This document shows positions 1 through 55,961 of a DNA stretch of 55,961 bases, one piece after another; position 1 is the first letter of the stretch; every line of letters starts with the position of its first letter. A program made the translations under genes and the position numbers. Below the pieces are notes generated by a model, which had not been told where the DNA came from, made no database searches, and saw only the letters and a program-made list of their open reading frames with translations. Source of the stretch: a virus; IMG/VR virus record IMGVR_UViG_3300008954_001859, positions 1-55,961 of that record. One strand, 5' to 3'.

Positions 1-1
1 T

Positions 2-364
2 TGGGATATGTTTATAAGTTCTTGTTATGCGAATCAAACAAATACATTTCTCAACTACACGGGTAAAGAAATTATTATTCCTGATGATTTTAAAATAATA
101 GTTAATGATGTTTCGGTGATAGATTTTATTGATAATTATAAAAGGTTGACAGGCTTTATAAACACCATTTTGGAAGAACAAGTACATACTATTTTACAAT
201 ATGAAGATTTAAATGAAACTTATTTGAATAAATTTTTTAGTGTCGATACACCTCATAGTAATTTTGAACCGATGAATATAGATTATGAAAAGTATATAGA
301 AGATGTTGGTTATTGGAAAAAATATTTTGAAAATAAATTAAATGAAAAAGAAATTAATATATAG
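2..364 (+). CDS. 5'-truncated protein, possibly C-terminal end of a sulfotransferase-like enzyme
   Basis: The reading frame is open to the left window edge, so the real start probably lies outside; the Met at position 8 has no room for a visible ribosome binding site. About 120 residues remain. I do not firmly recognise the family. The segment ILQYEDLN followed by a hydrophilic helical tail with a W-K-K-Y-F element resembles the C-terminal end of phage sulfotransferase-type proteins, but this is a weak impression. It overlaps the next glycosyltransferase gene by 23 bases, so the two are probably co-translated within a surface-sugar or small-molecule modification cluster. Confidence 0.45.
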   Translation, partial: WDMFISSCYANQTNTFLNYTGKEIIIPDDFKIIVNDVSVIDFIDNYKRLTGFINTILEEQVHTILQYEDLNETYLNKFFSVDTPHSNFEPMNIDYEKYIEDVGYWKKYFENKLNEKEINI

Positions 365-1208
365 TCTTTATATAGATATTCCTCCTAATGAGATTGATGA
401 ACAGAAACCTTATGCATGGGATACTATTAATAAAAGTGAAAGAACTAGATTACAATTAAAGAAGTATGCTGAAAAATTAGAAGCTGCTCAGATAGAATAT
501 GCTAAAGCTATCGGAGCAGATTATATTCTGTTTCGTGATGATAAAGAGTATAGAGAGTTTTATGATTGGTTACATAAACTTCAACCAACAATGTCACACT
601 ATGACATTCTTAATTTTTATAAGATTTGGTTGTTTGTAGAAACAGCAAAGAAGTATGAGAAGGTGTTGTATTTGGATTTTGATGTAATACCAAATACCAC
701 TAAAGATTTTTTTGATGTATGGAACGTGGAAGATTCTGTTTGTCTAGCAGATTCAAAGGAGGATGCTCGTTTCAATTTGATGATTGGTAGAATGGAAACA
801 CATGATAATAGAAATCCTATTTCCAAATATTGGAATGCTCATGCTATGTTAACCTATAGAGAATACGAAACTTTGGATGTTAAAGCATGGAATACAGCAA
901 TCATGGGTGGTACAACAAATTCAATAGCAAACTTACATTATTTTGATGACTTTGAAAATTTAATGGAGTACATGAAAGAACTCCAAGATGATGAATACAG
1001 TATGTATCCTATAGATATAAGACAGAACTTTGGTTTCGATAATGAAACTGTTTTTGGATATAGAGTTGTTGAAAATAATGTACCTATTACTCTTTTAGAT
1101 TATTATTGGCACGCTAGAGTTTTAGATGTAGATGAAGAATTAGATCCCGATGTTAAATTATACCACATGATTAATAAACGTTTTGATATGTATTGGCCTG
1201 ATGAATAG
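342..1208 (+). CDS. Glycosyltransferase, GT-A fold
   Basis: A 288-residue protein. The central segment KVLYLDFDVIPNT (residues about 108-119) has the DxD metal and nucleotide-sugar binding motif (D112-F-D114) of GT-A glycosyltransferases, preceded by the helix DILNFYKIWLF that is typical of GT8/GT32-like enzymes. A later GG-T-N-S segment and C-terminal Trp/His residues could shape the acceptor site. It should transfer a sugar from a nucleotide sugar in the cytoplasm; donor and acceptor are unknown. It overlaps both neighbours (23 bases upstream, 8 downstream) and sits in an operon with a methyltransferase and a second glycosyltransferase. Targets might be fibre proteins, host glycan or DNA bases; nothing here separates these options. 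Confidence 0.75.
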   Translation: MKKKLIYSLYIDIPPNEIDEQKPYAWDTINKSERTRLQLKKYAEKLEAAQIEYAKAIGADYILFRDDKEYREFYDWLHKLQPTMSHYDILNFYKIWLFVETAKKYEKVLYLDFDVIPNTTKDFFDVWNVEDSVCLADSKEDARFNLMIGRMETHDNRNPISKYWNAHAMLTYREYETLDVKAWNTAIMGGTTNSIANLHYFDDFENLMEYMKELQDDEYSMYPIDIRQNFGFDNETVFGYRVVENNVPITLLDYYWHARVLDVDEELDPDVKLYHMINKRFDMYWPDE

Positions 1209-1833
1209 ATTTATATATTTTTTTAATAACCATGAAGGTATGAAATCTTGGAAGTGTGCTGAAAAATTACAAATTTATCACGACCATTTTAAAAAATTTT
1301 ATGATACAAATGTTCGTGTAATGGAATTAGGTATACACCATGGCGGTTCTTTAGAAATGTGGAAATCATGTTTTGGTCCTAAAAGCAAAATTTACGGAAT
1401 AGATAAAGAAGAAGAATGTCGAGCTTTGAATGGAGATTGTCAAATAGATATACTTATAGGTGATATTACAGATAGTTCTTTTAGAGATTCGATAATAGGT
1501 AAAGTTGATATTTTTATAGACGACGGCGGACATAAAGTATCACAACAAATAGAAACGATGAAATGGATTTTACCTCTTTTAAGTCCAAAAGGTGTTTATC
1601 TTTGTGAAGATATAAAAGAGAAAGATATTATTTTAAAAGCCGCAAAAGAGTTTAATGAAATCTACTCACTATCAATATATAGATGTGATGTTATAGTTAT
1701 AGAGAAGGGAAGAAATATAGAAAAGAATGTTGGTTATAAAATACCAAAATTGGGAGGCTGCTTTACTGGCAAAAAGTATTTGCCTGGGTTGGAAACTTTT
1801 GAAGAATATGCGGACAAAAATAATAATAGTTAG
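1201..1833 (+). CDS. Class I SAM-dependent methyltransferase, CmcI/macrocin-O-methyltransferase-like
   Basis: About 210 residues from the ATG at 1201, which overlaps the upstream stop by 8 bases; an earlier in-frame ATG at 1183 is less likely. Motif I reads MELGIHHGGSLEMW (residues 41-54), the acidic end of beta-2 is YGIDKEE (about 65-71), and FIDDGGHK (105-112) is the DDGGH signature of the CmcI/TylF-type sugar or small-molecule O-methyltransferases. The family methylates hydroxyls on sugars of natural products or surface glycans, often with a metal. Its place between two glycosyltransferases fits O-methylation of a transferred sugar. The substrate is unknown. Confidence 0.75.
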   Translation: MNRFIYFFNNHEGMKSWKCAEKLQIYHDHFKKFYDTNVRVMELGIHHGGSLEMWKSCFGPKSKIYGIDKEEECRALNGDCQIDILIGDITDSSFRDSIIGKVDIFIDDGGHKVSQQIETMKWILPLLSPKGVYLCEDIKEKDIILKAAKEFNEIYSLSIYRCDVIVIEKGRNIEKNVGYKIPKLGGCFTGKKYLPGLETFEEYADKNNNS

Positions 1834-2491
1834 AATAGGTAATAAGTATGGTCCAGAATATGAAACCTATCTTGAAAGTAAATTAACAGATTATGAAATT
1901 GTTTGGATAAAAGAGCCTATACAAAAGGACATATGGTATCAATGGAATAAAATGGCGGCCATGAATCTAGATATTGATGAACCTGTTTGTGTTATGGACA
2001 TTGATATGCTTTTGGTGAATAATTATAAAGAAGTCTTTGACTATCCAATAGAACACGGTCAGTTTCTTGCTATGCCTAGTTGGTGGGGTGGAGCTCTTAA
2101 AGGCGACTATAAGATTAATGGTGGGTTCTTTAAATACTATCCTAAAGATTGTAAATATATCTACAAAGCTTTTATGATGGATCCTAGACACTGGCAATCT
2201 TGGTATATTAAAAACGGAACAACAATAGGGCCAGTAAACGGCGAACAATATTTTGTAGAAGATTTTGTAAATAAAAGATTAGAACTTATTACCTTTCCAG
2301 ATTCTTGGGTTACTAGATGGTGTGATGAAGGTGTTGAATGGCAAACGAATATTACTAAAAAATATAATAAACAAACGGGCAATGATTATGTTTATTTGGG
2401 AGGAGAATTTCATCCAGATATAAAGATGGTACACTTCACCCGATCCGAAAACAAACCTCATAATTGGAAAGATTATAGATATTTCATTTAA
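1808..2491 (+). CDS. Second glycosyltransferase with a DxD motif
   Basis: The frame is open from 1727, but the ATG at 1808 starts a clean beta strand (MRTKIIIVRIGNKYG) and gives about 227 residues; the longer form would only be a translated overlap. PVCVMDIDMLLVN (residues 59-71) carries the DxD motif D64-I-D66 typical of GT-A enzymes. INGGFFKYYP and the His near the end (KMVHFT) resemble acceptor and metal-binding elements of this fold. It overlaps the methyltransferase by 26 bases. Its stop overlaps tail to tail with a minus-strand gene, so this is the last gene of the plus-strand run. Donor sugar and acceptor are not predictable. Confidence 0.7.
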   Translation: MRTKIIIVRIGNKYGPEYETYLESKLTDYEIVWIKEPIQKDIWYQWNKMAAMNLDIDEPVCVMDIDMLLVNNYKEVFDYPIEHGQFLAMPSWWGGALKGDYKINGGFFKYYPKDCKYIYKAFMMDPRHWQSWYIKNGTTIGPVNGEQYFVEDFVNKRLELITFPDSWVTRWCDEGVEWQTNITKKYNKQTGNDYVYLGGEFHPDIKMVHFTRSENKPHNWKDYRYFI

Positions 2492-3485
2492 CTATTTTAT
2501 TTGTTACTAAATGTTGTTGGTTATCAGGCACCCTATCTCTACAATATCTTTTGCAACTAGCGGGAGCATTTTCTGGATCAGATATTAATACTTTAAAAAA
2601 ATTTATCCATTCATCAGAAAATATAATTTCTTCTATAGTATCTACATTTTCTATTTTTAAATGATCTTGAAATAACTCCTTTATATCCTGAATTTCTTGA
2701 ATACTGAGAATTGCTGGATCTTTCCAACAACATGGAAGAAGATATCCAGTTGCTGACTGACCCAGCCCCTTTCTATCCAAACTTCCTGATTTTTTCTCTA
2801 GTTTTTCGATGCACTTTGGATCTATTTTTTTTATTTCTTTTCTTTCTCCAAAAGAATCTTTTTGTTTTGGTTTTAAATGTATAGTTTCTTTATTCCATCT
2901 TGAGGATCGCAACTCCATAAACCAAACACCAATGTCGGTAGCCATTTGTCTGGCTTCATCTACATGATTTTCATTATAATTAAAAATTATATATTGCCAT
3001 GTAGTTTTTAATCCCATTTCAGCACATAACTTCATTCTTTCAAATTCTTTTATACCATCTTGATTAACTCTATACTTATGGCTTTCTTCTGGAAGACCAT
3101 CTATACCAAACCACCATTTTGCCTTTGGATTTGCTTCATAACATTTTTTATGCCAAGATAAAGGTTTGTGAGAAACAGCAGTGTGAACTTGGACCCGAAT
3201 TCCTTTTTCATAAGTAAGTTTTAAAAATTCAGGTAAATTTGGGTGTAATATTGGATCTGATATTTGACCACAGAAAGAGATGCCTACGAAAAAGTCTATA
3301 ATTTTTTTAAAACATTCTATAGACATATAATCACCCGGCACTTTTATTTTGTGTTTATCATGTTGTTTTCTAGCACAACCACCACACTTCAAAGTACATT
3401 TGGCACATATATCTAAATTTATTGTATTTCTAGATAGTGCAGCATACAATTTTTCATTATTCATAAAGCGTCCAAATCTGGCCAT
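2484..3485 (-). CDS. Radical SAM protein with C-terminal SPASM-like cluster domain
   Basis: A 333-residue protein. The radical SAM 4Fe-4S motif is C30-TLK-C34-GG-C37 near the N terminus. A second conserved block reads FCGQISDPILHP, and later DGLPEESHKYRVNQDG. The C-terminal third has PCCW, then VDTIEEIIFSDEW, then a final C-x3-C (CKRYC), which is the layout of a SPASM/Twitch auxiliary iron-sulfur domain. Such enzymes make carbon radicals from SAM and usually modify peptides or proteins. The start overlaps the upstream gene by 25 bases, so the two minus-strand radical-SAM genes form an operon from the 4633-4646 promoter. A paralogue with swapped domain order lies at the right edge of the window. 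Confidence 0.85.
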   Translation of the reverse strand: MARFGRFMNNEKLYAALSRNTINLDICAKCTLKCGGCARKQHDKHKIKVPGDYMSIECFKKIIDFFVGISFCGQISDPILHPNLPEFLKLTYEKGIRVQVHTAVSHKPLSWHKKCYEANPKAKWWFGIDGLPEESHKYRVNQDGIKEFERMKLCAEMGLKTTWQYIIFNYNENHVDEARQMATDIGVWFMELRSSRWNKETIHLKPKQKDSFGERKEIKKIDPKCIEKLEKKSGSLDRKGLGQSATGYLLPCCWKDPAILSIQEIQDIKELFQDHLKIENVDTIEEIIFSDEWINFFKVLISDPENAPASCKRYCRDRVPDNQQHLVTNKIVK

Positions 3486-4630
3486 AATTTTGAGATATCT
3501 GTTTTTCTAATTTTATTAAGCTCCGATATATATTGTTTCATTTTTTCTAGGCCAGATTCATGAGGTTCATTTTCAAGTTCTTTTGCTAATATAATTTCAT
3601 TATCTTTAAAACGTTCTATTAATTCTTTTTTATTATTTGAATTTCTTGGCGCTAAGAAAGAAGGGGTATATGCAATTGAACAAAATTTTAATTTTAAATC
3701 AAAATGATCTTTATAATATTTTATTATTTCGTCATAATCATTTATATTTAATATAGAAGCTGTGCAATGTAAAAAGTTTATCCACTCTCTATAAAGTTTT
3801 AAATTAGATTCAAATTTTTTAACATCCATTGGGTATCTTATCCAAGCTAATTTGTCACCATAATGGTCACAAGACACGGCAAGATTAACCTTTTTAAATT
3901 TTAATATTACATCAGAAGTAAATTTTGTATAGTCCATAGAAGTTAAATTCGTATCAAAACCAACTTCAATTTTACTAGCATCTTCATCGGAAATTTTATC
4001 TAAAAAATCCCACATTCTAGGCAATAAAAATGGTTCACCTCCAGTAAATTTTATTGAAGAAACTCTGTCTATATTATCAAGAACGTCTTTTATAGTTTTA
4101 TCGTATTGTTCTTTTTTTATGGGTATGTCGTCATAGCCAAAATACTTATTTTTTAATAATGATAATTCTTTTCTTCTTGTTGAAGAATTTTGTGGGTGAC
4201 ACATATAACAAGATAGATTACAATGAGTACCAAATATTCTTAATTTTAATTCTATATCTCTAGGTTCAGTTTGTATTTTATTAAACTCTCTAAAGGATAT
4301 TCCTACATTACTAATTATATTTTCGTTAGTTTTTGGACCAATAATGCAACTAGTCGCTCGATGCTTTGGGACCCAACGGAGATGCTCAGGAAGCATTTTT
4401 CCACTTTCCATGGAAGTACACAATCCGCATTGGGGAATATCTTCACCATTTAACATTTTCTTTCTTACTTCATCCATTTCTGGTGAAAGATAATATTTAA
4501 AGGGAGTTGTTACTGTAGAATTAAATATAGGTTTATCTTCAAATGGAAAAGCATGACAACAAAGCCTATATCTACCTCTGCTGTCACAATAGATATGGTC
4601 GAAAGCCCTTTTACAATAACTTTTATTCAT
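3461..4630 (-). CDS. Twitch/SPASM-type radical SAM protein with N-terminal cysteine domain
   Basis: A 389-residue protein. The N-terminal 75 residues hold C6, C15, C24, C25, C68 and C71 (YRLCCHAF, then C-GL-C), a SPASM-like cluster domain placed before the catalytic core. The radical SAM motif is C137-NLS-C141-YM-C144, and FTGGEP (195-200) is the SAM-binding GGE motif. This matches the twitch domain radical SAM proteins seen in phages and marine bacteria. The start is fixed by the need to include C6. No ribosome binding site is visible, and the promoter box lies only 8 bases upstream of the ATG, so translation may be leaderless. The substrate is unknown; its partner is the adjacent gene at 2484-3485. 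Confidence 0.85.
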   Translation of the reverse strand: MNKSYCKRAFDHIYCDSRGRYRLCCHAFPFEDKPIFNSTVTTPFKYYLSPEMDEVRKKMLNGEDIPQCGLCTSMESGKMLPEHLRWVPKHRATSCIIGPKTNENIISNVGISFREFNKIQTEPRDIELKLRIFGTHCNLSCYMCHPQNSSTRRKELSLLKNKYFGYDDIPIKKEQYDKTIKDVLDNIDRVSSIKFTGGEPFLLPRMWDFLDKISDEDASKIEVGFDTNLTSMDYTKFTSDVILKFKKVNLAVSCDHYGDKLAWIRYPMDVKKFESNLKLYREWINFLHCTASILNINDYDEIIKYYKDHFDLKLKFCSIAYTPSFLAPRNSNNKKELIERFKDNEIILAKELENEPHESGLEKMKQYISELNKIRKTDISKLWPDLDAL

Positions 4631-4632
4631 AA

Positions 4633-4646
4633 TATAAATATTTATA
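4633..4646. promoter_or_regulatory. Bidirectional T4-type late promoter (two overlapping TATAAATA boxes)
   Basis: TATAAATATTTATA is a perfect 14-base palindrome that contains the T4 late -10 box TATAAATA on both strands, overlapping by two bases. It lies in an 18-base gap between the divergent ATG at 4630 (minus) and GTG at 4649 (plus). T4 late promoters consist of this box alone and are read by gp55, which is encoded in this window. Each start codon is 8 bases past its box, so 5' leaders would be nearly absent. Confidence 0.6.
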
Positions 4647-4648
4647 TA

Positions 4649-5098
4649 GTGAATTATAAAATAAGGACAATAGAATTTGAAGATATATTACCATTATGGG
4701 AATTATTACATCCTGGTAGAGAACATAAAAAATATGTCAAAATGGTTTACAAAAATAAAAGTGCAAAGTGGACTTTATCTGAAAATGAATTAAATATAAC
4801 TTTTTTTGGTGCTTATGTAAACGATAAACTTTGTGGTACTCTCAGTGTATATTTAACTCCCAACAATCTATATCGTGTCCGATCATTTTATGTTTTGTCA
4901 GAATATAGACGTAAAGGTTTTGGCAAATTGTTATTGGAACAAACAATACAAACAGCAAAAGATTTGGGTGGTAATGGTGTGTGGGGTTACCCTAATAATA
5001 TAGCACTACCTTTATATATTCGAGCTGGATTTACTAAAGAGTCTGAATTTGAACAGGCCGATTGGGGAGTAAATTGTTATGTCTTTCGTGAATTATAG
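4649..5098 (+). CDS. GNAT-family N-acetyltransferase
   Basis: The GTG at 4649 gives 149 residues beginning (M)NYKIRTIEFEDILPLW, the standard first strand and helix of a GNAT domain. The frame stays open upstream, but that part overlaps the divergent gene and looks non-coding. The acetyl-CoA pyrophosphate-binding motif A is YRRKGFGKLLLEQ, preceded by the strand RVRSFYVLSE. The C-terminal PLYIRAGFTKE is the typical GNAT motif B. It would acetylate an amine on a small molecule, peptide or protein. It overlaps the next gene by 20 bases and begins a four-gene operon (4649-8689) with a PP-loop enzyme, a SET methyltransferase and a B12 radical-SAM enzyme. Confidence 0.85.
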   Translation: MNYKIRTIEFEDILPLWELLHPGREHKKYVKMVYKNKSAKWTLSENELNITFFGAYVNDKLCGTLSVYLTPNNLYRVRSFYVLSEYRRKGFGKLLLEQTIQTAKDLGGNGVWGYPNNIALPLYIRAGFTKESEFEQADWGVNCYVFREL

Positions 5099-6068
5099 AA
5101 ATACATTTGTATGGGGTTATAATGATATTCCATTTTCATTTCGTAAAAAGGATAGTGATAAATTTTTTGTAAGGTATGGAAGATTAACTAGAGAACCATT
5201 ACCTTGGCGTGAAGAATGTATAGCAACAGCAAAACTTATATATGATGAAGCTAATGGAGAAATACCCACTATCTATTTTAGTGGAGGTATGGACTCACAA
5301 ATAGTAGCAGAATCATTTAGATTATCGGGTGTGCCTTTTAAAATAGTTATTATTAGGTTGACTGATTCTTGGAATTGGCATGATATGAAATTTGCTGTAG
5401 AGTGGTGTGAAGAATATAATATAGAACCACTTATTCTAGATTTAGATTATAGAAAATTTTTAGAAAATGAAGCATGGGATATTGGATCATTAATACAATC
5501 TTGGACTCCTCAATTTTGTATTCTTCCATGGGCTATGGAACTAGTTGATGGTTTTCCTGTGATTGGATATGGAGAAGCTGATTTACATAGAAATAAAAAA
5601 ATAGCAACCAAATCTTGGAATATAGATACAGAAATATTAAGATGTCAAGAACGATATTTGAGACATAAAAATAGAAATGGTGCTGGGTCGTTTTTTAAAT
5701 ATACACCGGAGTTAAAGATTAGTCAATTTTTAGATTGGGAAACAATTAAATTTGCTAATAATATAGAACATACTGATGTTGCCATGCAGTATAATAAAAA
5801 TGAAATGTGTATACCACATTTTCCTAATTTAAAACCACGTCCTAAAATTGTAAGTTGGTGCCGTAAGGGAAGACCGTATACAGACTATACTGGATTTGAA
5901 TATATTCCAAAACCAGAGATGCAGCTGGAACATGAATTGCGAACCGAATTCCAATCTCATTGGGGAAATGTTCAAGAACTTTGGACAGATTATGATGAAC
6001 AAGTGAAAACTTTAACAATAGGGTATGAACACTTATATGAAAATTTCCAGAATAAACGAATTGATTGA
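5079..6068 (+). CDS. PP-loop ATP pyrophosphatase, asparagine-synthetase-like
   Basis: A 329-residue protein with the PP-loop motif YFSGGMDSQ (residues 66-74; SGGxDS), which binds ATP in asparagine synthetase, QueC-type and related adenylating enzymes. The conserved acid after strand 2 and the late VIGYGEADLH segment resemble the asparagine synthetase synthase domain, but no N-terminal glutaminase domain is present, so ammonia or another amine would be the nucleophile. It would adenylate a carboxylate and form an amide or a similar bond. It is translationally coupled at both ends (20-base overlap upstream, 32 downstream). Such amide-forming proteins occur in peptide and natural-product pathways; the substrate here is unknown. 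Confidence 0.75.
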   Translation: MSFVNYRNTFVWGYNDIPFSFRKKDSDKFFVRYGRLTREPLPWREECIATAKLIYDEANGEIPTIYFSGGMDSQIVAESFRLSGVPFKIVIIRLTDSWNWHDMKFAVEWCEEYNIEPLILDLDYRKFLENEAWDIGSLIQSWTPQFCILPWAMELVDGFPVIGYGEADLHRNKKIATKSWNIDTEILRCQERYLRHKNRNGAGSFFKYTPELKISQFLDWETIKFANNIEHTDVAMQYNKNEMCIPHFPNLKPRPKIVSWCRKGRPYTDYTGFEYIPKPEMQLEHELRTEFQSHWGNVQELWTDYDEQVKTLTIGYEHLYENFQNKRID

Positions 6069-6687
6069 TTGGTTGGATAAAAATCCAATTGGTTTATCTT
6101 GGATGTCACCACAAACAGAAGTAAGACCATCATTAATTCCTAATGCCGGCAATGGTAGATTTGCTACAGAAGATATAGATGCTGGAGAAACAGTTGTATT
6201 AGCAGGTGGTATAGTACTTACAGTTGAAGAATATAACGCTGTGAAATCAAGATGGAACTTTGCAACTGGTGGACAGATTGACCCTAAGCATATGCTATTA
6301 CAAATGGGTACGGATAAATATGCCGCTACTATCAATCATACTTGTAAACCTAATTGCTATGTTAGTGGACAAATGTGTATTAAAACACTAACAGATATTA
6401 AAAAGGATGAGGAACTATCTGTAGACTATGGTACTATACATGACGATGATGTTCTGCAATTTGAAAATTGTCAATGTGGATTTGTTGAATGTAGAACATA
6501 CGTTACTGGTAAAGATTGGCTCTCATCAGATTTTCAGAAAGCTAACCGATTTACTTTACATTTATTTGAAAAAATAAAAGGCACTAACGACCAAGCTAAA
6601 CTAGAACAACTTAAAAGATTACAGAAAATAGATTTAAATAAATCAGAGTTATTAAAAAAAGAATATGAGGCCCTAATCAATGATTGA
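6037..6687 (+). CDS. SET-domain lysine methyltransferase-like protein
   Basis: About 216 residues from the ATG at 6037; the ATG at 6025 is an alternative. All main SET elements are visible: the N-terminal GNGRFATEDIDAGE (residues 38-51), NHTCKPNC (100-107), which is the NHxCxPN core, ELSVDYG (126-132) with the catalytic Tyr region, and a post-SET-like CQCGFVECR (145-153). SET enzymes methylate protein lysines with SAM. They are common in eukaryotes and scattered in bacteria, but unusual in phages. The next gene starts within its last codons. The likely substrate is a host or virion protein, or the product of the neighbouring enzymes; this is inference. Confidence 0.85.
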   Translation: MKISRINELIDWLDKNPIGLSWMSPQTEVRPSLIPNAGNGRFATEDIDAGETVVLAGGIVLTVEEYNAVKSRWNFATGGQIDPKHMLLQMGTDKYAATINHTCKPNCYVSGQMCIKTLTDIKKDEELSVDYGTIHDDDVLQFENCQCGFVECRTYVTGKDWLSSDFQKANRFTLHLFEKIKGTNDQAKLEQLKRLQKIDLNKSELLKKEYEALIND

Positions 6688-8689
6688 TATATTATATAGT
6701 AATCCATGTTCATATACTTCTTTTGAATATCTACCATATATACATGGAATTCTTAAAGGGTCTGTCGATGATGTTCCTGGTTTGGGTGATGAAGTTAATT
6801 GGTATAAACCGATATACTATAGGAAGAACCATATTAAATTATCTAGATATGATTTAAAAAATCTAAACATTTTTGCTTGTTCTGTTTATACCTGGAACAG
6901 GGAAACTAATTATAATCTAGCAGCCGAAATAAAAAAAGAAAACCCGAATTGTCTTGTCGTTGTAGGAGGACCAGAACCTTATTACAGAGACATGGAGTTT
7001 TTCTATAAAAATCCACAAATAGATATTGTTGTTAAACATGAAGGTGAGTTTTCCTTTCCTAGAATAGTTGAAGAAGTTGTATTAGGTACTATGGATTTTG
7101 AGGATATTCCTGGATTGGTTTTAAAGAATGGTGGCGATACTGGTATGCCAATATTAAAAAAAGAGTTTACTAAATCATATTTCCATGATTATGCTGAAGA
7201 ATTTATGGAACTTGCACATGATAGTAAAAAATTTTGTCACAGCTCAAACAATACGGCTCTCATGCTAGAAAGTGATAGGGGTTGTCCATTTGGTTGTACA
7301 TTCTGCGATTGGGGTAGTTCTACTCTACAAAAAATTAGAAAGATTCCTTTAGAAATAGTATATAAAGATATAGAGTTTGCTGGAGAAGCTGGCATTGGAT
7401 TCATAGATGTTATTAATGCTAACTTTGGAATTTTTCCCAGAGATATAAACATAACATCTAAAATGGCACAAGTTAAAGAAAGGAGTGGTTATCCACCAAG
7501 AATTTTTTTACAACATACTAAAACTAAATTAGACCATACAAAAGAAATATTAAAAATTGCTAGAGACGCTGAGATGTTAACCACTTGTGTACTGCCTTTA
7601 CAATCAACATCCGATATTGTATTAAAAGCCATTGACAGAAAAAATATTCCTCATCAAGAATTAATTAAGTTAGCAAAAGAAACTGGTAATCACAATATAC
7701 CTATTGAATCTTGTTTTATAATGGGATTGCCAGGAGATAATTATGATAGATGGCAACAAAACTTTTTTGATGTAATGAATGAAGGTATACTAGAAAACTT
7801 TATAGTATTTCATTTCCAAATTTTACCAAATTCACCAGCCAATGAACCAGCTTATAAAAAGAAATGGCAGATAGAAACAATAGAACGACACCCACAACAA
7901 CGACGCCGAAAGAAAGATAATCCAAAAGAGGTAACCTCGTCAGGCGAATTTGTTATATCTACTTCTACATATAGTAGATTAGATTATATAGATATATATA
8001 ATTTTTCAGCTATGATAAGAAGTTTTCATGGATTTGGATTTACACGATACATTTCAATTTATTTAAAGCTCACACACAATATATTATATGAAGATTTTTA
8101 TAGAGATTTTCATAATAACTTTTTTATGAATCCAAAATATCCCACAGTATATTCTATATATTCAAAAATAAATGAACATATCAATAACTTTATATTTGAT
8201 TTAGAAAATGATTGGTTTTGGGAATATGAAGTTAAAGAAGTACCAACATTAAAACCTATGTACGATGTTGAAGAATATATTACAATTTTATTATTACTCA
8301 ACTTTGCAGAATATAGAAAAGAATTAAAACAATATATGCGAAATACTTATGACATAAAAAACTTATATAGTATAATGAAATTTAATCTAGATTTAATAGT
8401 AACTCCTGATTATGATTATACTAAAGGGTTTGTATTTACCATGGAACATGATTGGCCAGAGTATTTTAAAATAGCAAAATCTAATTGGTGGAGCGAACCA
8501 ATGGATGAACCTAAGAGAATAAAGATTTATAAAGACATATTGCAAACGACAGGTAATCATGCATCTGTGTTATCTAAATTTAAATGGTTAAATTATAGTG
8601 GAGACAAGAGAACCGAAACATATATTAGAGATGTAATAGCAACAACATTTAAAAGAGGAGATCCATTGTTATTTGATGTGTTTGAATAG
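6680..8689 (+). CDS. B12-binding-domain radical SAM protein (class B type)
   Basis: A 669-residue protein. The N-terminal 160 residues form an alpha/beta domain of cobalamin-binding type (SVYTWNRET and LVVVGGPEPY segments) without an obvious DxHxxG, as is common in class B enzymes. The radical SAM motif is C202-PFG-C206-TF-C209. LQSTSDIVLKAIDRKN and ESCFIMGLPGD are hallmarks of the family that includes methyltransferases acting on unactivated carbon or phosphorus (PhpK-like) and methylthiotransferase relatives. The long C-terminal half is rich in aromatic residues and probably binds substrate. It is the last gene of the 4649 operon, and its 3' end overlaps a small minus-strand gene. The exact reaction cannot be told. 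Confidence 0.85.
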   Translation: MIDILYSNPCSYTSFEYLPYIHGILKGSVDDVPGLGDEVNWYKPIYYRKNHIKLSRYDLKNLNIFACSVYTWNRETNYNLAAEIKKENPNCLVVVGGPEPYYRDMEFFYKNPQIDIVVKHEGEFSFPRIVEEVVLGTMDFEDIPGLVLKNGGDTGMPILKKEFTKSYFHDYAEEFMELAHDSKKFCHSSNNTALMLESDRGCPFGCTFCDWGSSTLQKIRKIPLEIVYKDIEFAGEAGIGFIDVINANFGIFPRDINITSKMAQVKERSGYPPRIFLQHTKTKLDHTKEILKIARDAEMLTTCVLPLQSTSDIVLKAIDRKNIPHQELIKLAKETGNHNIPIESCFIMGLPGDNYDRWQQNFFDVMNEGILENFIVFHFQILPNSPANEPAYKKKWQIETIERHPQQRRRKKDNPKEVTSSGEFVISTSTYSRLDYIDIYNFSAMIRSFHGFGFTRYISIYLKLTHNILYEDFYRDFHNNFFMNPKYPTVYSIYSKINEHINNFIFDLENDWFWEYEVKEVPTLKPMYDVEEYITILLLLNFAEYRKELKQYMRNTYDIKNLYSIMKFNLDLIVTPDYDYTKGFVFTMEHDWPEYFKIAKSNWWSEPMDEPKRIKIYKDILQTTGNHASVLSKFKWLNYSGDKRTETYIRDVIATTFKRGDPLLFDVFE

Positions 8690-8821
8690 TATTGTTAATT
8701 TTGGTCCTTTCTTGCGAGATTGTCTATCTGGTGGCCATCCATTATGATGTTCGGCCGAACTGGCCGACATCATTATTATAAGTTTCTTTTTTACACGCTT
8801 AGGTTGTTTTAATTTCTGCAT
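8669..8821 (-). CDS. Small very basic protein, 50 residues, unrecognised
   Basis: The minus-strand ATG at 8821 is preceded by GAGGAA with a 7-base spacer, a good ribosome binding site; an ATG at 8836 would add five residues. The product starts MQKLKQPKRVKKKLIIMM, is rich in Lys and Arg at both ends, and has a central AEHHNGWPPDRQS. No family is recognised. The palindromic late promoter at 8854-8873 provides a minus-strand TATAAATA just upstream. Its end overlaps the last 20 bases of the B12 radical-SAM gene on the other strand. It might be a DNA- or RNA-binding peptide, a virion peptide, or a substrate of the nearby modification enzymes; none of these is shown. Confidence 0.55.
   Translation of the reverse strand: MQKLKQPKRVKKKLIIMMSASSAEHHNGWPPDRQSRKKGPKLTILFKHIK
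8744..8773 (+). terminator. Candidate hairpin terminator after the radical-SAM operon
   Basis: The arms ATGATG-T-TCGGCC and GGCCGACATCAT pair over 12 base pairs with one bulged T and a GAACT loop. A T-rich run (TTTCTTTTTT) begins about 10 bases later, farther than in a textbook terminator. It lies 55 bases past the stop at 8689 and before the fibre promoters. It also lies inside the small minus-strand gene, so it could instead be a coincidental or regulatory structure. Confidence 0.4.
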
Positions 8822-8853
8822 GGAATAGTTCCTCATCCATTATATTATAATAA

Positions 8854-8873
8854 AAATATTTATATAAATATTT
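8854..8873. promoter_or_regulatory. Palindromic bidirectional late promoter
   Basis: AAATATTTATATAAATATTT is a perfect 20-base palindrome carrying TATAAATA on the plus strand (8863-8870) and on the minus strand (8857-8864). The plus box would serve the fibre genes from 8954, and the minus box the 50-residue gene at 8669-8821. This repeats the design of the site at 4633-4646. Confidence 0.6.
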
Positions 8874-8916
8874 GGACATTTTGCACAAAAGTTCAAGGTT
8901 TAGCAATAAAGAAAAG

Positions 8917-8924
8917 TATAAATA
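8917..8924 (+). promoter_or_regulatory. T4-type late promoter box TATAAATA
   Basis: An exact TATAAATA lies 30 bases before the ATG at 8954, with AAAAAGGGA as the ribosome binding site between them. With the 8863 box it forms a tandem pair in front of the fibre block, consistent with strong late expression of structural genes. Confidence 0.7.
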
Positions 8925-8953
8925 ATAGTATAATTTATAAAAAGGGACTATAA

Positions 8954-9334
8954 ATGGCAACAGTTATAAAAGTAAAGCGTAACGAAACCGCAAGTACCCC
9001 ACCAGGAACCAGTGATTTAGAGGTGGGTGAAATTGCAATCAACACCGCTGATCAGAAACTTTTTATTAAAGATAGTTCTAATGCAATTAAAGAAATTGGT
9101 GGTGCAGTCGGTGTTACTTTGCACGATGTAACAACAACAAACAATTCAACATCTAATGATATTCACTTAGACGGTTCTAATATTGTCTTTGAAGGATCAA
9201 CACCCGATGCAGCTGAAACGACTCTTACTGCTGCTGATCCGGATGTTGATAGAACTATCACCTTACCAAATTCAAATGGTACTTTAGCAACAGATGGAGA
9301 CATACTAGCCTTCTCGGTAGTATTTGGTGGATAA
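8954..9334 (+). CDS. Tail-fibre-associated protein with Mtd-N-like module
   Basis: A 126-residue protein. LEVGEIAINTADQKLFIKDSSN (residues about 22-43) is the short beta module found at the N termini of many phage fibre proteins and of the Bordetella phage tropism determinant. The rest is rich in Asn, Thr and Asp, with TITLPNSNGTLAT, a motif common in marine phage fibre proteins. It is probably a virion adaptor or a short fibre. It is the first gene of the fibre run behind two late promoters. The precise role is not known. Confidence 0.6.
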   Translation: MATVIKVKRNETASTPPGTSDLEVGEIAINTADQKLFIKDSSNAIKEIGGAVGVTLHDVTTTNNSTSNDIHLDGSNIVFEGSTPDAAETTLTAADPDVDRTITLPNSNGTLATDGDILAFSVVFGG

Positions 9335-9337
9335 TAT

Positions 9338-9676
9338 ATGGCAAGTAATTTTAAAAATGCAGGGATGATATGTTCAACGACAGATGATAGCTCAGCAGAT
9401 GTTTATACCTGTCCTGCTTCACCAGCATCTTCAAGGGCAGTATTACATGCAGTATATCTATCAAACACTTCACTGACTAGTGTAGCTAATTGTGATATTA
9501 AAGTTACGGTAGATGGTGGAACAACATTTAGACATATAGGAAAATCATTAGAAGTTGCAGCTCAAAATACCTTAATATTAGATAAGCCTATTAATTTAGA
9601 AGCTTCAGACATAATTAGGGTGGTGTCAGATGTTACGCATCTGGAAGTTTTCCTTAGTATTTTGGAGGTCACCTAA
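9338..9676 (+). CDS. Putative virion structural protein, beta-rich
   Basis: A 112-residue protein starting three bases after the preceding stop, with GGTGGAT as a possible ribosome binding site. The pattern of alternating hydrophobic residues (AVLHAVYLSNTSL, CDIKVTVDGG, DIIRVVSDVTHLEVFLSILEV) suggests a single beta-sandwich. Comparable small proteins sit among fibre genes in marine T4-like phages. I recognise no named family. Its stop overlaps the next start by one base, which suggests coupled synthesis with its neighbour and a joint role on the tail or fibre. Confidence 0.5.
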   Translation: MASNFKNAGMICSTTDDSSADVYTCPASPASSRAVLHAVYLSNTSLTSVANCDIKVTVDGGTTFRHIGKSLEVAAQNTLILDKPINLEASDIIRVVSDVTHLEVFLSILEVT

Positions 9677-10104
9677 TGCCAATGCTTATAAGCACAGCTG
9701 CTAAAGCGGAGAGTAGAGAAGCAGCTATAACAGACGAATATGCTCTTCATGTTTTGGATGTAGATGATGATGGAATACTATATTATAAGAAAGTCTATAT
9801 GTCTGGAGAAGAATCAATAAGTATAAATAGCGGTGAAGGTTTCGCTTATAACGGCATAGAAGATTTAGAAGAAAATTTAGATGGCTCTGATGTAAATGTT
9901 AATGCTTCTCTAAAGGGTTATACAGAGTCTGGCCGGGAACAATACGAATCTGACCGAGGCGATAGAGCTTTCGATCAGATGAGAATGGATAAAAATAAAT
10001 TAACATATTATATGAATAGTGATGGAGAATTAGTAGCCAGATATAATCAAAATTATACTTACGCCGCAACAGAAAACGGTGCAACAGAAAACTGGATAGG
10101 ATAA
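9676..10104 (+). CDS. Putative virion structural protein
   Basis: A 142-residue acidic protein with GGAGG upstream of the start. It has an N-terminal segment rich in Ala and Glu, a middle section DVDDDGILYYKKVYMSGEESISIN, and a tail rich in Asn, Tyr and Thr. No family is recognised. Its position, joined by a one-base overlap to the upstream beta protein and four bases before the giant fibre gene, suggests a fibre connector, chaperone or attachment protein. Function is inferred from position only. Confidence 0.45.
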   Translation: MPMLISTAAKAESREAAITDEYALHVLDVDDDGILYYKKVYMSGEESISINSGEGFAYNGIEDLEENLDGSDVNVNASLKGYTESGREQYESDRGDRAFDQMRMDKNKLTYYMNSDGELVARYNQNYTYAATENGATENWIG

Positions 10105-10108
10105 AACA

Positions 10109-13100
10109 ATGGCAGATTTTGTATTAGGAAGAATTAGATTCCAATTTAAAGGCGAATGGACAACAGCCACAGCATACATTAAAGATGATTGTGTGGAGTA
10201 TGGTGGTAATGTTTATGTCGTAAAGGAAAACCACACCTCAAATGCAGATTTTTATGTTGACCTTGCTGCTTCTAAACTAGCAAAGTTTACAAGTGGACAG
10301 GCTTGGAAAGGTGCATGGACCGCAACTACTTATTATAAAGTAGACGAAGTAATTTCTTGGGGTGGTAAGAATTATATTTGTAACACCGGACACACATCAC
10401 AAGCTAGTTTATATGATGATACAGCAAAGTGGACAGAGTATAACTCTGGGTTTGCTTGGAAGGGTGCTTACACAAACGCAACAGATTACAAACTTAATGA
10501 TGTAGTCAAGTATGGTGCATCAACATATATTTGTAACACACAACACACCGCAGGTGCTACATTAGACGAAACTAAATTTGATCTATTTGCTTCTGGTTTA
10601 GAATTTGAGGATTCTTGGGCAGCAGGCACACAGTACCAGTTAGGTGATGTTGTAACTTATGGCGGATACACTTATGCCGCTGTTAGACAAAATGTAGGGG
10701 TTTCTCCTTATAATAATACTTCTGATTGGGAAATATTATCTACTGGATTTAAATTAAAGAGTACATATAATAATTCTACTGCTTATAGTCCAGGTGATGT
10801 TGTAATCTTTGGCGGACATTCATATTCTGCTAAAGTAGATACAACAGGAAACACCCCAGATTCAGCAACACATTGGGAAAAAATTGTAGAAGGCTTTACA
10901 TGGAGAGATAGTTGGACAGACACTACGGTTTATAATCCAGGTGACACAGTTAGTCATCTAGCAAATTCTTATCGTTGTAAGCTTACTCACACTGCTTCAA
11001 ATGGTGTTAATGATCCGGTTACAGACAGTATCGGAACTTACTGGGATGTACTTGCAGAGGGTGATTCGCAGGCAGTATTAACCCAACGGGGTGATGTGCT
11101 ATCACGAAATGCTACTGCAAATTATAGAATTCCTATTGGTACATCCGGACAAGTTCTTAAAGTTGATTCTGCCGGTCAAGAGCCAGAATGGGGTTATTCT
11201 GGTGTTGTTCCTGGTGTGTTTTATGTTGGTAAGAACGGTGCGGATGATGCTACTTCAGGACGAGGAACAACACCTGATAAGCCTTATTTAACAATTAAAT
11301 ATGCTTGTGAAGCATTAGATTCAGCTGCAAAATCTAATCCTGATGCTTCGCTTCGATTAACTAATAATAAAGAATTCCTGAAAGATGAGGTCGTTGCTTG
11401 GATTGCTCAACAGGTATTTCTTAATACTAGCAACCCTGGTTCACCTTGGTATAATTATACATACGACAGTGGTAAGTGCGAAAGGGACGTTGGTTATTTA
11501 ATTGATTCTTTAGACCATGATATGGTCTATGGGGGTAATTCTTGGATCAGACAGTTTGCTATGATGTTTTGGGCAAATGACACTTATCCTGGTGGCCCTT
11601 CTGGTGATACCGCATTAATTGACGGTACACGGGAACCAGAAAAGCTTGTTCACGAAAAATTGCGTGATATTATTAATAACAATATATTCACTGGTACAGC
11701 TTATAGTTCACTACAATCTCCAGTAATAACTACACAGGACACTTCCGGGAACAATGGAGAAGCTGGCACTGATGCAATTATTACTGCTAGTATTTTAATA
11801 GATACTAATGCTTTAGATAGCGGTCTTTCGACTTTGCCTGCACTAGTTACACCAACAACCGATTCTAGAACTTTATTTGTTAGGACCGGTATCTATGAAG
11901 AGCAGTTACCGATTAAAGTCCCAGAAGGTGTTGCCGTTATGGGTGATGAAATGAGAAGTGTTACAGTCAAACCTACTTCCGGTAATTCAGATGACGGTTC
12001 AACACCTAACAACCGCTCTGATATGTTCCAGATGAACGAAAAGACTACTATTCGTGGCATGACCATGACGGGTCTTATCGGTCAGTTGGCATCTGCTTCA
12101 TCTGATGGTCTACAACGACCGACAGAAACAGCAGGCGCTACAAGGTCTGGTGTTGCTGTTGCTCTTGATCCGAACGGACTTGTTTATCTACAGTCACCAT
12201 TTGTTCAGAACGCAGTACACATTAGTTATTCTGGTGCTGTAGGCATTAAGATTGATGGTGGATTACACCCGATGGGTTATGATTCTATTCTTGCTAATGA
12301 CTTCACACAGATATGTGATGATGGTGTTGGTGTTTGGACAAAGAACGCTGGCCGATCAGAAATTGTATCTGTGTTTACATACTATTGTCATATGGGTTAC
12401 CTTGCAGATTCGGGTGGTACAATTCGAGCTGCAAACTGTAACAACTCATACGGAGAATACGGAGCTGTATCTTCTGGTGTAGACCCACTTGAAGTACCTG
12501 CAACAGGTACTGTTAATAACTTAAGCCAACAGGCTATAGTGGGACGAGTACTTGCAGGACATAATACTGCAGGCACAGGTGCTATACAGAGAATCGAATT
12601 TGAATACGCTGGTAATAATTATAACCATGGCGTTGCCGCTACACTAGGTACTTTTGGTGCGGCTCACGGTTCACGAACTCAAGGTTCTTATGTTGCTTGT
12701 ACTCAAGACGCTACAACAGGTTCTGGTACTGGCTTAATAGTTAATATAGATATTGGTAGTTCTGGTCAAGTAACAGGTCATCTCCTAATTAGTGGTGGTG
12801 ATGCTCATGCCGCAACTGATACAATTAGTATCAACGACTCTCAGTTGGGAGGCGGCGGTGCACCTGCACTAACATTTAATGTTGCTACTATAGAAACTGC
12901 TACAATCGCATTTTCTGGTGCAGGCGCTAGTGGGGCTGCTACACTTGCTATCAATGATGGTGGTGTTAGACACGTTGATGTTACAACAACTGGTGAGAAC
13001 CATGTAACAACTACATCGTCTGCTCAGACTGGTACTGCAACAACTATTACTCTTGCTTTGTCAGATACAAACGTAACGGGTTTCTATAATGGAATGAGAA

Positions 13101-14893
13101 TTACTATTACCGATGGTACTGGCACAGGTCAGACAGGTATTATTAGTGCCCATAACGGATCAACTAAAGTTTGTACAATAGTTAATGAAGCTGCAGGTTC
13201 TGGTTGGGATTATTTTGGAGGCAGATCATCTGCTGAGACAACACTAGATGCCACAACGACTTATGAAATTGAACCACGAATTCATTTCACAGGCGGTGGT
13301 ACACCATCTAGAACGGCTTTGGCTAGAGTGTCGGTTAAGTCGGCGAAGATTCAGAAAATCTTTATTCTTGATGCTGGAGCAGGATATAGTTCTGCACCAA
13401 CAGCAATAATTACTGACCCCAATGCAACAACATTAGGAACTGCAACTCCTATAATAGGTAATGGAGTAATTGGCCAATCAACTATTACTGTGGGTGGTAC
13501 AGGATATAAGACTGCAACAACAACAGGAACCATAAGTGGTGATGGTTATTCAAACATCAACCCAGTGGGTAACAGTTTTGTTGCTGATGGTCTATCAAAG
13601 GAACCTAAAGAAGGAGCTAGTTTTCAGTTTGCACATGACGGCAATACAAGTTACTTGGTTGTTAGTGCTACTAATTATGTGGGCCAGACAAAGTTTACTC
13701 CGTCTGCGGCAACATATAATCCCGGAACAGGTGTATTAGTATTAACAGTTGGGGCACACTCCTTGACAGTTGGTCAAACAATAGAGATTGCAAATCAAAG
13801 TTTAACATTTACTTGTGCTGAAGATAGTCATGGTAGTAACCATTTATACCCACGGCCAGCTGATCCTGCAGGTAATGGTGCATCATTGTCCATCACAGCA
13901 GTAACAGCAGATACACTTACCGTGAATGTTGGTGTATCATCTAACACAACAGCACATACATTTGTTGCTTCAACGGCCAATGCAGTTACAGGTGGTCTTG
14001 GACAGGCAACAATTACTTGTTCGCCGCTTATAACAAAGGCATTAACTCCGCCTGACAATACAGCTATTACGTTTAGGGATAAGTACTCTAACATCAGAAT
14101 GACTGGACATGACTTCTTGGATATTGGTACTGGTAGTTTTGCAGACACCAACTATCCGACTGAAGAACCATTACAGGCATCCGATGCTGACGATGAGGTT
14201 ATTGAGAAAGATCGTGGTAGAGTATTCTACACATCGACTGACCAAGATGGTAACTACAGAGTTGGTGACCTATTCAAAGTACATCAGGCCACTGGTAAGG
14301 CTACACTTAATGCTGAGAGTTTTGACCTTTCAGGTCTACAAGAACTGTCACTAGGATCTGTTGCACTTGGAAGTTTTGGGGCTACAGTTTCAGAATTCTC
14401 GACAGATGGAACGTTGTCAGGAAATTCAGATAATGCTCTTGTAACAGAGAAAGCAATTAGAACGTATGTTGAAACCCAGTTAGGTGGTGGTAGTAACAAC
14501 CTGACAGTCAACGAAATTCTTGTTGGTCAGTTAAAACTACATAGTAACATTATTATTACTACAGCAACTAATGGAGATTTAAAATTACAAACAGATGGTA
14601 CAGGTAAGATTTTACTTGAAGCACAGACACAAACAGCAATTGCGCCAACTGTCAATAATGATGTTACAAATAAAGTTTATGTTGACGAAGAAGCTACTTC
14701 AACAACAACAGCTTTATATGCAGATCCTTTGACTGGTGCTTTGATAGAAATTAGGTCCACTAACTTTAATGTGCCATCGCAATCAACATCATTGCCAAAT
14801 ACCGATATGGTTGATACGCAATGGTTCCATGGAAGTACGACAACAGATGTTGCTGTTTCTTCAAAGGGACATTTACAACTTACAGTTACATAA
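10109..14893 (+). CDS. Large tail fibre with carbohydrate-binding-like modules
   Basis: A 1594-residue protein. Residues 1 to about 320 hold six repeats of about 50 residues with the pattern W-x-x-x-T-x-Y-x-x-x-D-x-V-x-x-x-G-x-x-Y, resembling chitin-binding type 3 (CBM5/12) modules. From about 370, FYVGKNGADDATSGRGTTPD begins a region like pectin-lyase-type beta-helix spikes. The C-terminal part (ALVTEKAIRTYVETQLGG, then VYVDEEATSTTTAL) looks like the coiled end of T4-like fibres. It is probably a host-recognition fibre on the baseplate or tail. The first module is shared with the three RCC1 fibres downstream, suggesting a common attachment head. No chaperone or self-cleavage domain was recognised. 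Confidence 0.75.
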   Translation: MADFVLGRIRFQFKGEWTTATAYIKDDCVEYGGNVYVVKENHTSNADFYVDLAASKLAKFTSGQAWKGAWTATTYYKVDEVISWGGKNYICNTGHTSQASLYDDTAKWTEYNSGFAWKGAYTNATDYKLNDVVKYGASTYICNTQHTAGATLDETKFDLFASGLEFEDSWAAGTQYQLGDVVTYGGYTYAAVRQNVGVSPYNNTSDWEILSTGFKLKSTYNNSTAYSPGDVVIFGGHSYSAKVDTTGNTPDSATHWEKIVEGFTWRDSWTDTTVYNPGDTVSHLANSYRCKLTHTASNGVNDPVTDSIGTYWDVLAEGDSQAVLTQRGDVLSRNATANYRIPIGTSGQVLKVDSAGQEPEWGYSGVVPGVFYVGKNGADDATSGRGTTPDKPYLTIKYACEALDSAAKSNPDASLRLTNNKEFLKDEVVAWIAQQVFLNTSNPGSPWYNYTYDSGKCERDVGYLIDSLDHDMVYGGNSWIRQFAMMFWANDTYPGGPSGDTALIDGTREPEKLVHEKLRDIINNNIFTGTAYSSLQSPVITTQDTSGNNGEAGTDAIITASILIDTNALDSGLSTLPALVTPTTDSRTLFVRTGIYEEQLPIKVPEGVAVMGDEMRSVTVKPTSGNSDDGSTPNNRSDMFQMNEKTTIRGMTMTGLIGQLASASSDGLQRPTETAGATRSGVAVALDPNGLVYLQSPFVQNAVHISYSGAVGIKIDGGLHPMGYDSILANDFTQICDDGVGVWTKNAGRSEIVSVFTYYCHMGYLADSGGTIRAANCNNSYGEYGAVSSGVDPLEVPATGTVNNLSQQAIVGRVLAGHNTAGTGAIQRIEFEYAGNNYNHGVAATLGTFGAAHGSRTQGSYVACTQDATTGSGTGLIVNIDIGSSGQVTGHLLISGGDAHAATDTISINDSQLGGGGAPALTFNVATIETATIAFSGAGASGAATLAINDGGVRHVDVTTTGENHVTTTSSAQTGTATTITLALSDTNVTGFYNGMRITITDGTGTGQTGIISAHNGSTKVCTIVNEAAGSGWDYFGGRSSAETTLDATTTYEIEPRIHFTGGGTPSRTALARVSVKSAKIQKIFILDAGAGYSSAPTAIITDPNATTLGTATPIIGNGVIGQSTITVGGTGYKTATTTGTISGDGYSNINPVGNSFVADGLSKEPKEGASFQFAHDGNTSYLVVSATNYVGQTKFTPSAATYNPGTGVLVLTVGAHSLTVGQTIEIANQSLTFTCAEDSHGSNHLYPRPADPAGNGASLSITAVTADTLTVNVGVSSNTTAHTFVASTANAVTGGLGQATITCSPLITKALTPPDNTAITFRDKYSNIRMTGHDFLDIGTGSFADTNYPTEEPLQASDADDEVIEKDRGRVFYTSTDQDGNYRVGDLFKVHQATGKATLNAESFDLSGLQELSLGSVALGSFGATVSEFSTDGTLSGNSDNALVTEKAIRTYVETQLGGGSNNLTVNEILVGQLKLHSNIIITTATNGDLKLQTDGTGKILLEAQTQTAIAPTVNNDVTNKVYVDEEATSTTTALYADPLTGALIEIRSTNFNVPSQSTSLPNTDMVDTQWFHGSTTTDVAVSSKGHLQLTVT
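10130..11060 (+). repeat. Six tandem carbohydrate-binding-like modules in the fibre
   Basis: Six imperfect protein-level repeats of about 50 residues occur here, for example FKGEWTTATAYIKDDCVEYG, WKGAWTATTYYKVDEVISWG, WKGAYTNATDYKLNDVVKYG and FEDSWAAGTQYQLGDVVTYG. DNA identity is low, so the copies are old. Single copies of the same module open the genes at 14922, 17537 and 20686. Confidence 0.7.
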
Positions 14894-14921
14894 TATAAAG
14901 GATTAGTATAGAGGAACAAAA

Positions 14922-17513
14922 ATGGCAGTTACAACAACACAAATAGGGAATCTGCATTTCAATTATAAAGGAGCCTTTGATAATGGTGCGACTTATCTGG
15001 AAGATGATGTAGTAGAACATCGTAATACAGATTTTGTAGCATTAACAACTGTTCCAGCGGCTCAGGCACCTGCAATTCCAAAGTCAGTAACTTATACCGT
15101 TACTGTTGCAGCAGGAACTCTGTATCCTTCAGGATCAGGAAATACATTCCATTTTGCTGGAGAAGGGGTAGGCAATCCAAGTGCTGCAACTACGAATCCA
15201 GCTCTTACTGTGAACCGAGGTGAAACACATCATTTTAATTTAGATGATTCTTCTAATGATGGACACCCTTTAGAGTTTGCTACAACAGCATCGTCACAAA
15301 CATCAAATCTATATACGAAGAATGTTCGTTATTATTTAGATGGTGCGTGGGTAACTCAAACAGAATGGTCAACATTGGCAAAATTCAATGCAGCTACAAC
15401 ACGCAGAATAGAAATCAAATTTGCACCTGATGCACCTGTTGGTGGATCACCAGCAGATTTATGGTATTTCTGTGATGCACATGGTGCTGGTATGGGTAAT
15501 GAAATTACAGTAACAAACGCAACACAGTATTGGACACCAATTAGGGAAAGTTTTAATTATCGAGGCACACATGATAATACAAACGGCACAGTATATTATA
15601 AGAATGATGTTGTTAAAGTTACGGTAGATTATGATAATACGTTAGGCGGCGCATCCTTTTCTGGTACCGGAATGCTTATGGCTGACCAATCTCGGTCAAC
15701 TGAAGCAATGTACATTTGTACTATAGAAAATACAGCTGATGGTACACAAGCTACTAAGCCTTGGGATAATAATTCAAATTGGAAATTAATTAATTCTAGA
15801 CACGACTTTGATGATTCAGTTATAGCTTCAAATAAAGCACAAGGTCAGATTGCTACGTTTACTGGTGATTATTTGGAGACCTTAGAAATCTCCAATCACG
15901 ATAGAATTATTGGGTCAGAGTTACTTTCACGAAGTAAAGATGGACAATTTCCAGGCACATATTCAGTCAATATGGTCAATTGGATCAACGGCCGCGGCGG
16001 CGTAATGCATATAGGTTCAAATAGTGGAGGCGGAAGTGGTACAAATCAAACATTTTATACAGCAACAAATGTGGTTTTTCCGTTTTTAGATTGGTATCGT
16101 TCCACCGACCACGGCGGAACAGGCGTTCACAAAACTCCTGATGGACAAGTTCCTAAATGTATTCAACTATTACAGGGGTATGACACTGGTATGGCATTAT
16201 TTAACAATGGTGAAGTATATCACTGGGGTTATGGTGGACACGGCCAAAGTGGTGATGCATCAACTTCTACCAGAAGTTATCCAGTAAGAGTTGGTGGTTC
16301 TTACCAAAATGTATATGAAGCAACCAATGCAACAAATCATACTTGGAGAGATTTGAGAATTTCCAAAATAGCTATAAGTGATTGGGATGGTCCGGATAGT
16401 ACACACCATTGTGGTGCTATTGATGAGAATGGTGATGTTTGGATGTGGGGATACAACGGTTATGGTCAATTGGGAGATGGTACAACAACCCAGCGAACTC
16501 AGCCCACAAAAATTAACAGAGCATTCTTCCTTAATGAAGATATTATTGATATGTGGTTGTGTGGTCATACTTATGGGTGCAGTTATTTCTTAACAGCAAC
16601 AAACGTGCTTTACAGTTGCGGTTATAATGGATATGGTCAATTAGGACGAGGCAATACTTCTAACCAATCGGTGCCAGTGCCATGTATCGGACCATCAGGC
16701 TCTACTGCTACTACAACTTTTGCTGCTACAACTACTAAAATCGTAAAAGTCCAGGTTGATGGGAGGGGTAGTTACGGCCGAGCGGCTGTTTTAGCTGACG
16801 ACGGCAGATTATACACCTGTGGATATAATGGGTATGGTTGGGCTATGGCTGGAGGAACCGCACAACAGAATTCATTTGTACAGACTGCTTTAGGACACGG
16901 TAGTGGCACAGGTGATTGTGACAATTTCTGGTTTGTTGGCAACGGTCAATTTGGATCAATGTGGACACAGAATACAAGTGGAGTAGTTAATTCTTGTGGC
17001 CGTAATAATTCATATCAACTGTGCAACGGCACAACAACAGACTCAACAGCACCAGTAATTCCAGAATGGACTATTGGGGGTCTAACCGCAGCGGTTACAA
17101 ATATTAAAAAGGTGGTTAATAACAATATGGGTAACAGCACTTCTTACCATTATGTTAATGTAGGTGTTATTACAAATTCAGGAAGCTGTTTTGTTAATGG
17201 CAGGAATAATCAAGGCTCACTATCAATGGGGTATACTGATACTTGGGCAGGTGCTTCACAAAATTTACCCAATCTAGTAGAAGAAAAGAATAATGGTAAA
17301 TTGCAAATGCCCAGACTAATGAATGATTTTCAAGGTCACATGGAAGATATTAGGCCGGTTCATTATGCTGGTAATGACACAACTAGTCATTATTGGCATT
17401 ATGTGTGGAAAAATGATCGGAACCGTATTTGTATGTCAGGATATCCTACATCAATGCACGGTAATATGGCCGAGCACAGGCAGACAATAGCGCAACCACC
17501 AGCAATTGGATAA
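14922..17513 (+). CDS. RCC1-repeat tail fibre with cupredoxin-like domain (paralogue 1)
   Basis: An 863-residue protein with GAGG upstream of the start. Residues 1-50 are the shared N-terminal module. Residues about 55-200 resemble a cupredoxin: GHPLEF, then YFCDAHGAGMGNEITV with possible type-1 copper ligands Cys, His and Met. From about 390 to the end, RCC1-like blades recur: WGYGGHGQSG, WGYNGYGQLG, CGYNGYGQLG and CGYNGYGWAM, spaced about 55-65 residues apart. RCC1 repeats build beta-propellers and are well known in eukaryotic regulators; here a receptor-binding head is the likely role. It is the first of three paralogous RCC1 fibres. The assignment as a fibre rests on position, size and the shared module. 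Confidence 0.75.
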   Translation: MAVTTTQIGNLHFNYKGAFDNGATYLEDDVVEHRNTDFVALTTVPAAQAPAIPKSVTYTVTVAAGTLYPSGSGNTFHFAGEGVGNPSAATTNPALTVNRGETHHFNLDDSSNDGHPLEFATTASSQTSNLYTKNVRYYLDGAWVTQTEWSTLAKFNAATTRRIEIKFAPDAPVGGSPADLWYFCDAHGAGMGNEITVTNATQYWTPIRESFNYRGTHDNTNGTVYYKNDVVKVTVDYDNTLGGASFSGTGMLMADQSRSTEAMYICTIENTADGTQATKPWDNNSNWKLINSRHDFDDSVIASNKAQGQIATFTGDYLETLEISNHDRIIGSELLSRSKDGQFPGTYSVNMVNWINGRGGVMHIGSNSGGGSGTNQTFYTATNVVFPFLDWYRSTDHGGTGVHKTPDGQVPKCIQLLQGYDTGMALFNNGEVYHWGYGGHGQSGDASTSTRSYPVRVGGSYQNVYEATNATNHTWRDLRISKIAISDWDGPDSTHHCGAIDENGDVWMWGYNGYGQLGDGTTTQRTQPTKINRAFFLNEDIIDMWLCGHTYGCSYFLTATNVLYSCGYNGYGQLGRGNTSNQSVPVPCIGPSGSTATTTFAATTTKIVKVQVDGRGSYGRAAVLADDGRLYTCGYNGYGWAMAGGTAQQNSFVQTALGHGSGTGDCDNFWFVGNGQFGSMWTQNTSGVVNSCGRNNSYQLCNGTTTDSTAPVIPEWTIGGLTAAVTNIKKVVNNNMGNSTSYHYVNVGVITNSGSCFVNGRNNQGSLSMGYTDTWAGASQNLPNLVEEKNNGKLQMPRLMNDFQGHMEDIRPVHYAGNDTTSHYWHYVWKNDRNRICMSGYPTSMHGNMAEHRQTIAQPPAIG

Positions 17514-17536
17514 AATTTTAAACAGGAAAAACAACA

Positions 17537-20203
17537 ATGGCAACAATTGATTTAGGAAAATTAAAGTTTTCATTTGAAGGGGACTGGGATCCTAATATTA
17601 CCTATGAAGTAGGTGATACGGTCCAGCACGGCGGTAAGATTTGGTATTGTAAAAAATCTTATTCCCCAAATTCACATGAAACATTTGCTCCTGGCGATAA
17701 AGGACAGGGATATAAAAATTATAAAACGCTATGGAATTTACGTTCTAAATTTAGCGGACATTTGGAAACAGATGAAGATATTAATGCTTATCATAGCTTT
17801 GATGATACTTCTAATTTTCCTTATAATTATCGACCAGTAGATAACAACCACCAAGTAGAAAGAGTAGATATTGGTGCCGGCGTTATGAAATATTATATTG
17901 ATAGTATTAAAACGCCTGAAACTTTAGGTATTGATGAAAATGGAATGGATGTTTCATTTGCTGAAATGGGTTATTATAGTTTTCATCAAAACGGCCCAGC
18001 TGAAAAGGGGTATCCTTTAGATTTCAGCATAACAGCTGATGGTACTCATAACAGCGGTGTTTCGCTTTGGACATCAGGGGATGATTCGCCTCTTAAATAC
18101 TTTTTAAATAATAAAGAGGTTACCCAGGCACATTATGAAGCAACATTAAACACGACTAGTAGCACCTATCAAGATATAGAAAATTTAAATCGTAAAGTAG
18201 AACTTCATGTTCCTGTTGGATATGAGAAAATTTATCCTTTCTCTAAAACTACTGCAGCAATGTATGATAGTAAAGGAATCCATGTTAATAAAGGTTGGAT
18301 CGGACACGAATATTGGGACTTAATGTCTATGGGTGGAATAAACTATAGAGGAGATTATGATGCTTCAACTCAATATTATTGGGGTGATATAGTATCTATG
18401 AAAAGTCAAGAGTCAAGTAATACTTCTGGTTTTTATAGGGCACTACGAGATAATGTTGGTGCACCTCCATATATGACCAAAGAAATGAATAGAACTCGTT
18501 CCGACTTGATGGCAGATGCTGCAACAACATCAGGACGATCTAAAGATGCTATGGGCAAATATAGTCCAATTCAAAGTTGGCATAATAGTTGGGAACAAAT
18601 TAGTGGTGGTAATAGTAACGATCAGGCAGCTATTTGGGCATCTAATATGGGTCGGATCGCTTGGAAATATAAAGAGCCATTGAACAACCCAGGGACAGGC
18701 ATCTATCGCAATAGAACATTTATTGATAAAAATGGATGCGTGTATTCTTTGGGTTATGGTAGTTCATCAACACCACACACAACTCGTCCGTTAAGTTATT
18801 TTTCGGAAGTAGATTTTGTATTTAGAGATTGGAATGAATCAGGAGATAAAAGTCATTTTGGCCATAATGATCCTAGCATTAAAGGGTTTTCTTCAAACGG
18901 CCGACACACAAATCGAGCTGATAAGAGAAGGACACCTAAGTGTGTTCAGATTTGTCAAGGTTATGATTGGAAGTATTTCCTTTTTGATAACGGAGAAGTC
19001 CAGCATAAAGGTTATGGTGGACACGGCCAGGCGGGCCATGGGCAATTTAGCGATCATTGGATGCCTCAAGTAGGTCAAAACCTACGTGGTGTGTTTATTG
19101 TTAAGATTGCGGCTAACAGTGGTCCAACAGAGACTAATAATCATGCTTGTATGGCTCTTGATGATAAAGGCCAGGTTTGGACATGGGGCTATAATGGCAA
19201 CGGCGAGCTTGGTAGAGGTCGTACCGAGCATTGGGGCTCTCCATTCAAAATTCCTCAAGAATATTTTGAAAACAAACGAGTAATTGATATTGCTTGCTCA
19301 GGACACAGCTCCACAATGGTTGCACGAACTCAAGACGATCATCTGTATGGTTGGGGTTATAATGGTGTTGGCCAACTTGGACAATCCAATACAACAAACC
19401 ATTATCGACCAGTAAAAATTGGTGGTGGTGGGTCAGCTACTAACCAGTGGGATCCAGCAGTGGATGGTATGGCTTGTTGGCAAATTGCTGGGTATAGTGG
19501 CAACACCAGTATTTGGATTTTAGATAATAATGGGTATATATGGCACTCTGGATATAACGGTTATGGTAATTCCGGAGGATCAGATACAACAAACCACCAA
19601 GACGGATGGGTCAAAATGACATCTGCACCTGGTGGTGATATTGTTGATATTTGGGGAATCTCCTGGAACGGTTATGTCGGACTCTTTATAAGAACTAAAA
19701 ACGGCGATACATATCATGCCGGAGCTTCAAGCGGCAATTATCTCGGGTTGGATGGTGCTACTGGATCTGATTATCCACCTTCACTTATTACAAAGATTAA
19801 AAATCTTAAAGATATTGGTACATGCGGAACATATAGTGATGTTGGTCATACTTGGGCTCTTACCGATTCCGGTGAGTTCTTAGGACAAGGCTATGATTCT
19901 TATAATGAAGGTGGCAATCCATATGCAGGCAGCAATTGGACAGGTGAAGATGGCACATATAAGCCATATCACAAGTATATTCCTGCTGGCACGAAAATAA
20001 GTCATGTTATTCCTCAAGGCATATATGAAAGTACCAATTACTTTGGTAATATGCCGTGGGTTATAACAGAAGATGGTCAAATCCTATTATGGGGATTTAG
20101 CGGTTATTCATCTAATGAAGGCAATCACTTAAATGGCCATAATTCATGGTGTTATAACAGTAACAATAATGGACTAATGTCTAATCCTGGCATGGGTCGG
20201 TAA
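17537..20203 (+). CDS. RCC1-repeat tail fibre (paralogue 2)
   Basis: An 888-residue protein starting 24 bases after its paralogue. It begins MATIDLGKLKFSFEGDWDP, the same N-terminal module. A region near residues 95-250 (YYSFHQNGPAEKGYPLDFSI) looks like the cupredoxin-like domain of the upstream gene, but the key His is replaced by Tyr and no C-x2-H-x3-M is seen, so copper binding is unlikely. RCC1 blades follow from about 470: KGYGGHGQAG, WGYNGNGELG, WGYNGVGQLG and SGYNGYGNSG. It is probably an alternative host-recognition fibre arising from duplication and divergence of the same ancestor. Confidence 0.75.
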   Translation: MATIDLGKLKFSFEGDWDPNITYEVGDTVQHGGKIWYCKKSYSPNSHETFAPGDKGQGYKNYKTLWNLRSKFSGHLETDEDINAYHSFDDTSNFPYNYRPVDNNHQVERVDIGAGVMKYYIDSIKTPETLGIDENGMDVSFAEMGYYSFHQNGPAEKGYPLDFSITADGTHNSGVSLWTSGDDSPLKYFLNNKEVTQAHYEATLNTTSSTYQDIENLNRKVELHVPVGYEKIYPFSKTTAAMYDSKGIHVNKGWIGHEYWDLMSMGGINYRGDYDASTQYYWGDIVSMKSQESSNTSGFYRALRDNVGAPPYMTKEMNRTRSDLMADAATTSGRSKDAMGKYSPIQSWHNSWEQISGGNSNDQAAIWASNMGRIAWKYKEPLNNPGTGIYRNRTFIDKNGCVYSLGYGSSSTPHTTRPLSYFSEVDFVFRDWNESGDKSHFGHNDPSIKGFSSNGRHTNRADKRRTPKCVQICQGYDWKYFLFDNGEVQHKGYGGHGQAGHGQFSDHWMPQVGQNLRGVFIVKIAANSGPTETNNHACMALDDKGQVWTWGYNGNGELGRGRTEHWGSPFKIPQEYFENKRVIDIACSGHSSTMVARTQDDHLYGWGYNGVGQLGQSNTTNHYRPVKIGGGGSATNQWDPAVDGMACWQIAGYSGNTSIWILDNNGYIWHSGYNGYGNSGGSDTTNHQDGWVKMTSAPGGDIVDIWGISWNGYVGLFIRTKNGDTYHAGASSGNYLGLDGATGSDYPPSLITKIKNLKDIGTCGTYSDVGHTWALTDSGEFLGQGYDSYNEGGNPYAGSNWTGEDGTYKPYHKYIPAGTKISHVIPQGIYESTNYFGNMPWVITEDGQILLWGFSGYSSNEGNHLNGHNSWCYNSNNNGLMSNPGMGR

Positions 20204-20206
20204 ACA

Positions 20207-20214
20207 TATAAATA
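20207..20214 (+). promoter_or_regulatory. T4-type late promoter box TATAAATA
   Basis: An exact TATAAATA lies three bases after the stop of the second RCC1 fibre and 43 bases before the ATG at 20258, with ATGGAGAA as the ribosome binding site. It would give the last two fibre-region genes their own late transcript. Confidence 0.65.
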
Positions 20215-20257
20215 TTAATAACAAAAAAATATAACTTTTAAATGGAGAATAGTTAAA

Positions 20258-20656
20258 ATGGCGAAGAAGATTTTTAGTCACAAGTCCATTGCCCTTACAG
20301 ATGATTATGTTGCGCCAGTGGTAGCTGATGTAGAAGATACCCCTGTGTTCTTGGCTTCACATGATGATAAGGAATGGTTTTCTTATGATGACGCAAAGGT
20401 AACAGTAACAACAGGTCAGGGAGATTTTGAAGTTACCGTATATGATAAAACCACTGATGCAGCTGCATTAGCGGAAGTAGCTGCGGTGAGTCAGGTCCTA
20501 ATTCGAGGAACGGTGGACATTCAATCAAAACTTACCTTAAATACACCTCTATCGAAATTGTTGCAAGGTATAGTAGATAGTGATGCTGATGTATTAGCAT
20601 CTATCGCTGCAATCGGAACAGAAGAAGAAGAATTTAAAGCAAGTCTTGGATTCTAA
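20258..20656 (+). CDS. Putative fibre-associated structural protein
   Basis: A 132-residue acidic protein with a clear GGAG ribosome binding site. Strand-rich segments (DVEDTPVFLASHDDKEW, AKVTVTTGQGDFEVTVYDK) are followed by helical Ala- and Glu-rich stretches up to EEEEFKASLGF. No family is recognised. Another gene of similar size (9676-10104) lies in front of the large fibre at 10109, and the two could be analogous fibre partners. That parallel is inferred from position. Confidence 0.45.
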   Translation: MAKKIFSHKSIALTDDYVAPVVADVEDTPVFLASHDDKEWFSYDDAKVTVTTGQGDFEVTVYDKTTDAAALAEVAAVSQVLIRGTVDIQSKLTLNTPLSKLLQGIVDSDADVLASIAAIGTEEEEFKASLGF

Positions 20657-20685
20657 AAAATAATTTAAAATAAGGGTAAACAAAC

Positions 20686-22944
20686 ATGGCTTTAGACATT
20701 AATAAATTAAAGTTAACCTGGAAAGGTCCATGGCAAGAACGAACATGGTATGATAAAAATGATATTGTACAATGGCAAGGCAAATCTTATCGGTGTATAA
20801 GAGATAATCCACGAGATTATAGTATTTCATCTGAAGGTACAACAGGCACCACTCACTATAATTTCGAGCATCCCGAAGTCGTTAAATGGTCGTGTCGGCC
20901 GGATAATAAAACTTATTGGGTTGTTCATATTCGCGGCAACGTTGATGTTTCAACATGGGATTATCATCGCCAATATGAAGTTGGAGAAATGTGCAAAGCC
21001 AATGGACATCTTTACCAGTGTATAAAAGGTACTCGGTATAAAAATACTTGGGTAGAAGAAACGGACTATTGGGTTAAAGTATTAGAATCCTCTAGAGGAC
21101 GAGATGGTAGACACGAAGGTATTGCATTTAGAAACAGTGCTCCATTAGGTTGGAAATATAATATGGGCTACAAGATGCACCAGAGTCAACAAATGACTGG
21201 TTATAGTAGCATGCATATTTGTTCTGATGGAACAGTACAGTGCGTTGGTGGTAACGATCAAAATGGATATAATGGCGTTGGCGCCAGCAGTGTTGGTGGT
21301 AGCTCTAATAGAGCTAAACACCATTATCCTGGATTTACTTTCACTGATTGGTTAAATAGTGGAGATAATAGTTCATGGAACACTTTAGCAGCTGCAGCTG
21401 GTGAAGGACTGATTACACCTGATGGTGAAACTCCTCGGGTTGTACAGTGTATAGGTAGTGCCCACAATTCATTCTTCTTAATGAACAATGGAGAGGTTTA
21501 TGGTGCTGGATATAATGGAAATTCACAGTTGGGAGAGCGATCAACATCCGATCGCTATTATCCAGTTCGCTGTGCTGCTGATGACCATATTGATTGGTTA
21601 GGTACTCCAATTGCGAAAAGCTTTAGTGAGACAAAAATAATTAAAATAGAATCCAGTTCAGCTGGAGCTAATACAAGTAGCACTTCTTCTACTATGGCTT
21701 TAGGACAAGATGGTTCTGTTTGGATGTGGGGATATAATAACAACGGTCAATTAGGTTTTGGCAACCCAGATGTAAAGAATAGTGGTGATTTCAACGGTAG
21801 TGGTACAGCTAAAGGTCCTGATGGACAAGATTATACTTATCCAAATACTTGGGCATGGTATAGTTCTAACTTTAGTAGACCAATGCGAATTCCACAATTT
21901 TTCTTTGATGGTAAAATGATCGTAGATATTTACGCTTCTGGTAGCAATGAGGGTAGATTCTGGGCATTAGATGAAGAAGGGTTGCTCTGGGCTTGGGGTC
22001 ATAACAATAACGGCGAACTAGGAGTTGGCCATCGGAATGGTACTTACTATATGCACACTCCTACACTAGTTAGTGTTGATTTCAATTATTATGGCGGACT
22101 TAAAAAATTAGATTTTGTGCCAAGCGATAGTTCAGCGTCTACCGGTTTATTATTCGCATTGGATGGTGAAGGTTGGTTGTGGGCTGCTGGCCATCACAGC
22201 GCAGGCCAGATGCCAGGGTTTAGTAGAATGGGCGGACACGACTCACACCAAATGGGCTCATTTAAACGATTGAATTTCCGACCAAACGGCGACATTGAAG
22301 ATTTTTGGCCAGGTGGTGAAACGGGTTATGAATTCCACTTTACATTCAAACAGAAAAGCACCGGCATGACTTGGACTACATCAGGCAATTACGCTCACGG
22401 CGATTTAGGACACAGTCCGTCTGGTTCTATGTATTGGTATCAATCGACTGGTCATCCTGGACACTTTGTACAAATTAAGGGTCCTCGCTGGACCAAATAT
22501 GCTACTAGTCATAACCATGATGGTGGTGATGGTAGTTATCAATGGACTAGTCCGATATATCTAGACAGTAATGGCGATTGTTGGAGTGGTGGTTATAATA
22601 CTTATGGCTACAAAGGGTTGGGTTACTACGAGGGCAGCAGCAACTCCTGGGGATGGAATAGTGATGAATCTCCTGCTGAGAACTATCCTGATTTTGATCA
22701 GCTGAATTATTCAAATAAACGTCGAGCACTTCTCCCAGCTGGTACTAGAATTATGAATATTGGAGCTTTTGGTTACGCCCACCGGCCAATGCAAGCTTGG
22801 ATGGATGATAGAGGTAAGATGTTGTGGACAGGTAACGATTCCGATTCCCACCGGTCTTGTTTTCACTATAGTTTCTGGGAATACTCAAGAAATGACCAAG
22901 GTCAAGAATCTCAACATGTCATGCACTCCGGACCGTGTGACTAA
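20686..22944 (+). CDS. RCC1-repeat tail fibre (paralogue 3)
   Basis: A 752-residue protein beginning MALDINKLKLTWKGPWQER, the shared attachment module, with a second module near residue 85 (WDYHRQYEVGEMCKANGHLY). It lacks the cupredoxin-like insert of paralogue 1. RCC1 blades run from about 160 to the end: AGYNGNSQLG, WGYNNNGQLG, WGHNNNGELG, AGHHSAGQMP and GGYNTYGYKG. With the two upstream paralogues it gives this phage three propeller-headed fibres that share an N-terminal module and differ in the head. It is the last gene before the pigment operon. Confidence 0.75.
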   Translation: MALDINKLKLTWKGPWQERTWYDKNDIVQWQGKSYRCIRDNPRDYSISSEGTTGTTHYNFEHPEVVKWSCRPDNKTYWVVHIRGNVDVSTWDYHRQYEVGEMCKANGHLYQCIKGTRYKNTWVEETDYWVKVLESSRGRDGRHEGIAFRNSAPLGWKYNMGYKMHQSQQMTGYSSMHICSDGTVQCVGGNDQNGYNGVGASSVGGSSNRAKHHYPGFTFTDWLNSGDNSSWNTLAAAAGEGLITPDGETPRVVQCIGSAHNSFFLMNNGEVYGAGYNGNSQLGERSTSDRYYPVRCAADDHIDWLGTPIAKSFSETKIIKIESSSAGANTSSTSSTMALGQDGSVWMWGYNNNGQLGFGNPDVKNSGDFNGSGTAKGPDGQDYTYPNTWAWYSSNFSRPMRIPQFFFDGKMIVDIYASGSNEGRFWALDEEGLLWAWGHNNNGELGVGHRNGTYYMHTPTLVSVDFNYYGGLKKLDFVPSDSSASTGLLFALDGEGWLWAAGHHSAGQMPGFSRMGGHDSHQMGSFKRLNFRPNGDIEDFWPGGETGYEFHFTFKQKSTGMTWTTSGNYAHGDLGHSPSGSMYWYQSTGHPGHFVQIKGPRWTKYATSHNHDGGDGSYQWTSPIYLDSNGDCWSGGYNTYGYKGLGYYEGSSNSWGWNSDESPAENYPDFDQLNYSNKRRALLPAGTRIMNIGAFGYAHRPMQAWMDDRGKMLWTGNDSDSHRSCFHYSFWEYSRNDQGQESQHVMHSGPCD

Positions 22945-22964
22945 ATAGTTTTTGACTAAATATT

Positions 22965-22997
22965 CTATAGGGGTAGAAGCAATTTCTACCCCTATAG
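22965..22997. terminator. Perfect 14-bp hairpin between fibre and pigment operon
   Basis: CTATAGGGGTAGAA and TTCTACCCCTATAG pair perfectly over 14 base pairs with a five-base GCAAT loop. It sits 20 bases after the fibre stop and 23 bases before the heme oxygenase ATG. There is no T-run on either side, so it is not a standard rho-independent terminator; it may protect the fibre mRNA 3' end, mark a processing site or insulate the operon. Confidence 0.5.
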
Positions 22998-23020
22998 CAA
23001 TAATAAGAGGTTATTATATA

Positions 23021-23587
23021 ATGAATAAGCGTACAGATAATTTACGTTCTTTAACGATGGAAGTTCATCATAAATCAGAACGGCATGAAATAGCAGAACA
23101 AATGTTAAAAGGAGATATTGATCCTGAAACATATGCAGTTTATCTTTGGAATTTATATCAAATTTATGTAGTATTAGAAAATGCAGCTCTTGAATTAAAT
23201 TTAATTAACGAAGATACGCTTCGTTCTTCTAAGTTGTTGGATGATTTTCAAGAATTATGGGACAAAGATTTCCCGGCACCCACCTGTAACACTACAAAAA
23301 AGCATAAAGATAGGATAATAAAAAATTTCCACAACCCCACAATAATTATGGCTCATGTGTATGTTAGACATATGGGTGAACTACATGGTGGTCAAATATT
23401 AAAAAATCAAGTTCCGGGTTCCGGAAAATTTTATGAATTTGATGATGCTAAAACTGCTATAGCTGAAATTGTTTCAAAATTGGATGATAGTATGTATGAT
23501 GAAGCTGTTGCTGTATTTGAATTATCTAATGAACTTTTAGATGAAGTTTTAGAATATCAACAACAAAATAATTTAGGAGTTGAGTAG
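23021..23587 (+). CDS. ho1: Heme oxygenase (biliverdin-forming)
   Basis: The ATG at 23021, after AAGAGG, gives 188 residues; the frame is open from 22952, but that part contains a 14-bp hairpin. TMEVHHKSE (residues 12-20) matches the proximal helix of heme oxygenases with heme ligand His16. YVRHMGELHGGQILK (114-128) matches the distal helix YxRYLGDLSGGQ. The enzyme opens heme to biliverdin IX-alpha, CO and iron using reduced ferredoxin or a similar donor. In the distal helix the usual catalytic Asp is Glu120 and the usual Ser is His122, which is unusual. It heads an operon with a bilin reductase and ALA synthase, so biliverdin should pass straight to the reductase. Confidence 0.85.
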   Translation: MNKRTDNLRSLTMEVHHKSERHEIAEQMLKGDIDPETYAVYLWNLYQIYVVLENAALELNLINEDTLRSSKLLDDFQELWDKDFPAPTCNTTKKHKDRIIKNFHNPTIIMAHVYVRHMGELHGGQILKNQVPGSGKFYEFDDAKTAIAEIVSKLDDSMYDEAVAVFELSNELLDEVLEYQQQNNLGVE

Positions 23588-23881
23588 ATGTTATTTTATA
23601 TAGGACTAACAGTATTTTTGCTGTTGCATATTTTTGTTATGGGGAGACATATTAGCCCATGGTTATTTAATGCTAGATTAAAACTTATTGAAAAATGTGA
23701 ACCTAATGGTGAAGTTAATTTTAGGCTGTACTATTCAATTATAGATGTAGCGTGTATTATTTTAATGTTCATTGGTTGGCAAACAGAATACAAATCTATT
23801 CTTCTATGGTGTATAGGTCTTGGTGCTCTTTACTATTTGGCATTGATTCCTAAATTCATAAAAGATGCTAAACAGCGTTAA
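23588..23881 (+). CDS. Small membrane protein, three predicted helices
   Basis: A 97-residue protein with a TAGGAG ribosome binding site inside the heme oxygenase gene and a start that directly follows its stop. Hydrophobic helices are visible at residues 2-18 (LFYIGLTVFLLLHIFVM), 49-64 and 70-90, joined by a basic/acidic loop, with a Lys-rich C terminus that is probably cytoplasmic. No family is recognised. Its place between heme oxygenase and bilin reductase suggests a role linked to the pigment pathway, such as anchoring enzymes or handling heme, bilin or electrons at the membrane; this is inference. Confidence 0.6.
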   Translation: MLFYIGLTVFLLLHIFVMGRHISPWLFNARLKLIEKCEPNGEVNFRLYYSIIDVACIILMFIGWQTEYKSILLWCIGLGALYYLALIPKFIKDAKQR

Positions 23882-23885
23882 AAGG

Positions 23886-24002
23886 ATGAAAGAAACTTTT
23901 AAATTTTTATTGCAGAGCTATCCAAAATTGAAATCAGATGAATATATTGCTCATCAAATCATGGTAGTGTTTGTTATATTGATTTTATTGTTTATTGCAT
24001 GA
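23886..24002 (+). CDS. Very small single-pass membrane peptide, 38 residues
   Basis: The frame from ATG 23886 to TGA 24002 overlaps the bilin reductase start by ATGA, the classic translational coupling arrangement, and fills the 117-base gap exactly. The product has a polar N-terminal half (MKETFKFLLQSYPKLKSDEY) and a hydrophobic C-terminal helix ([13 protein letters not shown]). The upstream AAAAGG abuts the ATG, so the ribosome binding site is poor and coupling from the previous gene is likely. Function is unknown; it may partner the 97-residue membrane protein. Confidence 0.5.
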   Translation: MKETFKFLLQSYPKLKSDEYIAHQIMVVFVILILLFIA

Positions 24003-24703
24003 GTGTTTTATGGGACAACCTTATATCATTACAAGATGAATTTATAAAAAAATTTGATGATGTAGGTGTTGAAATATTTGAACCGGGTATGGATCATTTC
24101 AACCAACCTGGATGGATGAATAGAGTATGGCAAACCGAGTCAACTAGACGTTGCCATATAGATGTTGTGGATGTTCGTGATACAAAGAAATTATGGATGA
24201 TGCACGTTTGTATTTTTCCTAATTTAGATAATACTAGTCCAATATTTGGCTTTGATGTTATATCAGGTAAAAATAAAATGACAGGAGCTTTCCATGATTT
24301 TTCTGCAACAACAGATAAGAATCATTTTATGATACAGTGGTTTGCCGATTCTGTTTCCAGTTTTGTTCCTAGTAAAAAGAGGTCTTTGCCTGAATGGGCC
24401 TTAAATATATTTTCTCCTTCTATGATTGCTGCTAGTAATGTTAATACAGAAGCAGAATCATTAGATATTATAATGCTAACATTAAAAAACTTAAATTATT
24501 ATTTTGATAATGTATCAGAATCTAATGGAAGGGGAATTGTTCAAGAAGTATCTGAACGCCAAAATTATTATTGTGACAACCAAAAAAAGAATCCACATAC
24601 CCCAAAGGTAATGAAGTCTTTAGGGTTGGATGAAGAAGATGTGAATTTGTTTTGCTCAGATATTTTGTTTCCCCGTATAAATATTGAGCATGATATATCT
24701 TGA
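23999..24703 (+). CDS. pcyX: Ferredoxin-dependent bilin reductase, PcyX-like
   Basis: A 234-residue protein, the usual size for the PcyA/PebS/PcyX family. [18 protein letters not shown] and [18 protein letters not shown] (about residues 67-102) match the family core. His69 and Asp86 are 17 residues apart, the same spacing as the catalytic His88 and Asp105 of PcyA. The enzyme reduces biliverdin with electrons from ferredoxin. Enzymes of this type from uncultured oceanic phages (PcyX) have been reported to make phycoerythrobilin despite resembling PcyA. The gene overlaps its neighbours at both ends, between heme oxygenase and ALA synthase. I cannot tell from sequence alone whether the product is phycoerythrobilin or phycocyanobilin. 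No ferredoxin gene is visible in the window. Confidence 0.85.
24676..24683 (+). promoter_or_regulatory. Internal TATAAATA box before ALA synthase
   Basis: An exact TATAAATA lies in the 3' end of the bilin reductase gene, six bases before the ATG at 24690. If used like a T4 late promoter, the transcript would start at or within one base of the ATG and be leaderless. It also encodes Ile-Asn within the reductase, so chance is possible. Confidence 0.4.
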
Positions 24704-25880
24704 TAAATTTCAGGAAATTATAGAAGGCCTTAAAGAAGAAGGCAACTATAGAGTTTTTAATGATATCCTCAGAGAACGTGGTAAATTTCCGCAAGCAATA
24801 TGGTATTCCAAATACGCTGTTAAACGAATAGTTAATTGGTGTTCAAATGATTATTTGGGCATGGGTCAACACCGTTATGTTATAGATGCAATGCGAACAG
24901 CATTGGAGAGTTCTGGTGCTGGTTCAGGCGGAACAAGAAACATATCAGGCACCACACATTATCATGTTGCTTTAGAACAAGAGTTAGCAGAATTGCACCA
25001 AAAAGAAGCCGCTCTGCTTTTTACTTCAGCTTATATTGCAAATTCAGCAACTTTAGAAACTATGGCTAAAGTTTTGCCTGATATTACTTTTATAAGTGAC
25101 AGTATGAACCATGCATCCATTATTCAAGGAATTCGTCACAGTAGAGCTAAGAAAGAAATTTGGAAACATAATGACTTAAAGCATCTTAAAGAATTACTTG
25201 AAAAAACTCCTGATCCTAAATGTGTTGTTTTTGAATCTGTTTATTCTATGGACGGAGATATATGTCCATTAAAAGAAATTGTAGCATTATGTAAAAAATA
25301 TAAAGCTATAACTTTCCTAGATGAAGTTCATGCAGTAGGCTTATATGGAGAAGGTGGTGGCGGTATTACAGAACGTGATGGTGTTGAAGTTGATATAATA
25401 AACGGAACATTAGCTAAAGCGTTTGGAATACAAGGAGGTTATATTGCTGCTGATAAAGATTTTCTAGATGCTATACGAAGTTTATCTTCTGGATTCATAT
25501 TCACCACAAGTATAAGTCCAGTTATATGTGCTGGAGCCTTGACCTCTGTTAAGTATGTTAGAGACCATAACAGCTTAAGGCTTACTATGCAAGAGCGTTC
25601 CCAAAAAACTAAAGAAGAATTGGAACGAAATGGTATAAGCGTAATGAAAAATCCATCACATATTGTTCCTGTTATTATAGGTGATGCAACAAAATGTAAG
25701 AGAATTAGTGATGATTTATTATATAAGGATGGGATTTATGTACAACCTATAAATTATCCTACCGTAGCAAAGGGTACCGAACGATTAAGGTTTACTCCAG
25801 GACCTTTTCATACGGATTTAATGATATATGATATGGTAATTAAGTTGAGGGATGCAATGCGACACAACGAAATTTTATAA
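24690..25880 (+). CDS. hemA: 5-aminolevulinate synthase (Shemin pathway)
   Basis: The ATG at 24690 gives 396 residues, close to alphaproteobacterial ALAS; a TTG two codons earlier is less likely. [27 protein letters not shown] and [20 protein letters not shown] are ALAS signatures. The PLP Schiff-base Lys is K243 in NGTLAKAFG, and D211/H214 in FLDEVHAVG contact the cofactor. It condenses glycine and succinyl-CoA to ALA, the first tetrapyrrole precursor. BioF and glycine C-acetyltransferase are the same fold, but the C-terminal [14 protein letters not shown] segment favours ALAS. It ends the pigment operon and should raise heme supply for the heme oxygenase. Shemin-type genes have been reported in aquatic phage sequences. 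Confidence 0.9.
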
Positions 25881-25883
25881 ATA
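25876..25883 (+). promoter_or_regulatory. T4-type late promoter box overlapping the hemA stop codon
   Basis: An exact TATAAATA contains the TAA stop (25878-25880) of ALA synthase. The next ATG is at 25907 with TTGGAGT as the ribosome binding site. It would start the transcript of the second fibre block. Confidence 0.65.
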
Positions 25884-25906
25884 GTAGCAAAAGAATTGGA
25901 GTTTTT

Positions 25907-26257
25907 ATGTCACTAATTAATAATCTAGTCGTTGAAGCTGATGCAGATTTCTCGGTTTCTGTAGAATTGACAAATGAAGATGCTGATGGAAACATCACAG
26001 TCCTTGATTTAACTGGTTATACCGCTTTAGCTCAAATACGAAAACGATACGGAACTAGCTCCGCATCTGAAACCTTTACTATTGCTTGGCCCGCAGATAG
26101 AACTACTGGGAAATTAGAGCTTGGATTGACTGACACACAAACTGGTAACCTCAAAGACGGTAGATATGTTTGGGATTTACAATTAACCGATTCTTTAGGA
26201 ATTAAAACAAGAACTTTAGAGGGTAGGTTAGTAGTTCAGCCTTCCGTTTCTAGATAG
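25907..26257 (+). CDS. Putative baseplate or fibre-linked beta-sandwich protein
   Basis: A 116-residue protein. The layout FSVSVELTNEDADGNITVLDLTGY, then ALAQIRKRYGTSSASETFTI, then GRYVWDLQLTDSLGIKTRTLEGRLVVQP is the common N-terminal beta-sandwich of phage baseplate upper and fibre-attachment proteins. It would form part of the virion, possibly linking the long fibre at 26506 to the baseplate. It starts its transcription unit behind a late promoter and is followed by a 77-residue protein and the giant fibre. The family name is uncertain. Confidence 0.55.
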   Translation: MSLINNLVVEADADFSVSVELTNEDADGNITVLDLTGYTALAQIRKRYGTSSASETFTIAWPADRTTGKLELGLTDTQTGNLKDGRYVWDLQLTDSLGIKTRTLEGRLVVQPSVSR

Positions 26258-26272
26258 GGAGAATAAAGGGAT

Positions 26273-26506
26273 ATGGCTACTAGTTCATCTGGTACTACAC
26301 TAAAAGCAAAAGTAGTAAAGTCACAATTAAAGCTTAGAACTTTAACGGATTCTAATTTTGGCACATTATCAGCTGCTGATGATAATAAAGTTGTGTTTTA
26401 TGATGCAGCAACAGACTCTTGGAAATTGAAGGACCTTATCACAGACGTAGATTATACGGTTCTTACATCTACAGGCTCTATTGTGTTTGATGGGGGAACA
26501 TTTTAA
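26273..26506 (+). CDS. Small fibre-cluster structural protein
   Basis: A 77-residue protein whose stop overlaps the first base of the giant fibre gene. It is Thr- and Ser-rich with LRTLTDSNFGTLSAADDN and ends TSTGSIVFDGGTF; the last few residues resemble the ending of the giant fibre itself (VIDGGTY). No family is recognised. Its position and the tight coupling suggest a fibre assembly partner or tip-like peptide. Confidence 0.5.
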   Translation: MATSSSGTTLKAKVVKSQLKLRTLTDSNFGTLSAADDNKVVFYDAATDSWKLKDLITDVDYTVLTSTGSIVFDGGTF

Positions 26507-29500
26507 TGCCCACTATATCAAAATTTCTAATAAAAAGGTCTTCCGGAAATACAGCTCCTACCGATTTAAAATCGGGGGAAATAGCTTATACATGGGGAGG
26601 TGCTACAGCATCTAACGGCGGCCAAAGATTTTTTATTGGTGCAGGAGATGAGTATCCTACAGGCCCCGGCGGAGAATTAGAAGCTGAATTTGTACATACA
26701 ATTGGTGGTAAGTATTTCACCGATTTGTTAGATCATATTCGAGGACAAGTTTCTCCAGATTCTGCTTTAATAGTTGATGAAGATAAAAAATTAAACGAGC
26801 TTAGGGTTGATAGGGTAACTATAGATGGAAATAATGTCGGTATCTTCCATGAATATACCTCAGGCGGACACTTAAACATTGATGCTCAAGGCACACAAAA
26901 TCTAAATCTAGGAACACTTACAAGCGGTTCTGTTGTTAAGATTGGTAATGCAACTTCAGAAACTACTGTTCAAGATAATCTCACAATTGCTGGAGATTTG
27001 ACAGTTTCTGGCAGTTCTCTTTTCTCTGGTGATTTAGCCCTTTCTGGTGCTGTAGATATTACTGGTGACCTTGATGTTGATAATATCAATTTAAATGGCA
27101 ATGCTATTACAACTACGACAGGTGCATTATCTATAGACCCTAACGGCACTAATGCTTTACAGTTAGGAACAGCAACTAGTGGTTCTGTAATTTCAATTGG
27201 TCATTCCGTATCAGAAACAACTATCAATGATAATCTAACCGTTACTGGAGATTTGATTGTTAATGGTACCCAAACAACTCTTAATGTTGCAACCATTACA
27301 GTAGACGATAAGAATTTAGAATTATCGGCAGTAGATACTCCTACTGACGGTATAGCGGATGGCGGTGGTATCACCCTTAAAGGCACTACAGACAAAACTA
27401 TACTTTGGCAAAATGCTGATAATAGATGGCATTTCAATCAAGGTATTGATATAGATTCTGGTGATCTTATTGTTGATGGCACAACAACATTAAATTCAGA
27501 TTTAGATTTTAATTCTTCAAATATTGATGTTTCAACACAAGCAACAGATATTAATATTATTGATAACAGTGCTACAGCTCTTACTATTTCTGAAGGTGTT
27601 ACAAATTATGCTGTATTTCATACCACAGATTCCGGTGAGAAAATACAATTTCTTAAAGATGTAGATATAGATTCTAATGTAGAAATTTCAGGTACCCTTA
27701 CAGTTGAAGGATTATCAACTCTTAATGGCGGCACATTAACTTTTGGTGATGCCGACACAGATAATGTGGTGTTTGGTGCTGATGTTAATTCTAATATTAT
27801 ACCCAATTCAGACAGCACATTCGACTTAGGTACCGCCACAAAAGAATGGAGAAATATCTATATTGACGGCACAGCTCACATTGATACATTAGATGTAGAT
27901 GAGAACGCGGCCATAACAGGCACGTTAGGAGTTACTGGTGCTACTACTCTAAGTTCCACATTAGGTGTGACTGGTGTTTCGACACTAAACGACCAATTAA
28001 ATGTTAATGCTCCTGTGGAGATAGCAGGTGCAAGTTCGTTTATACATCTACCAGATGATACAGAAATTTATATAGGAACAAGTAATGATTTATCTTTTTA
28101 CCATGATGCTACGGATTCCTATATTACAAACAAAACAGGCTCATTAAAAATTGCTACAGAAACTTCTGGTGTTCCTGTTTCAATAGGTCATGGAACATCA
28201 GAAACTACTATCAATGATAATCTCACAGTATCAGGTAATGCAACCGTAACCGGCAATCTTACCGTTGAAGGATTATCAACACTCAATGGTGGCACATTAA
28301 CACTAGGTGATGCTGCTACAGATAATGTGGTGTTTGGTGCTGATGTTAATTCTAATATCATTCCTAATACAGATGGTGCTTATGATTTAGGTGCTGCTAC
28401 ACAAGAATGGAAAGATTTATATTTAGATGGCACAGCCCATATTGATACGTTAGATGTTGATGTTAATGCTACAGTTGCTGGTACATTAGGAGTAACTGGT
28501 GCTACTACTCTAAGTTCCACATTAGGTGTTACTGGTGCTACCACACTGAGCGATACATTAGATGTTACTGGTGCTACAGGTATAGACGGCGACTTTGACA
28601 TTAATACAAATAAATTTAATGTTGCTGCAAGTTCAGGTGATACTGACATTGCTGGTACATTAGACGTTGTTGGTGCTACAGGTATAGATGGTGATTTTGA
28701 TATTAACACCACTAAGTTTACTATTGCAGCTGCAACTGGTAATACAGATACCGCTGGTACATTAGGTGTTACTGGTGCTACCACACTGAGCGATACATTA
28801 GATGTTACTGGTGCTACTACACTGAACGACACATTAGATGTTACTGGTGTAATCACGACAACAACTCATGTTGATATGCCAGATAACGCTAATATTAAAT
28901 TAGGTACAGGCGACGACTTACAGCTGTACCATGATGCTACAGATTCCTATATTACAAACACAACGGGCTCATTAAAAATTGCTACAGAAACTTCTGGTGT
29001 TCCTATTTCAATAGGCCACGGAACATCAGAAACAACAGTTAATGACAATTTAAATGTTGCCGGCAATTTAGATGTAACAGGAAATGCAACCGTAACCGGC
29101 AATCTTACCGTCGAAGGGCTTTCAACTCTTAATGGCGGCACACTAACTCTTGGTGATGCCGATACAGATAACGTGGTCTTTGGTGCTGATGTTAATTCTA
29201 ATATCATTCCAAATACAGACGGTGCTTATGATTTAGGTTCAGCAACTCAAGAATGGAAAGACCTCTATATAGATGGTACAGCACACATTGATGATTTAGA
29301 TGTTGACAATAACGCTACTGTTGCTGGTACATTAGGGGTAACTGGTGCTACTACATTAAGTGATACTCTAGATGTTACAGGGGTAATTTCAGCAACAACT
29401 CATGTCGATCTACCAGACAATGCAAACCTCAAGTTAGGTACTGGTGATGATTTACAACTCTACCATGACGGTACAGATTCGCATATTGACAATACTACAG

Positions 29501-32148
29501 GAACATTAAATATTGCTACTGCAACTTCTGGTGGTCCTGTGTCGATTGGCCACACGGTGTCAGAAACTACCATCAATGATAACTTAACCGTTACAGGTGA
29601 TGCTACAATCAATGGTGCTACATTAGACGTTAATGCTGATGTGGAGATTGATGGTACATCAACAATAACTGGTGCTGTAGATATTACAGGTGATCTTGAT
29701 GTTGATAATCTCAATCTTAATGGTAATACAATCATATCAACAGACACTAATGGTCACATTAATCTCACACCAGATGGTTCTGGTACAGTTATAGTTGAAA
29801 GTGCTGTTCTTAATACAGATGTTGCTGGTACTGCTGTTTTAGATGACGATACTTTTGCAACTGCATCAAGTACAACCCTTGCTACATCCGAAAGTATTAA
29901 AACATACGTTGACACACAGATTACAGCTGAAGATTTAGACCTTACTACAGACAGTGGCACAATAGCTATTGACTTAGACTCTGAAACGCTATCTATTGTT
30001 GGTGGTGAAGGTGTAGATACTTCTGCTACAGGAAACATTGTAACTATAACCGGCGAAGATGCTAGCACGTCTAATAAGGGTGTGGCATCCTTTGATGCAA
30101 CACATTTCGATGTTACGGCCGGGGCAGTAAATATACAGGCTGATGCTATTGATGATACTCTTATTGATTGGGGTACAGGTACAAATCAGGTCAGCACAGA
30201 TGATGTACCAGAAGGTGCAAGTAATCTTTGGTATACAGATGAACGTGTTGATGACCGTGTAAGTAACCTAGTTGTTGATGGTGAAGGTATCACCACAACT
30301 TATAACGACAGTGCTGGTACATTTACCATTGATGCAGAGGACGCTACAGATTCTAACAAGGGTGTGGCATCGTTTGCTAATACTGATTTTACAGTAACAA
30401 CTGGTGCAGTTGGTATTAAGGCACTTGGTGTATCTAATGCACAACTTGCTGGTTCGATTGAGAATGCTAAACTAGTCAATTCTACTATAGTATTGGGTAG
30501 TGATACAGTTAATCTTGGCGATACGATTACAGATGTTAATGGTCTAACACAATTAGATGTAGACAACATTAGAATAGATACCAACACGATTAGTTCTACA
30601 GATGCAAATGGAGATATTGTATTAGATCCTAATGGAACTGGATCAGTAGATGTTAACAGTGCAAGAATTATTAATCTTGCAGAACCAACTCAAACAACGG
30701 ATGCTGTTACTAAACAATATGTCGATGCAGTAAAGAGTGGTCTTGATATTAAAGATTCTGTAAGAATGGCTACAACAGCTGATTTGTCGGGCACATATGC
30801 TAACGGCACATCTGGTGTTGGTGCAACATTGACTAACAATAGTACCCAGGCTGCATTTGCAGTAGATGGTGTTACAGCATCTCTTAATGATAGAGTGCTG
30901 GTTAAAGATCAGACTGCACAGGCTGAGAATGGTATCTATACAGTAACAACACTTGGTGATGGTTCTACAAATTGGGTATTGACTAGAGCTACAGATGCTG
31001 ATGGTGATCCATCACAAGAACTAGATGGTGGAACATTTGTATTTGTTGAAGAAGGTACCATTGGACAAGATAATGGATACACATTTACTCATAATGGTGT
31101 ACCAACAATCGGAACGACTGCTCTACCAGTAGCGCAGTTCTCTGGTGCAGGACAAGTAATTGCTGGTGATGCATTAACCAAAACAGGTAACACATTAGAT
31201 GTTGCAGTAGATAATGCATCTATTGAAGTTGTTGCTGATGCGTTGCAAGTTAAGGCCTTAGGTGTAACTAATTCAATGCTTACTGGTTCTATTGATAATA
31301 ATAAATTATCTAATAGTTCAGTAACAATAAACAGTCATTCACTGTCCTTGGGTGGCACATTAACACTAGATACAGATGATTTTGCTGAGGGTACAAACAT
31401 ATTCTTCACTAATGAAAGGGTTGATGACCGCATTAATTCTTTGGTACAAGATGGTGAAGGTATTACCACAACATATGATGATGTTGCCAATACATTCACA
31501 ATAGCTGCTGAAGATGCTACAGACACTAATAAAGGTGTTGCATCGTTTGCCAGTGGGGACTTTGCAGTAACAACTGGTGCAGTTGCGATTAAGTCCTCTG
31601 GTGTTGATAACGCACAGTTGGCTAATGATTCTGTTACTATTAACGGTAACGTTATTGCATTGGGTGGTACATTAACTCTAGATTCTGATGATATTGCTCA
31701 GGGCTCTACAAACTTATATACAAGTCCAGAAGCTATTGATGATCGGGTATCTCAGTTGGTACAAGATGGTGAAGGTATTACTACAACATATGATGATGCA
31801 GCTAATACATTTACGATTGCAGCTGAAGATGCTACAGACACTAATAAGGGTATTGCTACGTTTAACACGGCAGATTTTAGTGTAACTAGTGGTGATGTTA
31901 CTATTAAGAGTTTAGGTGTAACAAATGCCCAACTTGCAGGTAATATAGACTTAACTACGAAGGTAACAGGCACTCTGCCAATGTCAGAGGGTGGTACTGG
32001 AGTCACTACATTAACAGCTAATGGTATCCTTTATGGTAACAATGGTACGGATATACAAGCAACAGCAGAAGGAACAGATGGTTACTTCTTATATTCAAAC
32101 TCTGGGACTCCAGATTGGACTAATGTAATAGATGGTGGAACATATTAA
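26506..32148 (+). CDS. Giant repetitive tail fibre, 1880 residues
   Basis: The N terminus (KFLIKRSSGNTAPTDLKSGE, then HTIGGKYFTDLLDH) is the attachment module of fibre proteins in marine T4-like phages. Residues about 130-1100 are built from short beta repeats of the type LxVTGATTLSxTLDVTGATTL and SETTINDNLTVTGD, which would form a long trimeric shaft. From about 1200 to 1700, units such as DDRVSxLVxDGEGITTTYxD and SNKGVASFxxxDF alternate. The end, TLPMSEGGTGVTTLTANGIL followed by ILYGNNGTDIQ, resembles many phage fibre tips. It is probably the main long tail fibre. Long antisense open frames across this region are a by-product of the repeats. Confidence 0.8.
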   Translation: MPTISKFLIKRSSGNTAPTDLKSGEIAYTWGGATASNGGQRFFIGAGDEYPTGPGGELEAEFVHTIGGKYFTDLLDHIRGQVSPDSALIVDEDKKLNELRVDRVTIDGNNVGIFHEYTSGGHLNIDAQGTQNLNLGTLTSGSVVKIGNATSETTVQDNLTIAGDLTVSGSSLFSGDLALSGAVDITGDLDVDNINLNGNAITTTTGALSIDPNGTNALQLGTATSGSVISIGHSVSETTINDNLTVTGDLIVNGTQTTLNVATITVDDKNLELSAVDTPTDGIADGGGITLKGTTDKTILWQNADNRWHFNQGIDIDSGDLIVDGTTTLNSDLDFNSSNIDVSTQATDINIIDNSATALTISEGVTNYAVFHTTDSGEKIQFLKDVDIDSNVEISGTLTVEGLSTLNGGTLTFGDADTDNVVFGADVNSNIIPNSDSTFDLGTATKEWRNIYIDGTAHIDTLDVDENAAITGTLGVTGATTLSSTLGVTGVSTLNDQLNVNAPVEIAGASSFIHLPDDTEIYIGTSNDLSFYHDATDSYITNKTGSLKIATETSGVPVSIGHGTSETTINDNLTVSGNATVTGNLTVEGLSTLNGGTLTLGDAATDNVVFGADVNSNIIPNTDGAYDLGAATQEWKDLYLDGTAHIDTLDVDVNATVAGTLGVTGATTLSSTLGVTGATTLSDTLDVTGATGIDGDFDINTNKFNVAASSGDTDIAGTLDVVGATGIDGDFDINTTKFTIAAATGNTDTAGTLGVTGATTLSDTLDVTGATTLNDTLDVTGVITTTTHVDMPDNANIKLGTGDDLQLYHDATDSYITNTTGSLKIATETSGVPISIGHGTSETTVNDNLNVAGNLDVTGNATVTGNLTVEGLSTLNGGTLTLGDADTDNVVFGADVNSNIIPNTDGAYDLGSATQEWKDLYIDGTAHIDDLDVDNNATVAGTLGVTGATTLSDTLDVTGVISATTHVDLPDNANLKLGTGDDLQLYHDGTDSHIDNTTGTLNIATATSGGPVSIGHTVSETTINDNLTVTGDATINGATLDVNADVEIDGTSTITGAVDITGDLDVDNLNLNGNTIISTDTNGHINLTPDGSGTVIVESAVLNTDVAGTAVLDDDTFATASSTTLATSESIKTYVDTQITAEDLDLTTDSGTIAIDLDSETLSIVGGEGVDTSATGNIVTITGEDASTSNKGVASFDATHFDVTAGAVNIQADAIDDTLIDWGTGTNQVSTDDVPEGASNLWYTDERVDDRVSNLVVDGEGITTTYNDSAGTFTIDAEDATDSNKGVASFANTDFTVTTGAVGIKALGVSNAQLAGSIENAKLVNSTIVLGSDTVNLGDTITDVNGLTQLDVDNIRIDTNTISSTDANGDIVLDPNGTGSVDVNSARIINLAEPTQTTDAVTKQYVDAVKSGLDIKDSVRMATTADLSGTYANGTSGVGATLTNNSTQAAFAVDGVTASLNDRVLVKDQTAQAENGIYTVTTLGDGSTNWVLTRATDADGDPSQELDGGTFVFVEEGTIGQDNGYTFTHNGVPTIGTTALPVAQFSGAGQVIAGDALTKTGNTLDVAVDNASIEVVADALQVKALGVTNSMLTGSIDNNKLSNSSVTINSHSLSLGGTLTLDTDDFAEGTNIFFTNERVDDRINSLVQDGEGITTTYDDVANTFTIAAEDATDTNKGVASFASGDFAVTTGAVAIKSSGVDNAQLANDSVTINGNVIALGGTLTLDSDDIAQGSTNLYTSPEAIDDRVSQLVQDGEGITTTYDDAANTFTIAAEDATDTNKGIATFNTADFSVTSGDVTIKSLGVTNAQLAGNIDLTTKVTGTLPMSEGGTGVTTLTANGILYGNNGTDIQATAEGTDGYFLYSNSGTPDWTNVIDGGTY
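27000..29750 (+). repeat. Shaft repeats and three long cassette copies in the giant fibre
   Basis: Short units ending in GVTGATTLSxTL recur many times. A longer cassette, TVEGLSTLNGGTL followed by NVVFGADVNSNIIPN, occurs three times, starting near 27700, 28260 and 29105, with strongly similar DNA. Such near-identical repeats allow recombination that would shorten or lengthen the shaft. Confidence 0.75.
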
Positions 32149-32963
32149 TGGCTATACCAAATTCTAAATCTACATTGAAGGATTGGTGCTTGCGAAAATT
32201 AGGAGCACCTGTTTTAGAAATTAATGTTGATGACGATCAGGTCGATGATCGGATTGATGAAGCGCTTCAATACTTTTATACTTTTCAGTATAGTGGTATG
32301 GAGCGTGTATATCTTAAACATTTAATTACAGAAGCTGATGTTGCTAGATCCGGTACAGATGAAACGGAAACTTCAACTGATATATCGGATTCAGGAATAA
32401 CAACAGATTGGAAAACAGGGAAGGGATTTTTAGTAATGCCTGATGCGGTTCAAAGTGTGTTAAGAGTTCTGCCGTTTAGTGATAGAGGCAATCTTAATAT
32501 GTTTGATGTTCGTTATCAGTTAAGATTAAATGACCTCTATGATTTTTCATCCGAATCAGTTATCCACTATCAAATGACCATGTGGCATTTAGATTATTTG
32601 GATATGATTTTAATAGGAGAAAAGCCTTTACAGTTTAATACTCATAAGAATAGGCTTTATATTAATATGGATTGGGGTGATGATGTTCAGGTAGGAGAGC
32701 ATATCATTATAGAATGTTATCGAAAATTAGATCCTACAACCTGGACAGACGTATATGATAATTTATGGCTAAAAAAATATACAACAGCTCTCATAAAGAA
32801 ACAGTGGGGTGAGAATCTTATTAAGTTTCAAGGAGTAACAATGTTGGGCGGAGTTTCCATGAACGGTGAAACGATATATAATGAGGCTAAGGAGACAATT
32901 CAAAAATTAGAAGATGAATCAAGAACTACTTGGGAAGAACCACTCCACTTTGACATTGGTTAA
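32148..32963 (+). CDS. 13: Neck protein, T4 gp13-like
   Basis: A 271-residue protein overlapping the fibre stop by one base. The N terminus KSTLKDWCLRKLGAPVLEIN followed by an acidic DDDQVDDRIDEALQYFYTFQY is typical of gp13 in marine T4-like phages, as is CYRKLDPTTWTDVYDNLWLKKYTTALIKKQWG. In T4, gp13 and gp14 close the filled head and form the collar to which the tail joins. The gene begins the classic 13-14-15-16-17 order, which supports the call. Confidence 0.85.
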   Translation: MAIPNSKSTLKDWCLRKLGAPVLEINVDDDQVDDRIDEALQYFYTFQYSGMERVYLKHLITEADVARSGTDETETSTDISDSGITTDWKTGKGFLVMPDAVQSVLRVLPFSDRGNLNMFDVRYQLRLNDLYDFSSESVIHYQMTMWHLDYLDMILIGEKPLQFNTHKNRLYINMDWGDDVQVGEHIIIECYRKLDPTTWTDVYDNLWLKKYTTALIKKQWGENLIKFQGVTMLGGVSMNGETIYNEAKETIQKLEDESRTTWEEPLHFDIG

Positions 32964-32968
32964 AAACT

Positions 32969-33895
32969 GTGCCTACTACAAATTTATATTTCTCTAAAGG
33001 GACGACCAATGAACAATTGCTTTATGAAGATTTAGTAATTGAAGCGTTGCAGATATACGGACATGAAGTTTATTATATACCTAGAATCCTTGTAAATGAA
33101 GATGATCTCTTGGGAGAAGATACTCTTAGTAAATTTGAAAGCGCTTATCCCATGGAAATGTGGATGGAAACTCCAGAAGGTTATCAAGGCGAAAAGGAAA
33201 TTATTACAAGGTTTGGTCTGGAGATACGAGATGAAACCATATTTGTGGTTTCTCGTAGACGTTGGGAAGATATTTTAATTGCAGCATCAGGTACAGGGTC
33301 ATCCACAGCTCTAACAGATACGGAATATTTAGATGGTATTCTTGGGACTGGGAGGCCGAATGAAGGAGATTTAGTATGGCACCCAGAAGTAAAAAAATTA
33401 TTTGAAATAAGTTTTGTAGACCATGATGATCCATTTTATCAGATAGATAATCTCCCTGTATATAAATTATACTGTAGAACTTATGAATATTCAAGTGAAG
33501 CAATTGATACTGGAATTTCTGAAATTGATAATGTTGAAGAAGCCCACACACTTGATCCTAGAAATTGGCATCTTGTTGGCGAAAGTCCATTCACATATAA
33601 CGAGGCAATTCGCTTGGAAGCAGGAACAGATATAACTAGTACCGGACTAATAATAGATGAAACCGATGGTGATAATATAATTTGTGAAGATGAAGTTGGT
33701 GTTGATTCTATTCTTTATGAAGATGATGAAGGTGATGAATACTATATAATATTAGAGAACTTTAAAATGGAAGAACAAATGCCACAAGCGGATAATGATT
33801 TCTTTGAAGATGAAGCTATAGGGACCGAATCTATAGATGGAATACTTGATTTCAGTGAGAAGAATCCTTTTGGTGAACCTACGGAGGGTATGTGA
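32969..33895 (+). CDS. 14: Neck protein, T4 gp14-like
   Basis: A 308-residue protein with a GTG start at 32969, six bases after gp13. The N terminus TNLYFSKGTTNEQLLYEDLV and YYIPRILVNEDDLLGED are typical of gp14 homologues in marine phages; a stretch of acidic residues fills the last third. It forms the neck with gp13. The stop overlaps the next start. The GTG start may reduce expression relative to gp13; I see no better start. Confidence 0.85.
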   Translation: MPTTNLYFSKGTTNEQLLYEDLVIEALQIYGHEVYYIPRILVNEDDLLGEDTLSKFESAYPMEMWMETPEGYQGEKEIITRFGLEIRDETIFVVSRRRWEDILIAASGTGSSTALTDTEYLDGILGTGRPNEGDLVWHPEVKKLFEISFVDHDDPFYQIDNLPVYKLYCRTYEYSSEAIDTGISEIDNVEEAHTLDPRNWHLVGESPFTYNEAIRLEAGTDITSTGLIIDETDGDNIICEDEVGVDSILYEDDEGDEYYIILENFKMEEQMPQADNDFFEDEAIGTESIDGILDFSEKNPFGEPTEGM

Positions 33896-34668
33896 TGCTC
33901 GGAGAACATTTTTATAATGAATCGTTTAGAAAAACTATTATAGCTTTTGGTTCATTATTCAACAACGTAACTATATTTAGAAAAAATAAAGCAGGAACAA
34001 AGACACAATCTTTGAAAGTGCCTTTAGCATATGGTCCAAAACAAAAATTTATTGCTAGATTAGAACAAGACCCAGCTGGGACACAATCTATAGCTATTAC
34101 TCTTCCTCGTATAGGGTTTGAGATTCAAGGATTTACATATGATCCTGATAGAAAATTAAATAGAATTATTAAACATAAAAAGGTTAATGATGATACTAGT
34201 AAAAAACTAAAGTCAATGACCTCACAGTATACACCCGTACCTTACAATATGAATTTTGAATTGTTTGTTATGGCAAAAAATAGTGATGATGGTATTCAAA
34301 TTGTTGAACAGATACTACCATACTTTCAACCAGAATATACAGTAACGATTAAAGAAGTTCCTGAAATGGATCTCATTAGAGATGTTCCAATAATTTTAAA
34401 TGATATTAATTATGAGGATACTTATGCTGGTGATTTTACAGAACGCAGGGCTATAATTTATACTATGAGTTTTAGTGCTAAAACATATGTTTATGGTCCA
34501 GTTTCTACACAAGAACAGATTACGAAAGCGCAAGTGGATATATACTCAGATTTGCCAGCAGAAGCACCTTCACGGCACCATCGTATTGTTGTAGAAGCAA
34601 CTAGTCCGCCATCATCAGCTGATGCGGATGATTTTGGATTTAATGAAACTATTAGTGAATGGACTTGA
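33895..34668 (+). CDS. 15: Tail sheath stabiliser and terminator, T4 gp15-like
   Basis: The ATG at 33895 is preceded by GGAGGG at six bases and is preferred to the GTG at 33892, giving 257 residues. GEHFYNESFRKTIIAFGSLFN and LARLEQ-type and TYDPxRKLNRI segments match gp15 family proteins, which cap the tail tube and sheath at the head-proximal end and dock to the neck. It lies between gp14 and gp16, as in T4. Confidence 0.85.
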   Translation: MLGEHFYNESFRKTIIAFGSLFNNVTIFRKNKAGTKTQSLKVPLAYGPKQKFIARLEQDPAGTQSIAITLPRIGFEIQGFTYDPDRKLNRIIKHKKVNDDTSKKLKSMTSQYTPVPYNMNFELFVMAKNSDDGIQIVEQILPYFQPEYTVTIKEVPEMDLIRDVPIILNDINYEDTYAGDFTERRAIIYTMSFSAKTYVYGPVSTQEQITKAQVDIYSDLPAEAPSRHHRIVVEATSPPSSADADDFGFNETISEWT

Positions 34669-34670
34669 TT

Positions 34671-35105
34671 ATGAATAATGTTGATGATGCAATCAGTGAT
34701 GCTCTTGGTGTAGCAAAAAATATAAAAAAAGAGGTATTAAATCCTAAGCCTTTGGCTACACGGCCAGCAACGTCTGTAATGACTACCAGTGAACGGGAAA
34801 TGGATACTGACGTAGACTATAGATATAGTCGGGAAAACTTCTACAATCTCATCGAGCGGGGTCAGGACGCCATTACAGGCATATTGCAACTAGCAGAAGA
34901 ATCTGAACACCCTAGAACCTATGAAGTTGCAGGTCAATTGATTAAGACTGTATCGGAAGTAACAGAAAGATTAGCTGACTTACAAGAGAAAATGCAAAGA
35001 TTAAAGGAGGTTCCAGAAACAGGTCCGAAAAATGTTACTAATGCTTTGTTTGTTGGTTCAACTAAAGAACTTCAAGCTCTCCTAAAAGATAAATCTGATG
35101 GTTGA
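34671..35105 (+). CDS. 16: Small terminase subunit, T4 gp16-like
   Basis: The ATG at 34671 (144 residues) begins MNNVDDAISDALGVA; an in-frame ATG at 34659 is possible. RYSRENFYNLIERGQDAITGIL (residues about 50-71) is the core helix of gp16 homologues, followed by a coiled-coil segment EVTERLADLQEKMQRL that drives ring assembly. It recognises concatemeric DNA and regulates the packaging motor gp17, whose gene it overlaps by eight bases. Confidence 0.85.
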   Translation: MNNVDDAISDALGVAKNIKKEVLNPKPLATRPATSVMTTSEREMDTDVDYRYSRENFYNLIERGQDAITGILQLAEESEHPRTYEVAGQLIKTVSEVTERLADLQEKMQRLKEVPETGPKNVTNALFVGSTKELQALLKDKSDG

Positions 35106-36744
35106 AATTTATAAGGGCAATCCTAATCTTAAATCAGCATTAACCCAATCCGAATACGGAGAAGAGGAATTATCTGAGTTTATTAGGTGTTCTAAAGATC
35201 CAATCTATTTTATAGAAAATTATATAAAGATTATTAGTTTGGATGAAGGCCTTATTCCATTTAAATTATATCCATTTCAAAAAGAAATTATAGGTACGTT
35301 CCACAATAATCGTTTTACCATATGCAAACTACCCAGACAGTCGGGTAAGTCTACCACCATTATTGGTTATTTGATTCATAATGCAATCTTTAATGATTCA
35401 ACAAATGTAGCTATTCTCGCTAATAAAGCTTCAACAGCTAGAGATTTGTTATCTAGATTTCAATTATCATATGAGAATCTTCCCAAATGGTTACAGATGG
35501 GAGTTTTGAACTGGAACAAAGGTTCACTTGAATTGGAAAATGGTTCTAAAATTATAGCGGCATCAACGTCTGCATCCGCTATTCGCGGTATGACATTCAA
35601 CATTATCTTCCTTGATGAGTTTGCTTTCATCCCCTCACATATAGCAGAACAGTTTTTCGCTTCCGTATATCCTACAATTTCATCAGGCAAATCATCTAAA
35701 GTGATGATTGTGTCCACACCACATGGGATGAATATGTATTATAGAATGTGGATGGATGCTGTAAACAAAAAAAATGAGTTTGTTCCTATAGAGGTACACT
35801 GGTCAGAAGTACCAGGAAGAGATGAGAAGTGGAAAGCATCTACAATAGCAAATACATCGGAACGACAGTTTCAGCAGGAATTTGAATGTTCGTTTTTGGG
35901 ATCTGTTGACACCCTTATATCAGTTCTTAAATTACAAGAAATGCCTTATTGGGACCCCATAGAAAAAAATGCAGGGTTAGATATATATGAGAGGCCAGAA
36001 AAGGGACATGATTATTGTATGTCTGTAGATGTTGCAAGAGGTGGTACAAATGACTATAGTGCATTTGTAGTGCTTGATATTACATCTCTACCTTATAAAT
36101 TAGTTGCTAAATATCGCAGCAATGAAATTAAACCTCTTGTATTTCCTGAGATTATACATAAAGTTGCTCGTAATTATAATAATGCACACCTATTAATAGA
36201 AATAAATGATATTGGCGGCCAAGTTGCTGACTCTTTACACCATGATATGGCTTATGAAAATGTCATAATGACACAAATGAGAGGACGCTTAGGTCAAGTT
36301 GTTGGTGGTGGATTTGGAGATTCTGCAACTGATTTAGGTATAAGAACAACTAAAGCACTCAAGCGTATAGGTTGTTCTAATCTAAAACAATTGATAGAAG
36401 GTGATAAGTTAGAGATACACGATTTTGATGTTATAGTAGAGTTATCTAATTTCATACAAAAAGGACATTCTTTTGAGGCTGAAGAAGGAGCATCAGATGA
36501 TTTGGTGATGTGTTTAGTGTTTTTTGCTTGGTTAACAGATCAACAATACTTTAAAGAAATGACAGATGAAGATATCCGTAAGAGATTATTTGAAAGTCAA
36601 AAGGAAAATATAGAAGCTGATATGGCTCCGTTTGGATTTATTGATGATGGAATTTTAGATTTGGATGGTGCGTTTGTTGATGAAGATGGAGATTATTGGA
36701 GACCTACTGATATGCCAAATACCTTTGATGTAGAAACATATTAA
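35098..36744 (+). CDS. 17: Large terminase subunit, T4 gp17-like
   Basis: A 548-residue protein. The N-terminal ATPase has Walker A LPRQSGKST (residues 78-86) and Walker B IIFLDEF (169-175, D173/E174), with the coupling motif STPHG after it. The C-terminal RNase-H-like nuclease has SVDVARGGTNDYSAFV (first Asp), EINDIGGQVADSL and the final acidic DD-L-V-M. Length and motif order match T4 gp17. It cuts concatemers and pumps DNA into the prohead. A convergent minus-strand HNH gene overlaps its last bases. Confidence 0.95.
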   Translation: MVEIYKGNPNLKSALTQSEYGEEELSEFIRCSKDPIYFIENYIKIISLDEGLIPFKLYPFQKEIIGTFHNNRFTICKLPRQSGKSTTIIGYLIHNAIFNDSTNVAILANKASTARDLLSRFQLSYENLPKWLQMGVLNWNKGSLELENGSKIIAASTSASAIRGMTFNIIFLDEFAFIPSHIAEQFFASVYPTISSGKSSKVMIVSTPHGMNMYYRMWMDAVNKKNEFVPIEVHWSEVPGRDEKWKASTIANTSERQFQQEFECSFLGSVDTLISVLKLQEMPYWDPIEKNAGLDIYERPEKGHDYCMSVDVARGGTNDYSAFVVLDITSLPYKLVAKYRSNEIKPLVFPEIIHKVARNYNNAHLLIEINDIGGQVADSLHHDMAYENVIMTQMRGRLGQVVGGGFGDSATDLGIRTTKALKRIGCSNLKQLIEGDKLEIHDFDVIVELSNFIQKGHSFEAEEGASDDLVMCLVFFAWLTDQQYFKEMTDEDIRKRLFESQKENIEADMAPFGFIDDGILDLDGAFVDEDGDYWRPTDMPNTFDVETY

Positions 36745-37028
36745 TCTAAAATTATTACCATAGGCCATCTAGGGTCTTTATCTTCACCTATAAGTAATGC
36801 ATAATATCTATTTTCTCGGCAGTGTAAGCAAACAGGTATAGATTGTTCTATTAACTTTTTAGCATATTTGAATTCTTCGGACCTTTTACCATATCGAAAT
36901 ATGTTGTGCCTTATCTTTTTATGATGAGGATACCACACCAAATTCTGCGGTTCTGGATGACCACATATTTCACATTCTAAACCATTAAATGTATTAATTA
37001 AATCTAATCTTCTTTGTTTAGTGTACAC
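36741..37028 (-). CDS. HNH-like endonuclease or zinc-binding protein
   Basis: A 95-residue protein with a GTG start at 37028. C20-EI-C23, then WYPHHKKIRH, then C68-LH-C71 give two CxxC pairs around an HH motif, the pattern of a small HNH nuclease with a structural zinc; the final Asn/His of the motif is unclear. It is the only minus-strand gene in the virion block and has two minus-strand TATAAATA boxes upstream. Free-standing HNH genes next to terminases are common in phages and may be selfish or help packaging. It overlaps the gp17 end by four bases. Confidence 0.6.
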   Translation of the reverse strand: MYTKQRRLDLINTFNGLECEICGHPEPQNLVWYPHHKKIRHNIFRYGKRSEEFKYAKKLIEQSIPVCLHCRENRYYALLIGEDKDPRWPMVIILD

Positions 37029-37049
37029 TTGTGTAAGCCTGTTTAAAAT

Positions 37050-37067
37050 TATTTATATATATTTATA
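37050..37067 (-). promoter_or_regulatory. Tandem minus-strand late promoter boxes
   Basis: Two exact minus-strand TATAAATA boxes (37050-37057 and 37060-37067 on plus coordinates) lie 22 and 32 bases upstream of the GTG of the HNH-like gene. On the plus strand the same gap has only AATAAATA near 37109 before the sheath gene. Confidence 0.55.
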
Positions 37068-37176
37068 CTCAAGTGTGCAAAAATCACTGTTTTGGAAAAC
37101 AAGGAAATAATAAATAACTATGAAAGAATTGAAGAACAGTTATATTATATAAACATAACCAAGGAGAAATAGAAAA

Positions 37177-39138
37177 ATGGTTGATCTAGTTTCACCTGGT
37201 GTTGCTGTAAAAGAAAAGGACGCTACGACTTCTGTAAGAAGTGAACCGACCGGTATTGGTGCTGTTGCTATTCCAGCCATTAAAGGCCCGATTGAGCAAG
37301 TTATCACAGTTTCTACTGAAAGTGAATTAGTAGAAATATTTGGTAAACCAAACGCCACAAATTTTGAATATTGGTTTACGGCGGCTTCCTTTTTGATGTA
37401 TAGTAATACACTAAAGGTGGTAAGAATTTTAGTTTCGACGGCCATGAATGCTACTGAGCAGGGTTCTGGCCTTCTTATCAAAAACAAAACCCATTATATG
37501 GACGGTGACGGTTCAACCGGCCCCTATGCTGATGGGTCTGCACCGACGGCAAACGGTATGTGGGCTGCAAGAACAGCCGGCACTTGGGGCAATAGCTTAA
37601 GAGTAGCATACTGTAACGATGCAGCAGGATTTGAAGAAGATGCTGTCGTAAAAGTTAATGATGCATCAGCATCTGCAGGCGATACTGTGATTACAGTGGA
37701 CGACGGAACATTATTAAATGATAATGATATTATCTATTTGCAGGAAGCTAATGGGCAACATTATCAGGTAGTTAGTATTGCTACAAATGACGTAACAATT
37801 AAACGATATCCAGAAAGCGGCGCAACGGGATTATCTAGCGACATAGCTGATGATACAGACATTGATCGGAGATGGGAATATGCTGATCAGTTCTCTAATC
37901 AACCTGGAACATCAACATATGTATCTGACCGATCAGGTGCAAATGATGAAATGCACATCATTATCATTGATAAAGATGGTAAGATTAGTGGTGTAGTTGG
38001 AGAAGTATTGGAGAAATGGGAATCAGTATCGAAAGCTTCTGATGCACTAACAGATGATGGTTCAAAAAACTATTATGCAACTGTTTTAGCTGATCAATCT
38101 GAATATATTTATTGGCTAGATCATCCAGCTGGAGGCACAAACTGGGGCCAACCTGCTGCAGGTGTAACATTTGCTGACGCAACAAACGATTTTGAACGAA
38201 CAGAAGGTGTAAATGGTGCTGGTGACACAACTAGTCCCACGGAAGGTGATCGTCAGGTTGCTTATGATATGTTTGAAGATGCTGACACAGAGGATGTCAA
38301 TCTCGTTATCGCTGGTCCCGCTTCAGTGGGTGGTACCGGTTCAATAACACAAGGTGTTTATATTACAGACCTTGTTGAGAAACGTAAAGACTGTGTTGGA
38401 TTCATTTCTCCTGATCGGAGTGATGTTGTCAATATCGCCAAAAGCTACACACAATCGCAGAACGTTAAAAAGTATTTTGATGCTCTGTCAAGTTCATCCT
38501 ATACGGTATTTGATAGTGGTTATACGAAGCAGTTTGATAAGTATAATGACGTTTATCGTTGGGTGCCTCTTAATGGTCATATTGCTGGGCTGTGTGCTCA
38601 CACCGATGCAGTTGAAGATCCATGGTGGTCACCTGCAGGAATAACTCGCGGACAGATCCGCGGATCAATTGCTCTTGCATTTAATCCAACTCAAACAGAA
38701 CGTGATAGACTTTATCGTGCTCGTATCAACCCTGTTGTTACGTTCCCAGGTGAAGGTACTATCTTGTTCGGTGACAAAACTGGACTATCTAAGAATAGTG
38801 CTTTTAGTCGCATTAATGTTCGTAGGTTATTCTTAACAGTAGAAGAAGCTTGTAAGATTGCTGCTCGTACAGTGCTCTTTGAGTTCAACGATCAATTTAC
38901 ACGGGACAATTTCAGAGCTATGGTAGACCCCTATCTAAGAGATATTCAGGCACGCCGTGGTATTACTGATTTTCTAACTGTTTGTGATGCATCAAACAAT
39001 ACCCCACAGGTAATTGATAACAATGAATTCCGGGCTGATATTTACATTAAACCTGCACGTTCAATTAACTTTGTAACACTAACATTCATTGCAACACGAA
39101 CAGGTGTTGATTTTGATGAAGTTGTTGGTCGAGTATAG
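37177..39138 (+). CDS. 18: Tail sheath protein, T4 gp18-like
   Basis: A 653-residue protein with AAGGAG upstream. The start MVDLVSPGVAVKEKDAT is the typical sheath N-terminal arm. The C-terminal third (KRKDCVGFISPDRSDVVNIA; RVFLTVEEAC-like INVRRLFLTVEEACKIA; ARTVLFEFNDQFTRDNF) is the conserved sheath core. Six-fold rings stack around the gp19 tube and contract at infection. The length matches T4 gp18 (659 residues). It is followed 13 bases later by the tube gene. Confidence 0.95.
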   Translation: MVDLVSPGVAVKEKDATTSVRSEPTGIGAVAIPAIKGPIEQVITVSTESELVEIFGKPNATNFEYWFTAASFLMYSNTLKVVRILVSTAMNATEQGSGLLIKNKTHYMDGDGSTGPYADGSAPTANGMWAARTAGTWGNSLRVAYCNDAAGFEEDAVVKVNDASASAGDTVITVDDGTLLNDNDIIYLQEANGQHYQVVSIATNDVTIKRYPESGATGLSSDIADDTDIDRRWEYADQFSNQPGTSTYVSDRSGANDEMHIIIIDKDGKISGVVGEVLEKWESVSKASDALTDDGSKNYYATVLADQSEYIYWLDHPAGGTNWGQPAAGVTFADATNDFERTEGVNGAGDTTSPTEGDRQVAYDMFEDADTEDVNLVIAGPASVGGTGSITQGVYITDLVEKRKDCVGFISPDRSDVVNIAKSYTQSQNVKKYFDALSSSSYTVFDSGYTKQFDKYNDVYRWVPLNGHIAGLCAHTDAVEDPWWSPAGITRGQIRGSIALAFNPTQTERDRLYRARINPVVTFPGEGTILFGDKTGLSKNSAFSRINVRRLFLTVEEACKIAARTVLFEFNDQFTRDNFRAMVDPYLRDIQARRGITDFLTVCDASNNTPQVIDNNEFRADIYIKPARSINFVTLTFIATRTGVDFDEVVGRV

Positions 39139-39151
39139 GAGGATATAACAA

Positions 39152-39679
39152 ATGGCTAATTTAAATTCGTTTGTAAATAGACTCGCTGGTGGTGGTGCTC
39201 GTCCTAATCAGTTTGAAGTGTCTGTCTCTGGTTTAGGTGTATCTCCAGAACCATTTTCATTCTTGTGTAAAGCAGCTCAAATGCCTGCGATGACAATTGG
39301 TGAAGTAACCGTACCGTATCGGGGCCGGCAGATTTTTCTTGCTGGTGATCGTACATATGATGCTTGGACCGTAACTATACTCAATGATGCTGGTTGGTCT
39401 GTTCGTTCTGGTTTAGAACGTTGGAGTCATGCTATTGCTGACGTTGGATCAAGCACTACTGCTATGGGCGCTGGTTATTATGGCACAGCAGATGTGAGAC
39501 AATTAAATCGTGAAGGTACTGTTATATGGACTGCAAAACTTTACAGTGTATGGCCTACTACAGTTGATGCTGTTGAACTTGCTTATGATTCAAATGACGT
39601 TGTAGAGGAATATGGAGTAACGTTCCGATTTAATTACATGACTACAGGACCAGCAGGTACAGGTATTGGTACACCGTAA
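39152..39679 (+). CDS. 19: Tail tube protein, T4 gp19-like
   Basis: A 175-residue protein with GGAGG upstream. NSFVNRLAGGGARPNQFEVSV, then FLCKAAQMPAMTIGEVTVPYRGRQIFLAGDRTYD, is the hallmark of gp19-type tube proteins. It stacks as hexamers to form the DNA conduit inside the sheath. Position directly after gp18 matches T4. Confidence 0.95.
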   Translation: MANLNSFVNRLAGGGARPNQFEVSVSGLGVSPEPFSFLCKAAQMPAMTIGEVTVPYRGRQIFLAGDRTYDAWTVTILNDAGWSVRSGLERWSHAIADVGSSTTAMGAGYYGTADVRQLNREGTVIWTAKLYSVWPTTVDAVELAYDSNDVVEEYGVTFRFNYMTTGPAGTGIGTP

Positions 39680-39705
39680 ATAAAAAAAATCACTAGCTGA
39701 AGTTG

Positions 39706-39713
39706 TATAAATA
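39706..39713 (+). promoter_or_regulatory. Late promoter box immediately before the portal gene
   Basis: An exact TATAAATA lies five bases before the ATG at 39719. In T4 the start site lies about six bases past the box, so the transcript would begin at the ATG itself. No Shine-Dalgarno sequence is visible, which agrees with a leaderless message. Confidence 0.5.
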
Positions 39714-39718
39714 TTATT

Positions 39719-41350
39719 ATGGCAGATTTTTTTGGATACGAAATAAAACGGAAAAAAGAGGCGACGAAGGCTAAGTCCTTTGTCGCCCCTTCCGACGAGG
39801 AAGGCACCCTAGACATTTCTGGCGGTGCTGGTTTTTTCAGTCAGTACATTAACGTAGATAAGGCAGCAAAGAACGATTGGGATTTAATTAAAAAATATCG
39901 TGCAACTGCTGAAGCTCCCGAATGTGACCAAGCGATTGATGATATAGTCAATGAGGCTATAACTGCGGATGAGACAGACGTTTCTATTAAGTTGAATTTA
40001 GATAATACTAAATTATCAACCGCAATTAAGAAAAAGCTTTTAGAGGAGTTTAACGAAATCTTACGTTTGTTAGACTGGAAAAATAATGGACACAACATAT
40101 TCCGAAGATGGTATATCGACGGAAGAGTTTTCTATCACAAAATGATAGAAGATACCTCTCCGCGGAAAGGTATTACAGAAATTCGTTATGTTGATCCTAA
40201 ATTTATCAAGAAGGTTCGTGTAGTAGAAAAGGGGAAAGGAAAGGACGGTGTCTCTAGAGAAGGTGTTTCTTTAGTTAGAAAAGTCCAAGAATTCTATATC
40301 TATAATGAAGCTGGAGTTTATCCTGCTTTTCAAGGTATACCCGGAAATAAAGGAAGTGCTAATTCACAAGGAATTCAGATTTCTCCGGACGCTATTACAT
40401 ATTGTACTTCTGGTATATTTAACCCCACAACAAAACAGGTTTATGGCCATCTACACAAGGCAATTAAACCAGTAAACCAACTCCGTATGATGGAGGACTC
40501 TCTGGTTATTTACAGAATCAGTCGAGCTCCGGAACGTAGAATCTTTTATATAGATGTTGGTAATCTCCCCAAGCCTAAGGCAGAAGCTTATCTTAAAGAT
40601 ATTATGAATCGCTATCGTAATAAGGTAGTGTATGATGCTTCTTCAGGTGAAATTAAAGATGACCGTAATCAAATGTCAATGTTGGAGGACTTTTGGTTGC
40701 CCCGTAGAGAAGGTGGTAGAGGTACCGAAATCACAACACTTGGTGGTGGTCAAAACTTAGGTGAAATAGATGATATCAATTACTTTAGGGAGAAGTTATA
40801 TCGCTCACTGAACATTCCATCATCACGATTAATTTCAGATACAGGCTTTAATATGGGCCGGTCTGCTGAAATTACCAGAGATGAAATTAAATTTAGTAAA
40901 TTCATTCAAAAAACACGAAAGAGGTTCTGTAATTTATTCCAAGATTTATTAAAAACACAATTAATACTTAAAGGAATTATAACTCCTGAAGATTGGGATA
41001 AAATTAAAGAGTTTATCATTTATGATTTTAATGATGATAATCATTTTTATGAATTAAAGGACGCTGAGCTGTTAAAAGAACGTGTTGATCAGCTTAATGT
41101 TATTTCTGAATATATTGGTACATACTTTTCGGTTGAATGGGTTAGGAAGAATGTCTTGAAACAAACTGATGAAGAAGTTGAATTGATAGATAAACAAATT
41201 AAATCTGAGAAAGGAGATGGTACTATTGCGACAGATGCTGGAACAGATTTAGGTGGACCTGAAGGTGGGTTTGGCGAACCAGTTGGACAGTTTGGTCAAG
41301 ACCCCGCAGATTTTGATGATGAAGATGATTCAGGATCTAATTTTACATAA
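39719..41350 (+). CDS. 20: Portal vertex protein, T4 gp20-like
   Basis: A 543-residue protein that begins MADFFGYEIKRKK, a common gp20 start. The core ATAEAPECDQAIDDIVNEAI, RYVDPKFIKKVRVV, FYIDVGNLPKPKAEAYLKDIMNRYRNK and GGGQNLGEIDDINYFREKLYRSLN blocks are diagnostic of T4-type portals. The dodecameric ring initiates prohead assembly and passes DNA during packaging and ejection. The last 50 residues are acidic and Gly-rich. No ribosome binding site precedes the ATG. Confidence 0.95.
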   Translation: MADFFGYEIKRKKEATKAKSFVAPSDEEGTLDISGGAGFFSQYINVDKAAKNDWDLIKKYRATAEAPECDQAIDDIVNEAITADETDVSIKLNLDNTKLSTAIKKKLLEEFNEILRLLDWKNNGHNIFRRWYIDGRVFYHKMIEDTSPRKGITEIRYVDPKFIKKVRVVEKGKGKDGVSREGVSLVRKVQEFYIYNEAGVYPAFQGIPGNKGSANSQGIQISPDAITYCTSGIFNPTTKQVYGHLHKAIKPVNQLRMMEDSLVIYRISRAPERRIFYIDVGNLPKPKAEAYLKDIMNRYRNKVVYDASSGEIKDDRNQMSMLEDFWLPRREGGRGTEITTLGGGQNLGEIDDINYFREKLYRSLNIPSSRLISDTGFNMGRSAEITRDEIKFSKFIQKTRKRFCNLFQDLLKTQLILKGIITPEDWDKIKEFIIYDFNDDNHFYELKDAELLKERVDQLNVISEYIGTYFSVEWVRKNVLKQTDEEVELIDKQIKSEKGDGTIATDAGTDLGGPEGGFGEPVGQFGQDPADFDDEDDSGSNFT

Positions 41351-41370
41351 ATAGATAAAAGGGAAAAATT

Positions 41371-41601
41371 ATGAGTAAAGGAAGTATACAGGGTATGGTG
41401 GACGCATTGACACAAGGTGATTTAGCCAAAGCTTCTGATGATTTTAATGATGCAATGACGGCAAAAATTCAGTCTAGCTTAGATGATGCTAAAGTGCGAT
41501 TAGCTAATACTACATTTACAGATATGAGTGCCGAAGTTACACATGAACCTATTGATACGGGAATTACAGGAGAACCTGAGGAAACTGAGGAAAAAGAATG
41601 A
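41371..41601 (+). CDS. Small prohead core protein, gp67/gp68-like by position
   Basis: A 76-residue protein between portal and protease, exactly where T4 has the small prohead core genes 67 and 68. GMVDALTQGDLAKASDDFNDAMTAKI resembles the short helical core proteins of marine T4-like phages; the C terminus is very acidic. It would be cleaved or expelled by gp21 during head maturation. The assignment rests on synteny and composition. Its stop overlaps gp21 by four bases. Confidence 0.65.
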   Translation: MSKGSIQGMVDALTQGDLAKASDDFNDAMTAKIQSSLDDAKVRLANTTFTDMSAEVTHEPIDTGITGEPEETEEKE

Positions 41602-42245
41602 AACTAATATCAGAACACGTTGAAAGTATAGAATATATTACAGAAGCATCTGATGATGGTTCTAAAAGTTATAATATCAGAGGCGTGTTTATGCAATCTG
41701 ATGTTAAAAATCGTAACAATAGAATGTATCCTTATTCTATTTTAGAAAAAGAAGTTGGTAGATATAATAAGGAATATGTGAATCAAAAACGGGCTTTCGG
41801 TGAACTAGGTCATCCAGATGGCCCTACAGTTAATCTTGAAAGAGTGTCGCATATGATTACAAGATTATACCCCGATGGTAAAAATTTTATTGGTGAAGCT
41901 AAGATTATGGACACACCTTACGGTAAGATCGTAAAGAATCTTATTGATGAGGGTGCCAAACTTGGTGTTTCGTCAAGAGGTATGGGTTCATTAGAACCCA
42001 GACGAGATGGTTTGCAGGTTGTTAAAGATGATTTTTATTTAGCAACTGCAGCGGACATAGTTGCAGATCCATCTGCGCCTAATGCTTTCGTAGAAGGTGT
42101 TATGGAAGGTAAAGAATGGGTTTGGGATAATGGTATTGTAAAAGAAGTACGAATTGCAGAATACCGTAAAGAATTAGAGAAGAAAACAAAAAATCTAGAA
42201 GAAAAACAATTAAAATTGTTTGCAGATTTTATGTCAAACCTTTAA
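41598..42245 (+). CDS. 21: Prohead core protease, T4 gp21-like
   Basis: A 215-residue protein. FGELGHPDGPTVNLERVSH (around residues 74-92) supplies the catalytic His and GVSSRGMGSL (about 127-136) the nucleophilic Ser of this serine protease family. IVADPSAPNAFVEGV is a further family block. It removes the scaffold and trims gp23 during head maturation. The C-terminal coiled segment probably is the self-removed part. It lies between portal and scaffold genes, as in T4. Confidence 0.9.
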   Translation: MKLISEHVESIEYITEASDDGSKSYNIRGVFMQSDVKNRNNRMYPYSILEKEVGRYNKEYVNQKRAFGELGHPDGPTVNLERVSHMITRLYPDGKNFIGEAKIMDTPYGKIVKNLIDEGAKLGVSSRGMGSLEPRRDGLQVVKDDFYLATAADIVADPSAPNAFVEGVMEGKEWVWDNGIVKEVRIAEYRKELEKKTKNLEEKQLKLFADFMSNL

Positions 42246-42249
42246 ATTT

Positions 42250-42257
42250 TATAAATA
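42250..42257 (+). promoter_or_regulatory. T4-type late promoter box TATAAATA
   Basis: An exact TATAAATA lies just after the gp21 stop and 39 bases before the gp22 ATG, with AAAAAGGGAG as the ribosome binding site. It would drive the scaffold and major capsid genes, the most abundantly needed products. Confidence 0.7.
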
Positions 42258-42296
42258 ATCATTGTATTATAAACAAAAAAAGGGAGTTATCTAACC

Positions 42297-43442
42297 ATGA
42301 CAGATAAAAATGCTGAACTAGAAGCTATTGCTGCTGAAGAACTTACGGGTGAAGAGCAAATAGCTGAAGTAGCGGCAGATGAACCCACGAAACATGCTGC
42401 TAAAGCCATGCCACCCGAAAAGTTGCCTGGCGAACGGCAGGACATGGGACCTGCTGTTGTTTCTCCAGATGCTCCTTCCGATCCTGGTAAAGAGGCTTCG
42501 AAAAAAGCTTCTCAATCAAAAGACCTACCTCGCAAAGGTAAGCCTTCTGCTGCCTCTCCGAAACCTATGGGTGACGGTAGTGGTGAAATGAAGGCTGGTG
42601 CCCGTGAAGAAGTAGAACATGAAGAATCAGATGATTCTCAGATTGTATCCGAGGCAGATCAGGAAGAAGCTTACGAAGAAACTATTGAAGATCGAATCGC
42701 TAAGATGGATTTCAGTGACGATGTTGCTGCACTAACAGAAGGCGAGGATGATCTTTCGGATGAATTTAAATTAAAGGCTGCTACAATTTTTGAAGCTGCT
42801 ATTAAAGCTAAGATTCGTGAAGAGCTTGAAGCAATTGATGCATCTTATGCTGAAAAGTTTAATTCATCTGTTGAAGATGTGCAAGAGGAACTATCACAAA
42901 AGGTTGATGGTTATCTCAATTATGTTGTAGAAGAATGGATGAATAATAATGAAGTTGCTGTTGAGCACAAGCTCAAAACAGAAATTACAGAAAATTTCAT
43001 TTCCGGCCTCAAAGCTCTTTTTGAAGAACATCATATTGCTATTCCTGATGACCAGTTTGATATGCTTGATGCCGCAGCTGAAAATGCTAACGAGCTTGAA
43101 AGTAAATTAAACGAAGCTATGGAAAGTAATATTAAGTTAGTTCAAGAGAATAATATTCTAAAGAGGAACGAGATTCTTCTCGATGTTGCTTCTGATCTTG
43201 CTGATACAGAAGTGGAAAAGTTTGCAAGTCTAGTAGAAAATATTGAGTACGAAAGTGAGGAAGATTTTCGTGAGAAAGTTGACCAAATCAAGGAAGGATA
43301 TTTTCCAAAAGCTGTAGCAAGTAATGAAGAAACAGCGGCAACAGTCGAGGGTTTGGATGATTCTGATATGTCCGATACTATGTCTGCTTATATGTCCGCA
43401 ATTGCCCGTACCGAAAAGCGTGCTGGTAACGTGAACCATTAA
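42297..43442 (+). CDS. 22: Prohead scaffold protein, T4 gp22-like
   Basis: A 381-residue very acidic protein. The first 140 residues are disordered in look, rich in Glu, Asp, Ala, Pro and Lys. The rest is mostly alpha-helical with long runs of Glu and Lys (KAKIREELEAIDASYAEKF; NELESKLNEAMESNIKLVQE), as expected for a core-forming scaffold. It ends DTMSAYMSAIARTEKR, a pattern seen at gp22 C termini in marine phages. It sits between protease and major capsid, as in T4, and would be degraded by gp21. Confidence 0.9.
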   Translation: MTDKNAELEAIAAEELTGEEQIAEVAADEPTKHAAKAMPPEKLPGERQDMGPAVVSPDAPSDPGKEASKKASQSKDLPRKGKPSAASPKPMGDGSGEMKAGAREEVEHEESDDSQIVSEADQEEAYEETIEDRIAKMDFSDDVAALTEGEDDLSDEFKLKAATIFEAAIKAKIREELEAIDASYAEKFNSSVEDVQEELSQKVDGYLNYVVEEWMNNNEVAVEHKLKTEITENFISGLKALFEEHHIAIPDDQFDMLDAAAENANELESKLNEAMESNIKLVQENNILKRNEILLDVASDLADTEVEKFASLVENIEYESEEDFREKVDQIKEGYFPKAVASNEETAATVEGLDDSDMSDTMSAYMSAIARTEKRAGNVNH

Positions 43443-43465
43443 TTAAAATAGGGAGAAAATAAAAA

Positions 43466-44767
43466 ATGTTTCAAACGGAACACCTACAGGAAAAGTGGCA
43501 GCCAGTGCTAGAGCATCCTGAGCTCCCCGAGATCAAAGATGCTTATCGTCGGGCAGTCACAACTGTAATCCTAGAAAACCAAGAGCGAGCTTTACAGGAA
43601 GATTCTGAATTTCTTAAAGAAGCTTCGCCTACAAACGCAACCGGCTCAGCCGTTGCTAATTGGGATCCAATCCTAATTTCACTAGTTCGTCGTGCGATGC
43701 CTTCACTTATCGCCTATGACGTATGCGGCGTTCAGCCAATGACAGGTCCTACAGGACTTATCTTTGCAATGAAAGCTCGTTATACTTCACAGTCTGGTAC
43801 AGAAGCTCTGTTCAATGAAGCTGATACCTCATTTGCTGGTACAGGTACTCATACAGGCACAGACGTACTAAAGGCCTTAACGACAACAAACTATAATTCA
43901 GGTACAGCAATGACCACAGCTGCTGCTGAAGCACTTGGCGATTCCGCCTCAAATGCTTTCGCAGAGATGGCATTCAGTATTGAGAAAGCAACCGTAACTG
44001 CAAAGTCACGGGCCCTCAAAGCTGAGTACACAATGGAACTTGCTCAGGACCTCAAGGCCATTCACGGTCTAGACGCAGAAACAGAACTTGCTAACATTCT
44101 AAGTTCTGAGATTCTTGCTGAAATCAACCGCGAAGTAATCCGCACAATCTATGTCAATTCAAAACAGGGTGCAGCTGCTAACACAACAACTGCTGGTATT
44201 TTTGATTTAGATACGGACTCTAACGGTCGTTGGAGTGTTGAGAAGTTCAAAGGCCTCATGTTCGCAATTGAACGTGATGCAAACGTAATTGCTCGTGACA
44301 CACGCCGCGGAAAGGGTAACATTATCCTTTGCTCTGCTGATGTTGCTTCTGCTCTTACAATGGCTGGTCTACTTGACTACACATCTGGTCTATCAGATAG
44401 TCTTACAGTAGATTCCACAGGTAACACATTCGCTGGTACACTGAATGGTCGCTTTAAGGTTTATGTTGATCCATATGCAAATATGGGTGTACCTTACACT
44501 GGATCTGGCGCTGCTGCTAACCAATTCTATGTTGTTGGTTACAAAGGCACATCGCCTTATGATGCAGGCCTCTTCTACTGCCCATACGTCCCATTACAGA
44601 TGGTCCGTGCAGTTGGCGAGAACAGCTTCCAGCCCAAGATCGGATTCAAAACACGATATGGCATGCAGGTCAATCCTTTTGCTCAGTCAGCTGCTCAGAC
44701 AGACGGCGCCGGCGCTCGGGATTCCAACGTGTACTACCGTCGTGTCCAGATCACGAATCTTATGTAA
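43466..44767 (+). CDS. 23: Major capsid protein, T4 gp23-like
   Basis: A 433-residue protein, shorter than T4 gp23 (521) as in other marine relatives. WQPVLEHPELPEIKDAYRRAVTTVILENQE is the gp23 start region. FLKEASPTN contains a gp21-type cleavage motif LxE with the likely cut after E52. SLVRRAMPSLIAYDVCGVQPMTGPTG and the end GMQVNPFAQ-AQTDG are strongly conserved gp23 blocks. The codons look more GC-rich and uniform than in neighbours, as expected for a very highly expressed gene. A strong terminator follows. Confidence 0.95.
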   Translation: MFQTEHLQEKWQPVLEHPELPEIKDAYRRAVTTVILENQERALQEDSEFLKEASPTNATGSAVANWDPILISLVRRAMPSLIAYDVCGVQPMTGPTGLIFAMKARYTSQSGTEALFNEADTSFAGTGTHTGTDVLKALTTTNYNSGTAMTTAAAEALGDSASNAFAEMAFSIEKATVTAKSRALKAEYTMELAQDLKAIHGLDAETELANILSSEILAEINREVIRTIYVNSKQGAAANTTTAGIFDLDTDSNGRWSVEKFKGLMFAIERDANVIARDTRRGKGNIILCSADVASALTMAGLLDYTSGLSDSLTVDSTGNTFAGTLNGRFKVYVDPYANMGVPYTGSGAAANQFYVVGYKGTSPYDAGLFYCPYVPLQMVRAVGENSFQPKIGFKTRYGMQVNPFAQSAAQTDGAGARDSNVYYRRVQITNLM

Positions 44768-44820
44768 TTTGTTACAAAAAAACTACAACTATAACAACTA
44801 TAAATGTAGTAACATTAAAG

Positions 44821-44847
44821 GACCCCTCTTCGGAGGGGTCTTTTTTT
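44821..44847 (+). terminator. Strong rho-independent terminator after the capsid gene
   Basis: GACCCCTC and GAGGGGTC pair perfectly over eight G+C-rich base pairs around a TTCG tetraloop closed by C-G, followed directly by seven T residues. C(UUCG)G loops are exceptionally stable. It ends transcription of the head gene block 54 bases after the gp23 stop. Confidence 0.95.
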
Positions 44848-44864
44848 ATCTTTAAATAATCTAT

Positions 44865-45128
44865 ATGTACAAGTTTGAAGATCAATACATATGTGGGGAG
44901 TGTTTAGAAATATATTTCCCATCTAAAGAGTCTAAGCGGGTGTGGAAGTCTTTAGAAGAAGTTAATTATACTGACCCCAATGTAAGAAAGGTTAAATCAG
45001 CATTAGCTCGAGCTGATAAAAACTCTAATGATAATGAGCATGAGAGAAAAATAGCTCAAAGGCAAGCTGAAAAAATGATGGAGAAGTATGATTTTCATAA
45101 AGTTGTATGTAACTGGTGTAATAAATAG
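44865..45128 (+). CDS. Small zinc-ribbon-like protein
   Basis: An 87-residue protein. C-GE-C near residue 10 and C-NW-C at the C terminus form two CxxC pairs able to bind one zinc. Between them lies a charged helical region (RKIAQRQAEKMMEKYDFH). It starts 17 bases after the capsid terminator and must rely on its own, unidentified promoter. It could be a regulatory or nucleic-acid-binding protein; no family is recognised. Confidence 0.6.
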   Translation: MYKFEDQYICGECLEIYFPSKESKRVWKSLEEVNYTDPNVRKVKSALARADKNSNDNEHERKIAQRQAEKMMEKYDFHKVVCNWCNK

Positions 45129-45190
45129 TAAAGAATGAATAGTATTTTTCCGTATGATGAGCTCTACGGGTACTAAGGAGAAAAAATAAA

Positions 45191-45562
45191 ATGGCAACAA
45201 CAACCCAAATTTTAAGAAACAGAAAACAAAGCAGCTACATCATAAAGATCGAAGGTGATGATGCTGCTACAACAACAATTGATGCTTCAGATTCATCAAC
45301 GAACCTACCTGAAGATGGTACAGCTACCATTCGGCGTATTATGTGGACGATGGCTAGTGGAGATATTACTATAACATGGAAAGGCTCAGCTGACGCTGTG
45401 GCATGCAGACTATCAGGCAATGGCAATTGGAACTTTACACAAAATCCTCCTGTGATTGCTAACAATGCAAATACACCAACTGGTGATATTCAGGTTGTTA
45501 AAGGAACAGCATCCGTTTATACTATTATTTTAGAGATCGGCACAGGTGCACTTGCGGAATAA
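45191..45562 (+). CDS. Putative virion structural protein
   Basis: A 123-residue protein with AAGGAG upstream. Thr- and Ala-rich strands (TATIRRIMWTMASGDITITWKG; GDIQVVKGTASVYTIILEIG) suggest one beta-sandwich. Similar small beta proteins occur next to capsid genes of marine T4-like phages and may decorate the head or sit on the tail. No named family is recognised. It is followed six bases later by a tail-tube-like protein. Confidence 0.5.
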   Translation: MATTTQILRNRKQSSYIIKIEGDDAATTTIDASDSSTNLPEDGTATIRRIMWTMASGDITITWKGSADAVACRLSGNGNWNFTQNPPVIANNANTPTGDIQVVKGTASVYTIILEIGTGALAE

Positions 45563-45567
45563 AATAA

Positions 45568-46146
45568 ATGGGTAAAATAAATCCTTTACAGAGGCAACCA
45601 GATGTTTTGAATTATGCACAGAATAATCAATTTAAATTATTCCTGCCTATTTTTCCAACAACTGAATATTTTTGCACTAGGGTTAATATACCTGGAGTTA
45701 GTTTAGGACAGGCTAATCAGCCGACACCTTTAGTAGATATGCCTTTGGTTGGAGATAAGCTTCAATATGATACTTTTAATGCTTCATTTTTAGTAGATGA
45801 GGAGTATAAAAATTATATTGAAATGTATGGGTGGTTAAAAAATATTGGTTTTCCGGAACAACATAAACAATATAATAGTTTAGAGCGTCCTGATAATATA
45901 AACAGAAGCACTACTAAAGTCAATGAAGCTGGAATTGAGTTTGAGGATAGTGATAGAAATTTGTACTGTGATATCTTAGTAACAATTCTTAATAGTAAGA
46001 ATAATCCTGTTGCTAAAATAACTATGTATGAATCTTTCCCAATTAGTGTGGGTTCACTAGAATATAGTCAACAAGAAACCGATACAACTTATTTAAGTTG
46101 TGATTTAACCTTTGCTTATAGTTGGTTTGATATAGAATCTGTATAA
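45568..46146 (+). CDS. Tail-tube-fold protein, probable gp3-type tail terminator
   Basis: A 192-residue protein. The segment NQFKLFLPIFPTTEYFCTRVNIPGVSLGQANQPT has the tube-like start seen in gp19 paralogues (a strand, then a conserved P-G-V-S turn), and YLSCDLTFAYSWFDIESV closes with the usual strand. In marine T4-like phages the tail terminator gene 3 commonly lies between gp23 and uvsY, as here. It could instead be a tube initiator of the gp54 type. The stop codon lies inside a TATAAATA box. Confidence 0.55.
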   Translation: MGKINPLQRQPDVLNYAQNNQFKLFLPIFPTTEYFCTRVNIPGVSLGQANQPTPLVDMPLVGDKLQYDTFNASFLVDEEYKNYIEMYGWLKNIGFPEQHKQYNSLERPDNINRSTTKVNEAGIEFEDSDRNLYCDILVTILNSKNNPVAKITMYESFPISVGSLEYSQQETDTTYLSCDLTFAYSWFDIESV

Positions 46147-46149
46147 ATA
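46142..46149 (+). promoter_or_regulatory. Late promoter box driving a putative structured RNA
   Basis: An exact TATAAATA contains the TAA stop of the preceding gene. Using T4 spacing, transcription would begin at about 46155-46156, exactly at the GGAA that opens the long stem of the RNA candidate at 46156-46269. Confidence 0.6.
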
Positions 46150-46155
46150 TTTTTT

Positions 46156-46269
46156 GGAACAGCTCGTTGAGCTATGCGTAAGTGATGAAATTGTTGTAAA
46201 ATCTTTTAAAAATAATGTAAAAGATTACATAGATTTATAATATATTCAGCGAGCTGATTCCTTTTTTTT
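46156..46269 (+). ncRNA. Candidate small structured RNA with terminal stem and T-run
   Basis: The 5' arm GGAACAGCTCGTTGA (46156-46170) pairs with TCAGCGAGCTG-A-TTCC (46246-46261) over 15 base pairs with one bulged A and one G-U pair. Eight T residues (46262-46269) follow at once, as in an intrinsic terminator. Inside, TGTAA-AA-TCTTTTA (46195-46208) pairs with TAAAAGATTACA (46218-46229), giving a second 12-bp stem. A late promoter box sits at the right distance to start at the first G. No reading frame fills the region. It may be a free RNA of about 110 bases or a terminator/attenuator ahead of uvsY. I match it to no known RNA family. Confidence 0.6.
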
Positions 46270-46279
46270 GGTGAAAATT

Positions 46280-46705
46280 ATGAAGATAGATGATTTATAT
46301 AATGAAGTAGAACGTGATTTGAAAATTGATGATACTGAATTAGATATGGAGTCAATTCGGACTCCACAACTACATAACAAGTATTTGAAATATTATACAC
46401 AACAGTCATTGCAGTATAAAAAACTAAAGGATGACTATAAAATAATGTATCGTGAGAAGTGGGAGTATTATACTGGTAAGGCTTCAGCTGAAATATATGC
46501 TGAAAAACCATTTGATTTAAAAATACTCAAAGCTGATATCAACATTTATTTGGAAGCTGACAGTGAGTTACAACAATTAAGCCAAAGAATGGCTTATACT
46601 AAACAGATAGTAGACTATCTAGAAAGAATATTAAAGGAGATTAATAACAGAAATTGGAACATTCGTAATACCATAGAATGGAAAAAGTTTTTACATGGTG
46701 AGTAG
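46280..46705 (+). CDS. uvsY: Recombination mediator UvsY
   Basis: The ATG at 46280, after GGTGA, gives 141 residues, close to T4 UvsY (137); an upstream TTG lies in the terminator-like T-run and is rejected. KLKDDYKIMYREKWEYYTGKA, then KPFDLKILKADINIYLEAD, then IRNTIEWKKFLHGE are the conserved UvsY blocks. UvsY loads the UvsX recombinase on gp32-coated single-stranded DNA. It lies directly in front of uvsW, as in T4. The T-run of the RNA candidate lies just before its ribosome binding site. Confidence 0.85.
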   Translation: MKIDDLYNEVERDLKIDDTELDMESIRTPQLHNKYLKYYTQQSLQYKKLKDDYKIMYREKWEYYTGKASAEIYAEKPFDLKILKADINIYLEADSELQQLSQRMAYTKQIVDYLERILKEINNRNWNIRNTIEWKKFLHGE

Positions 46706-46707
46706 TC

Positions 46708-48174
46708 ATGTCTGTTATTATTGAAAGGTTTAATGAAGTTTTTATCCGAATCAAATGTGAGCCAGCTGTTGCCAAAGAGCTTTCAGAATTCTTTACCTTT
46801 GAAATACCAAATGCACGATTTATGCCGTCGGTGCGGAATCGTATGTGGGATGGTCGTATACGTTTATTCAGTCCTGCTACTGGTAAAATATATATGGGAT
46901 TATTACCGTATGTTTGCAAGTTTCTCAAAAAGCAAGGCCATAAAGTCCAACTCTCAGAAGAATTTAGGCCTAAAAATGTGGATAAAAACCTTACCAAAAA
47001 ATTTATTAGGTCTATTGAAAAGGGAAAATTCCGAGCAAGAGATTATCAAATAGATGCTATTCATAAAATTATTTGTGACAATCGTGGCCTTATTCTTTCT
47101 CCTACCGGCTCAGGCAAATCTTTTATCATCTATGCTTTAGTTAGATACTACACACAGAAACTACAAGATAAAAAAATATTGATTGTTGTGCCGACTACTG
47201 GGTTGGTGGAACAAATGTATTCTGACTTTGCTGATTACGGTTGGTTCCCAGATGCATATTGCCATAAATTATATGCTGGTTCAGATAAAACCACCTCTAA
47301 AGAAGTTGTTATCTCTACATGGCAATCTATTTACAAACTAGATAAACGATATTTTAGTCAGTTCGGTGCAGTCTTTGTTGATGAGGCTCATCTGGCAAAG
47401 GCCAAATCATTAACTGGCATTATGACCAAGTTACATGATTGTAAATATCGTATCGGTCTTACAGGCACACTTGATGGTACAGAGATACATCGTTTAGTAT
47501 TGGAAGGTTTATTTGCTGTGCATGAACAAGTCACCACAACATCTAAGCTGATAGAAAGAAAAGAGCTTTCTAATCTCCATATCCGTGTGTTAGTATTAGA
47601 ACATACCAAGAGAAATAAAATGTTGATGAAAGGTAAGACCTATCAGCAAGAGATGGAATTTTTATCTACACATGAACCGAGAAATGATTTTATTACTAAT
47701 TTAGTAACATCATTAGATTCTAATACTTTATTATTAGCTCAATATGTAGAAAAACAATTGTTGCCGTTGCATGAAAATATAGTTAATAAGTGTGCTGAAG
47801 ATAGACCAGTATATCTAGTTCATGGAGCTACTCCAACAGCAGACCGAGAGGAAATTAGAGGGTTAGTAGAAAAAAATGATAACTGTATTATAGTAGCTTC
47901 ATACGGAACATTCTCTACTGGTGTAAATATAAAAAGAATTCATAATATTATCTTTGCTAGTCCGTATAAATCGCAAATAAAAATTCTCCAAAGTATAGGC
48001 CGTGGCTTAAGAATAGCTGGAGATAAAGAAGAATTAGAGCTGTTTGACCTAGCTGATGATTTATGTTATAATGGAAAGAACAATTACACATTAAATCATT
48101 TATCTGAAAGGATTAATATATATGCTACACAAGATTTTGATTATGATATTGTGTCGGTTAAATTGAAGAAATGA
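46708..48174 (+). CDS. uvsW: DNA helicase UvsW
   Basis: A 488-residue SF2 helicase. The N-terminal 105 residues (ARFMPSVRNRMWDGRIRLFS) are the UvsW-specific DNA-binding domain. Then RDYQIDAI (Q motif region), Walker A SPTGSGKS (131-138), DEAH box D225-E-A-H228, GLTGT, and the helicase C motifs ASYGTFSTGVNIKRI and QSIGRGLR. It unwinds branched DNA and R-loops and helps switch from origin to recombination-dependent replication. It starts two bases after uvsY. Confidence 0.95.
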   Translation: MSVIIERFNEVFIRIKCEPAVAKELSEFFTFEIPNARFMPSVRNRMWDGRIRLFSPATGKIYMGLLPYVCKFLKKQGHKVQLSEEFRPKNVDKNLTKKFIRSIEKGKFRARDYQIDAIHKIICDNRGLILSPTGSGKSFIIYALVRYYTQKLQDKKILIVVPTTGLVEQMYSDFADYGWFPDAYCHKLYAGSDKTTSKEVVISTWQSIYKLDKRYFSQFGAVFVDEAHLAKAKSLTGIMTKLHDCKYRIGLTGTLDGTEIHRLVLEGLFAVHEQVTTTSKLIERKELSNLHIRVLVLEHTKRNKMLMKGKTYQQEMEFLSTHEPRNDFITNLVTSLDSNTLLLAQYVEKQLLPLHENIVNKCAEDRPVYLVHGATPTADREEIRGLVEKNDNCIIVASYGTFSTGVNIKRIHNIIFASPYKSQIKILQSIGRGLRIAGDKEELELFDLADDLCYNGKNNYTLNHLSERINIYATQDFDYDIVSVKLKK

Positions 48175-48698
48175 ATATGAAGAAAGATATAAATAATTCG
48201 ATGGAACGCTATTCAGACGTAACCCCTAAGCCACATCTTTCTGAATATAAGATAATTAAATTAATTAGCGGAGAGGATATTCTTTGTAAAATACTAAAAG
48301 AATATTCTGATGCCTTAATTGTGGACCTTCCTTTAATAATTCGTAAACAAGAAGTAATGATCCCTGATAAGAAAGGAAACCAAGCACAAACAGTAGAGCA
48401 TGTTGGGCTAGATCGTTGGATGAAATATAGTAAGAGTATGGAATCTGTAATATATAAAGATAAAATACTCTCCTTTGGGGATCTTTCAACCGAAGTGGTG
48501 GTTTATTATAAAATGATATCTTCTAAAATAAGGGAAGAAATGATTATGACTGAATCTATAGCAAAAGATACTAATGAAGCTGAATTAAATGCTCGAATGA
48601 ATAAATTAGCTAAAATATTAGAAGAAGCTTCTGAATTGGAAGATGAAGAGGATGATACTTTTGGACCACCTGATAATGCTCCAAAGATACTTCATTAA
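48171..48698 (+). CDS. Sm-like fold protein (Lsm/Hfq-like), phage family
   Basis: A 175-residue protein whose ATG overlaps the uvsW stop. EYKIIKLISGEDILCKILKEYSDALIVDLPLII has the strand order of an Sm-like barrel (first Sm motif like LxxGExIxxxIxExxD). The C-terminal 50 residues form an acidic helix. In marine T4-like phages a gene of this kind often follows uvsW; no role is established to my knowledge, though RNA binding is a fair guess for the fold. A TATAAATA box at 48188-48195 lies inside it, five bases before an internal ATG at 48201, so a shorter leaderless product (MERYSD...) is possible. Confidence 0.6.
   Translation: MNMKKDINNSMERYSDVTPKPHLSEYKIIKLISGEDILCKILKEYSDALIVDLPLIIRKQEVMIPDKKGNQAQTVEHVGLDRWMKYSKSMESVIYKDKILSFGDLSTEVVVYYKMISSKIREEMIMTESIAKDTNEAELNARMNKLAKILEEASELEDEEDDTFGPPDNAPKILH
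48188..48195 (+). promoter_or_regulatory. Internal TATAAATA box before an in-frame ATG
   Basis: An exact TATAAATA lies inside the start of the Sm-like gene, exactly five bases before the ATG at 48201. The arrangement equals that at the portal gene (39706), so a leaderless transcript beginning at MERYSD is possible. Confidence 0.35.
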
Positions 48699-48770
48699 CT
48701 ATAGGTCTCTTTTCTTCCCGGGTCGTTAAGCTCAGGGTATCATAGAAGCTAAGGAAAGTCAAGGTAAAAT

Positions 48771-49013
48771 ATGGAAAAAGATTTGAATATAATTTCCATC
48801 ACGGATATTATTGAGAACAAAGTCCGTAAGCAAAGAGAATTAGATGATTACAATGCTCGTCTAGAAGAATTACAAAGACAGAAGTTTTGGCTTGAAAAAG
48901 AAATACAGATGGCTGAGTTTATTATTGCCGCAGTTCAAAGTGAGATAACACCACAGGCTTTTGTGAAGGCATTGATAGAAGCAGAACTTGGTAAGGACGA
49001 CAAAAACTCTTGA
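48771..49013 (+). CDS. Small coiled-coil protein
   Basis: An 80-residue protein. The segment QRELDDYNARLEELQRQKFWLEKEIQMAE is a coiled-coil heptad pattern with alternating charges. The C-terminal part is an amphipathic helix ending GKDDKNS. A GTCAAGG-type ribosome binding site precedes it. It lies between uvsW and gp55, where marine T4-like phages often carry small genes without known role. Dimer formation is inferred. Confidence 0.55.
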   Translation: MEKDLNIISITDIIENKVRKQRELDDYNARLEELQRQKFWLEKEIQMAEFIIAAVQSEITPQAFVKALIEAELGKDDKNS

Positions 49014-49038
49014 CAATATCCTTTAATCATGTTAGCCT
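49010..49038 (+). promoter_or_regulatory. Candidate sigma70-type early or middle promoter
   Basis: TTGACA is a perfect -35 hexamer (49010-49015), followed after 17 bases by TAGCCT, a weak -10 (TA...T kept). The next start is 49074. It would allow host sigma70 to transcribe the deoxyribosyltransferase-like gene and gp55 before gp55-dependent late transcription begins. The weak -10 lowers confidence. Confidence 0.4.
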
Positions 49039-49073
49039 TTAATAGTCTAAATGAAAAAAAGGATATTTTAACT

Positions 49074-49544
49074 ATGAAGAAGTATGTTTATCTCGCAGGC
49101 CCAATTGCAGGGTGTACAGAGAGTGAGGGAAATGGTTGGAGAAACGATGTTAATTTTATGTTGCCAGACAACATTATTGGCATATCTCCACTAAGGTGTG
49201 AACCTTTGAAAGAAGGTATGGTTTATACAGATGATGGCGCTACAGATCCAATGTGGTCAGATGCTCGTGCTATTAATGCAAAAAATTGGTTAGATACTGA
49301 ATCAGCTGATTTGGTACTAGCTTACCTACCAAAGTATATGAATGATAGGAGACCATCTATTGGCACTATTATTGAAATTGGATGGGCTATTGGTTTGAGA
49401 AAACCTTTAATAGTTGTGTCTGATGATGAATATATGATGGAACATCCTCTTATTCAACGTAATGCATCGTGGAGATTAGATAACTTAGATGATGCTGTAG
49501 AAGTTATTATCGGTTTATTTAATGATTATGTAAATCCATATTAA
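49074..49544 (+). CDS. Nucleoside 2-deoxyribosyltransferase-like protein
   Basis: The ATG at 49074, after AAAAAGGAT, starts MKKYVYLAGPIAG, the strand and glycine turn of the nucleoside 2-deoxyribosyltransferase/DUF4406 family; an ATG at 49029 would add 15 unneeded residues. The protein is 156 residues. RPSIGTIIEIGWAIGLRKPLIVV holds the catalytic-type Glu and substrate-binding helix. Family members cleave or exchange the base of deoxynucleosides, or act on other nucleotides. In phages it could shape nucleotide pools or degrade NAD-like compounds. The exact substrate is unknown. Confidence 0.75.
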   Translation: MKKYVYLAGPIAGCTESEGNGWRNDVNFMLPDNIIGISPLRCEPLKEGMVYTDDGATDPMWSDARAINAKNWLDTESADLVLAYLPKYMNDRRPSIGTIIEIGWAIGLRKPLIVVSDDEYMMEHPLIQRNASWRLDNLDDAVEVIIGLFNDYVNPY

Positions 49545-49577
49545 AAGGGCAAGCTGCGGGGTTAATTGGAGACCCTA

Positions 49578-50066
49578 ATGGCTAAAAAAACAAAGAAGAA
49601 ATCAATTCATTATGTAAACAATAAAGAGTTCTTAGCTGCAATAATAGAAAGAAAAGAACTAATCAAAGAAGCTGAATCTGGTGGAGATCCTCTACCTCAG
49701 ATTAGTAATTATTTAGGAGAATGTATCCTGAAGATTGCTAATCATTTATCTTTTCGTCCAAATTTTATTAACTATACCTATCGTGAAGAAATGATTAGTG
49801 ATGGTATTGAAAATTGCCTACAGTATATAGATAAGTTTGACCCTGAGAAAAGTAAAAACCCATTTGCTTATTTTACTCAAATTATTTACTATGCGTTTGT
49901 TCGTAGAATTATAAAAGAAAAGAAACAGCAGCAAATTAAGGAGAAACTATTGAAAGAATCTAACATAGAATCTCGTATAGTTTTACAAGCACATGAAGAT
50001 GAGGCTCAGTATCAACAACAGTTTGTGGAAATGCTAGATAAATATACTTTCCATCAAGATGAATAA
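49578..50066 (+). CDS. 55: Late sigma factor, T4 gp55-like
   Basis: The ATG at 49578, with TTGGAGA as ribosome binding site, gives 162 residues (T4 gp55 has 185). CILKIANHLSFRPNFINYTYREEMISDGIENCLQYIDKFDPEKSKNPFAYFTQIIYYAFVRRI is sigma region 2 and its -10 recognition helix, typical of gp55. It directs RNA polymerase to TATAAATA late promoters, which are found across this window. It lies upstream of gp47 and gp46. Co-activator genes gp33 and gp45 are not seen in the window. Confidence 0.9.
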   Translation: MAKKTKKKSIHYVNNKEFLAAIIERKELIKEAESGGDPLPQISNYLGECILKIANHLSFRPNFINYTYREEMISDGIENCLQYIDKFDPEKSKNPFAYFTQIIYYAFVRRIIKEKKQQQIKEKLLKESNIESRIVLQAHEDEAQYQQQFVEMLDKYTFHQDE

Positions 50067-50068
50067 AT

Positions 50069-51127
50069 ATGAAAGTAGCGATAATAACAGATTCTCATTT
50101 CGGAGGAAAAAATGATAATATTTCCTTTGCGTCCTTCCAACGAAAATTCTACCGAGACACTTTTTTCCCAATACTTGAAAGGGAAGGAGTTACAACGATT
50201 CTTCATTTGGGGGACGTGTTTGATCGTAGGAAGTATTCTAATTACAATTCTCTTTCTTTAGCGAAAGAGATGTTTTTTGAACCAGCAAGGAACTATGATG
50301 TTCATATGCTGGTCGGTAATCACGACTGTTACTATAAGAACAACAACGAGATAAATTCTATCTCATTGACTTGCGCTGAATATAATAATATTAAAGTTTA
50401 TCAGGATATTCCAGAAGTTGCTACCATTGATGACTTGAATATACTTATGGTTCCGTGGATAGCATCCGCTCATTATGCTAAATCTATACATAAAATAAAA
50501 TCAGCTAAAGCGGAAATTCTTATGGGCCATTTAGCTATTATAGGAAGCGAAATGATTCCTGGATTTTATTGTGACCAAGGTTTAGAACGAGAGTTATTTA
50601 AGAGATATGAAAGAGTATTTTCTGGCCATTTTCACCAACAGCAAGACGATGGCCACATTTATTATATAGGTTCTCCATATGAAATGTATTGGAATGATTG
50701 GAATACTAAAAAAGGATTTCATATATTTGATACCGAAACTAGAGAGACGGAGTTTTATCAGAACCCAAACAGACTATTCAAGAAAATCTTTTATGACGAT
50801 ACAAAAGAAGATATGCTGAGTATGGACTTATCAGAATATGAAAACACATATGTAAAAATATTTGTGGTAAATAAAACTGACTTCTATACCTTTGACAGAT
50901 TCGTGGAATCGTGTTATGATACAGGTAACTTTCTTGAATTAAAGATTGTAGAGGATTTTAGTGACCTTGACCCAAACGCTATTGCAGATGAAGAACTGGA
51001 TGAAATTGAAGATACAATGTCATTGCTAGAAAAGTATGTAGGTGAGATTGATAGTGAGGCACTAGACAAACCAAAACTAAACAAACTACTAAGAGGTTTG
51101 TATGTAGAGGCACAAGAGATTGAATGA
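50069..51127 (+). CDS. 47: Recombination nuclease subunit, T4 gp47-like (Mre11/SbcD)
   Basis: A 352-residue protein. Metallophosphoesterase motifs run in order: DSHFGG (residues 8-13), LGDVFDRRKY (near 48-57), VGNHDCYY (near 82-89), MGHLAI, and SGHFHQQ (near 189-195), which together bind two metals. With gp46 it forms the nuclease that resects DNA ends for recombination-dependent replication and degrades host DNA. It starts two bases after gp55 and overlaps gp46 by four. Confidence 0.95.
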   Translation: MKVAIITDSHFGGKNDNISFASFQRKFYRDTFFPILEREGVTTILHLGDVFDRRKYSNYNSLSLAKEMFFEPARNYDVHMLVGNHDCYYKNNNEINSISLTCAEYNNIKVYQDIPEVATIDDLNILMVPWIASAHYAKSIHKIKSAKAEILMGHLAIIGSEMIPGFYCDQGLERELFKRYERVFSGHFHQQQDDGHIYYIGSPYEMYWNDWNTKKGFHIFDTETRETEFYQNPNRLFKKIFYDDTKEDMLSMDLSEYENTYVKIFVVNKTDFYTFDRFVESCYDTGNFLELKIVEDFSDLDPNAIADEELDEIEDTMSLLEKYVGEIDSEALDKPKLNKLLRGLYVEAQEIE

Positions 51128-52839
51128 TTATTTTTCGTAAGGTCAGTTTTCGTAATTTTTTATCAACAGGCAATACACCAACAGAAATAGAATTAGACAA
51201 ACATAACACTACACTGATTATCGGTGACAATGGATCGGGTAAGTCAACCGTACTTGATGCATTGTGTTTTGGCTTGTTTGGTAAGGCGTTTCGTAATATT
51301 AAAAAGGACCAACTGGTCAACTCAGTGAATGAGCGTGACTGTAAGGTTGAGGTCTTTTTTAATATTGGGAGACAGAAGTTTCATATCATCCGGAGTATTA
51401 AACCCAATCGGTTTGAGATATACAAGAACGGCAAGATGTTGAACCAAGACGCCAGTGTTCGTGACTATCAGAAACATTTGGAGAATAATATTCTCAAGCT
51501 AAACTATCAGTCATTTACACAGGTAGTCATTCTTGGATCATCATCATTCGTTCCGTTTATGCAACTGACTCCTAGAAATCGTCGTGATGTTGTAGAAGAA
51601 ATCTTGGACATTAAAATATTTTCTATAATGAATATGATTCTTAAAACAAGAATCAAACTTCTGAAAGATGAACAGAAAGATATTGCACACCAGTATGAGA
51701 TGGCCGAGACTCAGATTGATATGGCTGAACGACATATAGAAAAGAGCAAAGAGAATAGTAAAGAGAATAAGAAGGCACTTGAACAGAAGATTGCTCAGAA
51801 TGAAATTGAAATGAACAACTTAACTGCTCAGATCAATATGTTACAAAATAAGATTGATGAATGGAATGAACATGTTTTGCCTAGACAACAAAAGTTACAC
51901 GATGATGTATATGAATTGAATAGGATAAAAGATAAATTAGATATGAAGTCTAATAAGGCCAAAGAAGAAATTACATTCTTTGAGGAGAATGATAACTGCC
52001 CAACTTGTGAACAAAACATTGACGAGGATTTTAAACAGAAAGCAATTGAAGAACGTACAAACAAGATGATAACAAATGCTTGCACCACAACACAACTCAA
52101 GGAAGAACTTACATCTATGGGCAATCGTGTGCAAGAATTTAAACAACATGAAGAAACTAATCGTAACCATGAAGTTGAAGTAGCAAAGAATACAGCATCA
52201 TCAAATTCTATCATCACCTTTAATAAACAACTGATGCAACAAATAGAGAATTTTAATAAGGCTGATGCTGAACTGGCAGAAGAAAAGACAAAACTTAAAA
52301 CATATAAGAGCCAACTCAAGACAATTGAGAAAAAGAAAGAGAGACTAACAGAAGATAATAATTATCTAAGGATAGCAAGACAACTGTTACAGGACTCCGG
52401 TATTAAGACAAAGATTATTAAACGGTATTTACCAGTGATGAACAAACTAATCAATAGTTATTTGTCTGCACTTGAGTTCCCTGCACAGTTTAACCTTGAT
52501 GAAGAATTTAATGAGACAATCAAGAGTAGATACCGAGATGTATTTTCCTATGCTAACTTTAGTGAAGGAGAGAAGATGCGAATAGACTTGGCACTTTTGT
52601 TTACATGGAGACAGATAGCCAAGATGAAGAACAGCACAAACACTAACCTATTGGTGCTTGATGAAATATTTGATAGTAGTTTGGATTATAACGGAACGGA
52701 TGAGTTTTTAAAGATTGTGAATAAATTGTCAGGAGAAAATGTGTTTATTATATCACATAAAAGTGACCTTAATGTAGATAAGTTTGATTCTACAATTCGG
52801 TTTGAAAAACAAAATAATTTTAGTAAAATGGTAGGTTAA
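51124..52839 (+). CDS. 46: Recombination nuclease ATPase, T4 gp46-like (Rad50/SbcC)
   Basis: A 571-residue SMC-type ATPase. Walker A GDNGSGKST (residues 34-42), a long central coiled coil, zinc hook C-PT-C (about 292-295), ABC signature FSEGEKMRIDLALL (about 478) and Walker B LLVLDEIFD (about 510). The hook dimerises two molecules and the heads drive the gp47 nuclease. Length matches T4 gp46 (560). Start overlaps gp47. Confidence 0.95.
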   Translation: MIIFRKVSFRNFLSTGNTPTEIELDKHNTTLIIGDNGSGKSTVLDALCFGLFGKAFRNIKKDQLVNSVNERDCKVEVFFNIGRQKFHIIRSIKPNRFEIYKNGKMLNQDASVRDYQKHLENNILKLNYQSFTQVVILGSSSFVPFMQLTPRNRRDVVEEILDIKIFSIMNMILKTRIKLLKDEQKDIAHQYEMAETQIDMAERHIEKSKENSKENKKALEQKIAQNEIEMNNLTAQINMLQNKIDEWNEHVLPRQQKLHDDVYELNRIKDKLDMKSNKAKEEITFFEENDNCPTCEQNIDEDFKQKAIEERTNKMITNACTTTQLKEELTSMGNRVQEFKQHEETNRNHEVEVAKNTASSNSIITFNKQLMQQIENFNKADAELAEEKTKLKTYKSQLKTIEKKKERLTEDNNYLRIARQLLQDSGIKTKIIKRYLPVMNKLINSYLSALEFPAQFNLDEEFNETIKSRYRDVFSYANFSEGEKMRIDLALLFTWRQIAKMKNSTNTNLLVLDEIFDSSLDYNGTDEFLKIVNKLSGENVFIISHKSDLNVDKFDSTIRFEKQNNFSKMVG

Positions 52840-52843
52840 GATA

Positions 52844-53413
52844 ATGGAATTAGTCACAGAAAAAAATAAGATATTGAAAGAGGTTTGTGATCCTTTTGAT
52901 TTTGAAAATCCAATTGTGGAACCAAAAGAACTTATAACTAATATGCAAGCGATCCGGCAAGAAAAGGCTGGCCTTGGACTGGCAGCTCCACAAGTTGGAA
53001 TAAATAGTAGAGTATTAGTTATTGGTTTAAGTGATATGACAGTTGAAGGTGCTGAAGATTATGCTAAGGCTTTTTTTAATCCGCAGATTTTTTGGGATCA
53101 AACTGCAAATACATATCCAGATAATGAATTAAATTATATGGTCGAGGGATGTTTGAGTTTTCCTGAATTGTTTTTAAAGATTAAAAGACCAAATCATATT
53201 ATAATGGAATGGTATACAGAAGAAGGTAAACAAGAGGTAAGTGAATTTAGCGGAATGACCTCCCGAATACTTCAACACGAAATAGACCATCTAAATGGTA
53301 TTACCTTTGATACAAAAACTTCATTGTACCATTTACAACAAGCTAAAAGGAAGGTCAAGGCACGATTAAGAGCTCGAAAGAGATTTGAATTAATTAAAAA
53401 ACGAGGATATTAA
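52844..53413 (+). CDS. def: Peptide deformylase
   Basis: A 189-residue protein with all three motifs: GLGLAAPQVG (residues 43-52), EGCLSFPE (101-108) and QHEIDHLNG (144-152), so Cys103 and His145/His149 bind the catalytic metal. It removes the formyl group from nascent proteins. Peptide deformylases are common in marine cyanophages and other marine phages, where they are thought to favour turnover of selected host or phage proteins. It starts five bases after gp46. Confidence 0.95.
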   Translation: MELVTEKNKILKEVCDPFDFENPIVEPKELITNMQAIRQEKAGLGLAAPQVGINSRVLVIGLSDMTVEGAEDYAKAFFNPQIFWDQTANTYPDNELNYMVEGCLSFPELFLKIKRPNHIIMEWYTEEGKQEVSEFSGMTSRILQHEIDHLNGITFDTKTSLYHLQQAKRKVKARLRARKRFELIKKRGY

Positions 53414-53414
53414 T

Positions 53415-53798
53415 ATGTTTGATGGGAAATTATCAAAATATATACTAAGCAGTATTGCAAATTATCTACCAAATGTTGAACCAAATTATAAAGATTTGAC
53501 CGATGATGTCTATATTAGTTTATTAAGTTGGTGTGAAAATTGGCCATCACAGAAGGTTTATGAAACTGCTTATAAAGAGTCGCATATGGATCCAATTCAA
53601 ACTTGGGATGAATGGGCGTCTGATATGAAGCCATTTCCTTTGCCAGTTAGGCTGGAGTTGCGCCGAGCATTATCTATACATCAAGAAATGGGTAGTTTAA
53701 AACCATTGCGTACCATTAATTACTTTTTAATTCATGGCAAAAAAGTATTTCTTTGGTCCTTTTTAGGGTTTTTAGTGTGGTGGACTTTCATTCAATAG
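53415..53798 (+). CDS. Uncharacterised protein with C-terminal membrane helix
   Basis: A 127-residue protein starting two bases after the deformylase stop. The Trp-rich polar body (SWCENWPSQKVYETAYKE; DEWASDMKPFPLPVRLELRR) is followed by a hydrophobic end VFLWSFLGFLVWWTFIQ, a probable membrane anchor. No family is recognised. Its last 22 bases overlap the radical-SAM gene downstream. It may anchor a complex with those enzymes at the membrane; that is only inference. Confidence 0.5.
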   Translation: MFDGKLSKYILSSIANYLPNVEPNYKDLTDDVYISLLSWCENWPSQKVYETAYKESHMDPIQTWDEWASDMKPFPLPVRLELRRALSIHQEMGSLKPLRTINYFLIHGKKVFLWSFLGFLVWWTFIQ

Positions 53799-54592
53799 AA
53801 AATTATAATCAAATATTTGATAATAATGAATTGATAATGTGGCTCGATATATCGACCTACTGTAATGCTAAGTGTCCTCAATGCCATAGAACAAATGCTA
53901 ATGGACTTGGAAAAGTAGATTGGCTTCCTCTTAAGCAATGGTCTTTAGAAGATTTTAAAAAAGCTTTCCCCAAACAAATTTTAGATAAGATTCATCATTT
54001 TGATTTGTGTGGCACGTGGGGAGATCCAATTTTAAATAAAGATATACTTAAAATTGTTGAGTATATTGTAGATAATTCTTTTTTGCCATGGGTACAGATA
54101 AACACTAATGGTAGTGTTAGAGATGAGGAGTGGTGGTGGGAGTTGGGGAAAGTAGGTGGTTCTCGGCTGGTTGTAGTTTTTGATATAGATGGCATCACAC
54201 AAGAACAACATTCTTTATATAGACAAAACACCAATTTAGAAAAGATTTTAAATAATATGGAATCTTTTAGCAACACAAAAGCTAAAGCAATAGCGTTCTC
54301 TGTTATCTTTGAGCACAATAGAAAAAGTATGTATGATATAGCTCTGTTGTCAAAGCGGAGAGGGGCTGCTGGTATCACTTTTATAGAATCAGATAGATTT
54401 TTTAAATTGGATGATCCTCCAGGCACAGGCGAAAGGGGTTATATACCAACTAAAGAATTTATGTTTGTTGATAAATCAGGCCAGAAACAAAAATTACATC
54501 AATCTAATTGGCAAGCGAATGATTTTTTTTGGGTTTGGTGGGATCTGTCTAATGATGAGCACTTGGAAAAAATAAGACATGCCAGCAATTAA
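53777..54592 (+). CDS. Radical SAM protein lacking its own SPASM domain
   Basis: The GTG at 53777, behind AGGG, gives about 271 residues; upstream codons overlap the previous gene. The radical SAM motif is C29-NAK-C33-PQ-C36. DLCGTWGDPILNKD and FDIDGITQEQHSLYRQNTN match the blocks of the other radical SAM proteins in the window. It ends after a W-rich segment without an auxiliary cysteine domain; that domain follows in the next frame. It belongs to a cluster of radical-SAM genes at the right end. Substrate unknown. Confidence 0.8.
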   Translation: MVDFHSIENYNQIFDNNELIMWLDISTYCNAKCPQCHRTNANGLGKVDWLPLKQWSLEDFKKAFPKQILDKIHHFDLCGTWGDPILNKDILKIVEYIVDNSFLPWVQINTNGSVRDEEWWWELGKVGGSRLVVVFDIDGITQEQHSLYRQNTNLEKILNNMESFSNTKAKAIAFSVIFEHNRKSMYDIALLSKRRGAAGITFIESDRFFKLDDPPGTGERGYIPTKEFMFVDKSGQKQKLHQSNWQANDFFWVWWDLSNDEHLEKIRHASN

Positions 54593-54923
54593 ATGTGAGT
54601 GGATGTTAAATAAAAGAATTGTGGTGAATGTGGATGGCCAGGTATGGCCGTGTTGTTTTTTTGCTAACAGTGCATTTAAAGTGATGAATACTAAAGGTTT
54701 GGATGGTTGGGAAAGGTCATCAAGCCATCCTGAAAGAGTAGGCTATTATAATATGAAAATAATATTGGAGTATTATAAAAACAAAGATGATTATAATATT
54801 TTTAAAAAACCTTTGGAAGAAATTATTAATTCAGACTGGTTTACAAAAACATTACCCGAATCATGGCAAATAGAAAACGATACTTGTGTCCTTTGTAAGA
54901 GGTTTTGTAGTGTTAAATCCTAG
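54579..54923 (+). CDS. Stand-alone SPASM-like domain protein
   Basis: A 114-residue protein. KCEWMLNKRIVVNVDGQVWPCCF, then LEEIINSDWF, then C-VL-C-KRFC is the cysteine pattern of a SPASM auxiliary iron-sulfur domain without a radical SAM core. It overlaps the radical SAM gene at 53777-54592 by 14 bases in another frame, so the two halves of a usual enzyme are separate reading frames. A TAA just upstream of its ATG in its own frame argues against simple read-through. It probably works with the upstream protein. Confidence 0.7.
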   Translation: MPAIKCEWMLNKRIVVNVDGQVWPCCFFANSAFKVMNTKGLDGWERSSSHPERVGYYNMKIILEYYKNKDDYNIFKKPLEEIINSDWFTKTLPESWQIENDTCVLCKRFCSVKS

Positions 54924-55961
54924 ATGTATGCAGAGAGCAATGATTAACTCATTAAAATTTATGTCCAATGGGTATATTGCTCCGTGTTGTTGGTTGACAG
55001 ATAAGAATTCTGTCAGCGAACACCTAGGAATATATGATGAAGAACTAAAATTAAAAAATGTGGATACAGTAGAAGAAATTTTACTTTCAGACCAATGGGA
55101 CGATTTTATTAATAAATTAATTTCTCACCATGACTGGCAGAGCTCTGACGGAAACTGGTTGCTGCCGCGGGAATGCCTGCAAGTATGTGGATCTGATGAT
55201 AATGATGTTGATGTATTTGGTAACAAATACCACCACACTTTGCCAACTAAAGAGAAATTTTTTAAAAATATATTTAATCGTAATGTAGAAGAAACTATTA
55301 TTAATAATGAAAAAGAAGGAAGTATAATTTCGATTGATTTAGGATATTCTTGCCCAATACAATGCCCCATGTGTATAAGGACACTTCAACCTGAATTAGT
55401 AAAAGAAGCTAAAAGGGAGTATGGTAACATACGGACTGATGATTTAAAAAAGTTATGTAAATTTTTTGATGATTTAATTTTTTGCGGAAATTTGTCCGAC
55501 CCAATATATCATCCAAAATTTATAGAATTGATGAAAATTGTTATAGAAAAATATAAAAGAAAATTAATGATAGTGACTAATGGGTCTGGTAAGAAAAGAG
55601 ATTGGTGGGAAACTGTTTTTAAACTATCACGTCCAGGTGAAGGTGTAATAGTTCAAAATGCTCCAGTTCATTGGTTTTTTGCTTTAGATGGACTTCCACA
55701 TCAGAGTTCAAAATATAGAGTCAATCAAAACGGAGAACAAGTGTTTGAGATGATGAAAATGGGCTCAGATATGGGGTGTTATATTGTTTGGCAGTGGATT
55801 GTTTTTGGTTATAATGAAAATTCTATTGAAGAAGGAAGAGAATTAGCTGCAAAACATAATATAGAATTCCGCATTTTAAATTCAGATAGATTTCATTCAG
55901 AATATGAAAGGGCAATGGACCCCACAGTATATGAAATGCTAAAACCTTCAAAGGAATATTA
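54910..55961 (+). CDS. Radical SAM protein with N-terminal SPASM-like domain, right-truncated
   Basis: The frame from GTG 54910 is open to the right window edge (350 residues visible). The first 95 residues hold C6, C26, C27, C89 and C93 with YIAPCCWLT and VDTVEEILLSDQW, an auxiliary cluster domain. The core motif is C148-PIQ-C152-PM-C155, followed by FCGNLSDPIYHP and DGLPHQSSKYRVNQNG. These blocks closely match the minus-strand protein at 2484-3485, but there the cluster domain is at the C terminus. It overlaps the SPASM protein by 14 bases. The rest of the gene lies outside the window. Confidence 0.8.
   Translation, partial: MLNPRCMQRAMINSLKFMSNGYIAPCCWLTDKNSVSEHLGIYDEELKLKNVDTVEEILLSDQWDDFINKLISHHDWQSSDGNWLLPRECLQVCGSDDNDVDVFGNKYHHTLPTKEKFFKNIFNRNVEETIINNEKEGSIISIDLGYSCPIQCPMCIRTLQPELVKEAKREYGNIRTDDLKKLCKFFDDLIFCGNLSDPIYHPKFIELMKIVIEKYKRKLMIVTNGSGKKRDWWETVFKLSRPGEGVIVQNAPVHWFFALDGLPHQSSKYRVNQNGEQVFEMMKMGSDMGCYIVWQWIVFGYNENSIEEGRELAAKHNIEFRILNSDRFHSEYERAMDPTVYEMLKPSKEY

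Follow-up and report, generated by a model that had tools for sequence, protein, structure and literature searches.

Heme-synthesis genes beside heme oxygenase and a PcyX-type reductase in a T4-like phage and its relatives suggest a flow toward a reduced bilin

INTRODUCTION

Why should a phage carry, in a single operon, one enzyme that makes 5-aminolevulinate (ALA) on the way to heme and another that opens heme again? The question is raised by a 55,961-base virus record, a single contig referred to here as the window, in which a 5-aminolevulinate synthase (ALAS) of the Shemin pathway is coupled to a heme oxygenase (HO) and a PcyX-type ferredoxin-dependent bilin reductase. As far as the available text of Wegner et al. 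2024 goes, hemO-pcyA/X-valaS sets, whole, broken or single, were described from marine and freshwater contigs, the CB_2 phage enzymes vAlaS, vHemO and vPcyA were shown to be active, and the co-occurrence of these genes in phages of apparently non-photosynthetic bacteria was called enigmatic (PMC11480375). The three-enzyme core of the window cassette is therefore not new. The finding that heme-synthesis genes are added to HO-PcyX, once in one operon, narrows the reasons for which phages may make bilins.

A COMPACT OPERON BETWEEN FIBRE GENES

The cassette consists of five plus-strand open reading frames. HO (23021-23587; 188 aa; PF01126 Heme_oxygenase) is followed by a small protein with three hydrophobic stretches, TM1 (23588-23881; 97 aa; phrog_31495), by TM2, which has one C-terminal hydrophobic stretch and is without a Pfam or PHROG match (23865-24002; 45 aa), by the PcyX-type reductase (23999-24703; 234 aa; PF05996), and by ALAS (24690-25880; ATG start; TIGR01821), where an in-frame TTG at 24684 lies ahead of the ATG at 24690. 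HO and TM1 abut with 0 nt between them, and the following junctions overlap by 17 (TM1/TM2), 4 (TM2/PcyX) and 14 nt (PcyX/ALAS). An RCC1-repeat fibre-like protein (20686-22944, plus strand; PF00415, E 7.6e-11), one of three RCC1-repeat proteins 5' of the cassette, flanks it upstream, and PHROG matches identify an LtfC-like/fibre-assembly gene, a small ORF, an 1880-aa fibre-like protein and the gp13 neck protein downstream (25907-32963, plus strand), so that the tightly coupled operon between fibre blocks described by the first-pass annotation is borne out. Its description as "complete" holds for the two ends, where ALAS forms ALA and HO cleaves heme, but not for the middle steps, as a profile search of the window gave no family match to HemB, HemC, HemD, HemE, HemF or ferrochelatase.

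RNA folding places a 14-bp stem-loop (22965-22997, plus strand) in the gap that separates HO from the RCC1 fibre gene. The fold of 22945-23021 reaches -25.9 kcal/mol (z -5.3), with none of 200 shuffles equally stable, and palindromes likewise precede HO in two related loci, L004 and L005. No T-run follows the stem-loop, which may be a terminator-like or processing hairpin. A late promoter ahead of HO was considered and set aside: the motif TATAAATA occurs 11 times on the plus and 4 times on the minus strand, and none of these copies lies directly before HO. A defence role was likewise dropped, as PADLOC gave no match for the five cassette proteins.

Comparison with L004, which carries all five genes, reveals fewer amino-acid changes per site than silent ones in every cassette gene (dN/dS of 0.26 for HO, 0.13 for TM1, 0.33 for TM2 on the basis of 5 changes, 0.18 for PcyX and 0.06 for ALAS), that is, purifying selection across the cassette. 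The genes, their families, key residues, selection and gene company are thus direct observations on the cassette.

THE THREE ENZYMES AND THE MEMBRANE PAIR

The reductase belongs to the FDBR family (PF05996 Fe_bilin_red, E 7e-17) and lies nearer to PcyX than to PcyA, with PcyX structure 5owg as its best PDB match at E 1.1e-75 and the best PcyA at 8.6e-11; its naming as PcyX-like was well founded. Asp55, His69 and Asp86 align with 5owg. The His/Asp pair at the PcyA spacing of 17 residues, pointed out earlier for the window, is kept in 82/82 PcyX relatives examined, and the Asp55 position is Asp in 81 of the 82, the exception being Glu in L092. Asp55 is named as PcyX-specific in the available portion of PMC11480375, and from this residue the window product is predicted to be phycoerythrobilin (PEB). 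An HO gene adjoins 79 of the 82 PcyX genes, and the remaining three PcyX genes sit at contig edges.

The HO sequence is divergent (PF01126, E 5.3e-18; PDB relatives at E 1e-9). Its predicted model (pLDDT 92.6) superimposes on rat HO-1 (1dvg) with Z 22.0 and an rmsd of 2.2 A over 180 residues; TenA-like proteins score far lower in the same comparison (Z 15.7 vs 22). Family, fold and a proximal His16 kept in 13/13 aligned HO sequences therefore agree with the HO-1 type and with the identity first assigned, whereas the distal catalytic Asp of the GDxxGG motif (Asp140 in human HO-1) is Glu120 in the window. This Glu (GELHGGQ) is confined to the window lineage (L002, L003 and L004; 3/79 HO loci), Asp occupies the position in 74/79, and the motif was not found in 2. 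Judged from the residues, the change would be conservative. A D136E mutant of HmuO is present in the PDB.

For the synthase, the TIGR01821 5aminolev_synth model scores 574.7 bits (cut-off 338.55), the models for bioF, glycine C-acetyltransferase (KBL) and serine palmitoyltransferase stay below theirs, and PDB matches include 7x98 (E 5e-134) and 2bwn (E 2e-126). The PLP lysine K245 (NGTLAKAFG) is kept in 8/8 aligned phage ALAS. The identification as a Shemin-type ALAS with its PLP lysine thus withstands comparison with the BioF/KBL alternatives. Like vAlaS, the protein is without the R. capsulatus His342 and Cys400: Lys337 aligns with His342, and no Cys follows residue 338.

The origin of this ALAS appears to differ from that of most phage copies. 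It is 74.4 and 73.1% identical to proteins of two Pelagibacteraceae bins (L133 and L134), and no phage ALAS from beyond its lineage exceeds 62.1%. In the ALAS tree, the window and L083 group with these SAR11 metagenome bins (support 100/98), the only two SAR11 rows, which were found by patterns biased to the window protein; a separate 14-row clade (100/99) holds most other phage ALAS together with five bacterial-bin rows. Several of these five rows have phage-like neighbours. Phage ALAS thus did not form one clade apart from bacteria, and an AU test of such a clade, run after the tree had been seen, rejected it (p-AU 0.0005; 0.0017 without L092) on 46 rows, from which L160, L197, L198 and the majority of Bacteroidota rows had been removed. 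The tree rows came from loci L133-L199, with L199 removed by the length filter and 13 loci (L200-L212) left out. One of the latter, L209, is a 102-residue Pelagibacteraceae ALAS fragment, 75% identical. The ALAS neighbours in L133 and L134 (UbiH-like, NAD-kinase-like and HemN-like) we take, by eye, to be chromosomal. Because of the SAR11 grouping and the rejection of one phage ALAS clade, the sequences suggest a separate capture of the window ALAS from a SAR11-like source, which would point to repeated selection for the ALA step and offers a lead to the host.

The two small membrane genes had been joined with the pathway. They do lie in the operon, but a role in the pathway is unlikely: in L096 both occur with neither HO nor PcyX in the stretch examined. 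TM1 matches phrog_31495 (E 1.4e-10), and a search of 50,697 phage records at E up to 0.01 found distant relatives of it in 5. Those of cyanophage S-SSM6a and of marine virus AG-345-F15 share the motif FVMxRHxSPW, and HO and PcyX matched neither phage. TM1 and TM2 occur together in L004 and L096. Within the 18.5-kb stretch of L096, which is without HO or PcyX, the pair is preceded by 23 bases identical to the end of HO and followed by the PcyX start (21/23 bases); with these remnants L096 looks like a cassette stripped of both enzymes with the pair retained. TM1/TM2 are probably a passenger with a use of its own and unlikely to be pathway members. The predicted TM1 model is poor (pLDDT 55.9). 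An NnrU-like heme-binding identity was rejected for TM1: the Pfam match is below cut-off (E 0.004; L096 copy 21.3 vs 24.7 bits), and the relatives in L213 and L214 are without an NnrU match and have Glu in place of His14. A presumed likeness of TM1 to Z-ISO faces the same evidence.

VIRUS TYPE AND LIKELY HOST

The genome is T4-like, as first described, with gp13 and head and tail genes present. That the cassette newly fixes the virus type, as had been claimed, does not hold, because placement of cassette contigs with the pelagimyophages by gp13 was already printed in 2024, according to the available text (PMC11480375).

In BLAST searches, the gp13 protein is nearest to those of HTVC008M and Mosig (58-59%), and the best terminase matches are cyanophages (64-66%). 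A joined tree of six structural proteins groups the window with L004 and L005 (support 100) and places six cyanophages in a separate group (100), with backbone supports of 31-57 among HTVC008M, Mosig and Melnitz. The phage would accordingly branch outside the sampled cyanophages, among phages of SAR11 and OM43, at these backbone supports. Given the groupings and the weak backbone, a heterotrophic host of one kind or another is probable, and these sequences make a cyanobacterium an unlikely one. The non-photosynthetic host proposed at first is thus plausible: the position outside the sampled cyanophages and the absence of the psbA family (PF00124; 0/51 records, mostly fragments) favour it, but the terminase matches favour cyanophages.

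HEME-SYNTHESIS GENES IN RELATED PHAGES

To place the cassette among its relatives, 51 records were searched whole with family profiles; 48 bear PcyX (the window and 47 from 50 loci that were picked for length and variety from ~87 contigs and are mostly fragments). ALAS was found in 14 of the 51, HemE in 3, and HemC, HemB and HemF in 2 each, one HemF with an internal stop; HemD and ferrochelatase families were found in none. Among the PcyX-bearing records, ALAS occurs in 12/48. At least one of ALAS, HemB, HemC, HemE and HemF occurs in 14/48, three of which (G000, G002 and G003) belong to the lineage of the window itself; the other 34 records, mostly fragments, are without any of the five families. 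The ALAS of G009 has one internal stop. Ferrochelatase was rejected as an added step (PF00762 in 0/51 records, Mosig included); Mosig_00059, which is called a ferrochelatase, gives only a weak Fe2+-dioxygenase match, and an HTVC008M gene is likewise so named.

Between an RCC1 fibre gene and the LtfC-like gene/gp13, in the position that the cassette takes up in the window, the sister contig L005 carries HO-PcyX-HemE-HemC and then an Asp/Asn hydroxylase-like gene. Its PcyX is 82% and its HO 42% identical to those of the window, and HemE overlaps PcyX by 4 nt. HemC exceeds the NCBIfam cut-off, and HemE matches TIGR01464 at E 4e-54, below the strict cut-off. The arrangement is known from this one contig; scans with its HemC and HemE as queries returned the L005 contig alone.

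A different layout is seen in G016, where HemF-HemC-HemE-HemB stand in a row, ALAS follows ~8 kb on, and Hsp20-ClpS-HO-PcyX lie ~30 kb away. This contig gave no tblastn match to 11 T4-like head/tail genes of the window over ~95 of its 107 kb. As the hemF-hemC-hemE-hemB run is present on 12 of 13 IMG/VR contigs having the HemE or HemF, it is not an assembly accident; the other 11 contigs with the run had no HO or PcyX in the stretches examined. Against 50,697 named phage records, the G016-type proteins matched 12 (HemE), 10 (HemC), 2 (HemF) and 9 (HemB) at <=38% identity, none of them marine and many resembling bacterial sequence. A literature search, mostly judged on less than full texts, found no paper linking HemB/C/E/F genes with phage bilin genes.

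WHAT THE CASSETTE MAY DO

We give a probability of just under 60% to the reading that this late-region auxiliary cassette feeds and drains the host heme pathway to yield a reduced bilin, most likely PEB. ALAS, without the R. capsulatus heme-feedback residues, would draw glycine and succinyl-CoA into ALA; host enzymes would carry ALA to heme; HO would open heme to biliverdin with release of CO and iron; and PcyX would reduce biliverdin with host ferredoxin. In related phages, HemB, HemC, HemE and HemF may boost further steps along this route. We infer the activity of the window proteins, the metabolite flow and the PEB product from the genes and their company. Flow through to a bilin is suggested because ALAS, or HemE-HemC, shares an operon with HO-PcyX. 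Against such a line stand the distances of heme genes from HO-PcyX (~30 kb in G016, ~25 kb in G021) and ALAS alone in some phage stretches. The same holds for the absence of HO and PcyX from the examined stretches of the other 11 contigs with the four-gene run, for the 34 PcyX-bearing records (mostly fragments) that have none of the five heme-synthesis families, for the absence of Phycobilisome-family proteins from the 51 records, for a Fer2 ferredoxin matched in only 1 of these 51, for the small PEB yield of PcyX in a cyanobacterium (PMC13197396), and for Glu at the catalytic Asp position of the window HO.

An alternative is heme upkeep, which the available text of Wegner et al. proposes for vAlaS (PMC11480375): ALAS would sustain heme for respiration during host shutdown. 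In a separate task, HO-PcyX would dispose of heme that is damaged or in excess, or of free porphyrin products, with the bilin as waste rendered harmless. In favour of this account, HemB, HemC, HemE, HemF and ALAS are all enzymes on the way to heme, and ALAS stands in several phage stretches without HO or PcyX nearby. Two points speak against it: HO-PcyX is coupled directly to ALAS in the window and to HemE-HemC in L005, and upkeep would call for no reductase beyond HO. We regard this account as unlikely.

The iron that HO would set free has also been raised as a possible supply, as the accessible sections of PMC11480375 note. HO would here release host-heme iron for the phage or its many Fe(II) oxygenases, with PcyX removing biliverdin, and 2OG-Fe(II) oxygenases do lie near HO-PcyX in Mosig, with relatives in 47/89 PcyX loci. 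Freeing iron from existing heme requires no ALAS, however, and ALAS, HemC or HemE in the operon would rebuild heme and retake the iron. By our own reasoning, each new heme takes up one iron and HO returns one, so that ALAS together with HO brings no net gain of iron; iron release alone would thus explain the ALAS-plus-HO sets poorly, and bilin output would explain them better. The added heme genes speak for a bilin or pathway flow as the goal rather than for iron release by itself, and we consider the iron account improbable.

Gene company suggests yet another possibility, namely that host regulation is altered, or protection against oxidants given, by CO, by the bilin or by heme removal. HO-PcyX follows Hsp20 and ClpS genes in most other loci, with a ClpS-like gene in 72/89 and an Hsp20-like gene in 64/89 PcyX loci, a set that includes repeat copies of the window's contig and in which each family was confirmed on one representative. 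The window cassette is nevertheless without Hsp20 and ClpS, and neighbourhood alone is no proof of function; such a role seems very unlikely.

Returning to the bilin reading, a broader form of it would have marine phage lineages assemble an ALA-to-bilin line of their own (ALAS, HemB/C/E/F, HO and PcyX). Each lineage would supply whichever steps are limiting in its host, and PEB would be a wanted product in hosts that do not photosynthesize, serving some purpose other than light harvesting. The absence of a phycobiliprotein, first remarked for the window, extends to all 51 records (PF00502 Phycobilisome, 0/51). We put this broader form forward tentatively, with the odds leaning against it. The new variants make the question of bilin purpose more testable.

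COMPARISON WITH KNOWN SYSTEMS

The closest known arrangement is the cassette of Wegner et al., which, in the text available, shares with the window the three enzymes, their order, and a T4-like setting with gp13 related to pelagimyophages; vAlaS and the window ALAS both have the PLP lysine and are without the heme-feedback residues (PMC11480375). The window differs in having TM1/TM2 between HO and PcyX and in its ALAS, which lies outside the clade that holds most phage copies. Pelagibacter phage Mosig EXVC030M (MT647606) carries HO and PcyX directly 5' of gp13 (32% and 51% identical to those of the window, respectively); unlike the window, its whole record has no ALAS, and it also has no HemB/C/D/E/F or ferrochelatase family match. 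A deep-water pelagimyophage was reported, in one sentence, to have coproporphyrinogen oxidase and porphobilinogen deaminase (Zaragoza-Solas et al. 2020, PMC7029224), in a passage that does not mention bilin, ALAS, HO, hemE or hemB.

Among characterised reductases, PcyX_EBK42635 (PDB 5owg) is the closest structure match and has Asp55, His69 and Asp86 in common with the window enzyme, whose own product is predicted from sequence. In a cyanobacterium, PcyX gave less than one tenth of the PEB from other systems, according to the available part of PMC13197396. The hemO-pcyA-alaS island of Bradyrhizobium ORS278 unites the same three activities as the window; unlike it, the island is bacterial, adjoins a phytochrome gene and makes PCB, as far as the accessible text describes it (PMC11480375). 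Beside these systems, the new elements observed here are an ALAS that looks separately captured, the HO-PcyX-HemE-HemC slot in L005 and the four-gene heme run in a PcyX contig.

Heme-synthesis and PcyX genes in related phages

The genes hemF, hemC, hemE and hemB lie in a row in 12 IMG/VR phage contigs (L113 and L220-L241), and in one of these, the PcyX contig G016, where this run occupies 4656-8185 of locus L113, an ALAS gene is found about 8 kb away. In the sister phage contig L005, the counterpart slot of the window's cassette is occupied by HO-PcyX-HemE-HemC together with an Asp/Asn hydroxylase-like gene (9346-13112). Directly 5' of HO-PcyX, an Hsp20 gene is present in 64 and a ClpS gene in 72 of the 89 PcyX loci, with both preceding the pair in, for example, L021, L026 and L114. 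The TM1-TM2 pair of another locus, L096 (9945-10465), is flanked by the end of HO on one side and the start of PcyX on the other, and we therefore read this locus as an apparently decayed cassette. Two pelagiphage genes are annotated as ferrochelatase (L001 8357-9127; L122 12071-12712); this label is doubtful, since the one from Pelagibacter phage EXVC030M (Mosig) gave no match to the ferrochelatase family.

ALAS genes

The tree placed the ALAS of a Neisseriaceae genome (PsAf; L137 3007-4194) within the main phage ALAS clade. Its gene neighbors look bacterial, and its origin looks as if it were a capture from phage. Within the window's pcyX, TATAAATA, which is the late-promoter word of T4, occurs at 24676-24683, ending 6 nt upstream of the ALAS ATG, and may be there by chance.

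Other genes in the window

The window also encodes a SET-domain protein (6025-6687; PF00856, E 2e-13) and three radical-SAM-like genes (2484-4630 and 6680-8689), the last of which weakly matches a B12-binding domain. Three RCC1-repeat fiber proteins (14922-22944), two of them with weak CBM5/12 matches, are probably propeller-bearing; to our knowledge, RCC1 is unusual in phage fibers.
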